Below the pieces are notes generated by a model. That model was given only the letters and a program-made list of their open reading frames with translations. It was not told the origin of the DNA and did not search any database. 64,000 nt of DNA from Candidatus Bathyarchaeia archaeon (GTDB lineage: Archaea; Thermoproteota; Bathyarchaeia; Bathyarchaeales; Bathycorpusculaceae). The DNA is taken from the NCBI GenBank assembly GCA_041447175.1, contig CP166960.1:1690519-1754518 (forward strand), read 5' to 3'. This document shows positions 1 to 64,000 of the stretch, one piece after another (positions within the stretch are counted from its first letter, which is position 1; every line of letters begins with the position of its first letter). The translations under genes and the position numbers were made by a program.

Positions 1-501
1 ATCCGGCGCGAAGGGACCTATACGGTAGAGGACTTCTGCTTCGTGCCCGTCATTCTCAAAGTCTTCCTCGGTGAACATCATGCTTCTTTCGCATTTAGCT
101 TTGAGCATTTCGGCAAGGGAACAGAAGCTTTTTTCAGAGGCTTTGTTGGAGGGGTTCACGGTACCTTCAAAATAGGAAACATGCGCCTGACTAATCTGGT
201 GCAGAAGCATACGTTTCTGCAAGCCGCAGCCGCGATAATTATTTTTGACAACTGCTTCCCAACTGAAAAAAGTGTCAGGACGATTTCGCGGGACATACCC
301 CGAAGAGAAAGCCACAATTTTATGTTTGTGCTCCACCACCACACAGGTGTCGGAGAAGTCTTTGGCTAAAAGAAAATAGGTGTAGCGGGAATTCAACCCG
401 ACGTAGGGGCGATTTGCAATCAGCAACGCGTAAACATCTTTAACATCTTTACGGGTGAAGCTTCTCACATGGAACTGCAAGTTTTCGTCACTATTAGACA
501 T
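1..501 (-). CDS. ablB: Beta-lysine N-epsilon-acetyltransferase (AblB-like), 3' end cut by window edge
   Basis: A GNAT-type acetyltransferase that would transfer acetyl from acetyl-CoA to the epsilon-amino group of beta-lysine, giving the compatible solute N-epsilon-acetyl-beta-lysine. The frame opens at ATG 501 and stays open for 167 codons to the window edge without a stop, so the C-terminus is missing. The translation has a GNAT-like layout: the segment [11 protein letters not shown], resembling the acetyl-CoA loop, then VNPSNKAS, typical of AblB and EctA-like acetyltransferases. The ATG overlaps the stop of the upstream ablA by 8 bases, so the two are translationally coupled. The identification rests on this pairing and the motifs; another diamine acetyltransferase is the alternative. 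Confidence 0.85.
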
Positions 502-1846
502 CTACAACACTTTTAGGCGTCTTTTTTTCTCTCCGTTTAAGGCGCTTGTTTCCCTGCGGTATGAGGGAAATCACCTGCTCCGTGTCAGCCAGCAACCTTT
601 CAATACCTATGGGGGGTCGCTCGTCGGCTTCATCTAGTTTCAACTGCAGAACACAATCACGACAGTTGCGGTCACAAAAGACGGGCTCGTAGCTGTCAGG
701 TTCCTTATAGGTGGTGATAACCCCTTCATAGTTGCGCAAAACCACCTTGTTAGTAGACCACGAAATGATATAATTCGGCATAACGGGGATTTTTCCTCCA
801 CCGCCGGGAGCATCAATAACGTATGTGGGGACAGCAAACCCGCTGGTGTGCCCAACCAAGCTCTCAATAATTTCGATGCCCTTTCCAACGGGCGTTCGGA
901 AATGAGTCAACCCTTCAGAAAGGTCACACTGGAACAAGTAATAGGGACGCACACGGTTCTGGACAAGTTTTTGGTTTAGTTTTTTGATGATTTGGGGACA
1001 GTCGTTAACGCCCGCAAGCAACACAGATTGATTGCCCAGGGGTATGCCTGCGTCGGCGAGTTTTCGCAGAGCTTCCTGCGCTGAGTGGGTGAGTTCGCGA
1101 GGATGATTAAAATGCGTGTTCAACCAGAGCGGGTGGTGTTTCTTGAGCATGTTGACAAGTTTGTCGGTTATGCGGTACGGCAAAACAACAGGGGTCCGCG
1201 TGCCGATGCGCACAACTTCTACGTGGGGGATTTTTCGCAGTTCGGTAAGGATCCAGTCTAAAAACTCGTCAGGCAAAAGGAAGGGGTCGCCGCCTGAAAG
1301 CAGCACATCGCGGATTTGATGGTTTTCTTTGATGTATTGTATGCCTTCTTGGATTTGTTCTTTAGAGGGGATATGGTCGGGGTCGCCGACTTTTCGTTTG
1401 CGAGTGCAGTGCCGACAGTACATGGAGCATCGGTTGCTGACCAAGAACAGCACGCGGTCAGGGTAACGGTGAGTGATGCCCGCGACAGGACTGTCTTTAT
1501 CTTCATGCAAGGGGTCAGCCATGTCGCATTTAGAGATAATCAGTTCCGCGGGGTTGGGAAAAGACTGCTTAAAAATAGGGTCATTAACGTAGTTTTCTCG
1601 GTCAATCAACGAAGCATAGTAGGGAGTTATACTCATCGGAAATTTCTTTACGGTTTCTTCGAGTTCTTTGCGTTCGTTTTCGGTGAAAGTGATGCCAGTT
1701 AGCTTCTCAAAAGCAGCTATTGTTCTGATTGAATTTTCCAACTGCCACTTGTAATCCCGCCAATTGCTGTCCAAAATTGTTTTGGGCGCATTTACTGTCA
1801 TAAGTTGAGGATTACGAGCAGAGGTTTTGTTTTTTTGAGGGTTCAT
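494..1846 (-). CDS. ablA: Lysine 2,3-aminomutase, radical SAM
   Basis: Converts L-alpha-lysine to L-beta-lysine using S-adenosylmethionine, a 4Fe-4S cluster and PLP. The cluster motif CSMYCRHC (CxxxCxxC) is visible, followed by TRKRKVGD and the family segments LLSGGDPF and HFNHPREL. A Cys-rich tail (CDRNCRDC) fits the zinc-binding C-terminus of the KamA family. The frame is open up to 2044, but the first 66 codons are unlike the family. The ATG at 1846 (MNPQKNK) is preceded by GGAG at 8-base spacing and gives 450 residues, normal for this enzyme. It forms a two-gene operon with ablB (8-base overlap), the archaeal osmoadaptation pair. Confidence 0.93.
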
Positions 1847-1950
1847 AATTACAACTCCAAGTAACACAAGCAAGCAAAAGTAGGCTGTCCCAAAGCCTGC
1901 GAGCTTGTTCTTTACACTTTTATCGCTGTTTTGCAGGTATAACTTATCGC

Positions 1951-1964
1951 ATATATAAGTTCCG
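1951..1964 (-). promoter_or_regulatory. Probable BRE/TATA promoter of ablAB
   Basis: On the minus strand GGAA is followed by TTATATAT, a good archaeal BRE/TATA pair. It lies about 105 bases upstream of the chosen ablA start, predicting a leader of about 80 nt. The frame that would extend ablA upstream runs straight through it, which supports the shorter protein. Confidence 0.45.
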
Positions 1965-2098
1965 CAATACGAAAAACAAAACGGCAAAAACAGTTTTTTA
2001 GCCGCTTTAAATGGAAGTTTGTTCAAAAAAACTGCAGAAACCAACCAAAAAAATGAACGAGCTATAAACCGCTTTTAAATCCGAACGCTGCAACGATA

Positions 2099-2965
2099 TT
2101 ACCCTAAAGTCACCAACGTGACGCCCAACACCGTTAAAGCTATGCTGATGAAAAGCTTCGGAGAAACCGGTTCCAGTTCCTTAAGGAAGAGAAAAGTAAA
2201 AAGAACCACAAACAACGGCTCAATCGAAATCAACGGCGTAACAACTGTAACCTTCTCCAAGCTAAAGGCGTAAAAAGCCAAAAACCACGCCGCAGCCTGC
2301 CCAACGCCTGCTGCCCAAAACCAACGGAAATTCTGTTTGAACGCCAGATTTTTTCGGGTTGCCCTTGAAGAAAACAAGAGTATGCCAAAGGGCAGAAAAG
2401 AAAACGCATATGCCACCGCAACTCCCATAACGGGTACATTGCTCAGGTTTAGTGCGTGTTTTCGGATTATATGTGAAACCGCAAAGGTCACCCCTGCCAG
2501 TATGGGAAACAGCAGGTACTTCCATGCCGAACTTCGTTTTCTGTTACTGTTGAGGCTGAGGTCTGCAACCACAATGGCAGCCACAATTGCAACAATACCC
2601 AGCATGTTCAAAAAGGACAGGGCTTCGTCGAGAAGCAACACTGCGAGCAAAGCACTGTAGAGGGGGTAGGCAGCGTAGACACTGGAATTCACGGTGGCGC
2701 CCAGTTTTTTTAAGCCCTGATAGTACAGCAGCCGGATAAGCCCAGGAGAGAGGACACCGCTTATGGCGAAAAAAGCAAACCCAGCCCAAGTAAGTTGGTT
2801 AAAGTCAGTGAGGAAAATGGCGAGGGGAAACAGGATAACCATGCCTACGACTGTTACAATGAGGCTGACGTTGAAGGCTGTGGATGAGGCAGAGTTACGT
2901 CTGACCAAAACAATTGAGATGCCTGAAGCTAAGGCGGAAAGCAGAGCCAATACTACGCCAATCAT
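2099..2965 (-). CDS. EamA/DMT-family transporter
   Basis: Integral membrane protein of 288 residues with about ten hydrophobic segments, arranged as two tandem EamA halves. The first half runs from IGVVLALLSALASG to about residue 135 and the second from YLLFPILAGVTFAVSHI to the C-terminus. The segments LLLDEALSFLNMLGIVAI and FLFLKELEPVSPKLFI occupy equivalent places in the two halves, the usual signature at the end of each EamA repeat. The family exports or imports metabolites such as amino acids; the substrate cannot be read from the sequence. It is transcribed toward ablA but about 250 bases apart, with a separate promoter-like region between, so probably not in that operon. Confidence 0.85.
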   Translation of the reverse strand: MIGVVLALLSALASGISIVLVRRNSASSTAFNVSLIVTVVGMVILFPLAIFLTDFNQLTWAGFAFFAISGVLSPGLIRLLYYQGLKKLGATVNSSVYAAYPLYSALLAVLLLDEALSFLNMLGIVAIVAAIVVADLSLNSNRKRSSAWKYLLFPILAGVTFAVSHIIRKHALNLSNVPVMGVAVAYAFSFLPFGILLFSSRATRKNLAFKQNFRWFWAAGVGQAAAWFLAFYAFSLEKVTVVTPLISIEPLFVVLFTFLFLKELEPVSPKLFISIALTVLGVTLVTLG

Positions 2966-3121
2966 GAACTGCCCTTTTTCAGAAAGTGAGCTAAGAAGTA
3001 TTAAAACAAATCATCTAAACCATGGCGAATATGAGAAAAATGGCTATATTTTTGCCGAAAAAACCTTATACACCCAGCAACCTTCACAGATTATTCCTTA
3101 CTTATTTCGTGGAGAATGCTG

Positions 3122-5098
3122 ATGCAGTTCCAGCTGACCGCCCCCTTCAAAACTTCACCTGGACAAGAAAAAGCAGTTGATCAAATAGTCAAAAACTTCA
3201 CAACAAAGGACAAACAGACACTTCTGGGCATCACGGGCAGCGGCAAAACATTTGTCATGGCAAACGTTGTCCAGCGCCTCCAAAAGCCCACCCTCATAAT
3301 CGCCCACAACAAAACGTTGGCGGCACAGCTTTACGCCGAACTCAAGGAGCTTTTCCCAAATAACCGTGTGGAATACTTCATCAGCTTCTACGACTACTAC
3401 CAGCCCGAATCGTATTTGCCTGCGCAGGACATGTACATCGAAAAAGATAGCGATGTCAACGAGCAAATTGAAAAAATGCGGATGCACGCGGTCAGCAGCA
3501 TTGTCAGCCGCAACGACACCATCATCGTCGCCAGCATAAGCTGCATCTACAGCTTAGGCAACCCAGATGATTTTCGCAGCCTTGCGGTGGATTTGGCGGT
3601 TGGGAAACCGATGGTGCGGCAACGGCTCATCAACGCTTTGGTGGACATGCAGTACGAACGTAACGACATGGTGCTAGAGCCAGGTAGGTTCCGCGTCCGA
3701 GGCGACACCATTGACGTAATCCCCGCCTACGAAAGCGACATCCTCCGCGTCGAACTCGAAGGCGGGACAGTGCGGAAAATTAAGGAAGTTGACCACATCA
3801 CAGGCGACATGAAAGTCGCTTTGGACCAAGTTACACTTTACCCTGCAAGACAGTATGTGGTGCCTGAGGAGAAGCAGAAACGCGCCTTAGGACAGATTGA
3901 GGCGGAGCTGGAGCAGCGGCTGTTGGAGTTGCCGCCGTTGGAGGCGCAGCGGCTTAAGCAGCGGACGCATTATGATTTGGAGATGATTCGGGAACTGGGT
4001 TTCTGTGCGGGCATCGAGAATTATAGCCGCCACTTTGACGGGCGTAAAACGGGGGAGCCGCCGTTTACTTTGATGGATTACTTCCCCAAAGACTACCTGC
4101 TCATCATCGACGAGAGCCACCAAACCATTCCGCAGGCACGCGCAATGTATAACGGGGACTATTCCCGCAAAAAGAACCTTGTGGATTTCGGGTTTCGCTT
4201 GCCCAGCGCCATCGACAACCGCCCTCTGAAGTTTCCCGAGTTTGAGGGGAAAATGGGCAAAACCCTCTTTGTGTCCGCCACGCCAGCTGAGTACGAGTTG
4301 GAGAAAAGTGGTCCTGCGGTGGAGTTGATTACGCGTCCAACTGGGTTGTTGGATCCTGAGGTGGAGTTGCGTCCGATTGAGGGACAAATGCAGGACCTCA
4401 TGCAAGAAGCAAAGAAAACCATCGAGCGGGGCGACCGCGTCTTAGTCACAACGCTCACGAAGCGCATGGCTGAGGACCTCACCGACTACCTTGTGAAAGA
4501 GGGCTTTCGCGTCCGTTACCTGCACAGCGACGTTGACAGCCTTGACCGTATCGAACTCATCCGCCAACTGCGCGTGGGTGACTTTGACATTCTGGTTGGC
4601 ATTAACTTGCTTCGGGAAGGACTGGACATCCCCGAGGTGGCAACCATCTGTATCTTGGACGCGGACAAGGAAGGTTTCCTGCGTGATGAACGCAGTCTCA
4701 TTCAAACCATCGGACGCGCCGCCCGAAACGTCAACGGCAAAGTCATCCTCTACGCCGACGTAAAAACCCAATCCATCAAACGCGCCATGGAAGTCACCCA
4801 GTACCGCCGCAAATTCCAAATCCGCTACAACAAAGTCCACGACATCACCCCCAAAACCATCGTCAAAAGCGTCTCCCACAAAGAAGGCACCATCAAAGGC
4901 ATCAAGCACCTTGCCAAGTCTGATGTGCGGCGCCAAATCATCGAGTTAGACGCGAAAATGCGGGAAGCCGCCGAGCAGTTGGACTTCGAGAAAGCCATCC
5001 AACTACGCGACCAAATGCAGGAATTGCAGCGTACACTGGAGCGGCAAGAAGAAAAACAGCTTGGGTTTAATGAGAGATATCGTGCCCAAGAATCTTAA
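3122..5098 (+). CDS. uvrB: Excinuclease ABC subunit B
   Basis: Damage-verification helicase of nucleotide excision repair; it receives DNA from UvrA and recruits UvrC. Visible parts are the Walker A motif GITGSGKT near residues 37-44, the damage-binding beta-hairpin region YYQPESYLP, the helicase motif IIDESHQTIPQ, the helicase C-terminal motifs GINLLREGLDIPEV and QTIGRAARN, and a C-terminal UVR domain (LDFEKAIQLRDQM) that binds UvrC. The length of 658 residues is typical. I chose the ATG at 3122 rather than 3116 because GTGGAG lies 7 bases before it and the family starts MQFQL. Archaea generally lack UvrABC, so an ancient bacterial origin is likely. uvrA and uvrC follow downstream. Confidence 0.97.
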   Translation: MQFQLTAPFKTSPGQEKAVDQIVKNFTTKDKQTLLGITGSGKTFVMANVVQRLQKPTLIIAHNKTLAAQLYAELKELFPNNRVEYFISFYDYYQPESYLPAQDMYIEKDSDVNEQIEKMRMHAVSSIVSRNDTIIVASISCIYSLGNPDDFRSLAVDLAVGKPMVRQRLINALVDMQYERNDMVLEPGRFRVRGDTIDVIPAYESDILRVELEGGTVRKIKEVDHITGDMKVALDQVTLYPARQYVVPEEKQKRALGQIEAELEQRLLELPPLEAQRLKQRTHYDLEMIRELGFCAGIENYSRHFDGRKTGEPPFTLMDYFPKDYLLIIDESHQTIPQARAMYNGDYSRKKNLVDFGFRLPSAIDNRPLKFPEFEGKMGKTLFVSATPAEYELEKSGPAVELITRPTGLLDPEVELRPIEGQMQDLMQEAKKTIERGDRVLVTTLTKRMAEDLTDYLVKEGFRVRYLHSDVDSLDRIELIRQLRVGDFDILVGINLLREGLDIPEVATICILDADKEGFLRDERSLIQTIGRAARNVNGKVILYADVKTQSIKRAMEVTQYRRKFQIRYNKVHDITPKTIVKSVSHKEGTIKGIKHLAKSDVRRQIIELDAKMREAAEQLDFEKAIQLRDQMQELQRTLERQEEKQLGFNERYRAQES

Positions 5099-5223
5099 AG
5101 CAATACAAACATTCTTAGATATTAGAATATCCATATACAGCTCTGGCAGAAAAAAGCGTCATTTTTCAACAACAAGGCGCATCAAGAGAAGTAGGTGTGT
5201 GTTACTTTTTCCAAAAGTTAAAG

Positions 5224-5982
5224 CTAATCTTTGTCGTCTAAAGGCATTATTGAGGCCAAGTCTTTTTCAACCTGAATATTGTATGTATTTACAATTTTCT
5301 CCAAGTGGATTCCAAAGACACCTCTCAATTCACCAATTGCACCATTGAATTCCCAGCTTGCCCAATGCCCTTGGTGAGAACCGAATCGGATAATATCGCC
5401 ATCTGGGTCACCAATAGCACTCAGAAATTTTCTACATGCCGCCCTCATGGCTTTTAAAGATGTAGATAAGTCTGTTTTTCCAGGGAGTTCACCAATTTTT
5501 GTTGTCAAAAATTCCCTAATTTGCAGAACTGATTGCACACAATGGTTTGGGCATTCCATTTCCGACGATAGATATAGGACTCTTCTATCTTCAAGATAAG
5601 AAACTACTTGACGAGCAATCTCGCCTTCAGTAGTTTTCGAATTCTTAAAATGTTCCTTGTCGGGTTGATTCAAAAATATTTTGACGCTTGACTGGTCATG
5701 AGACATAACTTGAATTCCGGAGGATTTTTTCTGAATTTGTTTATCATGTGAATCTGATGTGCCTTTGGTTTCAGATAACTGTTCAAAATATTTAGATACA
5801 GCAGCCCCAAACGTCTCTGGCTTAAAAAAGCAGCCCACACTTAACCCGCCAAAAACAGCAGTAAAACCCCAGAGTAATTGACCAGTGGTATTCCACGCAT
5901 TATTAATAGCTAAAAACAAAAGAATAACAAAGCCAAAACCACAGCCTATGCCAGCAACGTATCCGTTTGTTTTCTTATTCAT
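5224..5982 (-). CDS. Hypothetical protein with N-terminal membrane hairpin
   Basis: A 252-residue protein of unrecognised family. Two hydrophobic segments near residues 8-27 and 33-52 (GYVAGIGCGFGFVILLFLAI and LLWGFTAVFGGLSVGCFF) should anchor it in the membrane, leaving a soluble domain of about 200 residues. The soluble part has Cys residues (ECPNHC) but no motif I can name. It sits on the opposite strand between uvrB and uvrA and is clearly more AT-rich than either, suggesting a later insertion into the repair locus. Start at ATG 5982; no functional link to repair is evident. Confidence 0.55.
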   Translation of the reverse strand: MNKKTNGYVAGIGCGFGFVILLFLAINNAWNTTGQLLWGFTAVFGGLSVGCFFKPETFGAAVSKYFEQLSETKGTSDSHDKQIQKKSSGIQVMSHDQSSVKIFLNQPDKEHFKNSKTTEGEIARQVVSYLEDRRVLYLSSEMECPNHCVQSVLQIREFLTTKIGELPGKTDLSTSLKAMRAACRKFLSAIGDPDGDIIRFGSHQGHWASWEFNGAIGELRGVFGIHLEKIVNTYNIQVEKDLASIMPLDDKD

Positions 5983-6234
5983 GAACTCTAAATAAATGGA
6001 AGTATCCTATTTCTTTTGCTATTTTCATTCACCTAAGCCTCGCCTCATAGTGACGCAAAAAAAACCACCTACAACAAAAGCATATTCCCCCAGAAAACAA
6101 GCCGACGCAACACCACCTGCACACCGCAAAAAAGATAACCCCCAAGAAAATGCCACTAACAATACAATAAAGTTCTAATCTCTAGGCTGGAACTCAATAT
6201 TCCCCTTAAAGAGACTCGAATTTAGGTTAATGCC

Positions 6235-9150
6235 ATGAGAGACAGCATATCCGTTCGAGGTGCGCGAGAGCATAACCTCAAAAACATCGACTTGGACCTG
6301 CCACGCAACAAGCTAATCGTGATTACGGGCTTGTCGGGTTCAGGGAAAAGTACGTTGGCGTTTGACACGATTTATGCGGAGGGGCAACGTCGCTATGTGG
6401 AGAGCCTCAGCGCGTATGCTCGGCAGTTTCTGGGTTTGATGGATAAGCCCGATGTGGACTCCATTGACGGTTTGTCGCCTGCCATCAGCATTGAGCAGAA
6501 GAGTACAAGCAAGAACCCCCGCAGCACCGTGGGCACGGTCACTGAAATCTACGATTACCTCCGCCTGCTTTTTGCCCGTGTGGGCACGCATCACTGTCCC
6601 AAATGTGGCAGCAGCATCCGCCCCCAAAGCCCCGAAAACATCACCAGCCTCATCATGGCAGAAAAAGGCAAAACCCTCGTTTTCCTTGCGCCCGTCATCC
6701 GCGGCATGAAAGGCACTCATGAGCAGGTTTTGGATGACCTTAAGAAGCAGGGGTTCACCAAAATCCGCGTGGACCAAAAAATCTACGACTCCGACACCGT
6801 CAAGGATGAGGTGAAGCTGGTCCGCTACGAGAAGCACTGGATAGAAGCCGTCATCGACACCGTCACAATCGACGATGAGGAACGCAGCCGCATAGCCGAA
6901 GCCGTCGAACAAGCACTGCAAACGGGCAAAGGCACCATGATTGTCATTGACGCTGCAGACGCAAACGCGGAGCAGAAACGGGAGCTGGAGCGGTTCCAAG
7001 GCGAAAACCTCTACAGCACCTTTGGCGCGTGCCCCAACCACCCTGAAATCGTGTTCGAAAGCCTTGAGCCCCGCATGTTCAGCTTCAACTCGCCCTGGGG
7101 TGCCTGCCCAACCTGCCACGGACTGGGAGAAATCAGCGAAGTCTCCGCTGACCTCGTCATCCCCGACAAAACCAAATCCATAATGGACGGCGCATTGGCG
7201 GTTTACGGCAAAATGGAGCTCACCTGGCGGGCACAGCAACTCATGGTGGTCGGCGACAAGTACGGCTTTGACCTGTTCACGCCCATTAAGGACCTCACAG
7301 AGAAGCAACTGCAAATCCTTCTTTACGGCGACCGCGAACCCATCAACGGCAACTGGTCCAACGGCAGCAACATGTGGATGCGGGAAGGCTGGGAAGGCGT
7401 CATCCCCCAGACAATGCGGCTCTACAAGCAGACTGAAAGTGAATGGCGCAAAGAAGACATCGAGAAATTCATGAAAAGCCGCGTCTGCAACACCTGCCAC
7501 GGCAAACGCCTCCAACCCATCGTGCTGGCAGTGCACATAGCCGGCAAAAGCATCATCGACGTGACGGATTTGTCGATTGAGCAGGCGGTGGAGTTCTTCA
7601 AGACGCTCCCCGAGTATTTGAACGAGAAAGAAATGACCATCGCCAAACAAGTCCTCAAAGAAATCAACGAACGTCTGGGCTTCCTCAAAAACGTGGGGTT
7701 GGGTTATTTGTCGCTTTCACGGGCAGCACGGACATTGTCGGGTGGGGAGGCGCAGCGCATTCGTCTTGCCACCCAGATTGGCAGCAACCTCATGGGCGTC
7801 CTCTACATCCTCGACGAGCCCAGCATTGGCCTGCACCAGCGTGACAACACCAAACTCATCAGCACCCTGCACAGGCTAAGAGACTTGGGCAACACGCTCA
7901 TCGTGGTGGAGCATGATGAGGAAACCATCCGCAGCGCCGACTACGTCGTCGACATTGGCCCAGGCGCGGGCGTCCACGGCGGACACGTCGTCGCCGAAGG
8001 CTCCCCACAAGAAATCATGCAAAACAAACGCAGCCTAACCGGCAAATACCTAAGCGGAGAGCTGCAAATCGAGGTGCCCTCCGAGCGGCGCAACCCCGTG
8101 GACTTCATGGTTCTATCGGGTGCCGCAGAGAATAACCTCAAGAACCTCTCCCTTAAGCTTCCTTTGGGTGTTTTGTGTGGGGTGACGGGGGTTTCGGGTT
8201 CAGGCAAAAGCACGCTTATGAACCAAACCGTTATGCCGCGGCTTAGGGAGCGGTTTGGGGAACGCGTCGACAAAGTCGGCAAACACGACTACCTCATCAC
8301 CCCCAGCTTCGTAAAAAACGTCATCGTCATCGACCAAGACCCCATCGGCAGAACACCACGCAGCAACCCCGCCACCTACACAAAACTGTTTGACGAAATT
8401 CGCAAACTCTTCGCAGCAACCAAAGAAGCCAAAGCACGCGGCTACAGCCCCGGCAGATTCAGCTTCAACGTGAAGGGAGGCAGATGCGAAACCTGCCAAG
8501 GCGACGGCGTTCTGCGCATCGAAATGAACTTTTTGCCCGATGTTTACGTGCAGTGCAGTGACTGCAAAGGCAAGCGCTATAACAAGGAGACCCTCGCCGT
8601 CCAGTATAAGGGCAAAAACATCGCCGAAGTGCTGGACATGACGGTGGAGGAAGCCGCCAAATTCTTCGAAAACATGCCCGTCCTGGCACGGCGGCTACAG
8701 ACGCTGCTGGACGTGGGGCTGGGCTACATTAAACTGGGACAAAGCAGCACGACGTTGTCGGGCGGGGAGAGCCAACGCATCAAAATCACCCGCGAACTCA
8801 GCAAAAACAAAAGTGGACACGTGGTGTACATGTTGGATGAGCCGACGACGGGGCTGCATTTTGACGACACCAAACGTCTCATCCGAGTACTCAACCGCCT
8901 GGTGGAGAAGGGCAACACGGTCTACGTCATCGAACACAACCTTGATGTCATAAAAAGCTGTGATTACCTGTTGGATTTGGGTCCTGAAGGCGGCGAAGCA
9001 GGCGGCAGGCTCATCGCGCAGGGCACCCCCGAGGAAGTGGCGGAGAATGAGGAGTCGTTTACGGGGCAGTTTTTACAGAAAATTCTAAATCCGCCCGTGG
9101 TGCAAGTTATGGAAGCAGTGGCGAAGCTGCCTCATGATTCCTATAGCTGA
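6235..9150 (+). CDS. uvrA: Excinuclease ABC subunit A
   Basis: Damage-sensing ABC ATPase of nucleotide excision repair, 971 residues. Two ABC modules are visible: Walker [10 protein letters not shown] near residue 32 and GVSGSGKST in the second half, and signature motifs TLSGGEAQR and TLSGGESQR, each followed by LDEPS or LDEPT Walker B regions. The zinc modules are present: [25 protein letters not shown] and the long C-terminal one beginning CETCQGDG and ending [10 protein letters not shown]. The start codon follows AGGTTAATGCC. The last 17 bases overlap the start of uvrC, so the two are co-translated. Confidence 0.98.
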
Positions 9151-10735
9151 TGCCTCCGAGTTCAAAAGCAGTGACATACCCCGATGCCCAGGGGTGTACC
9201 TGTACCGCGACGAGCAAGGGGAAATTCTCTACATAGGCAAAGCCAAGAACCTGCGTAGCCGCGTCAAAAGCTACTTCTCCAACGGCGATAAGCCCGCCAA
9301 AACGCGGCGGCTGGTTTCGCTTATTCGCCAAATTGACTGGGTGCTGGTCAACAATGAGGTCGAAGCGCTACTGTTGGAGAACAAGCTCATCAAGCAGCAC
9401 ACACCTAAATACAACATTAACTTGAAAGACGCCAAAACCTACGCCTACATCGCCTTCACCCGTGAACCCTACCCCAGAGTTTTGACCAGCCGCAAAGTCA
9501 GCCGCAAACTGGAGTCGTTTGGTCCCTACACCGACGGCTACACCCGCCAAGACCTCCAGCGCCTCGTGGTTCGGGTTTTTAAGCTGCGTACCTGCCGCAA
9601 AATGCCAAAACGGGCATGCCTAAACTTCCACATCGGTTTATGCTCGGCGCCCTGTATCAGTAACGTTAGCTTGGAGGGGTATGCGGGGCAGGTGGAGCAG
9701 GCACGGGCTTTTTTGGGCGGCAACTATGAGGACACCATCAAGGTGCTTTTGGCGCAGATGCAGCAATCCAGCCAAAACCAGCATTATGAGCGGGCACTGG
9801 AGCTTCGCAACCAAATCGCCTCCATTCGGCTCCTGACGCAGCGGCAAATCGTGGATAACGAGCGGCGGTTTGACCAGGATGTGATGGTTTTTCGGCGGGT
9901 TGGCGAGAAGGTGCGGGCGGTGCAGATGGGGGTGCGCAAAGGCGTTTTGCTGGGTAAGAAGGAGTTTTCGGTGGATTTGCAGCCGCAGGTGGAGCAGGAG
10001 CTTTTGAAGGCGTTTTATGCATCGAATCAGATTCCCCGCGAAATCCTGCTCAACGCACCCTGCTGGGAAGGGACAGTGGAGAAGGCGGCGTTAGAGGAGT
10101 TTTTGTGCTCAAAGCGAGGCGGCGCAGTTTCGCTTACGGTTCCTAAGCGGGGGGACAAGTTGGGGCTGGTGCGGTTGGCGGAGAAGAACCTTGAATCCAC
10201 GCTGGAAGAGGACAGCGCATTGGTTGACCTGCAAAACACGCTAAACTTGCCGACGGTGCCGCATGTGGTGGAGTGCTTTGACATCTCCAACCTTGGACAA
10301 GAACACGTCGTCTCAGGCATGGTACGCTTCACCGACGCCAAACCTGACCGCAAAAACTACCGCAAATTCAAAATCAAAACCGTCACCGGACAAGACGACT
10401 TCGCCTCCATGGCAGAAGTGGTCACCCGAAGATACAAGCGGTTGCAGGAGGAGAATGCTTCTTTGCCTGACTTGGTGGTTGTGGATGGGGGCCCGGGGCA
10501 GGTTGCCGCCGCCAAATCCGCCCTCACCACGCTTGGGCTACAGGTGCCGCTTATCGGGTTAGCCAAAGAGCACGAAGAAATCTACGTACCCGACGACCCC
10601 GCGCCGCTGCAGTTTAACAAGAACAGCCGTATGATGCTTTTCCTGCGCAAAGTCCGCGACGAAACCCACCGCTACAGCCTAGGCTACAACCTGAAGCGCA
10701 GGGAGATGAAGCTACGGGACGAATTTAAAAAATAG
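9134..10735 (+). CDS. uvrC: Excinuclease ABC subunit C, lacking the C-terminal HhH domain
   Basis: Dual-incision nuclease of excision repair, 533 residues. The N-terminal GIY-YIG nuclease is clear (PGVYLYRDEQGEILYIGKAK, with LRSRVKSYF after it). A central UVR helix pair (HYERALELRNQI) would contact UvrB. The RNase H-like second nuclease has VECFDISNLGQEHVVSGMV, LVVVDGGPGQVAAAKSAL and IGLAKEHEEIYVP. It stops shortly after RDETHRYSLGYNLKRR, where bacterial UvrC would continue into a tandem helix-hairpin-helix domain of about 60 residues that helps the 5' incision. That domain is absent. The ATG overlaps the end of uvrA by 17 bases. Confidence 0.96.
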   Translation: MIPIADASEFKSSDIPRCPGVYLYRDEQGEILYIGKAKNLRSRVKSYFSNGDKPAKTRRLVSLIRQIDWVLVNNEVEALLLENKLIKQHTPKYNINLKDAKTYAYIAFTREPYPRVLTSRKVSRKLESFGPYTDGYTRQDLQRLVVRVFKLRTCRKMPKRACLNFHIGLCSAPCISNVSLEGYAGQVEQARAFLGGNYEDTIKVLLAQMQQSSQNQHYERALELRNQIASIRLLTQRQIVDNERRFDQDVMVFRRVGEKVRAVQMGVRKGVLLGKKEFSVDLQPQVEQELLKAFYASNQIPREILLNAPCWEGTVEKAALEEFLCSKRGGAVSLTVPKRGDKLGLVRLAEKNLESTLEEDSALVDLQNTLNLPTVPHVVECFDISNLGQEHVVSGMVRFTDAKPDRKNYRKFKIKTVTGQDDFASMAEVVTRRYKRLQEENASLPDLVVVDGGPGQVAAAKSALTTLGLQVPLIGLAKEHEEIYVPDDPAPLQFNKNSRMMLFLRKVRDETHRYSLGYNLKRREMKLRDEFKK

Positions 10736-10767
10736 GGTTCCTGCACCTAATTCTATCTTGTTCTTAG

Positions 10768-11613
10768 TCACTTAAAGCGACGCCGTTTCTTAATATCATC
10801 AATAGCTATCAGAATCATATTTATAAAGCCGAAAATTTCACAAAAAAGAGTCACTTCTATTAGAGAATTTGAGAATTCTTTGAATGTAAGCTTTGTAGGT
10901 TTTAAGGAGTACCTTTGAGTATTGGGAAATAAATCCCAAAACTCAATTTTATCGTCCATATCGTAATATTTGAAATTGCCATGTGCAATTGAATTCCTCA
11001 GGTTGCTGTGAATCCCATGGCTAAACTTATCAGGCAAAGTATTTAGGAACGCTTTTTCTTTTTCGAAACTTTCCCCAATTTGTATTCCCAAAGTCTCAGT
11101 GATTGAGACATCTTTTCCTTCACTTATTCTTTTCATTGCCAGGAGATTCTTTAAGACATTTTTGAAACTTCCTTCCATTAATATTAAGAAATAGAAGCAA
11201 GTCATGTAATACTTGGGCTTATTTTCTAGCTTTTCTGCCACTTTTACAATATCTTCCAATACTTGGTTAGTTTGGATTGTTCGCTCCATAACAGGAATCA
11301 AATCTTCTGTTAATTTGTTAAATCTCGAAGCATCAGTAGCAAGTGCACTTGTTACTATCTCCCAAATAAATAAAAAGCAACTATCCTTAAATCCTGAATC
11401 TTGATAATAATCTTCCCTATACGTTCGTATTTCTATTCTCAGTGTGTCCAGTAAGTCAAACAAATCTTGGTTAGTTGAGAACTTGTTTTTCAAGGAAAAA
11501 ACAATCCACTGAGATGTTTTCACTAGTTCTCTCCGTAAAAACAGCTCTGCAACATCTTCTGCACTTATTGGTTTAACATTTTGTTTTACATTATTACGCT
11601 TCTTGGAATTCAA
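10768..11613 (-). CDS. Hypothetical helical protein with HEPN-like RxxxxH motif
   Basis: A 281-residue, AT-rich, predicted all-helical protein. Near residue 205 the stretch LRNSIAHGNFKYYD fits the HEPN-superfamily motif (R-x4-6-H: R-NSIA-H), and its placement after a long helix is what that fold expects. HEPN proteins are commonly RNases in toxin-antitoxin and abortive-infection systems, but no partner gene is adjacent, so the role is open. Its base composition differs sharply from the neighbouring uvr genes, which suggests horizontal acquisition. It is convergent with uvrC, 32 bases apart. No signal peptide is seen. Confidence 0.55.
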   Translation of the reverse strand: MNSKKRNNVKQNVKPISAEDVAELFLRRELVKTSQWIVFSLKNKFSTNQDLFDLLDTLRIEIRTYREDYYQDSGFKDSCFLFIWEIVTSALATDASRFNKLTEDLIPVMERTIQTNQVLEDIVKVAEKLENKPKYYMTCFYFLILMEGSFKNVLKNLLAMKRISEGKDVSITETLGIQIGESFEKEKAFLNTLPDKFSHGIHSNLRNSIAHGNFKYYDMDDKIEFWDLFPNTQRYSLKPTKLTFKEFSNSLIEVTLFCEIFGFINMILIAIDDIKKRRRFK

Positions 11614-11894
11614 TTGGTAATCTCGCCTCCTGTGTTTTTTTGCTAAAGCAACTCTTTTTCAGCCACCAACGCTTCAATTGTCTGTCGGTCTCAGTTTATC
11701 TTGAAATCTCAACATATGTTTTCCAAACATTCGTCTGGCTGTTAAACATTTAGTTAGGGAGCGTTTCAGATGTTCGTATCTCCTTTTTTTACCGCTCATC
11801 GTTCTCAGTCTTAGACAGAAAATCACGACCAATCAATACGGACCAGTTTTTGAAAACATTTTAAGGTCACATGGAAAAATAGGTTGGTGAAATA

Positions 11895-12320
11895 GTGCCC
11901 AAATTTGGTAAGCCAGTCTGGCAACATGTTTTTGAAGCTGCCAAAGATTTGAAGATGCCGACGTTCTCGCCTAATGACATAATTGCAAAGGTGCATGAGA
12001 CAAATCCCGAAATTCCATCTGTTACGATACGTTCTTACGTTCTTGCTATGGCACCCAATCACCCGTTCAGTGAGCATTGGCATTCAACTCGCAAACTGCA
12101 CGGCGCGTTTGAATATTTAGGAGACGGGCGATTCCAAATTAAAGAAAAAGGTGAGGCGGGAAAACCTGCAGAAACGCACGAAGCCAAAAGGAGGCTTTGG
12201 TATTGCTTCCAGTGCGGCTACATCGCCTACAGAGAAGCCCCGCCGATGGTTTGTCCAGTCTGCAAGGCAAAAAGGAAAATGTTCAAGGAAATAAAAACGC
12301 GCGTAGCCCTCACTGGATAG
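11895..12320 (+). CDS. Helical N-terminal domain plus rubredoxin-like zinc ribbon protein
   Basis: A 141-residue protein with a GTG start preceded by GGTGA. The first about 85 residues (PKFGKPVWQHVFEAAKDL to the HWHSTRKLHGAF segment) resemble the small winged-helix-like DNA-binding domain found beside restriction and other DNA enzymes (DUF7669-like, from memory). The C-terminus is a rubrerythrin/rubredoxin-type zinc ribbon: WYCFQCGYIAYREAPPMVCPVCK, C-x2-C then C-x2-C with the usual hydrophobic spacer. This points to DNA binding or redox regulation, but no operon partner clarifies it. Confidence 0.65.
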   Translation: MPKFGKPVWQHVFEAAKDLKMPTFSPNDIIAKVHETNPEIPSVTIRSYVLAMAPNHPFSEHWHSTRKLHGAFEYLGDGRFQIKEKGEAGKPAETHEAKRRLWYCFQCGYIAYREAPPMVCPVCKAKRKMFKEIKTRVALTG

Positions 12321-12336
12321 CGGTTGTGGAAAAGCG

Positions 12337-12375
12337 TAGAGGGGAAGGGATAGGTCGAAAAGGTAGGTTACCTAC
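12337..12375 (+). repeat. Intergenic GTAG/CTAC hairpin motif, copy A
   Basis: A 39-nt segment that aligns without gaps to 46382-46420: TAGAGGGG, TAGGTC, GGTAG and CCTAC are identical and equally spaced (29 of 39 bases match). The inverted repeat GTAGGT-T-ACCTAC at its end can form a hairpin. It lies in the leader of the GyrI-like gene at 12458. A related hairpin occurs at 33134-33157. A regulatory RNA or protein-binding site is possible; chance similarity is not excluded. Confidence 0.35.
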
Positions 12376-12457
12376 TCCGAAGCAGCGCGCAGTTTTACAT
12401 GGAGGTTTGCATAATCCTTAAACCCCCAGAGTGTCCAACTGCTATTGAGGGTTTTCG

Positions 12458-13075
12458 TTGGATAAAATTGACTACAAGAAAGAGTTCAAAAGCCTCTACA
12501 GCCCGCCTTCGAAAGAGGTTGCGGCGGTTGATGTCCCCGCCTTCAACTTTATCATGGTGGACGGCAAAGGCGACCCCAACACCTCACAAGAGTATCGCGA
12601 AGCCGTCGAAGCCTTGTTCACCGTTTCTTATGCGCTCAAGTTCATGGTGAAGAAAGGTGAGCCTGCCGTGGATTATGGGGTGTTACCGCTTGAGGGGCTG
12701 TGGTGGGCTGAGGAAATGAACAGCTTCGCCACTGGAGATAAGGCGTCTTGGATGTGGACAGCCATGATAATGCAACCCAAATTCGTTACCAACTCACTGC
12801 TCCGTGAGGCAGTTAAACAGACCAAGAAAAAGAAGGACCTTCCTGCTGTGGGTAAGCTGCGGTTTGAAGCATTCAAAGAGGGTCTATCAGCGCAAATCAT
12901 GCATATTGGTCCATATTCCGCGGAGAAAACCACCATCGAAAAAATCCACAACTACATCCAAACCAACGGCTACGAATTCAACGGCAAACACCACGAAATC
13001 TACCTTGGCGACCCCCGAAAAGCCGCGCCTGAAAAAATGAAAACCATCCTGAGGCAACCGATAAAGAAAAAATAG
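12458..13075 (+). CDS. GyrI-like small-molecule-binding domain protein
   Basis: A stand-alone 205-residue protein of the GyrI/SHS2-like effector-binding superfamily, which binds small ligands. Supporting segments are FNFIMVDGKGDPNTSQEYREAVEAL at the N-terminal third, YGVLPLEGLWWAE in the middle, and HIGPYSAEKTTIEKIHNYI with YEFNGKHHEIYLGDPRKAAPEK at the end; the last is the classical end of this family. There is no DNA-binding domain, so it is not a regulator by itself. Start is TTG 12458, with GAGGG about 6 bases before it. It is monocistronic and convergent with the next gene. Confidence 0.85.
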   Translation: MDKIDYKKEFKSLYSPPSKEVAAVDVPAFNFIMVDGKGDPNTSQEYREAVEALFTVSYALKFMVKKGEPAVDYGVLPLEGLWWAEEMNSFATGDKASWMWTAMIMQPKFVTNSLLREAVKQTKKKKDLPAVGKLRFEAFKEGLSAQIMHIGPYSAEKTTIEKIHNYIQTNGYEFNGKHHEIYLGDPRKAAPEKMKTILRQPIKKK

Positions 13076-13167
13076 CCACCACCCTACAAAGCGGAAAAGA
13101 CAACTGTTAGAAGTTGTAGTTGGGGCTGGGCTGTTTTGTTTTTTATGCCCTTCTTGGGGGTACTAAA

Positions 13168-13181
13168 CCCAACGGGTTGGG
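13168..13181. terminator. Hairpin between convergent genes
   Basis: Perfect inverted repeat CCCAAC-GG-GTTGGG in the 220-bp space between two convergent genes. A transcription-end or processing structure is the simplest reading. No T-run follows directly, so a classical intrinsic terminator is not shown. Confidence 0.3.
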
Positions 13182-13297
13182 GTTCATCTTAGCTGCAGGC
13201 GACATTGAATAAAAACCACCGCTACAACACGATATGCCAGCTGCAATATACCGTACTGGCTGTATTTTAAACGTAACAACAAAAAAGGGAAGCGGAT

Positions 13298-13789
13298 TTA
13301 GCTGAGCTTTTCCAGTTTAATGTGAAAAGTCGCGTTCCCGCCGGGTGGGTACACAAAGAAGACGGTGTGGCTTTGGGGGTTTGGTCCGCCAAACACTTGT
13401 GAGTAGGGGCTTTCGGTGCTCATGCGGTTCTCTGACGCGGGGATGTCGCTTAGGATGGGGTACATGTCTTGAGCGGTGCAAGTGTGGTTTGTGCCTTCAT
13501 CCCAGTAGCCTTCATAAAAGTACAGGTCGGTCCAGCCGCCTTGACCCGGCATCTCTAGACACTCCACCGTTAGCTGCCACTGCTCATTTGCGCCTGTTCG
13601 AAACGGCACATAAACCTCCTTAACCGTGCGCTCCAAAAACCGCAAACACTCATTGGAGCCGGTTACCGTGAAGTCCAACTCCTGCTGCTCTGGCTCAACA
13701 CTAAACAAAGAAGGACCAAAGCCAACAACCGCACCCAAGGAAATCGCCACCACCATAACGGCAACCGCCGTAATGATTTTCTTATTCAA
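13298..13789 (-). CDS. Hypothetical secreted or membrane-anchored protein
   Basis: A 163-residue protein whose N-terminus has the form of a signal or anchor: MNKK, then a hydrophobic run from ITAVAVMVV to FGPSLF. The rest is predicted extracellular: acidic, with several aromatic residues and N-glycosylation-like NHT and NAT sites, and a beta-rich end (HTVFFVYPPGGNATFHIKLE). Two Cys (ECL and VECLE) could pair. I recognise no family. It is followed downstream by a hairpin region shared with the convergent gene. Confidence 0.6.
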   Translation of the reverse strand: MNKKIITAVAVMVVAISLGAVVGFGPSLFSVEPEQQELDFTVTGSNECLRFLERTVKEVYVPFRTGANEQWQLTVECLEMPGQGGWTDLYFYEGYWDEGTNHTCTAQDMYPILSDIPASENRMSTESPYSQVFGGPNPQSHTVFFVYPPGGNATFHIKLEKLS

Positions 13790-13984
13790 ACGCGTCTCGC
13801 TCCTTAGAAAACACCTGATGGTTTTCCCTCAATTCAACCACATGTTCACCCGCAACCATACTGCCAGAGCGTGCTATTAGAAACTTTTGGAAAAACACAA
13901 TAACCTAATTGTTGCGCTGTTGGTGCAGTCGGGCAGCCACACACAGTTATTGCCCACAACCGCTAGTCTTGAACTGGTGAGCTT

Positions 13985-14194
13985 ATGTCGGAATGGCCCG
14001 GAGGCATAGTCGGCGGTGATTACGACAAACGCGACGTAGCCATACCTGAACCCACCGTAGACTCGGAGGGTGTTTACCGCTGCATCATTTGTGGCCAAGG
14101 CTTCTCCTCAAGACAAGACTACGACAACCACTACATCCACGACCACACCAAAGAGAAAACAGAGAAAAGCTACGCCCAACCCTACAGTAAGTAA
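13985..14194 (+). CDS. Small C2H2 zinc-finger protein
   Basis: A 69-residue protein containing one classical zinc finger, YRCIICGQGFSSRQDYDNHY followed by IHDH (C-x2-C-x12-H-x4-H), near residues 31-54. Archaeal proteins of this type are usually DNA- or RNA-binding regulators. GGTGA lies 4 bases before the ATG. The gene stands alone on the plus strand, 67 bases before the flavodoxin gene, and may be co-transcribed with it. The target is unknown. Confidence 0.7.
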   Translation: MSEWPGGIVGGDYDKRDVAIPEPTVDSEGVYRCIICGQGFSSRQDYDNHYIHDHTKEKTEKSYAQPYSK

Positions 14195-14261
14195 CCCAAA
14201 AACTGTCGACCTACAAAAATTTTAAAGAGGGATTTCACTGAAGTAAAGAAGGGGAGACCAA

Positions 14262-14687
14262 ATGAACCCGGTTATAATCTATTTTTCTCGGGGTGGAAAC
14301 ACACGCAAAGTCGCAGAGGCTATGGCTGAGGAACTCAAAATCAGGCCAATTGATGTGAAGAAAGAAACCCCTGACGTAAGCAATACCGATTTGTTGATTA
14401 TAGGAAGTGGCACCTACGGAGGAAAACCCGGCGAAGAACTTGTCGCATACCTTGAAAACTTGAAGCAAGTTACTGGGAAGCGGGCTGCGTGTTTCTCTAG
14501 TTGCGCAGGAGACGCAACAAAAACACTTGCAGCCATGAAAGAAATTTTGAACACGAAAGGCTACACAGTGGTTGACTGCTTCAGCTGTTTTGGAAAATTC
14601 GCGGGATTAACAAAAAGAGGGCACCCGTCAGAGGAAGAGATAGCGCAGGCAAGAGAATTCGCCAGACAACTCATCAGTTCAAGCTAA
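14262..14687 (+). CDS. Flavodoxin-family protein
   Basis: A 141-residue FMN-binding electron carrier. The FMN phosphate loop is IIYFSRGGNTRKVAEAMAEE (S/T-x-x-G-N-T type), and LLIIGSGTYGGKPGEELVAYL is the second FMN loop. The end, KRGHPSEEEIAQAREFARQ, is typical of small archaeal and clostridial flavodoxins. A strong ribosome-binding site GGGGAG precedes the ATG at a good distance. It could replace ferredoxin in electron transfer; no partner is adjacent. Internal Cys residues (ACFSSCAGD) are notable but not a cluster motif. Confidence 0.88.
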   Translation: MNPVIIYFSRGGNTRKVAEAMAEELKIRPIDVKKETPDVSNTDLLIIGSGTYGGKPGEELVAYLENLKQVTGKRAACFSSCAGDATKTLAAMKEILNTKGYTVVDCFSCFGKFAGLTKRGHPSEEEIAQAREFARQLISSS

Positions 14688-14917
14688 AGCCAAGATGCTC
14701 TGGAAAGTTTTGCCTCATGCTCAGCAGGCAGTCGTAGCAGCGGGTGAGCAAAATTTGAAGACGAAGATGCAAGGGTATAGCGAAAAGAAAATAATAAAAC
14801 TGGTACACAAAACGCAGATTGCTGAATAAACGCAAGGACACACTCCAAAGGTTACTGGAAAAGCAAAAGTTTTTGTGCAGGTTTTTTGTGTCAAGAAACA
14901 TTTACAAACAAGCTTTT

Positions 14918-16507
14918 ATGAAAACACACCCCGTTTGTTATTTGGTGTGGAGGTTGAGAAAAACTATTGACGCAGGGTTGTTCGTTTTTTTCATGGGAGC
15001 GTTGCTGGTTTTTTCCAATGGTAATGTGTTGGTTAATGCCACAGACACCGTAGTTGACCTCAGGTCATATTCAGCCGATTTGGGTTTTGAAGCTCAAAGC
15101 CTCACAGAGGAAACCTACGTGGACGATTTCAGCACCGACTCCCCACTGTGGACGCTGTATTGCAACGCATACCGTGACCCCACAAACCAGTATCTTGTCT
15201 TAACCGAGCCTAACGGTAATCTAGCTGGTGCGGCGTACTTCAAAATTCCCTTCACCAACGCTTTCACGGCTAACTTTAGCTTCAGTGTGGGAGGCGGAAG
15301 CGGCGGAGACGGCTTTACCATGTTTTTCTACAAACAAAACTACACCACCATGGGTGAAGGAGGCAGTTTAGGGTTTAACGATGACACCGCACCCATCCCA
15401 GGATACGCAATCGAGTTTGATGGATGGCAAAACATTGGCAGAGACCCATCCCCACCTAACGAGCCCGGCGACCCCTCCAGCAACCACATCGCTTTGATTA
15501 AAAATTGGATGGGCAACCACCTTGTCTATGTCAACGACAGCAGAACCGAAGACAACAAATGGCACGACGTTTCGGTTGTGGTTGGCGAATCCTACGTAGG
15601 GGTTTTTGTGGACAACGAATTCGTGCTCCGCTGGGACGGAACATTCAACAAAACCTACGGCTGGTTTGGCTTCACCGGCGCAACTGGAAGCGCAACAAAC
15701 TGGCATCTGATAGACAACTTTACTCTAACCAACACAGTTACGGAGCCACCCCTAACGCCAACCCGCCCAAACGCAGTCAACGCAACACGGTTCCCCTCTA
15801 CGCTCTCCATCGTAGCTGACGCGTCGTCCTCTGAAGTCGGCTCAACCGTGAACATTAACGGCAGAATCTCTAACGAAGAGTGCAATGCGTTGGGAGCGGG
15901 AAAAACAGTGGTCTTATCCTACGCGGTGGGTAGCAACGCGTCGTGGGTTCCGCTTGGTTCAGGGGAAACAAACGCGGCGGGAGAGTACTGTATTCAGTGG
16001 GTGCCTTGGGCGTCAGGCACATTCATGCTGAAAGCAGAATGGAACGGAGACCTAAACTACACTGGAGCCTGTAACTCGACGACAGTGTGTTTTCTGCCCG
16101 TCCAGAACCAGAAGGTTTTCTGTGTGGAATCCAACAGCACCGTCACAGGCTTAGCGTTCAATGACCCAAACCTCACTTTGGGCTTTACAGTCAGCGGACC
16201 CTCAGGAACCACTGGCTACACCAGAGTCGCAGTCGCCAAATCCTTAGTAGCCGACATCAACGCAATCAGGACACTGGTGGATGGAGAAGAGGTAAACTTC
16301 ACTGCGACGTCGGTGGATGAAAACTGGATGGTAGCCTTATCATACTCGCACAGCACGCACCAAGTAAGCATTGACCTGCAAACACAAGGAAAAGAACGCA
16401 CCAACTCACAGCCGTCTTCAGCGTTTGAGGTTGCAGCAATCACGACCGTGGTGGTAATTGCTGTTGCATCGGCAATAATTATGCAAAGAAAACAAGCGCC
16501 CAAATAA
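14918..16507 (+). CDS. Surface protein with L-type lectin-like and Ig-like domains
   Basis: A large secreted, membrane-anchored protein. After a basic N-terminus and a hydrophobic segment (FVFFMGALLVFSNGNVLV) comes a domain of about 220 residues with legume/L-type lectin hallmarks: GGGSGGDGFTMFFYKQ, GYAIEFDGW, and the segment ending WFGFTGATGSATNWHLIDNF. This fold binds sugars. Next is an Ig-like domain (VGSTVNINGRI, SWVPLGSGETNAAG, YCIQW), then a beta-rich domain, and a C-terminal membrane anchor VVVIAVASAIIM with basic tail RKQAPK. Many N-x-S/T sites suggest glycosylation. The frame is open from TTG 14819; I chose ATG 14918 as the start nearest the signal segment, but no clear SD decides it. 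Confidence 0.75.
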   Translation: MKTHPVCYLVWRLRKTIDAGLFVFFMGALLVFSNGNVLVNATDTVVDLRSYSADLGFEAQSLTEETYVDDFSTDSPLWTLYCNAYRDPTNQYLVLTEPNGNLAGAAYFKIPFTNAFTANFSFSVGGGSGGDGFTMFFYKQNYTTMGEGGSLGFNDDTAPIPGYAIEFDGWQNIGRDPSPPNEPGDPSSNHIALIKNWMGNHLVYVNDSRTEDNKWHDVSVVVGESYVGVFVDNEFVLRWDGTFNKTYGWFGFTGATGSATNWHLIDNFTLTNTVTEPPLTPTRPNAVNATRFPSTLSIVADASSSEVGSTVNINGRISNEECNALGAGKTVVLSYAVGSNASWVPLGSGETNAAGEYCIQWVPWASGTFMLKAEWNGDLNYTGACNSTTVCFLPVQNQKVFCVESNSTVTGLAFNDPNLTLGFTVSGPSGTTGYTRVAVAKSLVADINAIRTLVDGEEVNFTATSVDENWMVALSYSHSTHQVSIDLQTQGKERTNSQPSSAFEVAAITTVVVIAVASAIIMQRKQAPK

Positions 16508-16859
16508 CTGCACAAACAGCCACACCATTTTCATCAAGTAACCATGATTATACTGGAGGTTAATTCGTGGCTGGTAGAAACGCTGTTAGAAATTACCCGT
16601 TTCTTTCTCACGTCAGAGGCAATTATTCCAAGGCACCACCTCATCACCAATAACAAGAGGATGCCAAGTGATATTTTGGTTGTAATGAGGATTTGCTACG
16701 ACGTGAGAGATGCCAAAAATCTGCGGCGTATCAAGAGCGAGGTTGAAGCTGCGACCACACTTTTTCCAGAGATTTTAGGTTTGTTATTTTTCGTGGGAAG
16801 TTTTTTATGCAGCAGAACAGAGTATTATGTGCAATAAATATGTGCAAAAAGTGGTGTGC
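16508..16859. other. Intergenic stretch, nothing convincing
   Basis: This 352-base space before vapB has a plus-strand open frame of 97 codons from 16544, but it has no SD, no recognisable domain and an odd composition. I do not call it a gene. No RNA gene or repeat is seen. Confidence 0.5.
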
Positions 16860-17087
16860 ATGAGTAACAGTAACATAACGGTAAGAGTCCCTGAAGAACT
16901 AAAAGAGCGCATGAAGCACTGCAGAAGCATTAACTGGAGCGAAGTTGCAAGAAGAGCCTTTGAAGACGCCGCACGCAAAGAGGAACGGCAATGTGCCGCA
17001 GACGCAATCAAAAATCTCAGGCAAGAAAGCAAGGCAGAATGGGATGGCGTTAAGGAGATACGCAAATGGCGAGACGCCACGAAATAG
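16860..17087 (+). CDS. vapB: VapB-type antitoxin (ribbon-helix-helix)
   Basis: A small antitoxin of 75 residues. The N-terminus NITVRVPEELKERMKHC is a ribbon-helix-helix beta strand followed by a helix, and INWSEVARRAFEDAARKEE gives the second helix. This domain binds its own promoter, and the C-terminal tail would neutralise the toxin. Translation could also begin at ATG 16827; I prefer 16860, since the RHH strand normally lies close to the N-terminus. Its last 22 bases overlap the start of the PIN-domain gene, the usual toxin-antitoxin layout. Confidence 0.85.
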   Translation: MSNSNITVRVPEELKERMKHCRSINWSEVARRAFEDAARKEERQCAADAIKNLRQESKAEWDGVKEIRKWRDATK

Positions 17088-17488
17088 TTGTAGACTCATC
17101 AGTGGTGGTTAAATGGTTCAGCAAAGAGTCAAAATCGGTTGAAGCCCTAAACCTGTTAGACGCCTACACACAAGGCTCCCTTGAATTAGTCGTCGCAGAG
17201 ATTCTTTTCTGCGAAGTCGGCAACGCCCTTCGATACAAACCCGACTTCGATGCCCAAAAATGGAAAAAAGCCCTCACCCAACTATTCAACCTGAACATGA
17301 AAGTTGTCCAACTAACCCAAGATCTTGCATTGAGGACAGGGGAGATAGGCTACGAATGCGAAGTAACGTTTTATGACGCTTTGCCTGTTGTCATCGCGGA
17401 AAACAAAAAAACTGTCTGCATCACAGCTGACGAAAAGACGCAGTACAAAAAACTTCAGACAAAAGGGCACCCCGTCGAACTCCTGTGA
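17066..17488 (+). CDS. vapC: VapC-type PIN-domain toxin ribonuclease
   Basis: A 140-residue PIN-domain nuclease, the toxin of a type II pair. The acidic metal-binding residues are visible in order: D in EIVVDSSVVVKWF, E in LVVAEILFCEVGNAL, D in CEVTFYDALPVVIAE (fits the third acidic position) and D in KTVCITADEKT. VapC toxins cleave tRNA or rRNA when released from VapB. It overlaps vapB by 22 bases. Downstream, on the other strand, is a decayed gene running into this one's 3' side. Confidence 0.9.
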   Translation: MARRHEIVVDSSVVVKWFSKESKSVEALNLLDAYTQGSLELVVAEILFCEVGNALRYKPDFDAQKWKKALTQLFNLNMKVVQLTQDLALRTGEIGYECEVTFYDALPVVIAENKKTVCITADEKTQYKKLQTKGHPVELL

Positions 17489-17499
17489 ATGAAGCCAAG

Positions 17500-17880
17500 T
17501 TCTTTCGGTAAACAGATTCAGTTCGCCAAGTCTTGAATAGACGAGGCAGGCAAGTTTGTAGTGTTTCCAAGCCACATCAAAGACCTCAAACCCTGCCTTG
17601 TGAAGCCATACAACCTGCCCCATCAAAGAATAAGGTGTGTCTGTTTCATCAAACGGAAACGTGAGGCGCAGTAGCGCGCGGATAATCGGTCATTTGCGCC
17701 CTTAACTGCATCAATAAGTAAAAAAACTCCCAGGTTGCAGGAGCCTCCAGACTTCCCTGAAAAGCACTTCTTTCTCAGATAGTGGTGCATTGCAAGAATT
17801 GAGTGGACAAGATTAAACGTACTCAGGAGAGGCAGCTTTGAAGGCACATTCACCAACTTAGTTCTCGATTTGAACATGCC
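17500..17880 (-). pseudogene. Possible frameshifted remnant gene
   Basis: Coherent protein-like translation appears in two minus-strand frames that meet near 17685. One frame reads VNVPSKLPLLSTFNLVHSI to FLLIDAVKGAND. The other continues from IIRALLRLTFPFDETDTP to VFDVAWKHYKLACLVYSRL. The second frame has no start codon of its own and runs on into vapC without a stop, so neither part can be a whole gene. It looks like one gene broken by a frameshift and cut at the vapBC side. I recognise no family. Confidence 0.35.
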
Positions 17881-17932
17881 CAGTTTTCGACGCGATTGTG
17901 CTATAATTTTGGGTAAAACGTCATACCATACC

Positions 17933-19333
17933 CTAGCTTTTCTGTTCTGTGTCTTTCTTCCCAAGATGCCTTGGGTGACCACCCCGTCTGAAGTGACTCT
18001 CAATCTGTTCCAAAGTCAACCCTTTGGTTTCTGGAACCAGACGCAAGGTGAAAACAAACGCGACCACGCCAATTACAGCAAAGAGCCAAAAGGTTCCCGC
18101 CTGCCCCAGCACAGCAACCAGACCCAAAAAGACCAGTGTGATAACAAAGTTAGCCGCCCAGTTAGCTATTGTTGCAAAGCTCATTGCGGTTCCACGCACT
18201 TGAAGGGGAAAAATCTCAGAGATTAAAAGCCAGAAAACGGGTCCAAGACCAATGGCGAAAAATGAAATGTAAGCAATAAGGCTAACAGCCGTTATGATCC
18301 CAACGGCAGAACCACCAATTCCGGAAGCAAAAACAAAACCTGCACCAAGAACAACCAAGGAAACAACCATCCCAAGTATGCCCACCAAAAGCAAAGGCCT
18401 GCGTCCTACCCTGTCAACCAGAACCAACGCTACGGCTGTCATGATGAAATTGGCTATGCCTACGCCAGTTGTTGCAGCAATGGCGGCACTTGCTGAAGAT
18501 AACCCCGCAAACTGAAAAATCGTAGGGGCATAATAGATGATGGTGTTTACTCCAGTGATTTGCTGAAAAATGGCTAACCCAAGCCCAATCATCAAAGGAT
18601 ATTTGACTACGCCAGTTTTGAACAAGCCTAAGCCTTTTGCTTCAGTCTTTACCGAAAGCTCAATTTCCTTCACTTCAGAATTAACGTTAGTTTGTCCTCT
18701 GACTTTCTGCAAGACGTTTTGCGCTTTTTCTGTTCGGTGCTTGAAAATGAGCCATCTAGGACTAGGAGGCATGAGTGTTATGCCGATTAGGAGAATCATT
18801 GCGGGAATCAACCCAACTGCGAACATGGCCTTCCAGTCGCCGCTTGCCGAAAAAATGTTGTCAACGCCATAGGATACGAGAATGCCTAGGGTTACAAAAA
18901 GCTGGTTTAATGAAACTAACGCGCCTCGTATGTGTTCGGGGGCAAGCTCCGAGATGTACATGGGGACAATAAAGGAGGCTAATCCAATGGCGACCCCAAT
19001 GAGTATTCTTCCGACAACAAATATTCCAAGTCCGCTGGAAAACAGCAAGATAACGGTTCCAAGTATGAAGGCGATTGACCCCGCAATAATGGACCTCTTA
19101 CGCCCCAAACGGTCCGCCAGTACCCCACCAAGTATTGCCCCAAATATGGCGCCAACCAAAACTGCACTAGTCGCGATGGACTCTTGAGTTGACGAGAGCC
19201 CCCAGTCTTGCTGAATGTACAAAATAGCTCCGGATATGACGCCCGTGTCAAAACCAAAAAGAACGCCGCCCACAGCAGCTATCGCAGCGGCAATAAGTAG
19301 GATAAAAGTAATTTTTTGTTTGGTTCCGCTCAT
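17933..19333 (-). CDS. MFS sugar porter
   Basis: A 466-residue, 12-helix transporter of the sugar porter family (XylE/GalP/AraE type), likely a sugar:H+ symporter. Family signatures are clear: GGVLFGFDTGVISGA in helix 1, the loop RLGRKRS after helix 2, PMYISELAPEHIRGALVSLN, PPSPRWL before the central loop, QQITGVNTIIYYAPTIF in helix 7, DRVGRRPLLL, and the terminal VPETKGLTLEQIESHF. A few of these (QQITGVN, PETKG) make the sugar specificity of the family plausible, but the sugar cannot be named. The protein is very similar in style to bacterial and eukaryal porters, so transfer is likely. It has no sugar-metabolism gene beside it. Confidence 0.92.
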   Translation of the reverse strand: MSGTKQKITFILLIAAAIAAVGGVLFGFDTGVISGAILYIQQDWGLSSTQESIATSAVLVGAIFGAILGGVLADRLGRKRSIIAGSIAFILGTVILLFSSGLGIFVVGRILIGVAIGLASFIVPMYISELAPEHIRGALVSLNQLFVTLGILVSYGVDNIFSASGDWKAMFAVGLIPAMILLIGITLMPPSPRWLIFKHRTEKAQNVLQKVRGQTNVNSEVKEIELSVKTEAKGLGLFKTGVVKYPLMIGLGLAIFQQITGVNTIIYYAPTIFQFAGLSSASAAIAATTGVGIANFIMTAVALVLVDRVGRRPLLLVGILGMVVSLVVLGAGFVFASGIGGSAVGIITAVSLIAYISFFAIGLGPVFWLLISEIFPLQVRGTAMSFATIANWAANFVITLVFLGLVAVLGQAGTFWLFAVIGVVAFVFTLRLVPETKGLTLEQIESHFRRGGHPRHLGKKDTEQKS

Positions 19334-19640
19334 TTATTTCGCGTTCCGTTAAAAAAAAATGTATGTATACTCTGCTGCTACAGGTACAGTAGAAAGTAGG
19401 GTAATAAGATTGTGTGACTTCGACCACACTACAACACTTTGCACGGCAGCTTGTTAGTAAATCTTACTTATTTTCTGCACAGATAAAGCCCCGAGAGCTC
19501 CAATTTTTGGCCTGTGACGAGCTGAAGACAAGAATTTGGGAAAGGGAACGCGCAGGGGATTAGGTTTTTTGTCGGTCGTTGTCACGCATCAGAGGGTCTC
19601 TTGCAAAACTCTTTAAACAAGTTAAACCAGTAGTTACCTG
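19334..19640. other. Intergenic region between divergent genes
   Basis: About 307 bases between the divergently transcribed sugar porter and the surface protein gene. AT-rich stretches near 19350-19375 and 19610-19625 may hold the two promoters. No further gene, repeat or RNA is seen. Confidence 0.4.
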
Positions 19641-20357
19641 ATGGCAATGGGTAAGAAAGCATGCATAATCGTAACCCTAATGCTCTTACCTTTAGCAATG
19701 ATTAGTGTAATTAATGCGCAGAATATTCCTAAGCCATCCGTGCCAGTTTCCGCTTTAGCTTCTTTAGCGGACGTCACTACCGCTCAGGGGGCGACTACAA
19801 CAGACTCAACTACAGGAGCAACTTCAACAGAGCTTGTTGTTAACGGAATTAAAATCAGCGTTATCAATCAACCTTTTTCTTACTCCTTTAATGGCACCAC
19901 CTACGTCTTGTGCTATGATTACCGCTACAAAGCCCATTCGGCACAGAACTGGGAAAAATCCCCTTACACTCAGAACAATAGTTATCCGCTACAGTCAAAT
20001 TCAGGCACCACCTGGCTATTGGTTGAAGAAATTAGCATTCCACAACCTGCAGACGATGCCCAAATTGACTTTCAAGTGCAAGCAATTGCAGGACACTACC
20101 ACCAAACAGAATCAGGCACTTTCATTTTTCCTGACCAAACAAGCGGTTGGACTCCAACCCACACAGTGACCATTTCATATCCAACCCAAACAGTAACCGG
20201 TCCGCGCCCTACAATGCACACAGATTCACCGCCCCCTTCGCCTTCTCCAACAATACCCGAGTTGCCAGTCGGGATTGTTCTGCCATTTCTAACCGTCACG
20301 GGTTTACTGGTCTACTTAGCAAGCACAAACCATAGAAACTGGAAAAAGACTATTTGA
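19641..20357 (+). CDS. Secreted protein with PEF(P)-like C-terminal anchor
   Basis: A 238-residue protein with a signal peptide (MGKKACIIVTLMLLPLAM, then VINAQ), a Thr/Ser-rich stretch (TTDSTTGATST), a beta-rich middle with YSFNGTTYVLCYDYRY, then a Pro/Ser spacer (PPPSPSPTIPELPVGI), a hydrophobic helix and a basic tail (HRNWKK). The order spacer, PTIPE-(L/F)-P, helix, basic tail is the same as in the beta-helix protein at 23644-25230. It resembles the archaeal PEF-CTERM type of sorting signal. The gene ends 200 bases before the integrated element. The middle domain is unidentified. Confidence 0.7.
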   Translation: MAMGKKACIIVTLMLLPLAMISVINAQNIPKPSVPVSALASLADVTTAQGATTTDSTTGATSTELVVNGIKISVINQPFSYSFNGTTYVLCYDYRYKAHSAQNWEKSPYTQNNSYPLQSNSGTTWLLVEEISIPQPADDAQIDFQVQAIAGHYHQTESGTFIFPDQTSGWTPTHTVTISYPTQTVTGPRPTMHTDSPPPSPSPTIPELPVGIVLPFLTVTGLLVYLASTNHRNWKKTI

Positions 20358-20593
20358 TGTTCACTTTGTATATACGCACTTCGCATTCCTCTTCCGCGAG
20401 TAAACCTTCCTCAATCAAGACAACACCAAACTATCAAACAGGATGTCTTTTCAAAATCAAGCTCGTCCAAATGGTTTTCGCGGTTAATCTTTTCAGGGAG
20501 AAAATTCAGAGCTTTATCGCTCAGTTAATACGCAGATAAAAAACGGGCGCGCAAATTTTGGAAAGCCAAAAGGAAAGGGAAATAACGTTAACT

Positions 20594-20640
20594 ATGGCGG
20601 GCGGGGAGGGATTTGAACCCTCGACCCCCAACTTAGGAGG
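20594..20640. repeat. attL: 47-bp direct repeat (tRNA-Arg 3' half)
   Basis: Identical over all 47 bases to 29803-29849; flanking bases differ immediately on both sides. The minus strand reads as the anticodon loop, variable region, T arm, acceptor strand and CCA of tRNA-Arg(CCU), but no 5' half follows, so this copy is not a tRNA gene. In the plus-strand frame it encodes MAGGEGFEPSTPNLGG as part of the integrase. Confidence 0.93.
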
Positions 20641-21493
20641 AAAGAAAATAGATGGCTTGGATGTTGACCAATTCAAAGAATACCTATACAACAAGTACTG
20701 CAGGTCATATGCCAGCCAAATACTAAACTTTGTCTGCAAAAACGGTAAAGACTTCTTAGAAAACCCCTCAAAGCTGTTAACCATTAAGCCTTCAGTTAGA
20801 GGCAATGCACTCAAGTCAATGGTCTGTTTAGCCAAGTACCTTGGATGCTATGAAGAGTACAAAGGCAAGCTGAAAAGTCACGGAATTAAGTGGACTAATG
20901 AAGATACAGCGTTCAACGGCTTTCTAAGCATATTCTCAAAGCAACATGACACCTTGCCCCAATGGGTAAAAGAAGCCACAAGAGTTCTGCATGATAATGA
21001 GAGATTATTTCTAAGATTCCTTGCAACCACTGGGCTAAGGAAGAACGAGGGTATAACTTCTTTCAATATGGTTATAGAGCTTAACTCAGCTGGGAAACTC
21101 TGCGAATACTACAATGAAGAGCTAAACGTGCTGGAGCACTTCAAATATGGTAAGCTATTTCTAAGAGACACCAAAAATGCCTACATCAGCTTTGTAACTA
21201 AAGCCCTGATAAAAGAGATTTGTAGAAGTCAGCCAGTCTCTAATTATGCCATTCATTCTAGGCTAGATCGAAAGCACCTGAAGATGAGATTCAAGGAGCT
21301 AAGAAGCTATCACAACAGCTACCTACGAAAGCATGGCATAATCTCAGAGCTGGTAGATGTATTGGCTGGAAGAGTGCCTAAGACGGTATTTGTTAGACAC
21401 TACTTAGGTGAGGAAATGAATGCATTCAGCAACCAAGTTTTGTTTATAGAAAAAGAATTAGAAACGAAATTGCTTTCTAAACTGGTTAAATAA
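20594..21493 (+). CDS. Tyrosine integrase, C-terminal part (split gene)
   Basis: Catalytic part of an SSV-type tyrosine recombinase, about 299 residues from the ATG inside attL. A long helical region (DQFKEYLYNKYCRSYASQIL) precedes the catalytic domain. The expected residues are visible: Arg in ATTGLRKNEG, a Lys in FLRDTKNAYISF, Arg and His in KELRSYHNSYLRKHGI, GR in VLAGRVPKT, and the likely nucleophile Tyr in FVRHYLGEE. The frame is open upstream to 20558 only by chance of host sequence. The N-terminal part is at 29545-29849; in the integrated state neither piece makes a whole enzyme, so excision would need help from elsewhere. Confidence 0.9.
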   Translation: MAGGEGFEPSTPNLGGKKIDGLDVDQFKEYLYNKYCRSYASQILNFVCKNGKDFLENPSKLLTIKPSVRGNALKSMVCLAKYLGCYEEYKGKLKSHGIKWTNEDTAFNGFLSIFSKQHDTLPQWVKEATRVLHDNERLFLRFLATTGLRKNEGITSFNMVIELNSAGKLCEYYNEELNVLEHFKYGKLFLRDTKNAYISFVTKALIKEICRSQPVSNYAIHSRLDRKHLKMRFKELRSYHNSYLRKHGIISELVDVLAGRVPKTVFVRHYLGEEMNAFSNQVLFIEKELETKLLSKLVK

Positions 21494-21531
21494 TCTTAAA
21501 TCTTAAAAACTACTACTCTATTTGACTTGCT

Positions 21532-22410
21532 TTGAGCGGAAAACAGAAGTATCAAAACATTGTTCAAGAAATAAGGAATGACTTAGAATACATTAGAGAA
21601 TTACATGGGAGATTAATAACTGACCTAAGTCACGCAGAAAACCCTGTTCCAGCACCTCTAGACAAGATTCGTATTTTAAAGCTAAGGCGGTGGATAACTG
21701 ACATTTTTATAGATAAAATATTTGAGACAACTTTGAAAGTTAAAAACCTGCTAAAAGACCTATCTCTTGGTGTACATTATTGTTTTGACGCTTTTATCAA
21801 AGCATCTGGAGAAATAATAGAACACCTCAAAGGCATTGCTTTTTCTCAGACTTTGCGCATGAGTAGTGAGGAAGTTAAAATCGGTTTAAAGAAGCTGGAT
21901 TTTAATTTAGAGAGTTATGAGGTCAATGCTGAGAGATTGTTTGTAGAAATACGCAGTTTTCTTTACAGTACAGAATGGAAAAGGATGGCCAATGTTAGAG
22001 TTGAAGATTATGTTTTACCTACAAAACGTAACTCATATGTTAGCGCCAGAGAGGAACTTGAGAAAGCAAAGCAAGCGGTAAAGGATAATCATTGGGATGA
22101 AGTTTTAAATCATCTTAGACCTGCGATTGATTTGTCTATAAAAGAAAAGTTCAGTTTTAAGAAAATAAACCCGATGAAACAATTCTTGTTAGCTGCTAAG
22201 GAATCAGGTTTACCCCTCCCTACATATACTATGCTTTATGACTATTTTGATGAAGGTTCTCAGAGAATTCACTCAGGCAAACTTAATACTCCTTTTGAGT
22301 GTCAGAAAGCGTTAGAGTTTGTTGCTGGCTTCATAGACCGACTTGAGTTAATAGATGTCTCTGAAAAACAGATTGAAGAGTTTAAGCAGAAATGTAAGTG
22401 TGTAGAGTGA
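21532..22410 (+). CDS. Hypothetical helical protein, HEPN-like C-terminal half
   Basis: A 292-residue AT-rich, almost all-helical protein, starting at TTG 21532 shortly after the integrase. The N-terminal half has heptad-like charge patterns (QEIRNDLEYIRELHGRLI). The C-terminal third, with REELEKAKQAVKDNHWDEV, LRPAIDLSIKEKF and YDYFDEGSQRIHSGKLN, looks like HEPN or abortive-infection helical domains, including a short R-x-H, but the strict R-x4-6-H motif is not present. Co-directional with the integrase part and the next two genes. Function unknown. Confidence 0.6.
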   Translation: MSGKQKYQNIVQEIRNDLEYIRELHGRLITDLSHAENPVPAPLDKIRILKLRRWITDIFIDKIFETTLKVKNLLKDLSLGVHYCFDAFIKASGEIIEHLKGIAFSQTLRMSSEEVKIGLKKLDFNLESYEVNAERLFVEIRSFLYSTEWKRMANVRVEDYVLPTKRNSYVSAREELEKAKQAVKDNHWDEVLNHLRPAIDLSIKEKFSFKKINPMKQFLLAAKESGLPLPTYTMLYDYFDEGSQRIHSGKLNTPFECQKALEFVAGFIDRLELIDVSEKQIEEFKQKCKCVE

Positions 22411-22461
22411 TCTATCTCTGAAGTCTCTGAAAAAAATTACCTTTGCTGAATTTAAGAAAAG

Positions 22462-22740
22462 TTGGAAGAGCAAATAGCTAAGATTGAAGCCAGAGCCTTG
22501 GATAATGAAGCGGTGAGCAGAATATCATTACATTTCGATTCAGAGAAGGATAATTTTGAAATGCCCTTAGACGAGGAAGTAAAATATACAGATGTACTTT
22601 TTGAATTAGAGATGTTAGAGTCTAAGTTACAAATTGCTCTTGAGACTGCTAACAGTCGTTTTAAGTTAGAGAACAGGGGGATATGGGCTAAGGCATTCAA
22701 TGGCTTTTTTGATAAGTTGGCACAGAAACATGGAAAATAG
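22462..22740 (+). CDS. Small hypothetical acidic protein
   Basis: A 92-residue protein starting at TTG 22462 (MEEQIAKIEARALD). It is acidic and mostly helical, with a possible coiled-coil stretch VLFELEMLESKLQIALETAN. It lies 51 bases after the preceding gene in the same direction and is probably co-transcribed. No known domain. Confidence 0.45.
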   Translation: MEEQIAKIEARALDNEAVSRISLHFDSEKDNFEMPLDEEVKYTDVLFELEMLESKLQIALETANSRFKLENRGIWAKAFNGFFDKLAQKHGK

Positions 22741-22948
22741 TTTTTATGGGAATAGGTCTTTTTCTTGACCACTCTTGTTCTATGTCCTCTCAACTTAAAA
22801 GCCACGCCACAGCAGGCAAGCGCAGGGTCAATGACCAAAAAGTGTCAAAGAAGGACATTGAGACGTAAGACCATTTGCCCAATATGACATCATGCAGTTC
22901 AAAAAAGAATTAAACACAGTCTTGTAGACAAAAAAGAGGTCGTGAAAC

Positions 22949-23524
22949 ATGACGAAATATTATCCAATAGATTTTTTCTTTGATGGAACTCCTAAATCTG
23001 AACAATACTTTGTGTATGCAGATGTAAACAAACAAGCAGTAGAGCTGCTACTGGATGCTTTTTCCGAGGAATCAACAGCACATAGCCATTCATTAGCGCC
23101 AGTTGTTTATTTGTTGAGGCAGTATATTGAGCTGCAACTAAAGGGAATTATAGCATTTAATGAAGAGTGCCATGTTGTTTGGAGGACTCACAACATTCAG
23201 TCTCTCTATGAAGAAGCGATGCGCAATGTTAAAAAACAATACGGAACTGACCAAATAGGGCAGGCTAATCCTGAAGTTGAAAAATTCATTTTAGCTTTGT
23301 CTAATTTTGACCCGAAATGTGAAGCCTTCAGATACCCAGAAACTGTTGACGGAGAAAGTTTTGCAGAGTTGGCTGAAAAGATGGACCCGTGGCTCTATGA
23401 AACCATCACTGTGTTTGAGAAATTTGCTGACATTGCAACCAAAGTTATTGACGACCTAGAAGGAATAGAGGGCTACCTTGATATCATGTGGGCTAACGAA
23501 CAAGAAGGGTTTGCTAATCAGTAG
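22949..23524 (+). CDS. Hypothetical HEPN-like helical protein
   Basis: A 191-residue protein whose centre, LAPVVYLLRQYIELQLKGII followed after about 14 residues by THNIQSLYEEA, is a pattern I know from stand-alone HEPN-like proteins (a long helix, then a His starting the next helix). GAGGTC lies about 8 bases before the ATG. It ends acidic (LEGIEGYLDIMWANEQEG). It is the last of three plus-strand genes behind the integrase and is followed by a convergent gene. An RNase or defence role would be inference only. Confidence 0.55.
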   Translation: MTKYYPIDFFFDGTPKSEQYFVYADVNKQAVELLLDAFSEESTAHSHSLAPVVYLLRQYIELQLKGIIAFNEECHVVWRTHNIQSLYEEAMRNVKKQYGTDQIGQANPEVEKFILALSNFDPKCEAFRYPETVDGESFAELAEKMDPWLYETITVFEKFADIATKVIDDLEGIEGYLDIMWANEQEGFANQ

Positions 23525-23643
23525 TTGCTTTCATTTCAACATTCTAGGAAGAGAGAAAAGTTTAGGATATTGCTGAGACAGTTACTACGCCATAGGCGGC
23601 TTCTGTGCTCTGTTGTGCCACAACTTCATTCTTTAATAGATCT

Positions 23644-25230
23644 CTACTGAAGTTTCCCAATTCGTTTTCTGTAGATTAACGCTCCAGCTATTATTGAGAT
23701 AATTATCAGAGTCAAGAATATAGTTGAGGGAAACTCTGGTATTGTAGGCGACGGTTCAACGCTATGGTTTGTTATGTCTGATGGGTTTGCTGTTGTGATT
23801 GTGGTTTGTGGTTCGCGACTTGAAGAAGGTGAGGGAGAGACTGAAATAATTGCACTTTTGTATATTGGGTAATGGTCTATGTTTGCTCCATTGATAACAT
23901 ATGGTGCATTTCCTATGCCAGAGTTTTCAACTTCAGTTGCATTGGGATACAGCACCATATAATCACTCCAGTTGTTTCCTACCTGACCGTTATCCCATAA
24001 ATTAGACTCATTCCCAGCACTAACATAACATCCAGGAGGATTTTTAATATCTGAATCGCGAGGCAACAAAATATTCTTGTAAAGGAGATTGTCGCCAGAG
24101 TTAGATAGCTTGATAGCATAATGCCCTTGTACATAAGGGGTGAAGGTAATAGTGTTGTTCGTTATGGTGTTTTTAGTGGCATTTTCCATTTTGATGCCTC
24201 CCTCATTGTTTGCAATATAATTTCCGCTGATAAGGTCATTTTGAGCCGTGAGGTAAAGTCCATAATCAAACTTTCCAGTTATTGTATTATTGGAAATAAT
24301 GTTGTTTTGCCCACCATAATCTCCAATGGCATTTCCAGATGCATAGTTGTCATCAAAGCTTCTTGTCAAATTATTTCCAATCACAATACAAGAACTGCAC
24401 TGATTTATTGAGATTGTTCCTTTGAAAGCCAAGCGATTATCAAGTATGCATAGGTTTTTGCCACTAGCAACAAGTTCAACAAAATCATTATCACTAATAG
24501 TTAAGTTATTGCCATAAGCGCTAAGAGACGAGACAAGTCCAAAACTGTTATGTATAAACTGAGTATTGCTGCCATTTATTGAAGCGCTAGTACTGATGAG
24601 GTTTTTAGCAAAATACGAGTTTTCTCCATGTGCAAGCCAAAGGCTCGGTTGAACTCTATCCCCTTCTTTGTTTGTTATGTTATTGCCTATCACTTTGTTG
24701 TAAGATCCAATAAGTCCTAAACCGTTTATGCTGTTGTTTGAAATCAGGTTCGTGGTGCTAAGGCTTTCCAATTGAACACCAACCCCATTACCAGTTATAT
24801 TGTTTCCAGAAATGCAGCCATTTGTAAGACTTCCTCTTATACCCACATTAAAGTCGGTTATGACTAAATTCCTGATTGACACGTTGCTCAGTTCATTTAG
24901 GGTAAGTCCAGTAACTGCATAATAATCATCAAAAGGTGTGGGGTAGTTCCGCGTTTCAGTACCATTAATGGTGAAGCCTGAACCATCAATAACAATATCG
25001 CTTTTTTCTATAGCTATTCCGTGAGAATTGTAAATGTTATCCGTAAAAACATAGGTGTCTCCAAAATGTTGAATATTTTCTGTTCCTTCTATACTGCCAT
25101 CTGCTCTAATGATAATGTTTGCATCAACCATAATGGTTTTTCCTTCAACTGGCTTAATGGATGGGGCAATAAATATGACACAGACTAATGCGGTGGTCAG
25201 GCAGCATATGAGGTATTTGTTTGTTCTCAT
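23644..25230 (-). CDS. Beta-helix (NosD/PbH1-type) surface protein with PEFP anchor
   Basis: A 528-residue secreted protein. A signal peptide (LICCLTTALVCVIFIAPSI) is followed by about 380 residues of right-handed parallel beta-helix repeats: many N-N-x-I/L steps such as GNNITGNGVGVQLE, NLISNNSING, YGLYLTAQNDLISGN and KNTITNNTI. This is the NosD/PbH1 family of carbohydrate-acting or surface-structural proteins. Near the end DNGQVGNNWSDY fits archaeal NosD-like proteins. The C-terminus has a Ser/Pro spacer, PTIPEFP, a hydrophobic helix and a basic tail (YRKRIGKLQ). It is part of the element's cargo, unusual for a small mobile element. Confidence 0.85.
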   Translation of the reverse strand: MRTNKYLICCLTTALVCVIFIAPSIKPVEGKTIMVDANIIIRADGSIEGTENIQHFGDTYVFTDNIYNSHGIAIEKSDIVIDGSGFTINGTETRNYPTPFDDYYAVTGLTLNELSNVSIRNLVITDFNVGIRGSLTNGCISGNNITGNGVGVQLESLSTTNLISNNSINGLGLIGSYNKVIGNNITNKEGDRVQPSLWLAHGENSYFAKNLISTSASINGSNTQFIHNSFGLVSSLSAYGNNLTISDNDFVELVASGKNLCILDNRLAFKGTISINQCSSCIVIGNNLTRSFDDNYASGNAIGDYGGQNNIISNNTITGKFDYGLYLTAQNDLISGNYIANNEGGIKMENATKNTITNNTITFTPYVQGHYAIKLSNSGDNLLYKNILLPRDSDIKNPPGCYVSAGNESNLWDNGQVGNNWSDYMVLYPNATEVENSGIGNAPYVINGANIDHYPIYKSAIISVSPSPSSSREPQTTITTANPSDITNHSVEPSPTIPEFPSTIFLTLIIISIIAGALIYRKRIGKLQ

Positions 25231-25345
25231 ATTTCTCCCGTAGCGCTCTGTATTTGTTTTGTTCCCTTTTTATAATTTGTGGCACCATTTTGTGGTTCGG
25301 AAATAATCTTTGTTTGGTTTGGTAACACCAATTTAGGTAACTACA

Positions 25346-25534
25346 ATGCTTGAAGCAGAAGGAAGATTTGTTAACAGACCAACATCTACGGGTGGGAAAC
25401 TTTACGATAAATTCTTCATTTACGTGCCAACAGAAGTAGCTAGAGACGGATTATTTCCATTTGACACCAATGAGAAAGTTAAAGTGAAAATAGATGCCAA
25501 CAACAAAAGGTTAATTGTAGAAAAAGCAGAATAG
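25346..25534 (+). CDS. AbrB/SpoVT-like small DNA-binding protein
   Basis: A 62-residue protein whose middle, FFIYVPTEVARDGLFPFD, and end, KVKVKIDANNKRLIVEKAE, match the swapped-hairpin AbrB fold (strand, short helix, strand rich in K/V). Such proteins are antitoxins or transition-state regulators. There is no toxin gene next to it; it lies alone between two minus-strand genes within the integrated element, and may act as the element's own repressor. Confidence 0.6.
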   Translation: MLEAEGRFVNRPTSTGGKLYDKFFIYVPTEVARDGLFPFDTNEKVKVKIDANNKRLIVEKAE

Positions 25535-25616
25535 GCTGAGAAAATAATAAGAAACACCAAAAAGCCGTACCGTACGGTTTTTCTTAATCTAACTTTCACA
25601 CCTTCTGAAAGGGCTA

Positions 25617-26201
25617 TTAAGTAGAATTTAGGGAAAGAGATAGTTTTTCCCTTAACTTTATTTGCATAGCCTTCTCTTCATAGATATCATCAATTGCCTT
25701 GTTGGAAATCTTTACGCCTTCTTCAAAGAAGTGTTTCCAACCCCTGCCCAACAGTTTACCACTTAAAGTGTGTTTGTCTTTTGCATAATCGGGAATCTCC
25801 AGCTTTCTTTTGTCAGCATAAACAGTAATCAACAAATTATCAACTACCCTACTCTTAGGAGACCTAGCTAAAAACAAAACAGCATAAACTAGAAATAATC
25901 TGCAACCATCATCTTCTCTTCCCTTAAAATCAAAATATTGCCTCTCTAACACATCCACAAGCAAAGTCGCATTGGGATTAGCTAAACCAACATCTTCTGA
26001 CGCTATCACTCTAAGCCTATTCCATAATCCTTTAGGATTTGCAGTCTCTATCTTGGTTGCCCAAAACACAGCCTCATACTCATTCCCTCTTCTAATATCC
26101 TTTTGCAAAGCAGACATCAACTCATCCCACTCATAAACCCCATCTATCTTGGGCTTGGATGCGTTGCCACATTTAGAGAAATTAGTCTGTAAACTAGTCA
26201 T
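25617..26201 (-). CDS. Free-standing RarA/MgsA C-terminal-like protein (no ATPase)
   Basis: A 194-residue protein matching only the C-terminal region of the replication-associated ATPase RarA/MgsA. Segments in the expected order are WDELMSALQKDIRRGNEYEA, VFWATKIETANPKGLWNRL, IASEDVGLANPNATLL, then LFLARSPKSRVVDNLL and IPDYAKDKH with GRGWKHFFEEG. In RarA these follow the AAA+ module and mediate tetramer formation; here no Walker motifs are present. ATG 26201, preceded by GGGTGA at 5 bases, is preferred over 26228. It overlaps the gene upstream by 8 bases. Such free C-terminal modules are, to my memory, found in phage genomes; a role in element replication is inference. Confidence 0.75.
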   Translation of the reverse strand: MTSLQTNFSKCGNASKPKIDGVYEWDELMSALQKDIRRGNEYEAVFWATKIETANPKGLWNRLRVIASEDVGLANPNATLLVDVLERQYFDFKGREDDGCRLFLVYAVLFLARSPKSRVVDNLLITVYADKRKLEIPDYAKDKHTLSGKLLGRGWKHFFEEGVKISNKAIDDIYEEKAMQIKLREKLSLSLNST

Positions 26202-26862
26202 GGCAATCACCCTTCTGTATGGAAGCAAGGAGTCTAACCATAAAAGAATAGTTCAACCTCAACATACAGCTTTTCAGCTTATTTATTCTAATTCTTAATC
26301 TAAAATTTCTTAAATACACTATATTACAGGAATCATTAGTTGGAGTTAACAACACCATCATACTACTAGTTCGGTCATTCTGCAAGTGAGTGTTTCCGAC
26401 ACAGTTGATTTTATAGAATTTAAGGTGAGGATTCTCTTCTATGAGTGATGCAATGAGCGCCCATAATTCATCCGAAGTTGGAAGAGTTTCTGTGTGAATA
26501 TAGATAATGCCCAACTCCTTAGCCTCTTCTATCTGTGATTCACTTCTAGTAGCTCCAAAACTGAAGTGTAATCTAAACTGAATTTTGTCCCCATGTTTAA
26601 CATAATTCCCAGTTACCCATTCTAATCCATTGTATAGGTTGCTATTTATGCTGGTTATTCTTTCATCACTAAAATAGGTATTAGGTTGCCAATAGTTCAC
26701 TTCGTAGGCACCAAATTCTACTCCATTTTTTTTAAAAATGCCATCACAGCCACGCTCACTAACATCATGCGATTTTACAAAATAGCCATGTGAAGTAAAT
26801 GCATACGCAACTAAGTCTTCCGCAATCTTACCTTTCGCTTCATTGTTTTGATTATAAACTAT
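26194..26862 (-). CDS. Hypothetical protein, possible nuclease fold, no standard start codon
   Basis: The first conventional start (GTG 26700) gives 168 residues, but the frame stays open and protein-like for 54 codons more, up to ATA 26862. The extra part reads IVYNQNNEAKGKIAEDLVAY, then FVKSHDVSERGCDGIFKKNG and EFGAYEV. This spacing (E in AED, D in CDG, then EV) resembles the core of restriction-endonuclease-like (PD-(D/E)xK) folds, although the last Lys is replaced by Asn. The gene upstream ends inside this start region, so the start may be an ATA codon or depend on frameshifting. The 3' end overlaps the RarA-like gene by 8 bases. Confidence 0.5.
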   Translation of the reverse strand: MVYNQNNEAKGKIAEDLVAYAFTSHGYFVKSHDVSERGCDGIFKKNGVEFGAYEVNYWQPNTYFSDERITSINSNLYNGLEWVTGNYVKHGDKIQFRLHFSFGATRSESQIEEAKELGIIYIHTETLPTSDELWALIASLIEENPHLKFYKINCVGNTHLQNDRTSSMMVLLTPTNDSCNIVYLRNFRLRIRINKLKSCMLRLNYSFMVRLLASIQKGDCHD

Positions 26863-27124
26863 TACCTTTCACCTTTTCCAAAAATATTTTACCTTTATTC
26901 ATTACAACTCTGACATTCTTAAAATCAGCATTATTCTTCACACGCCACTTAAGAGAAGATAAAATAACCCTAACATTTTGACTAGGAAAGGCTGCTAAGT
27001 TTACCTCGTAATAATCACTTTCAGAAGCTAAAAATTCTCGTAATGCTTCATCATATTGTGGAAGTCTTTTAACCTTAGACTTAGGCATTTTATCTGAGGA
27101 TATTGGTTTACCATATTTTCCCAT
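26852..27124 (-). CDS. Small hypothetical protein
   Basis: A 90-residue basic protein (MGKYGKPISSDKMPKSKVKRL) of no family I recognise. The frame is open to 27184, but the ATG at 27124 has a perfect GGGAG 5 bases before it and is chosen. The end NVRVVMNKGKIFLEKVKG is strand-rich. It begins a three-gene minus-strand cluster in the element, each overlapping the next. Confidence 0.5.
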   Translation of the reverse strand: MGKYGKPISSDKMPKSKVKRLPQYDEALREFLASESDYYEVNLAAFPSQNVRVILSSLKWRVKNNADFKNVRVVMNKGKIFLEKVKGNSL

Positions 27125-27254
27125 TATTTCTCCCAACTTTTCCAAAAAACGATTGTCGTAATCTGTAATATATAATAGGTACAACGTAACTTATAAGCGT
27201 TGGTCTAGAATTTCAATTGAAGGCAGACATAAGCAAAAAAAATTCAGTTAAGAG

Positions 27255-27989
27255 CTATATGGGGTGTCTGATGTATTTCTGCATAAGTGGAATTAATCCG
27301 TTAGTAACTTCTATCTCAATTAGTTTGGCAGTATCTATGTAGTATAAACGCAGTTTCTGAATATGAGGCGCTGATAATCTCAATAGCTCATCACATTGAT
27401 TTGGATATCCAAAAGGACCCTTTGGATGCAACCCATTTTCAAACATATCAAATTTTGCTTCAAACAGTTTTTCTGAAAGATTTAGTTTACGCTCATTAAG
27501 AAGGTCTCTATATACTCCATGGTCAAGTATCCAATTAGCAATCACACCCGCATCATGAGCATCAATAGAAAATTGTGTGATGTAGGTTTTCCAATCTTCG
27601 TAAATGTGACGCCTAGTCTCAGCATTTAATTTGGATAATTCTCTAAATCTAGGGCATATCTGATTGGAAAAAAGAGCTATCTTCTCATAGAGTCTCTTGT
27701 CATGAGCCATCATAAACTCAAATAACCCACTTTTTCTGATTCTTTCTAATTCTACAAAGTCTGTTCGCAACATATCAGGTCTTTCTAAAAAATTTTCAAA
27801 CGTTTCCTTCTTGGTGTGAATTTCTGATAGAAGAGGAATATATGTCTCCTTAACATTACTTATAATGTATTGAGACCGGTATTCCCACTTTCTAACCATA
27901 AACAGAAAAACTGCGTTACCAACAACAGTCAAGCTAGCAGCCAAAAGAGGAATAAACAAAGGATTGGCAAATACATCTACAACAGCCAT
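27255..27989 (-). CDS. Hypothetical membrane-anchored helical protein
   Basis: A 244-residue protein with one N-terminal membrane segment (LFIPLLAASLTVVGNAVFLF) followed by a largely helical cytoplasmic domain rich in charged and aromatic residues. No motif is recognised. It is AT-rich like the rest of the element. It is upstream of, and in the same direction as, the three-gene cluster at 25617-27124, separated by 130 bases. Confidence 0.5.
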   Translation of the reverse strand: MAVVDVFANPLFIPLLAASLTVVGNAVFLFMVRKWEYRSQYIISNVKETYIPLLSEIHTKKETFENFLERPDMLRTDFVELERIRKSGLFEFMMAHDKRLYEKIALFSNQICPRFRELSKLNAETRRHIYEDWKTYITQFSIDAHDAGVIANWILDHGVYRDLLNERKLNLSEKLFEAKFDMFENGLHPKGPFGYPNQCDELLRLSAPHIQKLRLYYIDTAKLIEIEVTNGLIPLMQKYIRHPI

Positions 27990-28479
27990 CTGTTATACGC
28001 TCAGTCTATTTTAGCTAAAATACTTCTCAGTTGTTTAAAAAACTTCATTTTCCATGGTCCATGGTAAAATATTAATTTGTAATCACCACGCGTAAACATG
28101 TCCCTCCATGTCACCTATATCACGATACTATTTAACTACTTTATTCGTTCAGCTAAGTTTCTACGTTGACCAGAGCATCAGCTTTAAGAGATGGAGCAGG
28201 CACCAAGACCATTGACCATAAGCAGAAAAGAAGGACTAACACATGGATACAACGTTAAAACCAACATGAAAAACATATTTCGTCACAAAAAGTGGACATA
28301 CTCTACAAGAGGCATTGGAAAATTGTGTATACACCAAGAAAGGCATTGGTGGCGTATAATATGGGTAAGAAAAAGCCAATCTCTGAAGACACAAAGAAAA
28401 GAGACATACAACCAATTCAGAATCTCTGTTTATTAGGCATAACCCACTAAAACCGTACGGGTCATTTAGTAAATATAAG
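27990..28479. other. Intergenic stretch in the element
   Basis: A 490-base AT-rich gap between divergent genes. Open frames here are short: one of 81 codons from 28191 and one of 52 codons from GTG 28292 (VDILYKRHWKIVYTPRKALV, ending GITH). Neither has an SD or a known domain, so they are not called. The gap may contain the element's origin or regulatory region, but no iterons or strong palindromes are seen. Confidence 0.4.
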
Positions 28480-29442
28480 ATGTATTGCTCCGTTTCTAAA
28501 ACTTTAAAGCAAATCAAAGCATCTTTCTTTCTAAGAGGAAGAGGAACGTCACAAAAGAAAAACTACTTCAGATTAATTAGTTCTAAAAAGTGGCACCAAG
28601 CAGCCTTTGTAATTGTTATGGGCTTTTTATTTGGAGCCGCTACATCCATTGCTAATCCACCAACACCCTTAGGAATTATTCCAACTTTCTTTTTGATGAG
28701 TCTAATAATGATGTATGGTATTTTGTTTTTCTTTGGTGGCTTCGCTGATCAAATGCGCCCAATTTTACCCCACAAAGCTAAAAAGATAGTAAGTTCCAAA
28801 TCTTTTTTAGGTTGGATTATTTTTACAATTGCGTGGTTAGTGATTGGTGGCTGGATTGTTATAAACAACAATTCAGAGTTCTTAGCCAAGTCTTGGGTGT
28901 ACACCTTCTTAGGGCTATTCATTGCGTACCCTTGTATAGCATCACTAACAGTCTATGTGTCGTCTTTTCAATATCTTAAGGACTCAAAAGACGATTATAA
29001 AAAGAAAAAAACAATTGTTAACTCATTGCTTTTTCTAACAATCGCTCTTGCATTCCCGTGGATTCTCATAATACTTCTAATTTCATATGATTCACTACCA
29101 ATGTGGGCAAGTTTTATTGTGTCGTTGGCTATTTACGTGAGCATTTTTTTCTGCGCTATTGACTTACCGTATTATCTTTCGATGGAAGAAACTAAGACAA
29201 AGAAAGTCAATGGGTTAAAACGTCTAAGAGAAAAATTAATTGAAGAACTCTGCTTTGAAAATAGAATGGACAGAAGATATGCGATGGAACTTAATATTCA
29301 ACGCATTGATAGAGACAGCCAAAGGAACAAATCTGAATCATCTCACCCCTATTGGGTCTTGAAGCCAATTGCGGGTTTTGTGGTTGTAAGCATTCTAGCC
29401 AATCTTCTTGTAGAGATATTAAAGGTTCTTTTGAACATATAA
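28480..29442 (+). CDS. Hypothetical multi-pass membrane protein
   Basis: A 320-residue protein with about seven hydrophobic segments: WHQAAFVIVMGFLFGAATSI, IPTFFLMSLIMMYGILFFF, FLGWIIFTIAWLVIGGWIVI, VYTFLGLFIAYPCIASLTV, IALAFPWILIILLISY, WASFIVSLAIYVSIFF and a last helix at the C-terminus. Between the sixth and last lies a charged cytoplasmic loop of about 90 residues (KKVNGLKRLREKLIEELCFE). No transporter motif is seen. It lies just before the integrase N-terminal part. Confidence 0.55.
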   Translation: MYCSVSKTLKQIKASFFLRGRGTSQKKNYFRLISSKKWHQAAFVIVMGFLFGAATSIANPPTPLGIIPTFFLMSLIMMYGILFFFGGFADQMRPILPHKAKKIVSSKSFLGWIIFTIAWLVIGGWIVINNNSEFLAKSWVYTFLGLFIAYPCIASLTVYVSSFQYLKDSKDDYKKKKTIVNSLLFLTIALAFPWILIILLISYDSLPMWASFIVSLAIYVSIFFCAIDLPYYLSMEETKTKKVNGLKRLREKLIEELCFENRMDRRYAMELNIQRIDRDSQRNKSESSHPYWVLKPIAGFVVVSILANLLVEILKVLLNI

Positions 29443-29544
29443 CCAAAAGACGTTCTTTCGCTAACTCTAAAGAACTTGCTCTTAGGGGTCTTTAAATCCT
29501 AAATTGACCACTCCAGATGACCAAAACTGTAGAGTGGAGACAAA

Positions 29545-29877
29545 ATGAAAATTAAATGCTACAGATTTGAATGCGCCCAATGTGGAGATACAGCCTCTAT
29601 TCAAGTGTTTTACAGAAAAGACGGAACAATAGGATACACTAGGGCTAGACACAAGAATACTCAAGGATTCTACTACCACCAACTAACAAGGGAATATGTT
29701 GAGCAGAAACTTAGAGAATTAAGCACACTTGACCAAGGTCAATCATCTAATGACAAAATCATTGACCCAAAAAACATACAATTAAACCCTAAACAAGGAA
29801 TCATGGCGGGCGGGGAGGGATTTGAACCCTCGACCCCCAACTTAGGAGGCTGGTGCTCTTTACGTCCGAGAAGGTAA
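29545..29877 (+). CDS. Tyrosine integrase, N-terminal part (split gene)
   Basis: The other half of the element's integrase. ATG 29545 has GGAG 5 bases before it. The first about 40 residues form a zinc-finger-like module (CYRFECAQCGDTASIQ, then YTRARHK), known from N-termini of archaeal integrases, then a helix. From 29803 the frame reads through the attachment repeat (MAGGEGFEPSTPNLGG) and ends 9 codons later in host sequence. Joined at the repeat to the left-end part, it would give one integrase of about 385 residues. Confidence 0.85.
   Translation: MKIKCYRFECAQCGDTASIQVFYRKDGTIGYTRARHKNTQGFYYHQLTREYVEQKLRELSTLDQGQSSNDKIIDPKNIQLNPKQGIMAGGEGFEPSTPNLGGWCSLRPRR
29803..29849. repeat. attR: 47-bp direct repeat within tRNA-Arg
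   Basis: Perfect copy of the repeat at 20594-20640. Here it is joined to a 5' tRNA half at 29850-29912, so the host tRNA gene is rebuilt by the element's own copy of the 3' half, as expected for integration into a tRNA. Confidence 0.93.
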
Positions 29878-29912
29878 ATCCTCACTCGAAATCCGTACTG
29901 AGCTACTCGCCC
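29804..29912 (-). tRNA. tRNA-Arg(CCU), with about 30 extra bases in the D-loop
   Basis: Minus-strand cloverleaf: acceptor GGGCGAG/CCCGCCC with one A-C mismatch at position 6-67, D stem GCTC/GAGC, anticodon arm CCAGC-CTCCTAA-GTTGG (anticodon CCU), T arm GAGGG-TTCAAAT-CCCTC, discriminator G and encoded CCA. The D-loop is far too long. Removing about 30 bases (roughly 29863-29892) leaves AGTACGG-TAAA, a normal loop with the conserved GG. The extra part folds on itself (CGAG/CTCG and AGG/CCT), and TACG/CGTA flanks it, so a non-canonical intron is likely, though a strict bulge-helix-bulge is not clear. The element is integrated in its 3' half. Confidence 0.85.
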
Positions 29913-30003
29913 ACCGTTTGCAGCAACAAAGTGTAAACATACATAAAAAAACCCTTCTAAAAACCCAGAAAAACCCACACCACTAAACAAAGAAAAAGGT
30001 AGT

Positions 30004-30387
30004 CTACAAGTGGGCGTCGAGTTGAGAGGCGTCGTAGTCATGGATTTCTTTTAGCACTTCCACGTTAAAGCCTGCGCGTTTGAGGCTGTCGCGTATGCGG
30101 TTAACGTAGGCGCCGTGGGCTCCCCAAGAAAGCTCCAAAATCCCTGTTGCTCCCGCCCAAGAAATAAGCTCCAAATTGCACTCCGACGCGCCCGCCTCTT
30201 TTAGAATCATCAAAACGGCTGCGTTACCGTTTGCCCTGATAAAGTAGGATTCGCCCAGAAAAACTGCTACCCGCCCCGTGGGCGCTTGCCACTGTTCATT
30301 GTGGATGTTGCCAAAATACTTGCCCAGATACTGAGCGACCTGCTTAAAGGAGCCGGACAGTTTGCATAACAGGTAGTGAGAAGTCAC
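30004..30387 (-). CDS. Conserved-looking hypothetical protein
   Basis: A 127-residue mixed alpha/beta protein (LLCKLSGSFKQVAQYLGKYF, VAVFLGESYFIRANGNAAVL, GATGILELSWGAHGAYV). The layout of an amphipathic helix, two strands and a second helix pair is orderly and GC content matches the chromosome rather than the element, so it is probably host-coded. No family is recognised. It starts just after the tRNA-Arg region on the host side. Confidence 0.6.
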   Translation of the reverse strand: MTSHYLLCKLSGSFKQVAQYLGKYFGNIHNEQWQAPTGRVAVFLGESYFIRANGNAAVLMILKEAGASECNLELISWAGATGILELSWGAHGAYVNRIRDSLKRAGFNVEVLKEIHDYDASQLDAHL

Positions 30388-30533
30388 CCGTTTTCCTCCA
30401 CGAATACGTGGCTGCGGCGGCTAATTAACTGCTTGCCCACAAAACCGCCATTTCGTTAAGGTTAAGTCAACCGCAAAAGCGGGTTTTGTCCAGAAACATT
30501 ATAGTCCACCTGCGCCATACCACAACGGTCATC

Positions 30534-31313
30534 ATGTCCAAAGTTTACGTTCAACCCCTCTACCACGCCGCCGTCCCCGAATTGGTCGCCTACGCCAAAG
30601 CCGAGGGCTATAACTTGGAAATCGCCACGTTTGCCTACACCAACGTCTACGACATGGATTGGCAACAAGCCCTCAACGACCACCAACAACAACTCGCGAG
30701 CTTTAAGGGCAAGGTCTCCTTTCACGGCGTCTTCCAAGACGTAACCATCCACAGCAGAGACCAAAAAATCTCCCAAACCAGCAAGCAACGCATTTTGGAA
30801 AGCCTCAAAGTCGCTGACGCTTTGGGCGCGGGGCAGGCGGTTTTTCATGGCAGCCTTAACCCGCTGGTGCGTGATGAGTATTACCGTAAAAACTGGCTGG
30901 ACTGCAACGTGGAATTCTGGCGGCAAGCGCTTGACCACTTTGGGGGCACGGTGCTGTTGGAGAACGTTTGGGAGCCCAAACCGGAGCTTTTTCGGAGCCT
31001 GCTGGAGCTTGTGGGTTCGCCGCGGCTCAAATTCTGCCTTGATGTGGGGCACGCCAACGTTTACTCTCAAGTTCCCATCAAAGAATGGATAGCCACGATG
31101 GGCACGGACATGACGTATATGCATCTGAGCGATAACAACGGCGAAATAGACCAGCATATGGATGTTGGGTCAGGAAAAATAAAGTGGCAAACCTTCACCG
31201 GCGACCTCAAAAGCCACAGTCTTACGCCTGAGGTCGTTTTGGAAACATGCACCTTGGAGAAAACCCAAGCCTCCATCGCGTACATGAAGGAACATTGTGT
31301 GTATCCGTTCTGA
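30534..31313 (+). CDS. Sugar phosphate isomerase/epimerase-like TIM barrel protein
   Basis: A 259-residue protein of the xylose-isomerase-like TIM barrel (AP endonuclease 2) superfamily. Metal-ligand-bearing strands are visible: FHGSLNPL, TVLLENVWEP (Glu), LKFCLDVGHANVYS (Asp and His), TYMHLSDNNGEIDQHMDVG (His and Asp) and, near the end, VVLETCTLE (Glu). These give the usual divalent-metal site. The frame is open to TTG 30486, but ATG 30534 places the first barrel strand right (MSKVYVQPLYHA). Sugar isomerase, epimerase or a DNA-repair endonuclease IV relative are all possible; substrate unknown. Confidence 0.82.
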   Translation: MSKVYVQPLYHAAVPELVAYAKAEGYNLEIATFAYTNVYDMDWQQALNDHQQQLASFKGKVSFHGVFQDVTIHSRDQKISQTSKQRILESLKVADALGAGQAVFHGSLNPLVRDEYYRKNWLDCNVEFWRQALDHFGGTVLLENVWEPKPELFRSLLELVGSPRLKFCLDVGHANVYSQVPIKEWIATMGTDMTYMHLSDNNGEIDQHMDVGSGKIKWQTFTGDLKSHSLTPEVVLETCTLEKTQASIAYMKEHCVYPF

Positions 31314-31346
31314 TTGCCCAATACCTGCCTGTGGCGGGTGCAAAAA

Positions 31347-31354
31347 ACTTAAAC
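31347..31354 (+). promoter_or_regulatory. TATA box of tRNA-Leu
   Basis: ACTTAAAC lies about 33-39 bases before the mature 5' end of the tRNA-Leu gene, the right place for an archaeal TATA box of a tRNA transcript. Confidence 0.45.
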
Positions 31355-31385
31355 TGTACCCTGCAAAGATGTATGGGGTGCTGGT

Positions 31386-31502
31386 GCAGGGGTACCCGAG
31401 CCAGGTCTAAATAGGCGGCCAAATCGCCCCCTAGGACAAGGGGGAGGACTTAAGATCCTCTGACTCAGGTCTTCGTGGGTTCGAATCCCACCCCCCGCAC
31501 CA
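31386..31502 (+). tRNA. tRNA-Leu(UAA), with about 30 extra bases in the D-loop
   Basis: Class II tRNA: acceptor GCAGGGG/CCCCCGC with one A-C mismatch at 3-70, anticodon arm GAGGA-CTTAAGA-TCCTC (anticodon UAA), a long variable arm starting TGACTCAGG, T arm GTGGG-TTCGAAT-CCCAC, discriminator A and encoded CCA. The D arm starts CCC-GAGCCAGGTC but the matching GGG comes only about 30 bases late. Removing about 31413-31442 or a nearby window restores a normal D-loop and an 87-nt tRNA. The extra stretch contains GGCG-GCCAAAT-CGCC, a stable hairpin. This is the second tRNA in 1.6 kb with a likely D-loop intron. Confidence 0.85.
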
Positions 31503-31513
31503 TCAGGGTAAAA

Positions 31514-31633
31514 CATAGCGGGTACGGCGATTATTATTTAGTATTTGGTGAGAAAACCCAAGCCTAAAGCGACCGCGCTTAGGACGAGGAATTTGATGCG
31601 GTGTTTTTGCAGCCAAAAGAAAAACAGCATCAT
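31514..31633 (-). pseudogene. 120-bp duplicate fragment of the glycosyltransferase gene
   Basis: Ungapped match to 35743-35862 inside the glycosyltransferase gene, with 5 differences in 120 bases (about 96% identity). It begins 11 bases after the tRNA-Leu end and is too short to be functional. Its high identity suggests a recent or conversion-maintained copy. The remaining bases up to 31830 contain no gene. Confidence 0.85.
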
Positions 31634-31830
31634 AACCTAGCGCCTAAATCGCAAAGAAATTTCCCTAGGCTTTATGCGCTTGCCGAAGCATGGACATTGC
31701 TTAACTTCCAACACAGAGAACGAACACCTGATAACACGTTCATGTAGTCTAACTTAACCGACAAGAAAATGCCAAAAAGTCTATGAACCAACCCTCAAAT
31801 GCAATGCTCTATGCTTGACACCTGAAGAAT

Positions 31831-32106
31831 TTGCTGTATGGCAAAATCAAGGAAACGTTTGACGAAAACACTCTCTATATTGATACGGGGCTAAGAATAC
31901 AAGAAGTCCATAATGCATACTTCCATGAAAAGCAAAGAAGATGCTCACGAGCGTTTACGTGGTATGCTGAAGAATTTGCCAGTGTGGGATTGCTGAAGGA
32001 AGACAAAGAAGGCGTACTTATCAAGTATTATCCGATAACTCCCAAAGAAACTAAGAAGTCAGGGCTGAGCACTATCCACTCTACCGTTGGAAAAGGTCAA
32101 AACTAA
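31831..32106 (+). CDS. Small hypothetical protein
   Basis: A 91-residue frame from TTG 31831 with no clear SD (LYGKIKETFDENTLYID, FTWYAEEFASVGLLKEDKEG). The middle could be a winged-helix end (an aromatic helix followed by a GLLKE-type turn and a strand, LIKYYPIT). Base composition is lower in GC than host genes. It lies between the tRNA-Leu and a decayed copy of its 3' end, and may belong to the remains of an inserted element. Confidence 0.35.
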   Translation: MLYGKIKETFDENTLYIDTGLRIQEVHNAYFHEKQRRCSRAFTWYAEEFASVGLLKEDKEGVLIKYYPITPKETKKSGLSTIHSTVGKGQN

Positions 32107-32142
32107 TCTCTTTTCCAGCGATGAGGCGTACCCACCCTCTAT

Positions 32143-33000
32143 TCAAGAAAAATCAGGAATTGGTGGGGTTAATGATGAATTTGTGCTTGTGGTTGGCTCA
32201 ATTTTGAGTGGACCTAAAAATGAAATACACCTCTCATCAAAGTCATTGAATTGGCTATTAAGAAAATCTATAATGTCTGTCTTTTTTGTGCTGTCATGCA
32301 GATTAACATCTACCCTATTTGTTATTTCGTTTATACCGGTTGCATCGATACCGAATTTTATCATGACTCCATCTAAAGCGTCTTGAACAGCATATAAGCG
32401 GGAAAGAGGAAATTTAGCGGTTTCAAAAACTACGTCTGTACCTTTCCCCGTTATATTTAGATAATGATTGATTGCTGTTGCTGTTGCGTTATTAGTTAAA
32501 ATGATATGAAAGGTACTATACTGGTCTAGGTAGGCTCCTGCAATTTCATCAGCGTTAGTAACCTTTTCTCTAAGAAGGGCATCATGGTTGACGGCAGCCT
32601 GATTGTATTCATACACAGCTACTGCTGAACTTGCAACCAAAAGAGCCACTAGTAGAAAAGCAACTGGTTTTAGACCTATCTTGAAGCGTTTATGCCCTTT
32701 CTCTTTTACCTCTTTCTTAAGTGACGCATTCTCAACTGTTTGTACAGTTAGCAGGGCATCTTTGCCTTCTTCAGATAAGCAATACTTTCCATATTCGTCT
32801 GTTTTTATCAGACCATTGAGTTTACTCAGGTGGTGTTGTAGGTGTCCGCTACTTTCAATGGCTGTCTTTTTCTTCAAGTCTGCAAATCCAAGTGAAACCT
32901 CACTTAGGACTTTTAGGATTAGTATACGTGTTGGGTGTCCAAGTGCGTCAAATACTTCTGCCCGTTGCTTGTCTAGTTCTATTTGGCTTTGATCCTCCAT
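32143..33000 (-). CDS. Membrane-linked ArsR-type transcriptional regulator
   Basis: A 285-residue one-component-like regulator. The N-terminal winged helix is of the ArsR family: EVFDALGHPTRILILKVL, LGFADLKKKT, SSGHLQHHLSKL and LIKTDEYGKYCLSEEG. A hydrophobic segment (PVAFLLVALLVASSAVAVY) near residue 120 would place the remaining about 150 residues outside the cell. The outer part has several N-x-T sites (NNATATAINHYLNITG). Sensing an external cue and passing it to a DNA-binding domain is the plausible design, known in Methanosarcina and related archaea. The target is unknown. Confidence 0.8.
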   Translation of the reverse strand: MEDQSQIELDKQRAEVFDALGHPTRILILKVLSEVSLGFADLKKKTAIESSGHLQHHLSKLNGLIKTDEYGKYCLSEEGKDALLTVQTVENASLKKEVKEKGHKRFKIGLKPVAFLLVALLVASSAVAVYEYNQAAVNHDALLREKVTNADEIAGAYLDQYSTFHIILTNNATATAINHYLNITGKGTDVVFETAKFPLSRLYAVQDALDGVMIKFGIDATGINEITNRVDVNLHDSTKKTDIIDFLNSQFNDFDERCISFLGPLKIEPTTSTNSSLTPPIPDFS

Positions 33001-33133
33001 GTTCTCTCTTCCTTTTCGGTTGTTTATTCAATGCATAATAGTATATTTAATTCCTATTTTGTAGACCATACGAAAAAGCGCAGAACAGGTGAAGTCTAAT
33101 TATGTAGACCTCTATAAAACAGACCCTTCCCAC

Positions 33134-33157
33134 GGGTAGGAGGCCCCCACCCTACCC
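33134..33157. repeat. Strong intergenic hairpin GGGTAGG/CCTACCC
   Basis: Perfect 7-bp inverted repeat with a C-rich 10-base loop in the 450-bp space upstream of the ArsR-type gene. The stem resembles the GTAG/CTAC hairpins at 12337 and 46382, though the flanks differ. The surrounding gap (33001-33450) otherwise holds only the decayed tRNA fragment. Confidence 0.4.
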
Positions 33158-33337
33158 CTATGTGATTCCAACAGACAAAAAAAGAACCCATAAAATAAAA
33201 CCCACATACACTTAACCAGCTAGCCAACAGATTGACTACTATTCATATAATTTACAAACCAAAATTCAATCACTAACTCCTATAGGTCATATAAAAGGAA
33301 GACGCAGTCTTGGTTTATTCTTGGCGCAGTTCAGACT

Positions 33338-33377
33338 TTGACACAGGTTTTCGCGGTTCAAATGCCACACCCCGCAC
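33338..33377 (+). pseudogene. Decayed tRNA-Leu 3' half
   Basis: About 40 bases resemble the 3' part of the tRNA-Leu at 31386: TTGACACAGGTTTTCG against CTGACTCAGGTCTTCG, then GGTTCAAAT and ACCCCGCAC at matching places, with several substitutions that break the T stem. No 5' half precedes it. It looks like an old attachment-site copy left by an element that entered tRNA-Leu. Confidence 0.55.
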
Positions 33378-33450
33378 GCTGAAGGCAGGCAGGTTTTTCG
33401 GGGCTAACTAGAAGTATCCGAGGTTTGTTAAAGAAAAAAAGAAAAAGGGG

Positions 33451-34629
33451 TTACGGGTTTCGGCGCGACATCAACGCAACAGCAACCGCGATAATGATAA
33501 TCACCACGACCACAATGATTATGACAAAATTAATCATCGACAAACCAAAAATCAAGTCTTCAGCTGGTGTCGGGGTTACTTCTGGATTTAGGGTTGGCAT
33601 GGTTTCGGTGGGCATGGATGTGGGCAGCTCAGTGGTTGTTGAGGGACTTGTGGGGGCGGCGCCGTTGTCAGTTGGCGTGGAGGCGGGGGTTTCCGACCCG
33701 GCGGGGCTTTGGGTTGTGTCGGGGCTTTGAGTTGCTTGGTCGGTTTGGTTTGCCTGCGACTGCGGGGTTGTGGTTGGAAGCGGAGTACCCGAGGCGTTCA
33801 CGGGGTCAAAGACGGCTTGGTAGGTGTAGTTGTAGCCGTACCCGCATGTTATGGTTACAGGGTTAATGGAGAAAATTAGGCTGTCCACCGTTGGCTGATA
33901 AATGTTCTCCGGGATGCTGGGGAACTGTTCGGTTACGCCGGGGACGTAGTTGGGCTGTGCAAGGTGACCAGGCTGGTAGGTTCCGTAGACGAGCCAGTAG
34001 TGGAACACAAAGCCCTCATCGGCTGTGGCGCTTAAGGTGTAAGTGGTTCCGTTTTGGTAGCTGTAGTTGCCCGGAGGGGGTGTGGTCGTTCCGCCCACGG
34101 AGGGCAAGATGGTGACGCCTGCGGAGTCGCTGGTGGCGTTTTGGGTTTGAGGCTGCGGAGTTTCCATGATGGTGGAGCCGTTAGAGGCGAAAACTGCTTG
34201 GTAGGTGTAAGTGTAGCCGTAGCCGCAGGTTATGTTGGCGGGGTTAATGTTGAACACCAAGCTGTCAATGGCGGAGGCGCCAACGGGATTGGGAAGCTGG
34301 ACAATTGCCCCAGTTTCAGGGTCGGTGTAGAAGCCCCCGGACTGCTGTTCATGCCCAGGTGTTAAGGCGCCTGAGACAATCCAGTAGGCGAAGCTGGTTC
34401 CTTCGTTGGGTATGGCTTCCAGATTAATTGTTTCGTTACTGCCGTAAGTGTAGTTTCCAGGGGGAGGATTTGTTGTTCCGCCTGCAGAGGGCAAAATAAT
34501 CACGATTGCTTCTTGGTCAGCTGGGGGGGTTTGAGCGGTAGCTGAGTTGAGAGCGGCAACGTAGAGGGCTGCAGCCAAGAGAATGACGGTGAAGGCGATT
34601 GCTTTTTGAGTTTTCCTGCTCAAATTCAA
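33451..34629 (-). CDS. Anchored surface protein with two InlB-type repeat domains
   Basis: A 392-residue secreted protein: signal peptide (IAFTVILLAAALYVAALNSA), two tandem copies of a domain of about 110 residues, a Thr/Pro/Ser-rich stalk, and a C-terminal membrane helix (NFVIIIVVVVIIIIAVAVAL) with a basic tail. Each copy begins ILPSAGGTTNPPPGNYTYG or ILPSVGGTTTPPPGNYSYQ and contains F-x-Y-W (SFAYWIVSG and VFHYWLVYG), typical of divergent InlB B-repeats. Each copy ends in the same segment ITCGYGYTYTYQAVF or ITCGYGYNYTYQAVF. The stalk suggests it stands out from the cell surface. Function unknown, possibly adhesion. Confidence 0.82.
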   Translation of the reverse strand: MNLSRKTQKAIAFTVILLAAALYVAALNSATAQTPPADQEAIVIILPSAGGTTNPPPGNYTYGSNETINLEAIPNEGTSFAYWIVSGALTPGHEQQSGGFYTDPETGAIVQLPNPVGASAIDSLVFNINPANITCGYGYTYTYQAVFASNGSTIMETPQPQTQNATSDSAGVTILPSVGGTTTPPPGNYSYQNGTTYTLSATADEGFVFHYWLVYGTYQPGHLAQPNYVPGVTEQFPSIPENIYQPTVDSLIFSINPVTITCGYGYNYTYQAVFDPVNASGTPLPTTTPQSQANQTDQATQSPDTTQSPAGSETPASTPTDNGAAPTSPSTTTELPTSMPTETMPTLNPEVTPTPAEDLIFGLSMINFVIIIVVVVIIIIAVAVALMSRRNP

Positions 34630-34704
34630 TTTCTCCTTCAGAAAGAGAACTATACCTCAAACACGGAGGACAGGATATAAGATTATGTGACTGTCGCTTC
34701 ACAG

Positions 34705-36342
34705 CTACGGTACACCAAACGGGGGTTGCTGACTGAAGGACAGAACGTAGATTCGGTTGGGGTAGGTTCCAAAGCTGGTTTGCAGCGTGAATTTCTGGGA
34801 AGCCATAAGCATACTGTAAACTTGGCTCATGGTTAGGTTGGAGTTGTAGTAGGGGTATTCTTGGCCGTACTCGTATAGAAGCAGGTACTGAACGTCATGT
34901 TGAATGCATTGGTCTACAAGCTCGGTTACGTTGAAGTCGGGCGGGTATGCGTCCACAGGCAACGCGGGGTAGTCGCCTACGTAGGTGAATCTGCGGGGGC
35001 TAGCATACACGTAGAACTTGAGGATGTCGGCGCTGAAAACATTAATGGGACACAAAACCATAAGCGACCCGTCGGCGTCCAAATTGGAGAGGGCATAGGT
35101 AGCAGCTTGCTCTAAAGGCAAATGAAACGCACTATCCTTAGCAACCCAGTTGTAGGCATCCACACAACTGTATGCTACGGAAAATCCGACAGCAGCAACC
35201 AGAAAAACCGCCGCAATTTTCCGCGCCCCAACCCTGTGGGAAGCGGGATTTCGCGTTTTCCATGTTTTTTGGAGTTTGTTGTATGCTGAGATTATGAGGG
35301 TTGAAGCTGAGAGGGCAAGCACGGGGAAAACGGGCACGATGTATCGCCATTGGCGATTGCCGATGACTGTGAAAAAGATGTACATGGCAAAGAACCAGAC
35401 CAGCAAAAACTTGTCTGCCGCTGTTCGTCTTGTCGCCAAAACCAAAAGCCCCAGCAAACCCAGAACATAAACAAACAGGGACACGGGGTGTACGGCGCCG
35501 TAGGGCCAAGTCATCTCGATGAGGTAGAAGAGGGGTGCGGGGAACCGGGCGCTGTAGAGGGATTTCTGGGGGTTACCCGCGCCCATGGCGTAGAGCCATT
35601 GGTCAAGCATGCCGGAGGTGTAGGCTTGAAAAGAAAAAAGGACCCAAGGCAAGATTATGCAGATGACAATCAGAATCAGTAAGGGAAAGCGGGACAGTTT
35701 TTCTTTGAGGTAGCTTTTGCTTAGCAGAAAAATGCTGGTCAGCATAGCGGGTACGGCGATTATTATTTGGTATTTGGTGAGAAAACCCAAGCCTAAAGCG
35801 ACCGCGCTTAGGGTGAGGAATTTGATGTGGTGTTTTTGCAGCCAAAAGAAGAACAGCATCATGGAGACGGAGAAAAAAAACACTAGCATCGTTTCGAGCA
35901 TGGCAAGTCGGGCAAGCCAAATAAATCCGGGCATGTTCGCTAACAAGACGCTGGAGAGGAAGGCAGTTTTGGGTTCGTAGGTTCGTTGAGTGAATTCGAA
36001 GAGTACCCAGACGGAGAGGACGGCGAATATGACGCCGATGAGTCGACCAGCCAGCACGCTTGGTCCGGTGATGGCGAAGAACCCGGCGATAAGCAAATCG
36101 TCTAAGGGGGGATAAAACAGGCTCGTCGTGGCATATAATTGGATGCGCCCGTGTGCCAGAAGCAGGGCGCCGTTCAGGTGGTTGGCTTCATCCCACTGGA
36201 TGGTCATGGAATCTAAATTGAAAACCAAAACAATGAAGTAGATGACTATGAAAACGGTGAAGAGCAGTCGCCACTTACTTACTCGCCATTTAGGCTTTGA
36301 GGCAAGAAAACGGCGGTCCATGCGTTTTTTGCTCCCTGCCAC
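34705..36342 (-). CDS. Membrane glycosyltransferase (GT39/ArnT-like)
   Basis: A 545-residue integral membrane protein with about ten helices, of the GT-C type that uses lipid-linked sugars. The first outer loop has the acidic motif IQWDEANHLNGALL, and FYPPLDDLLIAGF follows; in this class such residues are catalytic. Helices run to about residue 400 (VAAVGFSVAYSCV) and the C-terminal domain is soluble and outside. It may glycosylate surface proteins or lipids; the anchored surface protein next door is a possible substrate. A 120-bp piece of this gene is duplicated at 31514-31633. Confidence 0.82.
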   Translation of the reverse strand: MAGSKKRMDRRFLASKPKWRVSKWRLLFTVFIVIYFIVLVFNLDSMTIQWDEANHLNGALLLAHGRIQLYATTSLFYPPLDDLLIAGFFAITGPSVLAGRLIGVIFAVLSVWVLFEFTQRTYEPKTAFLSSVLLANMPGFIWLARLAMLETMLVFFFSVSMMLFFFWLQKHHIKFLTLSAVALGLGFLTKYQIIIAVPAMLTSIFLLSKSYLKEKLSRFPLLILIVICIILPWVLFSFQAYTSGMLDQWLYAMGAGNPQKSLYSARFPAPLFYLIEMTWPYGAVHPVSLFVYVLGLLGLLVLATRRTAADKFLLVWFFAMYIFFTVIGNRQWRYIVPVFPVLALSASTLIISAYNKLQKTWKTRNPASHRVGARKIAAVFLVAAVGFSVAYSCVDAYNWVAKDSAFHLPLEQAATYALSNLDADGSLMVLCPINVFSADILKFYVYASPRRFTYVGDYPALPVDAYPPDFNVTELVDQCIQHDVQYLLLYEYGQEYPYYNSNLTMSQVYSMLMASQKFTLQTSFGTYPNRIYVLSFSQQPPFGVP

Positions 36343-36560
36343 CTATGAGGTCACTTGGGAAGGGTCAATCAATTTTGAATAAACAAATTATGCCTTGACT
36401 ATTTCCTTGGAGGTACTCTTAAAATTTGCGGGATTTCACGTTTGCCTGTTCTCCGTGATGGTGCAGCAGGTTTTTTGGGAAACATGGTTTCCTTGAGGAA
36501 AAACGGGCGGACTATTTTTATACGACCTAAAACGTAGTTTCAGGAAAGGAAGCATTCTAT

Positions 36561-37199
36561 TTGACAATCACCGTTGATGATGCTGGCAGCGGCGACCTGC
36601 TTTTCGGCATAGTAATAGGGGCTTACCGCGATGAGCCTGAAGCATTCCGCTATGACGTTGTTGATGTGAAGTTCTTTCAAACTGAGCTATTCCGCAAAAA
36701 AGAGTATCTCACGCAGACTGCGATAATAGTGAATCAACTGCTGAACCGGCTGCAACCAAAGCCAGACGAGGAAATTCACGTTTGCCAAGGCTACATATTT
36801 GACGAAGCCGTAGAGGACCTGCGCAAGACGTATGGTGAGAGAGTCCAGCGAATCAAAGTCATCGGAGAACCTCAAAGGCTAATCGAAATTGCCTACCTCG
36901 ACGAAATCCGAAACCTTGGTTATGAGCCGCTGCCTGAAAGAGATGAGAAGCGAGGCAAAAGCTTTTTCCACATGATGCGTTGGCTCAAAGCCAACCCCAG
37001 CATGATAAAATATGCAAAGACAGGGTGGCCTAGGCTTGCAAGGTACCACATGTTTAAGCCATACCATCAAAAAAACGAAAAAAACAAATTTACAGCAGTT
37101 TGCGTTAAATGCGGAAAAGAATGTGAGGTCCCATTTAAGCCAGATAGCAGTCGCCCAGTCTACTGTAAGGCATGTTGGGGAAAAAAGAAAAACAACTAG
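36561..37199 (+). CDS. Possible RNase H-fold protein with C-terminal zinc ribbon
   Basis: A 212-residue protein with TTG start after a purine-rich GGAAAGGAAG. The N-terminus TVDDAGSGDLLFGIVIGAY resembles the first strand-turn of RNase HII (DEAGRG...), suggesting an RNase H-like fold; later EIHVCQGYIFDEAVEDL and VIGEPQRLIEIAYLDEI supply further acidic residues. The C-terminus is a zinc ribbon, CVKCGKECEVPFKPDSSRPV then YCKACW, similar to ribbons in archaeal nucleic-acid proteins. Nuclease activity is inference. It is monocistronic. Confidence 0.55.
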   Translation: MTITVDDAGSGDLLFGIVIGAYRDEPEAFRYDVVDVKFFQTELFRKKEYLTQTAIIVNQLLNRLQPKPDEEIHVCQGYIFDEAVEDLRKTYGERVQRIKVIGEPQRLIEIAYLDEIRNLGYEPLPERDEKRGKSFFHMMRWLKANPSMIKYAKTGWPRLARYHMFKPYHQKNEKNKFTAVCVKCGKECEVPFKPDSSRPVYCKACWGKKKNN

Positions 37200-37301
37200 T
37201 AAATAGGGTTCATTTTTCTCGTTTTGATTCGTTTCTTAGTCTACAATGGCGTAGGTAAAAGCATAAATTCTAAAAAGACTATTTGAAGTGGGGTTATCAT
37301 T

Positions 37302-37523
37302 ATGTGTTTGGGACGCGTAGTTATGCGTTGCCCTTACTGCAACCAACATTTTGCGGTCACAAGACCTGACAGCATGCATCCGTGCTGGTCGTTTGAGAAG
37401 CCAGCGGCGGATTCTGTTGATAAAAGTGTGATAGAGCAAACTTTTGAATGCGGAAATCCTCAATGTGGAGCTAAATTCACCATTTACTGGTTCGATTCAC
37501 CGCTGGCTTTGAATCTGGCATAG
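37302..37523 (+). CDS. Small zinc-ribbon protein
   Basis: A 73-residue protein with MRCPYCNQHFAV and ECGNPQCGAKFTIYW, which supply pairs of Cys for one zinc site. Translation may begin at ATG 37302 or at ATG 37323 (MRCPYC). No partner or family is clear; such proteins often bind nucleic acids. Confidence 0.6.
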   Translation: MCLGRVVMRCPYCNQHFAVTRPDSMHPCWSFEKPAADSVDKSVIEQTFECGNPQCGAKFTIYWFDSPLALNLA

Positions 37524-37594
37524 CTTCGGTGCTGAAAAGCGAATCTCAAACTCCCCTTTTCTTTTTCAAAAAAAGTTGGTTATGTGGAGGAGAA

Positions 37595-38707
37595 TTAGTC
37601 TTCTCTCCACTTGAACAGTTTCACTGCCGCCACAAGAATAACGGCTGTAATCGCCGCAACAATGCCAATGTCTATGAGGGCACCGTTCAAGTTGCCGTAG
37701 ACCATGACGTTGTTTAAGCCTTCCACTATGTAGAACAAGGGCAGGACGTGGGCGATGTTTTGGAGGTATTCGGGCATGATGCTTATGGGGAAAAAGGTTC
37801 CTGCCAGAAACATCATGGGGAACGTTACGACGTTTCCGATGACGCCTGCCGTTTCAGGGTTCTTGGTGACTGTACCCACCAGCATACCCAACGCGGCGAA
37901 AAGCGTGGGACCTAAAATCAAAAACGGAACCAGCCCAAGGGTCAAGTTTACGTGGGCTCCGAAAGCAAAAATCCCGACTGCAACCATCAGCAGAAAACTT
38001 GCGAATGTGAGCACGATGTACCAGAGGATTTTGGAAATCAACCATTCCATCTTGGTCAAGGGCGTGAGGGATAACTGTTTGAAGATTTTGTTTTTCTTAT
38101 ACTCCGAGGAGATGTTGACCAGCGAAAACATGGGGCTGACCAAGATTGAAAAGCCGATAAGCCCCGGAATCAGAAGGTCAACATATTGTGGGTTTTCAAA
38201 GCCGATGGTGCTTTGAGTGTAACCTATCACGGGGGTTCCGTTAAAAAGTTGCAGGTTAAACATGTTTGAGACGGCGCTCACGGTTCCCACGATTATGCCG
38301 TTTGTGCTGGAAGTGGGGTTACCGTAGATTGTGATGTTAACAGGGTTACCTGCAAGGTAGTTTGCCGAAAAGTCAGCGGGAATTATGATGCCGTCAGAAG
38401 TGGCGTGTTCAGCTAAGTAACTGGTGAAGTTGCTGGTTTCCACAGTGATAACGCTTATGGTGTTGGAGCTGTTAAGTGCCTGCAGAAACTGGCTGGATAT
38501 ATCCATCTGAGGAAACGCAAAGGGCCCGGTGTCTTGGTTTTGGGTGTAAACGTTAATTGTATTTGAGCCGCCTCCGGAGAAGATGGAACCAAAAATCACA
38601 ATCAAAATTACAGGAAAGATTAAGCCAAAGAACAAGCCAACCTTGTTTCGTAGGTAACCTCGGCTGAACACCTTAAAGTCTGAAAGGATTCGTTTTCCAC
38701 TTGACAT
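37595..38707 (-). CDS. ABC-2 type transporter permease
   Basis: A 370-residue permease of an ABC-2 exporter. One N-terminal helix (VGLFFGLIFPVILIVIFGSI) is followed by an extracytoplasmic domain of about 150 residues, then five helices, including VDLLIPGLIGFSILVSP, WYIVLTFASFLLMVAVGIFA and MFLAGTFFPISIMPEYLQNI, the last being a hallmark of this family. The start ATG 38707 has GGAG at 8 bases; the open frame to 38734 is not used. It directly follows its ATPase gene. Function: drug, lipid or peptide export, unspecified. Confidence 0.88.
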   Translation of the reverse strand: MSSGKRILSDFKVFSRGYLRNKVGLFFGLIFPVILIVIFGSIFSGGGSNTINVYTQNQDTGPFAFPQMDISSQFLQALNSSNTISVITVETSNFTSYLAEHATSDGIIIPADFSANYLAGNPVNITIYGNPTSSTNGIIVGTVSAVSNMFNLQLFNGTPVIGYTQSTIGFENPQYVDLLIPGLIGFSILVSPMFSLVNISSEYKKNKIFKQLSLTPLTKMEWLISKILWYIVLTFASFLLMVAVGIFAFGAHVNLTLGLVPFLILGPTLFAALGMLVGTVTKNPETAGVIGNVVTFPMMFLAGTFFPISIMPEYLQNIAHVLPLFYIVEGLNNVMVYGNLNGALIDIGIVAAITAVILVAAVKLFKWRED

Positions 38708-38708
38708 G

Positions 38709-39689
38709 TTACCGACTCCGATTAGAAACACCATGTTGATTTTCGTCTGGGTTTATTATTTCACCTTGTGAGTCCACTTCGCCACTTACCAGCTTAATGA
38801 AAACATCATCTAAGCTGTCGCGTCGCGTCTGAATTTCACCCCAAGACAGCTTAGATTCTTCAGCAGCCGCCAACGCAGCCAACGCATCAATTTTCTTCTT
38901 CAGAGGGATACATATGATTTCCTGTTTAGCATCATAGCTAACTTCTAGTTCTGTGTTTGCTTTGATGTAGTCGGCAAGTTTTTGGCTGCCTTGAATTTCA
39001 AGGCGTTCCCCTGAACCGTGTTGCTGTATGATTTCAGTTGTGGTGCCCATGGCTGCAATGTGCCCGTGATTCATAATGGCAACCCTGTCCGAGAGCTGCT
39101 CGGCTTCATCAAGATAATGAGTGGTCAAAATGATGGTTTTGCCTTTAGTCTTCAAAGTCCGAATAACCCCCCAAATTGCCCTGCGCGCATTTGGGTCCAA
39201 ACCAGTTGTGGGTTCATCAAGAAAAAGCAAATCCGGCGAGTTCACCAACGACAAAGCCAGCCCTGTTTTCTGTTTCTGACCGCCCGAGAGGTTTTCAAAC
39301 AGGGTTTTTGCGGAGTCTTCCAGCAGAACGTCTCGGAGAATTTGGTCAGGGTCCACTTTCACGTTGAAGAGGTCCGCGTAGTAGAGGATTGCTTCGCGGG
39401 GGTTTGTTTTCTCAAAAAACGTGAACTGCTGGGGAATTACGCCGATTTTTTTGTGTAACGTGTAGCCGTCTTTCCACGGGTCTAAACCTAAAACTTTCAC
39501 GTCACCGCCGTCTCTTTCACGCAAGCCCTCCATGATTTCGATGCTGGTGGTTTTGCCTGCACCGTTGGGCCCAAGCAGCCCAAAAACTTCGCCTTCGTTG
39601 ACTGTGAAGGATATGTCATCCACAGCGTTTATGGCGCCGTAGGTTTTTTTGAGGTTTGTAACTTCAATTGAAATCATCTTTTGACCCAC
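38709..39689 (-). CDS. ABC transporter ATP-binding protein
   Basis: A 326-residue ATPase that drives the adjacent ABC-2 permease. Walker A LLGPNGAGKTT, Q-loop IPQQFTFFEKTN, signature NLSGGQKQKTGLAL, Walker [14 protein letters not shown] and the H-loop ILTTHYLDEAEQLSDR are all present. The C-terminal about 90 residues (LEIQGSQKLADYIKAN onward) form the extension found in DrrA/CcmA-type exporters. The permease begins right after its stop. The sequence pair looks like a duplicated type of the second system at 39809-41583. Confidence 0.93.
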   Translation of the reverse strand: MGQKMISIEVTNLKKTYGAINAVDDISFTVNEGEVFGLLGPNGAGKTTSIEIMEGLRERDGGDVKVLGLDPWKDGYTLHKKIGVIPQQFTFFEKTNPREAILYYADLFNVKVDPDQILRDVLLEDSAKTLFENLSGGQKQKTGLALSLVNSPDLLFLDEPTTGLDPNARRAIWGVIRTLKTKGKTIILTTHYLDEAEQLSDRVAIMNHGHIAAMGTTTEIIQQHGSGERLEIQGSQKLADYIKANTELEVSYDAKQEIICIPLKKKIDALAALAAAEESKLSWGEIQTRRDSLDDVFIKLVSGEVDSQGEIINPDENQHGVSNRSR

Positions 39690-39808
39690 CTTAGAGTTGG
39701 GGAAGCCAGCTTATTCATATTGTTTACTGTTCTCCTACGAAAGGAGGCATGGTTCAAAATATAGCTACCCAACGGCAACTATGAGCAACTATTTAGTTTA
39801 CCAACAGC

Positions 39809-40639
39809 TTAACCTTGCTTTGACAAAATCTCCTCTCTTCGAAACAGCTTCATGCCGAAATAGAACACACCTACATCCAACAGCCCAAACAAACCAATCA
39901 TAACCGCCAGCAACGTAGGACCCAAAATCATTAAGCCTGAAACCTGCCCAAAAACCAGCCCCAAAATAGGCAGCAGAAGCACTACGCTGATTTGTTGAGC
40001 TTCTTTGAAGCCTTTCACGCGCGCAGAAATTATAACGGTTAAGCCTATGCTGCATAGGGCAAGGGTGGGAGTGACGCCAAAAATCATAATCAGCCAAACC
40101 AAGTTAGGAATCAAAAGCATGCCGCCAAACATGCTAAAAGTTGCCACGTCAATGATGACTGCGTAAACGGCAAAGGACACAAACGTAACCGCCAAGGCAG
40201 GAATTAAGCTAACCAAGATTTTGCCCATCAACAACTCTCCATCCGTTAAGGGCGTGGCAAGGAGAGCTTCGATGGTTTTGCGTTCTTTTTCTCCTGCAAA
40301 GCTGTCCGAGCCCATCACGCTTGAAGCCATGATGGGGATGATTAGGAAAAACGGTGCAAAGAAGTACACGGACATGATGTAGACCATGATTTGGTCGGGC
40401 GTGAAGTTGGCAAGCTGCGCTTGAACATCTGAAGGCAAGTTGGCTATCAAGGGCAAGAAGTCTTGCATGGAGTTCTGGGAGCTGCCGAGGGAAGAGGTGT
40501 TGGAAATTAGCAGGACAATTGAGGGAAGCACCACGGAGAATATCAGGGGAACGAGGAGTATGGGTAAAAGGACCTGATTGTTGCGTTTGATTTCAAGCCA
40601 GTCCTTCTTGAAGACCAGCCAGACATTGTGGCGGTTCAT
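39809..40639 (-). CDS. ABC-2 type transporter permease (NatB-like)
   Basis: A 276-residue permease with six hydrophobic segments. The cytoplasmic loop MGSDSFAGEKERKTIEALLA is the NatB/YhaP-type hallmark, and TPLTDGELLMGKI follows it. The ATG overlaps the stop of the upstream ATPase in ATGA, so the two are coupled. The outer loop has a small hydrophilic region (SSLGSSQNSMQDFLPLIANL). Substrate unknown; Na+ or drug export is known for relatives. Confidence 0.87.
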   Translation of the reverse strand: MNRHNVWLVFKKDWLEIKRNNQVLLPILLVPLIFSVVLPSIVLLISNTSSLGSSQNSMQDFLPLIANLPSDVQAQLANFTPDQIMVYIMSVYFFAPFFLIIPIMASSVMGSDSFAGEKERKTIEALLATPLTDGELLMGKILVSLIPALAVTFVSFAVYAVIIDVATFSMFGGMLLIPNLVWLIMIFGVTPTLALCSIGLTVIISARVKGFKEAQQISVVLLLPILGLVFGQVSGLMILGPTLLAVMIGLFGLLDVGVFYFGMKLFRREEILSKQG

Positions 40640-41583
40640 GCTGTTGCCTCCGCGTTAATCAGCTTAAGGTACGCTTCCTCTAAGGATGGTCTGAGCACGT
40701 TAACGGACAGAATCTGCCCTTCCGCCTCCACAATATCGGAAACGATTGCGGGCGTGGCGGCGCGGGCATCGTCCACCTTCACCCTGAGGCTGGCGTCCTG
40801 CCGATTCAAAAAGACTTCCACAGCCTGGGGGTTTGCTTTCACCGCCGTCACAATTTTGGGCGTCACCTGCACTAAATCAATCTGCACTGTGGGTTGCCCG
40901 CTGATTTTTGCCCGCAACTCATCAGGTGAACCCAAAATCACGCAGGTGCCCCGATTCATAATCAGAACCCGTTGGCACAGTTTCTCGGCGTCCTCTAAGT
41001 GATGCGTACAAAGTAGGATGGTGCTTTTTTCCTGCTGGCTAAGCGCCGCCATGAGGTCACGGATTTCCTTTGCGGATTGGGGGTCTAAGCCTGCAGTGGG
41101 CTCGTCTAAGAAAAGAATCGGCGGCTTATGCACCGTAGCGCGCACGATGGCAAGTTTCTGTTTCATGCCCTTGCTGAAGGCGCCGACCTTGTCGTTTCGG
41201 CGGTCCCATAAATTGAAGAACTCTAAAAGCTCCTTGATGCGGCGGCTGCGTTCCTGCGCGTCCGAAAGCCCGTATGCCTGAGCGAAAAAGTGCATATTCT
41301 CCAGCGCCGTCAGCCGCTCATACAAACTGGGGTTTTCGGTTAAGATGCCCACAGATTGGCGCACCTTGAGGGGTTCCTTGTAGATGTCGTATCCCGCGAC
41401 GGCGGCTGAGCCCGCAGTGGGGGAGAGGAGGCAGGCAAGCATACGCAGGGTGGTGGTTTTTCCAGCGCCATTGGGTCCAAGCAGCCCGAAGACTTCGCCT
41501 TGGTTAATTTGGAGATTTAGGCCATTAACTGCCGTGAAGCCGTTGAACTTTTTGGTTAATCCCTCGGTGGTGACGCTGAACAT
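40636..41583 (-). CDS. ABC transporter ATP-binding protein (NatA-like)
   Basis: A 315-residue ATPase with Walker A LLGPNGAGKTT, signature FSKGMKQKLAIV, Walker B ILFLDEPTAGLDP and switch His in LLCTHHLEDAEKL. The variation SKGMKQ in place of SGGQ is usual in this subfamily. It overlaps the permease gene by 4 bases. The C-terminal segment with VDDARAATPAIVSDI is the regulatory extension. This is the second ABC-2 exporter in tandem; both pairs lie on the same strand 170 bases apart and could be in one operon. Confidence 0.93.
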   Translation of the reverse strand: MFSVTTEGLTKKFNGFTAVNGLNLQINQGEVFGLLGPNGAGKTTTLRMLACLLSPTAGSAAVAGYDIYKEPLKVRQSVGILTENPSLYERLTALENMHFFAQAYGLSDAQERSRRIKELLEFFNLWDRRNDKVGAFSKGMKQKLAIVRATVHKPPILFLDEPTAGLDPQSAKEIRDLMAALSQQEKSTILLCTHHLEDAEKLCQRVLIMNRGTCVILGSPDELRAKISGQPTVQIDLVQVTPKIVTAVKANPQAVEVFLNRQDASLRVKVDDARAATPAIVSDIVEAEGQILSVNVLRPSLEEAYLKLINAEATA

Positions 41584-41687
41584 GTAGGCGCCTCTTTCGG
41601 ATAGGCATGTGTTGGGTTAAGAATTTAAAATTGACGCATACCCACCACGAAAAAAGCCATAATTGTAAGGTATTTCGCTGACTTAGG

Positions 41688-42494
41688 CTAATTGTTTGTT
41701 GCCGAAGGGTTCTTTTGGGCGACTTTTGCGATGGCAAGGGAACCCGCAAAAACCATACTGTTCAGGAAGGTCAATTCTTTACCTGAATCGGTGAGGATGA
41801 CGGTACGCAGCGGGGAGACCTCAATGACGGTTCCTTCGCCTGCAGCCATAAACGTGGTTATCACTCTGTCGCCTTGCTGGTAAGGAAGCCTGACGTTTGG
41901 GGTTTCTTGCCCTTGATGAAGACGTGTAATCACTGCCGCACCCGAACTGATGGCGTTGTTAGGGATGGTAAGCAGCCCCACTTCGGTACGTATCCGCGTA
42001 ACCAACGCACTTATCTCAACAACAGTCCCAGGCATGTTATTAACTAAAACGGCGTCGCCAACGCGAAACTTGTGCGTAAAAAAGACCAAGGCGCCTGCAA
42101 GAATGCCCCCGACAAAAGTGGAAATGAGCAAGCCGATGGTTATGGAGGCAAAGCCTGCGCCTGTGAGTAGGGCTTCGGGCGGAACGTTAAGGACGTTTAG
42201 AACCGCAAACAACATAACCAGAACGGCTATGGCGCTCATGAAGTACTGCACGATGGTGCTGGCTTCTTCGCCTAGATGCTTAGCTATTGGGGGTTTGGAG
42301 CGGTTGATGAACACAAGGATGGTGAGCCAAAACCCCGCTATGATTGTGATTCTTATGATTTGGCTGGCAAGCTGGGAGATGTCGATGGGTTCCAGCACGA
42401 AAGTGTTGAAGAGAAACAGGGCGCCAGCTGCTGTTGCAATCAGAAGGACAAGCCCAATGGCGACGCGTTTGACAGAGTTAAAGATGCTTGGCAC
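41688..42494 (-). CDS. mscS: Small-conductance mechanosensitive channel (MscS family)
   Basis: A 268-residue channel that would release solutes on hypo-osmotic shock. Three to four N-terminal helices are followed by the pore helix region LLTGAGFASITIGLLISTFV and the beta domain FRVGDAVLVNNMPGTVVEIS, TRIRTEVGLLTIPNNAISSG, all typical of MscS. The pore helix is Gly/Ala-rich as expected (GGILAGALVFF). The C-terminal domain is short. In cells that accumulate N-acetyl-beta-lysine such a channel is logical. It is transcribed toward the ABC operon, 104 bases upstream. Confidence 0.9.
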   Translation of the reverse strand: MPSIFNSVKRVAIGLVLLIATAAGALFLFNTFVLEPIDISQLASQIIRITIIAGFWLTILVFINRSKPPIAKHLGEEASTIVQYFMSAIAVLVMLFAVLNVLNVPPEALLTGAGFASITIGLLISTFVGGILAGALVFFTHKFRVGDAVLVNNMPGTVVEISALVTRIRTEVGLLTIPNNAISSGAAVITRLHQGQETPNVRLPYQQGDRVITTFMAAGEGTVIEVSPLRTVILTDSGKELTFLNSMVFAGSLAIAKVAQKNPSATNN

Positions 42495-42659
42495 GTCATC
42501 GTTCCTTTAAATTGGTATTGCAGGGCGGGTTAGTAAGCTTTGTTCTTTCATGCAGGGGCAGGTTCATGCTAAAACCATGCCAAAACCGCATGTGTTACCG
42601 CAAAATAGAAAAATACCTAACGCCAAATATGCCAGCATAACTTTGAAGAGGATACGCAG

Positions 42660-42881
42660 ATGAAGCTAAACAAAACCGATGAACAAGTCATAGCCGCCCT
42701 TAAAGAAAGCAAAGAGTTAACCCTTGCAGAAATCACCGAGAAGACAGGGGCACCCAGCAAGAAGGTCTTCAAGTCACTGCGCAAACTTTTCGAAAGCGAA
42801 ATGATTGACTCCAACGCCCGCAAATACCACTTGCTTACGGATAAGCCGCCAAAGAAGGGCAAAGACGAAGCCGCCGAGTAA
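42660..42881 (+). CDS. Small winged-helix protein
   Basis: A 73-residue protein that is almost only a helix-turn-helix: DEQVIAALKESKELTLAEIT, then KKVFKSLRKLFESEMIDSNA, and the wing RKYHLLTDKP. The layout is the MarR/ArsR-like minimal winged helix. GAGGAT precedes the ATG by 6 bases. The last 10 residues are charged. It stands between the MscS channel (divergent) and the tRNA-Thr gene; it may regulate a neighbour, but nothing shows which. Confidence 0.72.
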   Translation: MKLNKTDEQVIAALKESKELTLAEITEKTGAPSKKVFKSLRKLFESEMIDSNARKYHLLTDKPPKKGKDEAAE

Positions 42882-42965
42882 AATTGAACCGCGTTTTTGT
42901 TTAGCGCCATTGTATTTTTTAATCAAATCTAAAAAGACCGTACTTTGGGGATAAAGAGGTTGGAG

Positions 42966-43039
42966 AGCCTCGGGCGGGCTTTGCTCCCGCGGCCTGCTGC
43001 TTACAAGGCAGCCGCTCTGCTGGGCTGAGCTATCGAGGC
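42966..43039 (-). tRNA. tRNA-Thr(UGU), aberrant D- and T-loops, perhaps a pseudo-tRNA
   Basis: Cloverleaf on the minus strand: acceptor GCCTCGA/CCGAGGC with an A-C mismatch at 7-66, D stem GCTC/GAGC, anticodon arm GCTGC-CTTGTAA-GCAGC (anticodon UGU), T stem GCGGG/CCCGC. The T-loop is AGCAAAG instead of TTCRANN, so the invariant T54 and T55 are missing. The D-loop is AGCCCAGCA, where G18 is replaced by A; G19 and C56 remain. CCA is not encoded, unlike in the other three tRNAs here. Both changed positions normally touch each other (18-55). It could be a decayed copy or a functional oddity. Confidence 0.75.
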
Positions 43040-43041
43040 AT

Positions 43042-43225
43042 CACCGCGTTTTGCCCAGATTACACCAACACATGAAAACATACCCAAATAAAAGTTACTG
43101 CCAGAAAGAGGATTTCGCGTTTTCCTTGCTGGAAAAGAGTGTACTTACAGGTTTATGCAAGTATCAATCCGATTCCAATCACAAGCTAAAACTTTAAAGA
43201 GAAACTGACTACCCAGAACCAAGGG
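43042..43225. other. Upstream region of tRNA-Thr
   Basis: Contains a possible minus-strand TATA element (CTTTTATTT on the minus strand, about 43088-43098) 50 bases before the tRNA. Nothing else is seen. Confidence 0.3.
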
Positions 43226-43456
43226 ATGAAAATTTGGCAAAAGTTGTGCATGAAGGTTTTCCACCAAAATGCCATTAATGCGGGGAAAAGGCACTTGTTG
43301 TAATACGAGAACGAATATTGGACGTATACGTTTGATAAGAAAACAGGAAAATACACGAAAGAATTAATCGACGTAGAAATCCGTTGCCCAAACTGTAATG
43401 CAAAACTGAAAAAGGAATTTCCGGAGGGCTTGTGCAAATTTTCAGATGAAACTTAG
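43226..43456 (+). pseudogene. Small zinc protein gene with in-frame stop
   Basis: From ATG 43226 a frame reads MKIWQKLCMKVF to AGKRHLL, meets TAA, and continues without a break in the same frame as YENEYWTYTFDKKTGKY to RCPNCNAKLKKEFPEG and a normal stop at 43456. The second part is clearly protein-like, with a Cys pair, but has no start codon of its own. A point mutation making TAA is the simplest explanation. Confidence 0.45.
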
Positions 43457-43458
43457 CT

Positions 43459-44967
43459 TTAAAAAGCTAAGGCATCAATATTGATTTTGTAATATTCGTC
43501 TTCTTTCTCAACTAAATTTGCAAAAACTAGTTTACTCAGCACATCCTTTAGGTTGATACCTTCATTAAATTCGTTAAACTTTTCCATGAGTTGAGTATAA
43601 TCTTTTTTTGCGTCTGATAGATAATATAAAATAAGTGCAGAAATAAAGTCATTTTTATCAACTCTATCGCGTCCATAATGAACCATAAGCTTCTTAGTTA
43701 TTTTGCCTAATTTAATAATAGTCGTTTTTGTATCAATTTCTTTTTGAAGGATAAATTTGGCAAAAAGCGCTCTTACTTCAGGATTAGGACTAAGTCTAAA
43801 GGCACCTTTGAAAACATCCTGTACAGTTTTTTCCAATTTTTCGCAAAGCAAATCTTGGATATTGATACTTTTGCCGAAATTTTCCTCAAATCTCCGCTTT
43901 GCAACTGAAATCAGATCGGAATCGTGACAAACCAAAATGGATTCCGTATTTTCTCTCCAAAATTTCTTAGTCTTAAAATGCCCCAGATTCATCTTGTTCA
44001 AATTAATTGAACTAACAACTAAAGCTTTATCTGTGATAACAAGTTTAGCATGAATTGGACCCACGGGTGTCTTAACCTCAATTTTTTGGGCAATGAGGTC
44101 CCTAAACATGTTTTCTAACCTGTCAGTAAAATCTCGGCTTCGTGCCCCAGTCATTATTTTTATAGGGATGCTTTTGTTTATTGCAAGATTGGTCAAGAAT
44201 TTTGAAAAATCTTGATCAGTGAAACTCTCGGTCGAAATATATATCCATTTATCTGCAGTTTCAATTATACTACTAAGAAGTGTTCGTCCTCTGCAGTCAA
44301 AAGGTGTAAGATATAGCTTGTTTTCAGGAGTTGAAACAGGCGGACAAAGCGCTATTGGATAGTGAAGAATCCAGTGGTCTTTATGAATTAAATCAACTTT
44401 TTCTGGCAAGTCAAATATTTTTTTCCCATTTTCTTGGACTATATCGAGAACTTTTTTTCTGATTTGACCATCAAAGCCATTCTGGTCTAAGACAAATAGC
44501 TGAAGTAAAGTTTCAAATTGCACATTAAATTCATGAAGCTTACTTTCATCACCTCTAAATATTATTGCCGCATCCAGTTCTTCCGCGTGTGTAAAATTTG
44601 CTGATAAAGCAATAGCGCTTTTATCTGTAACAATGAATTTTCCATGAAAAGAATACCATCTTCCAAAAGCGGTTCTTGTTTCACGTGGGTCCCCAACATT
44701 CCATTTGTTGAAGTATATTGAGGCTCCGCATTCAGCTAGTTGGATAAATCTTTCTTCAACACGGGGTCTCAAGTCATCATTAATGCTGTCGTAAGGAAGA
44801 GTCAATATTTCTACTTGAACATTTTTTTTAAGTAAATCAGTTAATACGTCAAATACTTCTTCACGGTGAATCTGGAACATAGCGATTCTTACGTATTTGG
44901 TGGCTAACGCAATTTCGTTAATAATAAAAGGAACCGCTTCTGTTCCAAACTCGAATATTGTTTCCAA
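43459..44967 (-). CDS. Phospholipase-D-family protein, possible restriction nuclease
   Basis: A 502-residue protein with two HKD motifs: SFHGKFIVTDKSAIALSANF near residues 106-125 and PIHAKLVITDKALVVSSINL near 305-325. Paired HKD motifs form one active site that hydrolyses phosphodiesters. The remaining about 170 C-terminal residues are helical and end in a winged-helix-like segment (LKDVLSKLVFANLVEKEDEY), plausible for DNA binding. Just upstream on the same strand, 90 bases away, lies a DNA methyltransferase. PLD-type restriction enzymes exist (BfiI, NgoFVII), so a restriction role is likely but inferred. The start is TTG 44967. Confidence 0.75.
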   Translation of the reverse strand: METIFEFGTEAVPFIINEIALATKYVRIAMFQIHREEVFDVLTDLLKKNVQVEILTLPYDSINDDLRPRVEERFIQLAECGASIYFNKWNVGDPRETRTAFGRWYSFHGKFIVTDKSAIALSANFTHAEELDAAIIFRGDESKLHEFNVQFETLLQLFVLDQNGFDGQIRKKVLDIVQENGKKIFDLPEKVDLIHKDHWILHYPIALCPPVSTPENKLYLTPFDCRGRTLLSSIIETADKWIYISTESFTDQDFSKFLTNLAINKSIPIKIMTGARSRDFTDRLENMFRDLIAQKIEVKTPVGPIHAKLVITDKALVVSSINLNKMNLGHFKTKKFWRENTESILVCHDSDLISVAKRRFEENFGKSINIQDLLCEKLEKTVQDVFKGAFRLSPNPEVRALFAKFILQKEIDTKTTIIKLGKITKKLMVHYGRDRVDKNDFISALILYYLSDAKKDYTQLMEKFNEFNEGINLKDVLSKLVFANLVEKEDEYYKINIDALAF

Positions 44968-45057
44968 TTGCCCCCGTCCAGTAGAGTCTATTAGGCGGTC
45001 TTCGTTAATAATTCTTACAGTGACATCAACGAAGAGGTGACTTCTGAAAAGGACAAT

Positions 45058-46239
45058 TTAAGTTAATTTTTTCTGCGAAGTTGAAATTTTCAATTCAGAT
45101 TTCCAGATTTTACTGAGATTTGTGGTATGCCCATAATAATTGAATTGTGAGGAAATATCGTCTGAATGCCGTAGGGTTTTGAGCCTATTTCGGATTAATT
45201 CAACATGCGCTGGGTCTATTTCCACGCCCACAGAGTTTCGGTTCAGTTGCTTTGCAACAACCAGCGTTGTTCCAGTACCTGCAGTTGGATCAAAGACTAC
45301 GTCCCCAGGCAAAGTTGAGGACAATATTATTCTTAACAACAATGCGACGGGGGTTTGTTGGGCATGTATTCTATTTCCTTGTTTATCTCTGAGAGCTTCG
45401 TCTCCTGCAAAATATCCTGAAGTAAGCTCTCTGATATCATCCCAAACATCTGTCAAATACATGCCATTTTCGCGTTGGTATTTATGTTCAGGCAATGGCG
45501 GAGGGTCAATTCTAACCTTGTTAAAGACTCTAGGTTTTTTTCCTTTGATACCATAGGCAATTATTTGGTATTGCTTTGAAAATCTAGTCTCAATTGGGAC
45601 GGCAGAGGTTTTCTTCTTCCAGATTATTAAATTTTGAAAATTCCAACCTGTTTCCCGCAGAATCTCCAAAACTATTTCTGCGTTTTTTTCTCGGTGCATA
45701 AAGTATAGTGCGCCGCCATCGGATGTGGCTTTATAGACCTCTTGAACAACTGTCTTTATCCAACTCCAATATTTCTCACAGGATTGATTGTCGTCAAAAA
45801 ACCGATATTCTTTACCTTGAAGATATGGAGGGTCAAAGAAAGTCAGATTTACTTTACCCACTATACCCTCATTCATAAGAGTTACACAGTTACCTTCAAG
45901 CACTTTTGACCAAGTAGCTCCAGTATTCAACACTGTTTCTGCAAAGGTACTGGTTCTTGGTTTTTCAGTTTCTAAGAGAACCGGCTCTTGTTTTGAGTCA
46001 AGTGCTGTAATTTGAAAACCACCATTGTGCCTGCTTATTGTTACCTGCGTTTCCACAGAAAACCTTTGTTTGAGGTAGTCAGACCAGAGTCGTCCATATT
46101 TATCGATTTTTGCAGGTAAATCATTTAGAAGTGTATCAAAAGGTGGGTCCATGTCACCAATTAATTCGGGTCTACTCTTCAGCGGTATCTGAACGAATCC
46201 CCGTTCTACTTCCATTTTTTTGAGTGCTTTTGTAAGCAT
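45058..46239 (-). CDS. DNA methyltransferase (N4/N6, beta class)
   Basis: A 393-residue enzyme modifying adenine N6 or cytosine N4 in DNA. Motif IV DPPYLQGKEYRFFDD comes first, and the AdoMet motif FDPTAGTGTTLVVAKQL (motif I) near the C-terminus, with GVEIDPAHVELIRNRL after it, the order of the beta class. Segments ALYFMHREKNAEIVL and NLIIWKKKTSAVP fit motifs V-VI and VIII. The N-terminal 110 residues are unlike the family and may aid specificity. It heads a two-gene cluster with the PLD-family protein. Confidence 0.9.
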   Translation of the reverse strand: MLTKALKKMEVERGFVQIPLKSRPELIGDMDPPFDTLLNDLPAKIDKYGRLWSDYLKQRFSVETQVTISRHNGGFQITALDSKQEPVLLETEKPRTSTFAETVLNTGATWSKVLEGNCVTLMNEGIVGKVNLTFFDPPYLQGKEYRFFDDNQSCEKYWSWIKTVVQEVYKATSDGGALYFMHREKNAEIVLEILRETGWNFQNLIIWKKKTSAVPIETRFSKQYQIIAYGIKGKKPRVFNKVRIDPPPLPEHKYQRENGMYLTDVWDDIRELTSGYFAGDEALRDKQGNRIHAQQTPVALLLRIILSSTLPGDVVFDPTAGTGTTLVVAKQLNRNSVGVEIDPAHVELIRNRLKTLRHSDDISSQFNYYGHTTNLSKIWKSELKISTSQKKLT

Positions 46240-46381
46240 GGTTACCAGTTCTGCTATCGTATATGTTGTTGGCTATAAATTTTAAGTTTAGCCAACCCGA
46301 GTTCCATATGACGACAACTGGTAAACTGTGAGCCTATTTGGCTTCTATTTGGATGTTAATATTGATTCGATGCAGAAACGA

Positions 46382-46420
46382 TAGAGGGGTAGAGGTAGGT
46401 CAAAGGGGTAGTCAGCCTAC
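46382..46420 (+). repeat. Intergenic GTAG/CTAC hairpin motif, copy B
   Basis: Ungapped partner of 12337-12375, with 29 of 39 bases equal. Here GGTAGG and CCTACC form the stem. It is 107 bases upstream of a small zinc-ribbon gene. Whether it is transcribed is unknown. Confidence 0.35.
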
Positions 46421-46502
46421 CAGAATGGGGAAAGGCGCAGGTGGAGGGGATGGGAGGATGGCGCTTGTTGGCAAGGGCAGAACTCTTAAAAGGCAAACAT
46501 GT

Positions 46503-46521
46503 GTTACCCTTTTAGGGTAAC
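46503..46521 (+). promoter_or_regulatory. Perfect inverted repeat before the zinc-ribbon gene
   Basis: GTTACCCT-TTT-AGGGTAAC, 8-bp arms, ends 5 bases before the GTG start at 46527. It covers the place of the ribosome-binding site, so it could be an operator or an RNA hairpin blocking translation. Confidence 0.45.
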
Positions 46522-46526
46522 TGATT

Positions 46527-46781
46527 GTGAACACCCACCAGCAACCAAAAAAGTCTGAAGGCGACAAAAAAGCAAAACACCACGCCATCAAATTTTGCCC
46601 CAAATGCGGCTCCACCCAAGTCTTCTGGGCGCAGGGCATGCCCCAGTTTTGGTCGATTTGGCAGTGCAGCACCTGCGGTTACCGTGGAGCGGTAATTTTG
46701 GAGGACGGCAACATGGCTAGGGTGCTGCAGGAAAAATGGAAAAAGCAGAATAGCCCAGCACAACCCAACGAAGGCACCTAA
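46527..46781 (+). CDS. Small zinc-ribbon protein
   Basis: An 84-residue protein with a central zinc ribbon, FCPKCGSTQVFWAQGMPQFW followed by QCSTCGYRGA (C-x2-C, then C-x2-C), like those in transcription and ribosome-associated proteins of archaea. The ends are charged and probably disordered. GTG 46527 is used, since the inverted repeat precedes it and no ATG lies nearer. Regulation through that repeat is likely. It is convergent with the Lrp-type gene. Confidence 0.72.
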   Translation: MNTHQQPKKSEGDKKAKHHAIKFCPKCGSTQVFWAQGMPQFWSIWQCSTCGYRGAVILEDGNMARVLQEKWKKQNSPAQPNEGT

Positions 46782-46809
46782 CTGGGCAAACGCCTAAAAG
46801 AAGGAAAGG

Positions 46810-47319
46810 TTACTTGCTGGGTTTTGCCAGGTACTTTAAGTGGAACGGCTTAACCAGCACGCCTGGCTTAAGGTCAGCTTGGAAACTTTGGGTCTCCAAA
46901 ATAAGGTCTGAAAGCTCAGATTGCTGCAGCCTCAAAAACTCAGCGTACCCAGTGTAGTTTTCGTGTAAAGAAACACAGACAGCATCCCAACCCATACCTT
47001 GACCATCCAAAACGGTGACGACGTTGGGCTGTTTGAGGTACCATTCTTTGAGTTTGTTAAGCGCTTCTTCTCTTTCGGCGCCTTTTTTGTGATTAAGTTG
47101 AGTCTTCATAAAGGTGAAAGCAGCCAACTCAAAACCAATCTGTCCAAACTTGGGGATAACGGTGTATCCTTCGATGGTGCTGTCCTCAAGCATGGCTCTT
47201 CTGCGGGTAACAGTTGGCTGAGAAATCCCCAGCGCTTTTGCTAGTTGCCTATCACTTCGATGAGAATCTTTCATGAGCTCAAAGAGCAATTGATAGTCCA
47301 ATGGTTTCAGTTCTTTCAT
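46810..47319 (-). CDS. Lrp/AsnC-family transcriptional regulator
   Basis: A 169-residue regulator. The helix-turn-helix is clear: LDYQLLFELMKDSHRSDRQL then AKALGISQPTVTRRRAML, followed by IEGYTVIPKFGQIGFELAAF, the usual link into the RAM ligand-binding domain. The RAM domain is present but variant. I chose ATG 47319 (MKELKPLDY); the frame is open to 47370, but the added 17 residues are not family-like. It faces away from the deacylase gene at 47503 and could regulate it. Confidence 0.85.
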   Translation of the reverse strand: MKELKPLDYQLLFELMKDSHRSDRQLAKALGISQPTVTRRRAMLEDSTIEGYTVIPKFGQIGFELAAFTFMKTQLNHKKGAEREEALNKLKEWYLKQPNVVTVLDGQGMGWDAVCVSLHENYTGYAEFLRLQQSELSDLILETQSFQADLKPGVLVKPFHLKYLAKPSK

Positions 47320-47502
47320 TTTAATCTGCCTGATTCCAATCTTATTCCGATTCCATATGCATTTCGACATTCATATATAAACTTGGTTGTCAGACTAAAT
47401 CAATTCACTCCCTAAATCCGCCCAAATTTCAAAAAACCATCCAAAAAATGAAAGACAAAAAAGTCTTAAAAACCGCGCACATCCTAAACTACAGGAACCA
47501 AA

Positions 47503-48864
47503 ATGCCAACCCAAACCCCACAAGAAACCCAAACCGAAACCACAAACCTACTAAGCCAACTCATACAACACGACACCACCAACCCGCCGGGAAACGAAAC
47601 CACAGCTGCAACCTGGCTCAAACAAAACCTAACCAATGAAGGCTTCCAATGCGAACTCATCGAATCCGCACCCAACCGAGGCAGCCTCATCACCAGACTT
47701 AAAGGCACAGGCCAAAAACCCCGCCTGCTCCTCTTGTCCCATCTGGACGTGGTTGCCGCCAACCCAAAAGAATGGAGCGTCCCCCCATTTTCAGGCGCAG
47801 TTAAAGACGGGTTTGTTTGGGGACGCGGAACCCTAGACATGAAAGGCATGACCGCCATCGAAGCCATGACGCTTAAACTGCTCAAACGCAACCACATCCC
47901 CCTGAAAGGAGACGTGATTTTGGCTGCAACCGCTGACGAGGAGGCGGGCGGCGTGATGGGGGCTGATTTTTTGACACGAAACTTCCCCGAGAAAGTGTTT
48001 GCCGAGTACGTGTTAAATGAAGGCGGAGGTTCCTCAATGCCGCTTAAGAACAAAAACCTGTTCACGATTAATGTTGCCGAGAAAGGGCTATTGTGGTTTA
48101 GGGTTCGCGCAGGCGGCTTTCCGGGACATGGTTCGGTGCCTTCTGCAGCGGACAATGCAGTGATGCGGATGAATCACGTAGTGGATTGCTTGGGTAATTA
48201 TCGTGCGGAAGTTCGGTTTGTGCCTGCGGTGGAGCAGTTTTTGGTGGAGATTGGCAGGGAAGATGCGGATTTGCAGCCGTTTATTTCGCGGTTGCTTGCA
48301 GCTCCAGAGCAAAGCGACGCAATTTTGGCGGAGCTCGATAAGGTGTCTCCCGACATAGCCGAAGAGATTCGCCCACGCATACGCATGACCATCACCCCAA
48401 CCATAATTCATGGAGGCATCAAAGAGAACATCATCCCTTCGGAGTGTGAAGCGGTTTTTGATTGCCGCGTTTTGCCGGGGCAGTCCACTGCGGAGGCGTT
48501 GGAGTTTGTCAAAAAGCGCCTTGCCGATGCAGGGTTAACCAAGCTGTCGTTTGAGGTCATTCAATCGCAGGAGCCATCCGAATCACCAGCCAACACGCCC
48601 CTTTACCAAACCATAACCAACGTGCTCAAAGATGCGGAGCCAAACTGCGAGGTTGTTCCGCTGCTCATGCCCGGAGGAACTGACAGCCGCTTCTTCCGCC
48701 GACTCGGCAGCGTATGCTACGGTTTCCACCCCTTACGCAGCGAAACCATTTACGGGGAAAAAGCAACCAGACGTGAACATGGCATCGACGAGCGGATTTC
48801 AGTGGATAACCTGGTTTTTGGCGTGCAGGTACTTTACGAAACGGTGAAGCGGTTTATGACCTAA
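47503..48864 (+). CDS. M20-family metallopeptidase (ArgE/DapE-type deacylase)
   Basis: A 453-residue zinc-dependent hydrolase of the ArgE/DapE/CPG2 family, removing an acyl group from an amino acid or cleaving a dipeptide. Metal-ligand motifs are LLLLSHLDVVA (His, Asp), WGRGTLDMKGMTA (Asp), AATADEEAGG (Glu, catalytic and ligand) and FHPLRSE near the end (His). The dimerisation domain lies between about 190 and 320. With an N-acetyl-lysine pathway on the same window a related deacylase is tempting, but distance and lack of linkage make that speculation. ATG 47503. Confidence 0.87.
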   Translation: MPTQTPQETQTETTNLLSQLIQHDTTNPPGNETTAATWLKQNLTNEGFQCELIESAPNRGSLITRLKGTGQKPRLLLLSHLDVVAANPKEWSVPPFSGAVKDGFVWGRGTLDMKGMTAIEAMTLKLLKRNHIPLKGDVILAATADEEAGGVMGADFLTRNFPEKVFAEYVLNEGGGSSMPLKNKNLFTINVAEKGLLWFRVRAGGFPGHGSVPSAADNAVMRMNHVVDCLGNYRAEVRFVPAVEQFLVEIGREDADLQPFISRLLAAPEQSDAILAELDKVSPDIAEEIRPRIRMTITPTIIHGGIKENIIPSECEAVFDCRVLPGQSTAEALEFVKKRLADAGLTKLSFEVIQSQEPSESPANTPLYQTITNVLKDAEPNCEVVPLLMPGGTDSRFFRRLGSVCYGFHPLRSETIYGEKATRREHGIDERISVDNLVFGVQVLYETVKRFMT

Positions 48865-49037
48865 CCACAAACTAATGCACCTAATTTTTTGTTGGGCGTA
48901 TTTCAGGTTGCTTTTTGGTTTCTGCGTTTGAAAGGGGGTTTTTCTGCGTCGTTAAAGGGCAAAGAAAGTCGTCGGTTGACGTTTTTTGGGGGTTTAGTTG
49001 GGGGCACGTTTTTTTGTATGTGGATGTGCGGAAAACG

Positions 49038-49045
49038 TTTAAATT
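49038..49045 (+). promoter_or_regulatory. TATA box of tRNA-Met
   Basis: TTTAAATT preceded by the purine-rich CGGAAAACG (BRE-like), about 31-38 bases before the mature tRNA 5' end. Confidence 0.5.
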
Positions 49046-49075
49046 CCGTTGGAAACAGCTTATGTAAGGAAGTTT

Positions 49076-49152
49076 GGGCCCGTAGCTCAGTTAGGTAGAG
49101 CGCCAGACTCATAATCTGTTGGTCAGGTGTTCAAATCACCTCGGGCCCACCA
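49076..49152 (+). tRNA. tRNA-Met(CAU)
   Basis: Full cloverleaf without intron: acceptor GGGCCCG/CGGGCCC, D arm GCTC-AGTTAGGTA-GAGC, anticodon loop CTCATAA (anticodon CAU) closed by CAGA/TCTG, T arm AGGTG-TTCAAAT-CACCT, discriminator A and encoded CCA. The acceptor is fully paired, unlike in the other three tRNAs here. Elongator tRNA-Met is most likely; a tRNA-Ile2 with modified C34 cannot be excluded from sequence alone. Confidence 0.93.
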
Positions 49153-49190
49153 CACCTTCGTCACAGGCCTAAGAGTCACAGGCGCATTTT

Positions 49191-49397
49191 CTAAAAGGAA
49201 GCGCAAGTTTTTCTGTGCCAAACAGCCGTCAGTTTAGCGACGTTTTCTCTTTTTTGAGCCCTGCTTACGTTGTCGACTTTTTCAGTGGGATAATAGTATG
49301 GAACGGTAACGTATGCACTTGAGTTGTTGCGTTTTTTCTTGTCATGTGTTAATCGGTACCATAAACGCTTCAGTCTAAACAACATCAAACCCCGCAC
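49191..49397 (-). CDS. Small basic hypothetical protein (doubtful)
   Basis: A 68-residue frame beginning MRGLMLFRLKRLWYRLTHDK, basic throughout. A minus-strand TATA-like TTTTTATATTAG lies at about 49418-49430, placing a transcription start near the first codons, which would allow leaderless translation. There is no domain. The rest of the gap between tRNA-Met and the next gene is empty. Confidence 0.3.
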   Translation of the reverse strand: MRGLMLFRLKRLWYRLTHDKKKRNNSSAYVTVPYYYPTEKVDNVSRAQKRENVAKLTAVWHRKTCASF

Positions 49398-49471
49398 TGC
49401 TTATGACTTAACACTAATATAAAAACCAATTTTCCACAATCCCCAAGGCATATTCCATAAAAATTGCAAAT

Positions 49472-50005
49472 TCAAGCAGTAAATGATTTATTTTTTCCCA
49501 ATGCTGATTTCAATAAATTCACGACATCAGGTGTGAAAATCGACAGTGCGGCTATCACGAAGTTTATGGGGAAAACTCCTGCGTATTCAAAGATGTTGCT
49601 GCCGTATGGCCCCATGATGGACAGGAAGTAGCCAAAGAATTGGAAAGTCGACCATGCTGCCGTCCAAACCATCGCCCCTGCAAGTCTGCGCCGATGTACC
49701 GTCTTCCAGCTTTCAGCTTTGCCCTTGTAGTAGCCGTAGAAGACTTCGCCTGCGATGCCGCCTGCCCCGCCGGGGAAAAACGCGTTAACCAAAACTTTTT
49801 CCAGCATATTTCCCGGGATGAAGTGACCTATCCAGAAGCCGGGGAAATTTAAGATGGGGATCACGACGCTGCCGGTGCTGAAGCGGATGGCTACGGGGAT
49901 GGCGTAGATGATGACGCCGGCGATTTGCCAAAGCCAGAACCTGCGGTTTTTGAGGGTTGCCTTGGCTGCGCTGCACAAACTCATACTGCACAAAAAGGGC
50001 GTCAC
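49472..50005 (-). CDS. Hypothetical integral membrane protein
   Basis: A 177-residue protein with about four helices: FWLWQIAGVIIYAIPVAI, FWIGHFIPGNMLEKVLVNAF, AMVWTAAWSTFQFFGYFLS and FPINFVIAALSIFTPDVV. A Gly-rich loop (FFPGGAGGIAGEVFYGYYKG) lies between the second and third. I know of no family for it. The start GTG 50005 has no clear SD. Confidence 0.6.
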   Translation of the reverse strand: MTPFLCSMSLCSAAKATLKNRRFWLWQIAGVIIYAIPVAIRFSTGSVVIPILNFPGFWIGHFIPGNMLEKVLVNAFFPGGAGGIAGEVFYGYYKGKAESWKTVHRRRLAGAMVWTAAWSTFQFFGYFLSIMGPYGSNIFEYAGVFPINFVIAALSIFTPDVVNLLKSALGKNKSFTA

Positions 50006-50077
50006 ATGTTAAAAGATTTTGGATAGTCATCCCGATGGGGTGGGTGTTGCGTTTTGCTGATTTACTAAAGGGCTTAA

Positions 50078-50132
50078 ATAGTTAAGTAGTAATTAACTAT
50101 TTTGAGAAAATAGTAAAGTAGTACTTAACTAA
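50078..50132 (+). promoter_or_regulatory. Tandem operator-like palindromes
   Basis: Two 23-bp sites, 50078-50100 and 50110-50132, with 19 of 23 bases equal. The first is ATAGTTAA-GTAGTAA-TTAACTAT, a perfect 8-bp dyad; the second has the same plan with four changes. Their centres are 32 bp apart, three helical turns. TTAAATA at 50074-50080 may be the TATA box, so a repressor here would block transcription of the ATPase gene at 50150. Confidence 0.55.
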
Positions 50133-50149
50133 AACTGAGGAAAACTAAC

Positions 50150-51421
50150 ATGAATCTGGAGAACGCGCTCATAAGATACAGGGATTACTCGAAAACGGTT
50201 GAGCTAATCAAAAGAGACGTAACTCTCCACGAAGGGAACTTCATCAATGCTATTGTGGGCCCAAGAAGGGCAGGCAAAACCTCTTTGATGCTCCTCTACA
50301 TGAAAGGATTAGAAAATGAAGAACGCAACAAGGTGTTCATCAACTGTGAGGATATAGATTTCTTTGGTATAACTGTTGATGACCTAAGCAAACTGGAGGA
50401 AACCATTTATCATGTGTATAAACCCAATGAAACAAAGGACATTTACCTCTTCATCGACGAAGTGCAGACCTTCCCAGAATGGTCCAGATGGTTAAGAACT
50501 CTTTTTGATGAACATAGATACAAAATTTTTGTTACAGGCTCAACATCAGATTTATCATTGGATAAAATACCGTCGGAGCTACGCGGCAGAAGCAACAATA
50601 CGCTCGTTTTGCCATTTTCGTTCAAAGAATGCCTGAGAGCAAAGGAAATCACATTCGAGAAATACATGCAAGCTGAAGATACTGGCAAAGTCATAGGAGC
50701 ATTTTCGGAATTTTTGGATTTCGGCGGCTACCCGGAAGTAATAAAAACTGAGAATCCAGTGTTGAAACAGACTTTACTATCCGATCTGTATGCAACAGTG
50801 ATACAGCGGGATCTCATAGAGAAATTCAAGGTGAGGAAAGCTGCAGTCTTTAGAGCGTTCATAAATTCACTTTTTGGGTCAGTTTGCCGAAATGTATCTA
50901 TTCCTGCTTTGGTTAACTGGTTTAGCTCACATGGAGCAAAAATTAGCAAGGTAACCGCGCTTAACTACCTCAACTACGCAGAAGCCACATTTCTTTTCTT
51001 CTTGGTGTACCCATACTCCCGAAGAATAAAAGAAAGAAACACTAGACCAAAACTCTACGTTTCTGATTCGGGGATACTGGGGCTTTTTGACTCAGACAAA
51101 GGGAAAAAACTTGAGAACACAGTCCTTGTGGAACTGATTCGACGACGCGAACAAATTCACTACTACAAAACCGAAACAGCAGACATTGATTTTGTTCTGA
51201 CCAAAGAAAACAAAGCGTGCGAACTCATCCAGGTCAGCTACAGCATCAATGAATCAGAAACATACGCAAGAGAAACAAAATCACTCCTTGAAACAAGCGA
51301 AAAAATGAACTGCCCCAAGCTAACAATTGTAACCTTTAATGAAGAGAAAAAAATTGAACAAAACGGCAAAACCATTGAGGTAATTCCAGCGTGGAAATGG
51401 TTACTCCAAACCCGAGCCTGA
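50150..51421 (+). CDS. AAA+ ATPase with DUF4143 domain
   Basis: A 423-residue protein of the AAA_14/DUF4143 family. Walker A GPRRAGKTSLML near residues 37-48, Walker B IYLFIDEVQTFPEWSRWL, and FVTGSTSDLS (sensor 1) form the ATPase. The second half, with LPFSFKECLRAKEITFEKYM, FLDFGGYPEVI, YATVIQRDLIEKFKVR and at the end DIDFVLTKENKACELIQVSY, is the DUF4143 part, whose end looks like a restriction-endonuclease fold (D...E-x-Q). Function in archaea is unsettled; the tandem operator suggests tight control. ATG 50150. Confidence 0.88.
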   Translation: MNLENALIRYRDYSKTVELIKRDVTLHEGNFINAIVGPRRAGKTSLMLLYMKGLENEERNKVFINCEDIDFFGITVDDLSKLEETIYHVYKPNETKDIYLFIDEVQTFPEWSRWLRTLFDEHRYKIFVTGSTSDLSLDKIPSELRGRSNNTLVLPFSFKECLRAKEITFEKYMQAEDTGKVIGAFSEFLDFGGYPEVIKTENPVLKQTLLSDLYATVIQRDLIEKFKVRKAAVFRAFINSLFGSVCRNVSIPALVNWFSSHGAKISKVTALNYLNYAEATFLFFLVYPYSRRIKERNTRPKLYVSDSGILGLFDSDKGKKLENTVLVELIRRREQIHYYKTETADIDFVLTKENKACELIQVSYSINESETYARETKSLLETSEKMNCPKLTIVTFNEEKKIEQNGKTIEVIPAWKWLLQTRA

Positions 51422-51439
51422 ACGCGGCTTCATCCGTGC

Positions 51440-51910
51440 TCAGTTAAGTTGATTAATGAGGTTTGCTACTTTGGCGCCGAGTTCTTCGCAGGCTTTCAAG
51501 TCTTCAGGCTGAGGCGCTCCCTTAACTGCTACCCCATAGTGTTGTCCTGAGGCGTTGCCCTGAATTATCATGCCGTGAACAAGCATGGCTTGCAGGATGC
51601 TTAGCAAGGTGGTTTCGGCGCCGCTGGCTATTCCGCCGCTGCTTGTGAATGCTGCCCCAACCTTCCCGGTTAGCTTCGTGTGCAATTCAACCGAATCATC
51701 AATGACCTGTTTGAGTTTGGCGGACATTTCGCCGTAGTAGGTTGGTGACCCCATGATGATGCCGTCGGCGTCCAGAAAATCTTGGTTAACCGTGTTTTCT
51801 GCCCGCTTAACCTCAACGGTTGCCCCTGCATTTTCGGCTCCTTTGGCAACTGCCTGAGCCATCTTTTCGGTGCTTCCACTTTTCGAGTCAAAAACAACAA
51901 TGATCTTCAT
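51440..51910 (-). CDS. WrbA-like flavodoxin/NAD(P)H:quinone oxidoreductase
   Basis: A 156-residue flavoprotein. The FMN loop is FDSKSGSTEKMAQAVAKGAE, the second FMN contact GIIMGSPTYYGEMSAKLKQV, and AAFTSSGGIASGAETTLLSI is the third, all typical of WrbA. It reduces quinones by two electrons or carries electrons. It lacks the family's longer C-terminal part, so is on the short side. Convergent with the ATPase gene, 18 bases apart. A purine-rich GGAGGAAAAAA precedes the ATG. Confidence 0.87.
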   Translation of the reverse strand: MKIIVVFDSKSGSTEKMAQAVAKGAENAGATVEVKRAENTVNQDFLDADGIIMGSPTYYGEMSAKLKQVIDDSVELHTKLTGKVGAAFTSSGGIASGAETTLLSILQAMLVHGMIIQGNASGQHYGVAVKGAPQPEDLKACEELGAKVANLINQLN

Positions 51911-51995
51911 AGTTTTTTCCTCCGTAATACAGGTATTGTCATGATATTTTTGGGTTTTTAGTCAAGAAAGGCTTATTTCTCCATCACTTCAATTA

Positions 51996-53216
51996 ATGTT
52001 TGAAAAGCTAATGAAGTTTGTAGGTTTACCGTTGCTGATTATTCTGGTTATCGCTCTGGTGGGGGTCCCCGCCACGTACATTTCCTACACGACATGGGGT
52101 TCAGGCTCAAACCCAGACTTATACTTCGGCGTCTCCTACGGGCAAAACAGCACCCAAGGGGCAAAGCTGCTCATCGATGAAGTGAAAGGCTACTCAAACC
52201 TGTTTCTCATTAACTCATGGGACATAACCATCAACGAATCTGCACTCAACGAAGTTGCAGACTACGCCGCAAATTCAGGTTTACACTTCATGGTTTTCTT
52301 TTCATTCATATCTAACCAGACGTATTCGTGGCATCAAACATGGCTGGACACAGCAAAGCAACGTTGGGGAGACATGTTCCTTGGCGTTTACCTCTACGAT
52401 GAACCAGGCGGATGGCAAATTCAGCAAGGACAATGGAACAACGGCTCATACGTACGGGCACTTTTCCAGAACACATCATCGCCACAAGAAGCCGCAGCCA
52501 AATTCGTAAGTTTAGGCACCTCACCCAGCTTTAACAGCATGAACGACCTCAAACGCCGCGGCATCCCCGCCTTCACCTCCGACTTTGCCCTGTACTGGTA
52601 CGACTACATGGCAGGCTACAGCAGCGTCTTTGTGGAGTTGGGTTGGAACAACAGCCGCACCCAACAAATCGCCCTCGTCAGAGGAGCCGCCCAATCCATG
52701 GGCAAAGACTGGGGCGCCATCATCACATGGACATACATGCAGCCGCCCTACATAGCCAGCGGACCTGAAATTCTGCAGGACATGCACCTTGCCTACGACG
52801 CAGGCGCCAAATACATCGTCGTCTTCAACTACCCCACCAACCCCGAAGGCAACCCTTACGGCATCTTAAACGAAGAACACTTCTCCGCCATGCAGCAGTT
52901 TTGGAGCTATCAACAAAACACCGCAAGAGCCACAGAACAAGCCGCCGCAACGGCAGCTTTGGTTCTGCCGCAGTATTACGGGGGAGGCTTAAGATGGGCT
53001 GATGACAACGTTTGGGGACCAGCAAGCCTGTCTTGGCGGGCAGCTTGGCCTGAGGATACGCAGACGCCTCTGATTTGGCACAACTTTAACCTGCTTTCAG
53101 ACACGTACGGATTAAGGCTGAATGTGGTTTTCGACGGCACCAACGCCATCAACCTCGTCAAACAATACGACAGGGTATACCTATGGAACCAGACCCTAAA
53201 CTACGCCACACTCTGA
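51996..53216 (+). CDS. Membrane-anchored extracytoplasmic protein, glycosidase-like fold suspected
   Basis: A 406-residue protein with an N-terminal membrane anchor (GLPLLIILVIALVGVPATYI). The rest appears to be a TIM-barrel-like domain: LYFGVSYGQNSTQGAKLLID, LFLINSWDITIN, FMVFFSFISNQTYSWHQTWL, FLGVYLYDEPGGWQI (an acidic DEPGG at the end of a strand, as in glycoside hydrolases), GAIITWTYMQPPYIASGPEI and KYIVVFNYPTNPEG. Glycosidase activity is inference. The last 16 bases overlap the end of the convergent NapH-like gene. Confidence 0.62.
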   Translation: MFEKLMKFVGLPLLIILVIALVGVPATYISYTTWGSGSNPDLYFGVSYGQNSTQGAKLLIDEVKGYSNLFLINSWDITINESALNEVADYAANSGLHFMVFFSFISNQTYSWHQTWLDTAKQRWGDMFLGVYLYDEPGGWQIQQGQWNNGSYVRALFQNTSSPQEAAAKFVSLGTSPSFNSMNDLKRRGIPAFTSDFALYWYDYMAGYSSVFVELGWNNSRTQQIALVRGAAQSMGKDWGAIITWTYMQPPYIASGPEILQDMHLAYDAGAKYIVVFNYPTNPEGNPYGILNEEHFSAMQQFWSYQQNTARATEQAAATAALVLPQYYGGGLRWADDNVWGPASLSWRAAWPEDTQTPLIWHNFNLLSDTYGLRLNVVFDGTNAINLVKQYDRVYLWNQTLNYATL

Positions 53217-54385
53217 GACAGGTTCGGTTTTTTCTTGCGCAGATGCTTAAACCACTCGTAGGCATCTGATTTGCCGACAAGTTCCACCTGTACAGCACCT
53301 TTGTCGCATTCAATGTAGCACTCAAAACATTTCGTGCAACGAGCAAGGGAGCCTCCGTCCACCAAGTTTATGCCTTGAGGGCAAACCCTCTCGCAAGCCT
53401 TCGCATCCAGCTGCCGACACGTCCCGCAGTATCCCAGATGATAGTCTTCGCAGGTTTTGGGACAGCCCTTCATGATGCATTCCTCTGCTTGTATTTTGGG
53501 CTTTAGGAAGGGGCTAATCGACCCCGCAACGTTCAGAACCGCGCCTACAGGGCAAATTTTCCTGCAAAAGAACCGTTTCTCCCTCAAACTGAGCAGAACC
53601 GCCACCACTGGGAGCAAATAAAGCTCCAGAAGAATGGGCATCATCTGACCCGTGAGGGAGGTCCACGCTTTGAGGTGAAACATGCCGCGGGTGGCTACGC
53701 CAATGGGGCAAACTGCACAGAAAACGGGAAAACGGAAAATCGCCGAGCCAACCACAGCCGAACCCAGTATGCCACTTGCCGCGACGCCGCCAAACTTGCT
53801 GCTCAAAAGCCTGCCAAAGGGACAAGCTGAACAAGCCACCGTGCTTAGCGGGGAACCGTTTTTGGCTGTTTCTTTTTCTTTGCTTTGCTGCATTCGTTTT
53901 TGGCGTTTCGCATCCAAGCCCCGCATGAAAGTGGCAACTGCTTTGTCAAACCCGTCAATGATTGACCCAAGAGGGCACACCCAACTGCAGAACACATTAC
54001 CCAACACAAGGACAGGTAGCAAGAAAAGGAGCAGAGCTACAAGGGTGAAAAAAAGGTATTCCATGTCGATGAAGCCCGTGGCTAAAACCTGCAGTCCCCC
54101 AACGGGGCAAATTAGCCACGCCCCGGGACCTATCTGGCCGTAGGCGTAGGTTTCGATGCTGCATACCGATTGCCCGAAAGGCAAAGTGAAAAGGGGCGCA
54201 CTTAACCCGCCAAACGTGAGACTGTAGACGGAAAGTCGGGGTGCCGTGGCGAAGTAAGCGATTGGCGCTATGAAGAAGATTAAAAATACGGCTTTACTGG
54301 CCCATCGGGCATACCGAATTAGTTTTCGGCGGTCACCACTCTTCTTTATCAACACGTTCCCCAAACTCTGACAACACAAAGGCAA
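53201..54385 (-). CDS. NapH/polyferredoxin-like membrane iron-sulfur protein
   Basis: A 394-residue membrane protein with about five helices and many Cys motifs: CSWVCPLGSIIDGF, ACPFGRLLSS, CAVCPIGVATRG, CRKICPVGAVLNV, and a C-terminal double cluster domain with CIMKGCPKTCEDYHLGYCGT, CERVCP and CTKCFECYIECDKG. This is the NapH/RnfB-like group, which moves electrons across or along the membrane, often to or from quinones. Its electron partners are not in the neighbourhood. It ends overlapping the preceding gene by 16 bases on the other strand. Confidence 0.83.
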   Translation of the reverse strand: MPLCCQSLGNVLIKKSGDRRKLIRYARWASKAVFLIFFIAPIAYFATAPRLSVYSLTFGGLSAPLFTLPFGQSVCSIETYAYGQIGPGAWLICPVGGLQVLATGFIDMEYLFFTLVALLLFLLPVLVLGNVFCSWVCPLGSIIDGFDKAVATFMRGLDAKRQKRMQQSKEKETAKNGSPLSTVACSACPFGRLLSSKFGGVAASGILGSAVVGSAIFRFPVFCAVCPIGVATRGMFHLKAWTSLTGQMMPILLELYLLPVVAVLLSLREKRFFCRKICPVGAVLNVAGSISPFLKPKIQAEECIMKGCPKTCEDYHLGYCGTCRQLDAKACERVCPQGINLVDGGSLARCTKCFECYIECDKGAVQVELVGKSDAYEWFKHLRKKKPNLSQSVA

Positions 54386-54470
54386 GAAGCGTTTTTCTTA
54401 TAGGACATAAGATACTGTGAATAAAAATATCTTTCCAAAACCGTCGAAAAGGTTTGGCGACAAAAAAGGG

Positions 54471-55541
54471 TTATTCCCGGGTGAGCTTGTAGGGGCCCGC
54501 AGTGAATTTTTCCGCGCCCTGCTCCGTCACGAGCACGGTGTCTTCGATGCGCACGCCTCCAAACCCAGGCAGGTAAATGCCAGGCTCAACCGAAACCACA
54601 TTCCCCGCCTCCAAGGCGTCCTTGCTTTGGGAGGTTAGGTTGGGAAACTCATGCACTTCTAAGCCTACCCCATGACCCAAACGATGCACAAAGTAGTCGT
54701 CATAACCAGCGGACGCGATGACTTTTCGGGCGGCGGCATCCACCTCAGCTATCGGCATACCTGCCTTCACGCGTTTAACTGCCGCTGACTGCGCGTCCAA
54801 TACAACGTCGTAAATTCGCTGCTGCCTCTCTGAATGGTTCCCCGCCACAAACGTGCGGGTCATATCAGAACAGTAATAGTTGAAAGTCGCGCCGATGTCC
54901 ACCACCACAAGGTCACCCTCACGTATGATGCGGTCGCAGCAGCCACCGTGCGGAAACGCCGAAAACGTCCCCGAAGCCACGATGCTTTCAAACGCCGTCG
55001 GACCCCCACCGCGCCTGCGCATGGCATACTCAAGCTCCGCCGCCACCTCAAACTCCCGTACCCCAGGCTTAACGGCTTCAGAGGCGGCTTCCATCGCTAT
55101 GCTGGTGAGTTCGCCTGCTTTACGCATAAGCGCGATTTCGCCAGATTCTTTGACTGCCCTAAGCGCCTGCACGGGGCGGTTAGTGACTTCAAGCGTCACT
55201 TGAGGCTCAAGCTCTTTGACTAAGCTTTGCCAAACGTTTACACTTAAACCGTCCACTGCGAGGCTTTTGATGCCGAGGGTTTTGGCTTGGACGGCAAGTT
55301 TTGCGGTCAGGTTCTCGTCGGCGCGAACCAGCTGCACGTCGACGTCTTTGCTTTCGGCTTTTGCTTGCTCGTAATTCACACCGTAAACGTAAGCGGTGGC
55401 TTCTTTTTCGGCGGATATGAGAAGGGCGGTGGTTCCGGGGAAGCCAAGGAAGTAAAGCTGGTTTGGCCCGTTAAAGATTAGGTATCCGTCAAAGCTGTTT
55501 TGGGCGAAGGCGAGTTTTTTGAGGCGGTTGATTCGGTCCAA
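54471..55541 (-). CDS. pepQ: Xaa-Pro aminopeptidase (M24 family)
   Basis: A 356-residue dinuclear-metal peptidase that removes an N-terminal residue before proline or cleaves Xaa-Pro. Metal ligands are visible in order: Asp in LVVVDIGATFNYYCSDMTRT (two Asp), His in FVHRLGHGVGLEVHEFP, Glu in NVVSVEPGIYLP and Glu in GVRIEDTVLVTE. The N-terminal creatinase domain occupies about 120 residues. Length matches archaeal PepQ. Monocistronic. Confidence 0.93.
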   Translation of the reverse strand: MDRINRLKKLAFAQNSFDGYLIFNGPNQLYFLGFPGTTALLISAEKEATAYVYGVNYEQAKAESKDVDVQLVRADENLTAKLAVQAKTLGIKSLAVDGLSVNVWQSLVKELEPQVTLEVTNRPVQALRAVKESGEIALMRKAGELTSIAMEAASEAVKPGVREFEVAAELEYAMRRRGGGPTAFESIVASGTFSAFPHGGCCDRIIREGDLVVVDIGATFNYYCSDMTRTFVAGNHSERQQRIYDVVLDAQSAAVKRVKAGMPIAEVDAAARKVIASAGYDDYFVHRLGHGVGLEVHEFPNLTSQSKDALEAGNVVSVEPGIYLPGFGGVRIEDTVLVTEQGAEKFTAGPYKLTRE

Positions 55542-55562
55542 GCGTTAGCACCACCAAGATGG

Positions 55563-56208
55563 TTAGCACACGAGCTTGTAAGGTTTCCGAACCCCGCTTT
55601 GGTCAACTGGGGTTATGGGTTTTTGGGAAAACAAACATTGAGCGGTTTTTTCGCAGATTTCTTTTTTATGTTTTTTCTCCCATTGAACAAAAAGAAAAGC
55701 GCGCGTAGCGCAAGTTGCAGTAGCGAGGGGGTAACGCAAGTTAAAAGCCAGATACCAAACAGGCGAAGGAGTAGGTGCAAAATAGACAAGCAAAAGCACA
55801 CAGGATAGTATTACGCCAACAGCAAGAAACATGAAACCTAAAAGAAGCTTTAAGGAAGTGCGTATCTCGCCCGTCTCTTCCAGAAACGTAGTTGTTTGGA
55901 TGTGTAAAAGTGACTGATAAGAACGCCCCCAACTACGCCTATAATGGTGAGGCCCAAGCGGGAATTATTGGAAGATGATGAACGGAACCAAAAATCCAGC
56001 AAACATAAAAAGCAGCAGCCTCCACGAGGAAAGCGGAAACGGTTAAAAATGGGGTTTGGCGGGTCCCGACGAGATAAGGGTCAGAAAGCGTAACCACACT
56101 GGCGGGAACCGCGGTTGTTTTTAGGGGAGCAAGACACCGGGGGCAGAACCGCATGTCATCGGTTACGTCTTGCCCACAATTACTCAATACCGTACAGTCA
56201 CGCCTCAA
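55563..56208 (-). pseudogene. Frameshifted zinc-ribbon membrane protein
   Basis: The minus strand starts with an 89-residue frame that has a zinc-ribbon-like CGQDVTDDMRFCPRCLAPLK and a helix (FLTVSAFLVEAAAFYVCWIF). Then coding-like sequence moves to other frames: LGLTIIGVVGGVLISHFYTS, and TSLKLLLGFMFLAVGVILSC. Together these resemble one zinc-ribbon, four-helix protein of a type frequent in such archaea, broken by at least two frameshifts. No other gene fits the interval. Confidence 0.4.
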
Positions 56209-56393
56209 AGCCCCCTGAGCTTTGTTTAGCGGAATCCATATTTAAGGAAAGAGGAACAAAAATCGCAACAAAACAGGTGTGTTCAATCATCTTTTTGTCA
56301 AAGCTAACAAAAAAGAAGCCTGTCATGCATTAGATAATCGTATAAGTGGTCTAAATACAAAAAGTTGGAGAGGTGAAAAGCCCTCTGTTGGAT

Positions 56394-56891
56394 TTATTGG
56401 GGTTTTCTGTCTTGGAACAGCTTCTTGATGGCGCTGATTCTTGCCTTCTGCGCCAACACGTCACTTGTCACGAGAGTCAAGGCTTCTTCGGGGCACCACT
56501 TGACACATTGGGGCCCATCCTCGTTGTCCTTGCACAGGTCACATGTGTAAACTATCTTGGTTTCAGGGTGTAGCATCATGGCGCCGTAGTCGCAGGCTTC
56601 AATGCACCAACCACAACCGTTGCATTTGTCCTTGTCAATATTGACTGTGCCGGTCTCTTCGGACTGCGATAAGGCGTCGCGGGGGCAAGCAGCGATGCAT
56701 GCGGGTTCCTCGCAGAGTCTGCAGGTGACTGCCATGTTTACAACTTGGTTTTGGCGCACAGCGCGTATGCGGGATTTGAGTGGGTTGAAGGCTTTCTCTT
56801 TGTTGTTGGAGCAAGCGTACTCGCAAATTTGGCACCCGACGCATTTTTCGGGGTCGCATGAAACGAATTTCCGTTCGTGTATCTTTACCAT
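56394..56891 (-). CDS. Polyferredoxin, four 4Fe-4S clusters (AOR partner 1)
   Basis: A 165-residue electron-transfer protein of the HycB/DmsB type. The Cys motifs are CVGCQICEYACS, CRLCEEPACIAACP, CNGCGWCIEACD and CDLCKDNEDGPQCVKWCP. They are spaced for four cubane clusters. GGAGG lies 7 bases before the ATG. It follows the AOR gene by 2 bases, so the two are co-translated, and it should carry electrons from that enzyme to ferredoxin or another partner. The paralogue at 59383 is closely similar. Confidence 0.92.
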   Translation of the reverse strand: MVKIHERKFVSCDPEKCVGCQICEYACSNNKEKAFNPLKSRIRAVRQNQVVNMAVTCRLCEEPACIAACPRDALSQSEETGTVNIDKDKCNGCGWCIEACDYGAMMLHPETKIVYTCDLCKDNEDGPQCVKWCPEEALTLVTSDVLAQKARISAIKKLFQDRKPQ

Positions 56892-56893
56892 CT

Positions 56894-58750
56894 TTAAGCC
56901 TCCTCTTTGGATTCAACTATACTGGTTAACTCTTCCATACCCAGTTCCGCAAGCTTAGCTTTGGTGGGCACACCATCAGGATCCCAGCCGCGAGCTTCGT
57001 AGTAGTCGTCAAGCATTAGGTTAAGCTCGTCTTGGGTTACGACGGCACCTTTGACTGGACCATCGTCTGGGATGGGTTCATTCATAACTTTCCATGGAAG
57101 CGTGTCGTCAGCGCGGGTTAAACCTTCGCGGATGTTAATGAGTCGAGCTAAAGTGTTAACGCGTTCAGCTGAGGCAGTTAGTTCTTCGGGTGTAATGTCG
57201 TAGCCAGTGACTAAGCCGTAGAGTCTTGCGAGGTCTTCGAGTTCTTTGTAGAAGGAACCACGGGAATTCTTGCAGACTATGAAGGAGTCAATTAACGCGT
57301 AGGAGTCTTCAAGGTCTTTGACAATTTTGCCTCTGCCTTTTTCGGCTTTGAGGCGGTCCACTCTGCCTTTCATGTCCACGACGTAGGCGCTGCTTCGGTT
57401 GTGGTCGGCGCCACGGAAAGAAACCGCATAAGCCAACGCGGCAGTTTTGAGGCATCGGAGGTCGTAGCCTGTAACCTCTAAGCCTTTAATGTGCTGGGCA
57501 AGTTTCTCGGTGCCTTTGCCAATCTTTGCTGCTGCAGCTTTCACGCCATCAGCAAGGGTGTCGCCGATGCCTTCACGTTTGCCCATCAATTCGATGAGTT
57601 GAAGGAGAGATTCCACGTTGCCAAAGTGGGCGTCCATTCCTAGGTCTTCATGGGTCAGGATTGCTCTCTCGTGAACATCCATGATGAAGCCTATTGTTAC
57701 ACCCGTGCTTTGAGCGTCCATGCCGTAGTAGTTGCAGAGTTCAGCTGCTTTAATGAGGGCGTCAAGTTTGCTTACGCCAGTGTAGGGTCCCAAAGCCCAG
57801 AGGGAATCGTACTCCATTCGCGCCATGGTTCCCTTGTAGGGACCTTCGCGGACGACTGCTTCATGCTCGCACCTCATGGGGCAGGAACTGCAGGCGATAA
57901 TTTTTTGGATGTATTTTGCGTTGAGTGCTTCACCGCTGACTTTCTCGGCGTCTTCAAACTTTGCGCTGCTGTAGTTGCGGGTGGGCATACAGTTCATTGT
58001 GTTATTAATCAGAATGTTTTCTACGGTGCCGAGGGTGCGGTATTTCTGGGTAGAAGGACCTTTCATGCGTTCATGGAATTCTTTAACCATTTCCATGAAT
58101 TCAGTCGGTTTGGCTGTCACGATGTCTTTGGTCCCGCGAACTGCAATGGCTTTGAGGTTTTTGGAGCCCATAACTGCGCCTAAACCAGTTCGGCCAGCGG
58201 CACGGGTTTTCTCGTTGATTATGCAGGCAATTTTACTGAGTTTCTCGCCAGCCATACCGATGGCGGCAACACGCACGTAGTAGTCGCCAAGTTCATCTTT
58301 GATTGCGTCTTCTGTTTCGCTGGGTGATTTGCCCCAAAGCGAGGAGGCATCCAGCAACTGAATTGAGTCATCGTCAATCCACAGGTAAACTTGCCTGTCA
58401 GCTTTGCCTGTGATGATGACGGCGTCATATCCAGCGCGTTTTAGTTCTGAACCGAAGGTGCCGTGGGATACTGCTTCGCCGACGGCTCCGGTTTCGGGTG
58501 ATTTGGAGATGAAGGCGTGACCGTTTCCACCAGTTGGGAACATTGTTCCAGAAACTGGACCTAACGCTAAAACAAGCGGGTTTTCTGGGCTTAGGGCGTC
58601 AACGCCTGCGGCAGAGTTTTCGAGCCACAATTTCATGCCTAAGCCTATGCCACCAAGGTATTTTTTGGCGGTTTCTTCGTTGAGCTTTTCAGTTCTCGTC
58701 TTTCCCGTGGTTAAATCGACGTAAAGAACTTTACCTGCATAACCGAGCAA
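56894..58750 (-). CDS. Aldehyde:ferredoxin oxidoreductase, copy 1
   Basis: A 618-residue AOR-family enzyme with tungsto- or molybdo-bispterin and one 4Fe-4S cluster, oxidising aldehydes to acids or the reverse. Visible are the N-terminal pterin-binding segment YLGGIGLGMKLWLE, FPTGGNGHAFISKSPETGAV, the Cys motif CSSCPMRCEHE, and the stretch GLEVTGYDLRCLKTAALAYA with a downstream Cys in SFIVCKNSRG. The frame is open from 58765, but TTG 58750 has GGAGG 8 bases before it and lines up with the start of copy 2 (MYAYAGK against MLGYAGK). It forms an operon with the polyferredoxin. Confidence 0.93.
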   Translation of the reverse strand: MLGYAGKVLYVDLTTGKTRTEKLNEETAKKYLGGIGLGMKLWLENSAAGVDALSPENPLVLALGPVSGTMFPTGGNGHAFISKSPETGAVGEAVSHGTFGSELKRAGYDAVIITGKADRQVYLWIDDDSIQLLDASSLWGKSPSETEDAIKDELGDYYVRVAAIGMAGEKLSKIACIINEKTRAAGRTGLGAVMGSKNLKAIAVRGTKDIVTAKPTEFMEMVKEFHERMKGPSTQKYRTLGTVENILINNTMNCMPTRNYSSAKFEDAEKVSGEALNAKYIQKIIACSSCPMRCEHEAVVREGPYKGTMARMEYDSLWALGPYTGVSKLDALIKAAELCNYYGMDAQSTGVTIGFIMDVHERAILTHEDLGMDAHFGNVESLLQLIELMGKREGIGDTLADGVKAAAAKIGKGTEKLAQHIKGLEVTGYDLRCLKTAALAYAVSFRGADHNRSSAYVVDMKGRVDRLKAEKGRGKIVKDLEDSYALIDSFIVCKNSRGSFYKELEDLARLYGLVTGYDITPEELTASAERVNTLARLINIREGLTRADDTLPWKVMNEPIPDDGPVKGAVVTQDELNLMLDDYYEARGWDPDGVPTKAKLAELGMEELTSIVESKEEA

Positions 58751-58987
58751 ACATGTGTCCTCCATATGTTTGGAAATTATTAGTCATTTGAAAACTATAT
58801 TAACTTAATGGCTTTCAGGGTTGGAAAAACACGACCAAACGATGATTCTATTTGTCGTCATGAACAAAAATTCATAACGCATCGCGATGAGGTAATGTTG
58901 AAATGCGGCGGGCAAAGAGAAAAGAAATATCAGAAGCCCAACCCAATTTCTTACCTGCAGATAGCTGCAACCGACGAGGCGCAGGAT

Positions 58988-59275
58988 ATGAAAATAAAAG
59001 TCCACTATTTAGGATTGGTGAAGACCTACACAAACAAAACCCAAGACGACATTACGCTGGCAGACAACGCAAAACTCTCTGACCTTATGAACAAGATGGC
59101 AACAGAGTTTGGCAAACAATTCACGGCTGACATCTACGAGCCAGGCGAGGCAGACCTAAAAACCATGTTCACCGTCATGATTAACGGCGTTGTTTCAGGG
59201 CAACTTGGCGGCTTAGATGCCAAACTGAAAGAGGGCGACAACGTCATTTTGATGCCGCTCATGACAGGCGGATAA
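58988..59275 (+). CDS. moaD: MoaD/ThiS-like sulfur carrier protein
   Basis: A 95-residue ubiquitin-fold protein ending in Gly-Gly (PLMTGG), the signature of sulfur carriers that become thiocarboxylated. KIKVHYLGLVKTYTNKTQDD is the first strand pair; DVNVILMPLMTGG-like end (DNVILMPLMTGG) is typical. MoaD supplies the sulfur of molybdopterin, so its place between two AOR cassettes fits synthesis of the W/Mo pterin cofactor those need. The frame is open to 58808, but ATG 58988 starts the fold. It is divergent from AOR copy 1. Confidence 0.88.
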   Translation: MKIKVHYLGLVKTYTNKTQDDITLADNAKLSDLMNKMATEFGKQFTADIYEPGEADLKTMFTVMINGVVSGQLGGLDAKLKEGDNVILMPLMTGG

Positions 59276-59382
59276 ACAAGAGAAAGCAAGTTTTAACAAA
59301 GAAAAAAATTCTCAAATATTGTTAAAATATCAAAAAACAAAAAGAAAGCGCAAAGCGCTTTTCAAGCCTAACTTATGCGTGT

Positions 59383-59886
59383 TTACTTTTTGCTTTCGGC
59401 AGTTTGGAACAGGTTCTTGATGGCTTTTGCACGTGACTTCTGTGCCAACTGTTCTGCGGTGACGAATGTGAGGGCTTCTTCGGGGCACCACTTGACACAT
59501 TGAGGCTCTTTTTCATCGGTGTCAGTGCAGCAGTTGCAGGTAAACACAACCTTCTTTTCAGGGTGCATGTTCATGGCGCCAAACTGGCACGCGGCAATGC
59601 ACCATCCGCACCCGTTGCAGGCGTCTTCGTCCACCCGAATAATTCCCGTGTCCTCTTCCTGAGACAAAGCATCGCGGGGGCAAGCAGCTATACAGGGTGG
59701 GTCTTCACAGTGCCGGCAGGTGACAGCCAAATTTGACAGAGGCCCAATTCTCATGGCACGAATTCGGGATTTTGAGGGGTTGAAGGTGTTATCGTTGACC
59801 ATACTGCAGGCGTATTCACAGACACAGCAGCCGATGCATTTCTCGGGGTCAGCGGAAACGAATTTTCGGTCTTGAGAGCGCACCAT
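59383..59886 (-). CDS. Polyferredoxin, four 4Fe-4S clusters (AOR partner 2)
   Basis: A 167-residue paralogue of the protein at 56394, with CIGCCVCEYACS, CRHCEDPPCIAACP, CNGCGWCIAACQ and CNCCTDTDEKEPQCVKWCP. GGGAGG precedes the ATG by 8 bases. Located 1 base after AOR copy 2, so it serves that enzyme. The additional CC in the first motif is a small difference. The two cassettes arose by duplication. Confidence 0.92.
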   Translation of the reverse strand: MVRSQDRKFVSADPEKCIGCCVCEYACSMVNDNTFNPSKSRIRAMRIGPLSNLAVTCRHCEDPPCIAACPRDALSQEEDTGIIRVDEDACNGCGWCIAACQFGAMNMHPEKKVVFTCNCCTDTDEKEPQCVKWCPEEALTFVTAEQLAQKSRAKAIKNLFQTAESKK

Positions 59887-59887
59887 T

Positions 59888-61798
59888 TTAGTTGCCTCCC
59901 TGAGCTTTTGCGGCTTCAGCTCTTTCAGCTTCAGCTGCCTTCATGGCGTCTTCTGCGATGTAGGCGTATTCACTTAAGCCCACCTTCTCTAAGCACTCTA
60001 AGGTTGGAATGCCGTCTTTGGTCCAGCCGCGTGCAGCGTAGTAGTCGTCTAAACCAATTGCCATTTCCTCATCAGTTACGTGAACGCCTTTGGCGGGTCC
60101 TTCATCAGGGACGGGGAAGTGCTTTATCTTGTAGGGGACATCGTCGTATTTGCGTGTGCCTTTGCCTTCGCGGAGGTTAAACAGTTTGGCAAGGTTTTCA
60201 ATGCGGTCGCCGTCCATCATCATTTCTTCAACGGTGATTGGGATACCAGTGGCAAGGGTGTAGTACTTGACAAGGTCATTCCAGCCGTCGTAGTAGGTGC
60301 CTCGGCTGAATTTACAGACAATAAGCGAGTCAATGATGTTATACATGTAGCTTTCAGTGACAATCATCTTGCCGCGTCCAGCCTCAATCTTGAAACGGTT
60401 CACTTTGCCCTTCACGTCAGGAGAGTAAGCACCGTTTCGGAGGTGGCAGGCACCACGGAAAGAAACGCTAAAGCCAAGCGCGGCGGTTTTGAGGGTTCGC
60501 AAGTCATATCCAGGCAGTTCCAAACCTTTGATGTGGCACGCGTATTTGTAGGCGTCTCCACCAATCAATTCTGCGGCTTTGGCGGTTCCCTCTGCAAGGA
60601 TGTTTCCAAGCCAACCTTCGCGTTTGCCTATTTTGTGAATAATCTCAATGAGCGCTTCAGCGTTACCGAATCGGAGGTCAATGCCGTCCGCCTGCTCTTT
60701 GGTGATGATGCCGTGCTCGTAAAGGTCCATGGCGAAGGCGACGACAACTCCGATACTGATGCCGTCCATGCCGTACTCGTTGACTACACGCATGGCTTCA
60801 ATAACAGCGTCTAAACGGTCTATGCCACAGAGGGGCCCCATGCTCCAGAGGCACTCAAACTCCAGCCTGCTGGTGCTGCCCTTGTAGGGTCCTTCAGGAA
60901 CAACTGCAATGTGGTCACAGCGCATACCGCAAGTAGCGCAACCAACAATCTTTTTAACATAATGCTCGTTTAACCATTCGCCACTGACTTTCTGGGCGCC
61001 TTCAAAGGTGGCGTTGGTCCAGTTTCGGGTGGCAAGAGCAGAAAGCGAGTTCAAAACAAGAACGTTTTCGGGAGTGCCCAAGGTTTTGTATTTCTTGGTT
61101 GAGGGACCTTTCATGCGTTCATGAATAAGTTTGACAAATTCTCTAAAGCCTTTCATGTCGGCGACGTTCACGTCTTTGGTTCCGCGAACTGCGACGGCTT
61201 TGAGGTTTTTGCTGCCCATGACGCCGCCCATGCCAGCGCGTCCGATGGCGCGGAATTCATCGTTAATTATGGCGGCGAACCTGCAGAGTTTTTCGCCTGC
61301 TTCGCCGATGGCGGAGACGCGGATATAGAAGTCGCCCAGTTCTTCGCGGATGGCTTTGTCGGTGTGGCCGACGGTGGCGTATTTGAGGTGTTCAGCGTCC
61401 ATTATTTGGACGTTGTCGTCGTCAATCCACAAGTAGCTTAGTTTGGGGGCTTTGCCCGTGATTATGATGGCGTCGTAGCCGGCCCGTTTGAAGTCAGGTC
61501 CAAAGAAGCCGTGGGCTTCAGCGTTGCCGATGCAGCCAGTGGCGGGAGATTTTGACACCACAGCGTAGCTGTTGCCGCCTGTTGGACCCATGGTTCCGCT
61601 AAGGGGCCCAGTCATGTAGATGAGTGGGTTGTCGGGGTCGTATGCGTCTGTTCCAGGTTTTGAGTTGTCCATAAGGAGTTTGATGCCGAGTCCGATGCCT
61701 CCGATGTAGTCTTTGGCCAGTTTTTCGGATAAGGGCTCGGTTTTGATTTCACCAGTAGTCAAGTTTACACGCAGAATTTTTCCCGCGTAGGCATACAT
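59888..61798 (-). CDS. Aldehyde:ferredoxin oxidoreductase, copy 2
   Basis: A 636-residue AOR-family enzyme. Shared features with copy 1 are YIGGIGLGIKLLMDNS, GPTGGNSYAVVSKSPATGCI, the Cys motif CATCGMRCDH, GLELPGYDLRTLKTAALGFS, and SLIVCKFSRG. The C-terminus has an added Ala/Glu-rich tail (AMKAAEAERAEAAKAQGG). Start ATG 61798 aligns with family starts; GGAGGA is about 12 bases upstream. The sequence differs enough from copy 1 that different aldehydes are likely. Operon with the polyferredoxin at 59383. Confidence 0.94.
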   Translation of the reverse strand: MYAYAGKILRVNLTTGEIKTEPLSEKLAKDYIGGIGLGIKLLMDNSKPGTDAYDPDNPLIYMTGPLSGTMGPTGGNSYAVVSKSPATGCIGNAEAHGFFGPDFKRAGYDAIIITGKAPKLSYLWIDDDNVQIMDAEHLKYATVGHTDKAIREELGDFYIRVSAIGEAGEKLCRFAAIINDEFRAIGRAGMGGVMGSKNLKAVAVRGTKDVNVADMKGFREFVKLIHERMKGPSTKKYKTLGTPENVLVLNSLSALATRNWTNATFEGAQKVSGEWLNEHYVKKIVGCATCGMRCDHIAVVPEGPYKGSTSRLEFECLWSMGPLCGIDRLDAVIEAMRVVNEYGMDGISIGVVVAFAMDLYEHGIITKEQADGIDLRFGNAEALIEIIHKIGKREGWLGNILAEGTAKAAELIGGDAYKYACHIKGLELPGYDLRTLKTAALGFSVSFRGACHLRNGAYSPDVKGKVNRFKIEAGRGKMIVTESYMYNIIDSLIVCKFSRGTYYDGWNDLVKYYTLATGIPITVEEMMMDGDRIENLAKLFNLREGKGTRKYDDVPYKIKHFPVPDEGPAKGVHVTDEEMAIGLDDYYAARGWTKDGIPTLECLEKVGLSEYAYIAEDAMKAAEAERAEAAKAQGGN

Positions 61799-61849
61799 TA
61801 TTTTTCTTGTCCTCCGTACGTCTGTTTGACTAATAGGCTGATATAGTGG

Positions 61850-61862
61850 ATATAAACCTAAT
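61850..61862 (-). promoter_or_regulatory. Probable promoter of the AOR copy 2 operon
   Basis: On the minus strand TTAGG then TTTATAT, a BRE/TATA pair about 55 bases before the AOR start. A transcription start near 61823 would give a short leader containing the GGAGGA. Confidence 0.45.
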
Positions 61863-62038
61863 GGATTCCGAAGAGAAATATCACCGTGAAACTTGCAATT
61901 TTAACAAAGAGACCCGATATGCTTTTGCATGCACATCAAATATGGCACATAAATTACAATAAATCAAATAAAACCAGTATTGTTTTGCATTGATACAAAA
62001 ACAGCCCCACAAGTAGCAAACAGTTCGTTTTCCAGCAT

Positions 62039-62566
62039 CTACGAAAGAATCTTCAACAGCACCTCAACAACTCGACCCGCCGAAGCCGCAACCACCTCGG
62101 TCAAACCCTCCCCAAAATCCGTATTCTTCGGCTCAATAAGCAACAACGCAAGCTTGGTCTGCGCCATCTGGGTAATGTAGTCACAGAACACACGCAGAGG
62201 CAACATATGCGTCGTAATAGGCGGCACATTAACCACCTTCGCAGAATCATAAAGACGAACATCCCCAGGCTGCAACCCCAAAAGCGCCGCATCAATCAGC
62301 AGTACACGCGAAGGCTTCATCTCCACAATTTCATCCATGAAGCTTTCAGGCACCGTTTCGCACTCAATCAAATGCACTTTCGCCGGAACTTTGTCTTGAA
62401 GGTCCTGTACAATTTTAATGCCTACAAAATCATCCATACGAATCGGGTTACCTATGCCCGCAATGACTACGGTTTCTGCCCCAGTAAGCCAGTTTTTCAG
62501 TTCTTCTTCAAAGCCAAGGTTTACGTCGCTCAAAAGGTATACACGCCTATAGACAGAAAGAAACAA
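62039..62566 (-). CDS. NiFe hydrogenase maturation protease
   Basis: A 175-residue endopeptidase of the HycI/HyaD/FrcD family that trims the C-terminus of the hydrogenase large subunit after nickel insertion. The motif VVIAGIGNPIRMDDFVGIKI has the family's Gly-x-Gly-Asn and the Asp that senses nickel; LLIDAALLGLQPGDVRLY supplies the second Asp region, and THMLPLRVFCDYI the His. The frame starts at TTG 62566, but a later TTG at 62533 is equally possible, since neither has an SD. It lies 22 bases after its likely substrate gene, hence in the same operon. Confidence 0.9.
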   Translation of the reverse strand: MFLSVYRRVYLLSDVNLGFEEELKNWLTGAETVVIAGIGNPIRMDDFVGIKIVQDLQDKVPAKVHLIECETVPESFMDEIVEMKPSRVLLIDAALLGLQPGDVRLYDSAKVVNVPPITTHMLPLRVFCDYITQMAQTKLALLLIEPKNTDFGEGLTEVVAASAGRVVEVLLKILS

Positions 62567-62588
62567 AAAGGAAAAGGGTTGGGTGGGT

Positions 62589-64000
62589 TTAGCGTTGCAG
62601 AGTCTGAACGCACTGCTTGTTGTTGTCGTAGACTTTAACTGTCAACGGCATTTGCCCGACTGCAAAGTGGGTTGCGCATCCAAAGCAGGGGTCGTAGGCG
62701 CGGAATGCCATTTCGACTTTGTTAAGGACGCCTTGGTCGCAGTTGCCGCCTTTGATTAAGCCTTTGGCTGCGTCGCGTATGCTCATGCAGATGGCGGGGT
62801 AGTTGTTGGTTGTTGCGACAATCATGTTGACGTCTTTGACAAGGGCATCTTGGTCTAAGGTGTAGTCGTGAATGAGGGTGCCTCGTGCTGCTTCAACGAT
62901 GCCGACGCCTTGTCCGGGTTCGCCTGGCTTGTTGCGTATGTTGGTGCTGGTGATTTCAGGGTCTTTTGAGAGTTCGACTGCGCGTTCAGCAGCGTAAAGT
63001 AGTTCGATAAGTCGTGCCCAGTGGAACGCTAAGGTGCCGTGGACGGGTTTGCCCAAGGTCTTAAACATAGTCTCGTATTCTGCTTGTGCCAGTGGGGTTG
63101 CCATGCCGTCAGCAGCATTTAACCTGCCGAGAGGACCAACACGGTACACGCCGTTGTCGGCGCCATAGCTCATGCCGTTCCAGCCGATTTTCTTGAGGTA
63201 GGGGAACTTGCTGTAAGTCCAAGGCTCCACGTGTTCGGCGACGTGTTCAAGGTAGTCTTTGGCTTCGAATTTGACGAATTCTTTGCCCGCGGGGTCAACA
63301 ACGCGGACTTTGCCGTCGTAGAAATTAGCATGGTTGTTGCCGTCGACGGTGCCCATGTAGTAGGTGTTCATTGTGTAGGCGTCGCTCTTAATCATGTCTA
63401 AGTATGTGCTGTTGCCTAAGACAAGGTCGTGGAAGGTTTTTAGAGAGAACTGTGCGAATTTGACGGTGGATTCAGACATGTCTTGGATATCTTTGCGGTC
63501 TGCTTCGTTTAGGGCTTTGCTGATGCCGCCTGGAAGCCCACTGACGGGGTGAGTTGCTTTTCCGCCAAGGATTGCGGTGATTTTTTGTCCATAAGCGCGG
63601 TGCTTGATGACTTCTTTGGCTACGTCCAGTCCTGCCTTCTCGATAACGCCCAAGATGTTACGTTTTTCTGGTGGGGCGTCGGGTCCAACAATGAAGTCGG
63701 GACCGCCTAAGAAGTAGAAGTGGAGAATGTGGTCATAGATGAAGTAACCCATGTATTGGAGTTCACGGAGTTTTTTGGCGGTGGATGGTGGGTCTACTTT
63801 GAAAGCTTGGTCGAGGGCTTTGGTGGCTGCGTAATGGTGTGCAACGGGGCAGACACCGCAGATTCTTGTGGTAAGTTGCGGCATGAGTTCTGCACGTCGT
63901 CCAATGCAGAATTTTTCAAAGCCTCGAAGTTCGGGAATTTTAAGGTAAGCGTTTTCCACATCGCCTTGGTCGTTAAGGAATATGGAGATGTTCCCGTGAC
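62589..64000 (-). CDS. mvhA: NiFe hydrogenase large subunit (group 3, Mvh/Frh-like), 5' end beyond window
   Basis: Catalytic subunit holding the Ni-Fe site. The frame is open to the window edge and the N-terminal part reads HGNISIFLNDQGDVENAYLK, just after where the family's EGH would be; the real start is outside. The first Cys motif TRICGVCPVAHH and the last, YDPCFGCATHF, bind the metals. The C-terminal 25 residues after the final His would be removed by the protease encoded next. FRAYDPC and the overall layout fit the F420-non-reducing hydrogenase of methanogens; F420-reducing FrhA is the alternative. Its small subunit is probably beyond the edge. Confidence 0.93.
   Translation of the reverse strand, partial: HGNISIFLNDQGDVENAYLKIPELRGFEKFCIGRRAELMPQLTTRICGVCPVAHHYAATKALDQAFKVDPPSTAKKLRELQYMGYFIYDHILHFYFLGGPDFIVGPDAPPEKRNILGVIEKAGLDVAKEVIKHRAYGQKITAILGGKATHPVSGLPGGISKALNEADRKDIQDMSESTVKFAQFSLKTFHDLVLGNSTYLDMIKSDAYTMNTYYMGTVDGNNHANFYDGKVRVVDPAGKEFVKFEAKDYLEHVAEHVEPWTYSKFPYLKKIGWNGMSYGADNGVYRVGPLGRLNAADGMATPLAQAEYETMFKTLGKPVHGTLAFHWARLIELLYAAERAVELSKDPEITSTNIRNKPGEPGQGVGIVEAARGTLIHDYTLDQDALVKDVNMIVATTNNYPAICMSIRDAAKGLIKGGNCDQGVLNKVEMAFRAYDPCFGCATHFAVGQMPLTVKVYDNNKQCVQTLQR

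Follow-up and report, generated by a model that had tools for sequence, protein, structure and literature searches.

A 9.2-kb element with a split integrase gene in a tRNA-Arg gene of a Bathyarchaeia archaeon, and apparent exchange of integrase parts among its relatives

Introduction

The closest described systems are the SSV1-type (fuselloviral) elements of the Sulfolobales. SSV1 itself targets a tRNA-Arg gene. Its integrase carries the PF16795 domain, the attP site lies inside the integrase gene, which integration splits into int(N) and int(C), and insertion is into the 3' half of the tRNA, with the crossover at the anticodon loop. The question of how an integrase persists when insertion breaks up its gene has been studied mainly in hyperthermophiles. 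The consulted sections of a 2021 review (PMC8371274) tie the PF16795 domain to these suicidal integrases, describe use of the 5' half as unique in archaea to the pTN3-like integrases, and propose that int(N) and int(C) are shuffled between elements. The published suicidal families are each reported with a single tRNA half.

Here we describe an integrated element in a window of 64,000 nucleotides from a Bathyarchaeia genome. It resembles the SSV1 type in its PF16795 domain with the same residues, in an attP inside the integrase gene, in the int(N)/int(C) split, and in integration into a tRNA 3' half, with a crossover that the repeat boundaries would place at the anticodon loop. It differs in that the catalytic part matches at the level of distant profiles only, and in its zinc-finger-like N-terminal domain, its Bathyarchaeia host and its lack of fuselloviral structural genes. 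Among its relatives, moreover, both tRNA halves are in use and a different N-domain fold occurs.

Three further systems invite comparison. The pT26-2-type elements of Thermococcales are likewise suicidal and have many tRNA targets per family (14 reported), but a switch of tRNA half and an unrelated N fold are not described for them in the parts of PMC8371274 and PMC6972569 used here. Searches of the window element with Pfam, PHROGs and NCBIfam gave no match suggestive of the pT26-2 core module. The pTN3-type elements, also from Thermococcales, use the 5' half according to the same portion of PMC8371274, as do some relatives of the window element; in contrast, both halves occur within the one family described here, and the window element uses the 3' half. 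NitEve-E3 of Nitrososphaera evergladensis (PMC6563490) is similarly cryptic; its SSV1-like integrase is split and viral genes are absent, but it is a single reported case from Thaumarchaeota. The mode of integration is thus known, whereas the family-level variant, with both tRNA halves and exchanged N domains, is new.

Repeats and the joined reading frame

Two repeats of 47 bp, 100% identical and 9209 bp apart, flank the segment at 20594–20640 (attL) and 29803–29849 (attR), as the initial annotation had stated. The repeat occurs in just these two copies in the single-contig genome (2,733,033 bp). The interior of the element has a GC content of 36.8%; that of the remaining window sequence is 47.9%.

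Both repeats were claimed to lie in one integrase frame, with the N-terminal piece at the right and the catalytic piece at the left, and this is borne out: attL is in frame with the ORF 20558–21493 and attR with the ORF 29545–29877, in a frame common to both. The int(C) part (20641–21493, plus strand) encodes the core-binding and catalytic part of a tyrosine integrase with intact catalytic residues, and int(N) (29545–29802, plus strand) a zinc-finger-like N-terminal part of 86 residues (CxxC ... H ... YH). Joining 29849 to 20641, the predicted circle junction, gives an uninterrupted tyrosine-integrase ORF of 385 codons, in agreement with the proposal that excision would rejoin the gene exactly. 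Counted upstream from where att ends on the C side, the register set by the repeats is open for 105 codons, while the shifted registers close early, after 1 and 8 codons.

The integrase

The int(C) part matches PF16795 (Phage_integr_3) at 33.6 bits, where the curated Pfam cut-off is 27, and is the only match above the cut-off in the 2.73-Mb genome; neither a second such gene nor an intact integrase of this type was found there. R133, K178, R221, R244 and Y254 are invariant across 15 homologues, and R221, R244 and Y254 align with residues of SSV1 Int; from SSV1 Int we take the five to be the R, K, R, R and Y of a tyrosine recombinase active site. A profile of the 15 homologues matches the SSV1 Int structures 4dks, 3vcf and 3uxu with E = 0.002–0.004. 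An AlphaFold2 model of int(C) (pLDDT 79) retrieved 3uxu and 3vcf (SSV1 Int) with Foldseek at probability 1.00 and weak E-values, and an archaeal Xer recombinase likewise.

No Pfam model matches int(N), but its CxxC...H...YH pattern is common to other int(N) pieces, and it has homologues among the N-terminal pieces of other elements, that of L074 at 52%.

The target tRNA and its intron

The minus strand at 29804–29912 encodes a tRNA-Arg(CCU) with an encoded CCA, of the form GGGCGAGTAGCTCAGTACGGAT-[31 nt]-AGAGCACCAGCCTCCTAAGTTGGGGGTCGAGGGTTCAAATCCCTCCCCGCCCGCCA. It folds as a tRNA with a further stem inside the D loop (z = -5.0). The same tRNA was found in six genus relatives, of which two lack the D-loop insert and four carry different inserts at the same point; we therefore regard the insert as an intron of about 31 nt (about 29860–29890, boundaries inferred from the relatives). 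ARAGORN, run with or without anticodon-loop introns, and Rfam did not call the gene, presumably owing to the non-canonical intron, and the tRNA was established through folding and the genus homologues. On these two grounds tRNA-Arg(CCU) stands as the target, as first proposed. Because the repeat matches only two places in the genome, this is presumably the sole tRNA-Arg(CCU) gene.

The att of the window starts at the anticodon loop, its repeat ending 3 nt past the anticodon, which places the intron outside the element, on the host side. Read on the minus strand, attR supplies the intact tRNA gene with its 3' half, and attL corresponds to a tRNA-Arg(CCU) 3' half read antisense. The tRNA in present use would accordingly carry the 3' half brought by the element, and the left repeat would be the displaced 3' half of the host.

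Related genomes were compared at this locus in search of a site without the element. In the six genus relatives the tRNA is present and the right flank is syntenic; the left flank is not, these genomes being rearranged on the 3' side of the tRNA, so that only the right flank could be compared and an empty site with two flanks was not found.

Cargo genes

The cargo ORFs lie between the integrase pieces. Next to int(C), on the plus strand, are ORFs of 292 aa (21532–22410; HEPN match, sub-threshold only), 92 aa (22462–22740) and 191 aa (22949–23524), the latter two of no recognised function. A NosD/parallel beta-helix protein of 528 aa (23644–25230, minus strand) has a sub-threshold PEF-CTERM match and is probably surface-exposed; it finds partial matches in elements L032 and L033. 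A 62-aa ORF (25346–25534, plus strand) matches no family but has a homologue, 58% identical, in element L080. There follow on the minus strand a 203-aa protein with an MgsA/RarA C-terminal domain (25617–26228), which has a 48% identical homologue in element L055 and other homologues in 23 of the 91 host-family genomes, two ORFs without recognised function (168 aa, 26194–26700; 110 aa, 26852–27184), and an ORF of 244 aa, likewise of no recognised function, with a hydrophobic stretch at its N terminus (27255–27989). The last, on the plus strand, encodes a hydrophobic, probably membrane protein of 320 aa (28480–29442). Neither it nor the 292-aa ORF has a relative among the 91 host-family genomes.

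No replication or structural (capsid) gene was recognised in the element, which may be called plasmid-like. Neither the cargo ORFs tested with Pfam nor the ten ORFs scanned with PHROGs and NCBIfam gave a match to fuselloviral VP1, VP3 or the DnaA-like ATPase. A reading of the cargo as a defence island was considered and is not supported, the PADLOC matches being weak (E about 0.02).

The integrase family in Bathyarchaeia

The named relatives of the integrase are four Bathyarchaeia loci in genomes, recorded as "Candidatus Bathyarchaeota" and "Ca. Bathycorpusculum", which agrees with the Bathyarchaeia-type host first suggested. A profile search across 257 genomes of the class found the family in 50 (in 34 of the 120 that are of high quality), and profile relatives also occur in other classes of the phylum. 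The opinion that few such elements are described in Bathyarchaeia thus holds for descriptions but not for occurrence, which is common. Full-text searches of the open-access literature turned up no account of SSV-type or suicidal integrases from Bathyarchaeia, which is weak evidence of absence; a paper on Bathyarchaeia viruses (PMC10848311) reports viral integrases, in the part consulted without the suicidal mode. A search for related loci with a narrower alignment gave no match in viral contigs.

About 50 loci were retrieved and searched for direct repeats abutting int(C), giving a bounded set of 29 elements with both ends present, among them that of the window. In 24 of the 29 the register set by the repeat stays open upstream over 60 codons or more; the shifted registers do so in 1 and 2. 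An intact tRNA, as called by ARAGORN, stands at one end only in the relatives, which is the int(N) end for 27 of them and the int(C) end for L063. Where the contig does not reach the att partner, nearly all int(C) pieces adjoin a tRNA-derived half as well. In two loci, L059 and L062, the integrase gene is unsplit and contains a tRNA half in the same position. That these might be free circles was considered and rejected, as the contigs have no terminal overlap and chromosome-like genes; they are evidence for the unsplit gene only.

Mode of integration and present state

The PF16795 domain with its catalytic residues, the in-frame att, the integrase pieces at opposite ends and the intact tRNA at the int(N) end together support the SSV-type mode at tRNA-Arg(CCU) that was first proposed, here type I (suicidal) insertion into the 3' half of that tRNA gene, and we consider it almost certain that the 9.2-kb element entered by this route. 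In the circular form the integrase gene would be whole, encoding the zinc-finger-like N domain, then att, then the core-binding and catalytic domain, and attP, about 16 integrase codons long, would run antisense across the tRNA-Arg(CCU) 3' half. Strand exchange by Int would span the 7-bp anticodon loop of the tRNA gene in the chromosome. The 3' half brought by the element would then complete the tRNA at the right end and the host's 3' half be displaced to the left end, while the gene would be split into int(N) and int(C) and its activity stopped.

The perfect repeats and the undamaged integrase halves suggest that the insertion is recent. The existence of the excised circle and the exact cut positions are predictions. 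Excision would not be autonomous: because the genome has no intact copy, it would require, in trans, the intact related integrase of another element such as a superinfecting relative. The circle-junction pattern had no match among IMG/VR viral contigs, and tblastn with the integrase found nothing among public records of phages and plasmids. Autonomous mobility is unproven, no replication or structural gene being recognised.

Entry by type I recombination is compatible with a later loss of mobility, in which the integrase pieces would be decaying relics and the cargo would have been domesticated by the host. The split integrase without an intact homologue in the genome, the lack of a recognised replication gene and the two cargo ORFs that, when tested, had no relatives in 91 family genomes all speak for such a fossil. 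The integrase parts of the window are, however, free of stops and the att copies 100% identical, whereas stops or frameshifts occur in the relatives L029, L034, L036 and L085, and candidate helper integrases from this family occur commonly across the class. We regard a fossil as a tenable reading, though one we lean against.

The open frames kept in both pieces, and a tRNA-encoded linker that differs greatly among relatives, so that the halves may be structurally separate, could also be taken to mean that Int(N) and Int(C) are made separately and reassemble into an active enzyme for self-excision. Truncated integrases are nevertheless inactive in vitro, and the halves of IntSSV2 do not interact in DNA-free solution, as given in the relevant section of PMC8371274, which makes reassembly improbable. 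More doubtful still is an assembly artefact, in which a free circular element was wrongly joined to the chromosomal tRNA. The genome is presumably metagenome-assembled and the 47-bp identity could support a false join, but both junctions lie within a single 2.73-Mb contig and the same geometry recurs, with different tRNAs, at about 28 further assembled loci. A classical lambda-like (type II) element, with an intact integrase elsewhere and two ORFs matching by chance, can practically be dismissed: the antisense strand of tRNA 3' halves is often open, and the att part alone could be open by chance, but beyond att the N part has homologues in the N parts of other elements, the shifted-register control holds over the 29 elements, and no other integrase gene was recognised in the element.

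Two tRNA halves and a possible common crossover

Taken on its own, the type I element of the window is an ordinary, well-preserved example, and it is the family that departs from the described systems. Nineteen relatives share the arrangement of the window element, whose integrase frame runs antisense across the tRNA 3' half; in eight others it reads in sense through the 5' half. Users of the 5' half include L030, L031, L032, L033, L056, L088 and L089. The repeat ends at a median of 3 nt past the anticodon in both groups, and 2–5 nt past it in 23 of the 27 relatives. It thus usually ends at the edge of the anticodon loop, which fits the cleavage position of SSV1 Int, mapped to the loop edge according to the parts of PMC8371274 consulted. 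Since the anticodon stem forms a dyad, one crossover could serve either orientation. L063, L071 and L076 may represent additional orientations.

The int(C) tree, with 46 labelled rows, requires at least 8 changes in the half used; elements without both ends were labelled by eye. Label shuffles gave a mean of 12.1 changes (range 8–14). Set against the shuffles, this suggests that half use is partly inherited and yet switches repeatedly.

Exchange of integrase modules

The int(N) piece is zinc-finger-like in 13 elements and CcdA-like in at least 10, and all ten CcdA-like pieces that were scanned match PF07362; a few pieces carry no assignment. L059 and L062 agree at 78% in N and 33% in C, having the same N and att but a different C. 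The reverse is seen in L079 and L080, with unrelated N parts, 65% in C and tRNA-Pro(UGG) in both; L074 and L080 again agree in N (69%) more than in C (35%). For the N label, the 28 rows require at least 7 changes, where shuffles gave a mean of 11.5 (range 7–15). Judged from these comparisons, the N-terminal piece is exchanged independently of the catalytic part, which agrees with, and goes beyond, the shuffling model of PMC8371274 as set out in its sections used here. We infer that the parts are swapped by recombination at att; homologous recombination elsewhere in the integrase gene, or repeated domain capture, would look similar.

A stronger reading, on which we are evenly divided, is that the tRNA-derived att acts as a hinge: recombination at the anticodon loop or close to it would join unrelated N modules (zinc-finger-like; CcdA/ribbon-helix-helix) with different catalytic halves, and would even switch the tRNA half carried.

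The family offers about fifty relatives, mostly from uncultivated archaea, in which shuffling can be read from sequence, making the model testable, and it represents a panel of integrases directed at many tRNA genes. If the tRNA-derived att does act as a hinge, these integrases would persist and change target even though every integration destroys them, and elements with 5' halves or intron-bearing halves could replace the intron of the host tRNA.

Unsplit integrases and a second tRNA half-gene

Two integrase genes from related genomes, at loci L059/L092 and L062/L093, are both unsplit, and the att of each, the tRNA-derived attachment site, is the 5' half of tRNA-Arg(CCU), near-identical between the two. 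The N-terminal parts of these integrases are 78% identical, but the catalytic parts only 33%, and from the sequences the pair appears to represent a natural chimera.

In one genus relative (L024, genome G006) the intact tRNA-Arg(CCU) gene (11339-11447) is accompanied by a second copy of its 3' half 0.8 kb away (10557-10613). A methyltransferase-like ORF sits between them, and we read this ORF and the half-copy as a small element or a remnant of one.

Other features of the window genome

A second homologue (49%) of the cargo protein with the MgsA/RarA C-terminal domain is located elsewhere in the same genome (G000:C1:46576-47115), and the protein is found as a short stand-alone ORF in 23 of the 91 family genomes. 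At about 31383-31503 of the window (+ strand) lies what is probably a tRNA-Leu(UAA) that carries an insert close to the D loop; it is partially conserved in the genus relatives, and ARAGORN made no call of it.

tRNA introns and mobile elements

The att of the integrase-family locus L090 is 75 bp long (1437-1511 and 15180-15254, integrase orientation) and includes the intron of tRNA-Lys(CUU), so that the integrase frame runs through a tRNA intron.

Seven genomes belonging to a single genus (the window genome, intron at 29860-29890, and relatives L023-L028) differ in the D-loop intron of their tRNA-Arg(CCU), which is variable in sequence or absent. In a sister species (L023, G002 contig 11) the same tRNA gene (6689-6821) holds a different element of 4.9 kb (about 6822-11780). 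Its integrase is Xer-like and frameshifted, and seems to read antisense through the 5' half of the tRNA. When this element inserted, it displaced the host 5' half along with the D-loop intron of that half. The 5' half of the present functional tRNA-Arg(CCU) is a different one, and so is the intron in it. Here a tRNA intron has apparently been replaced by a mobile element.
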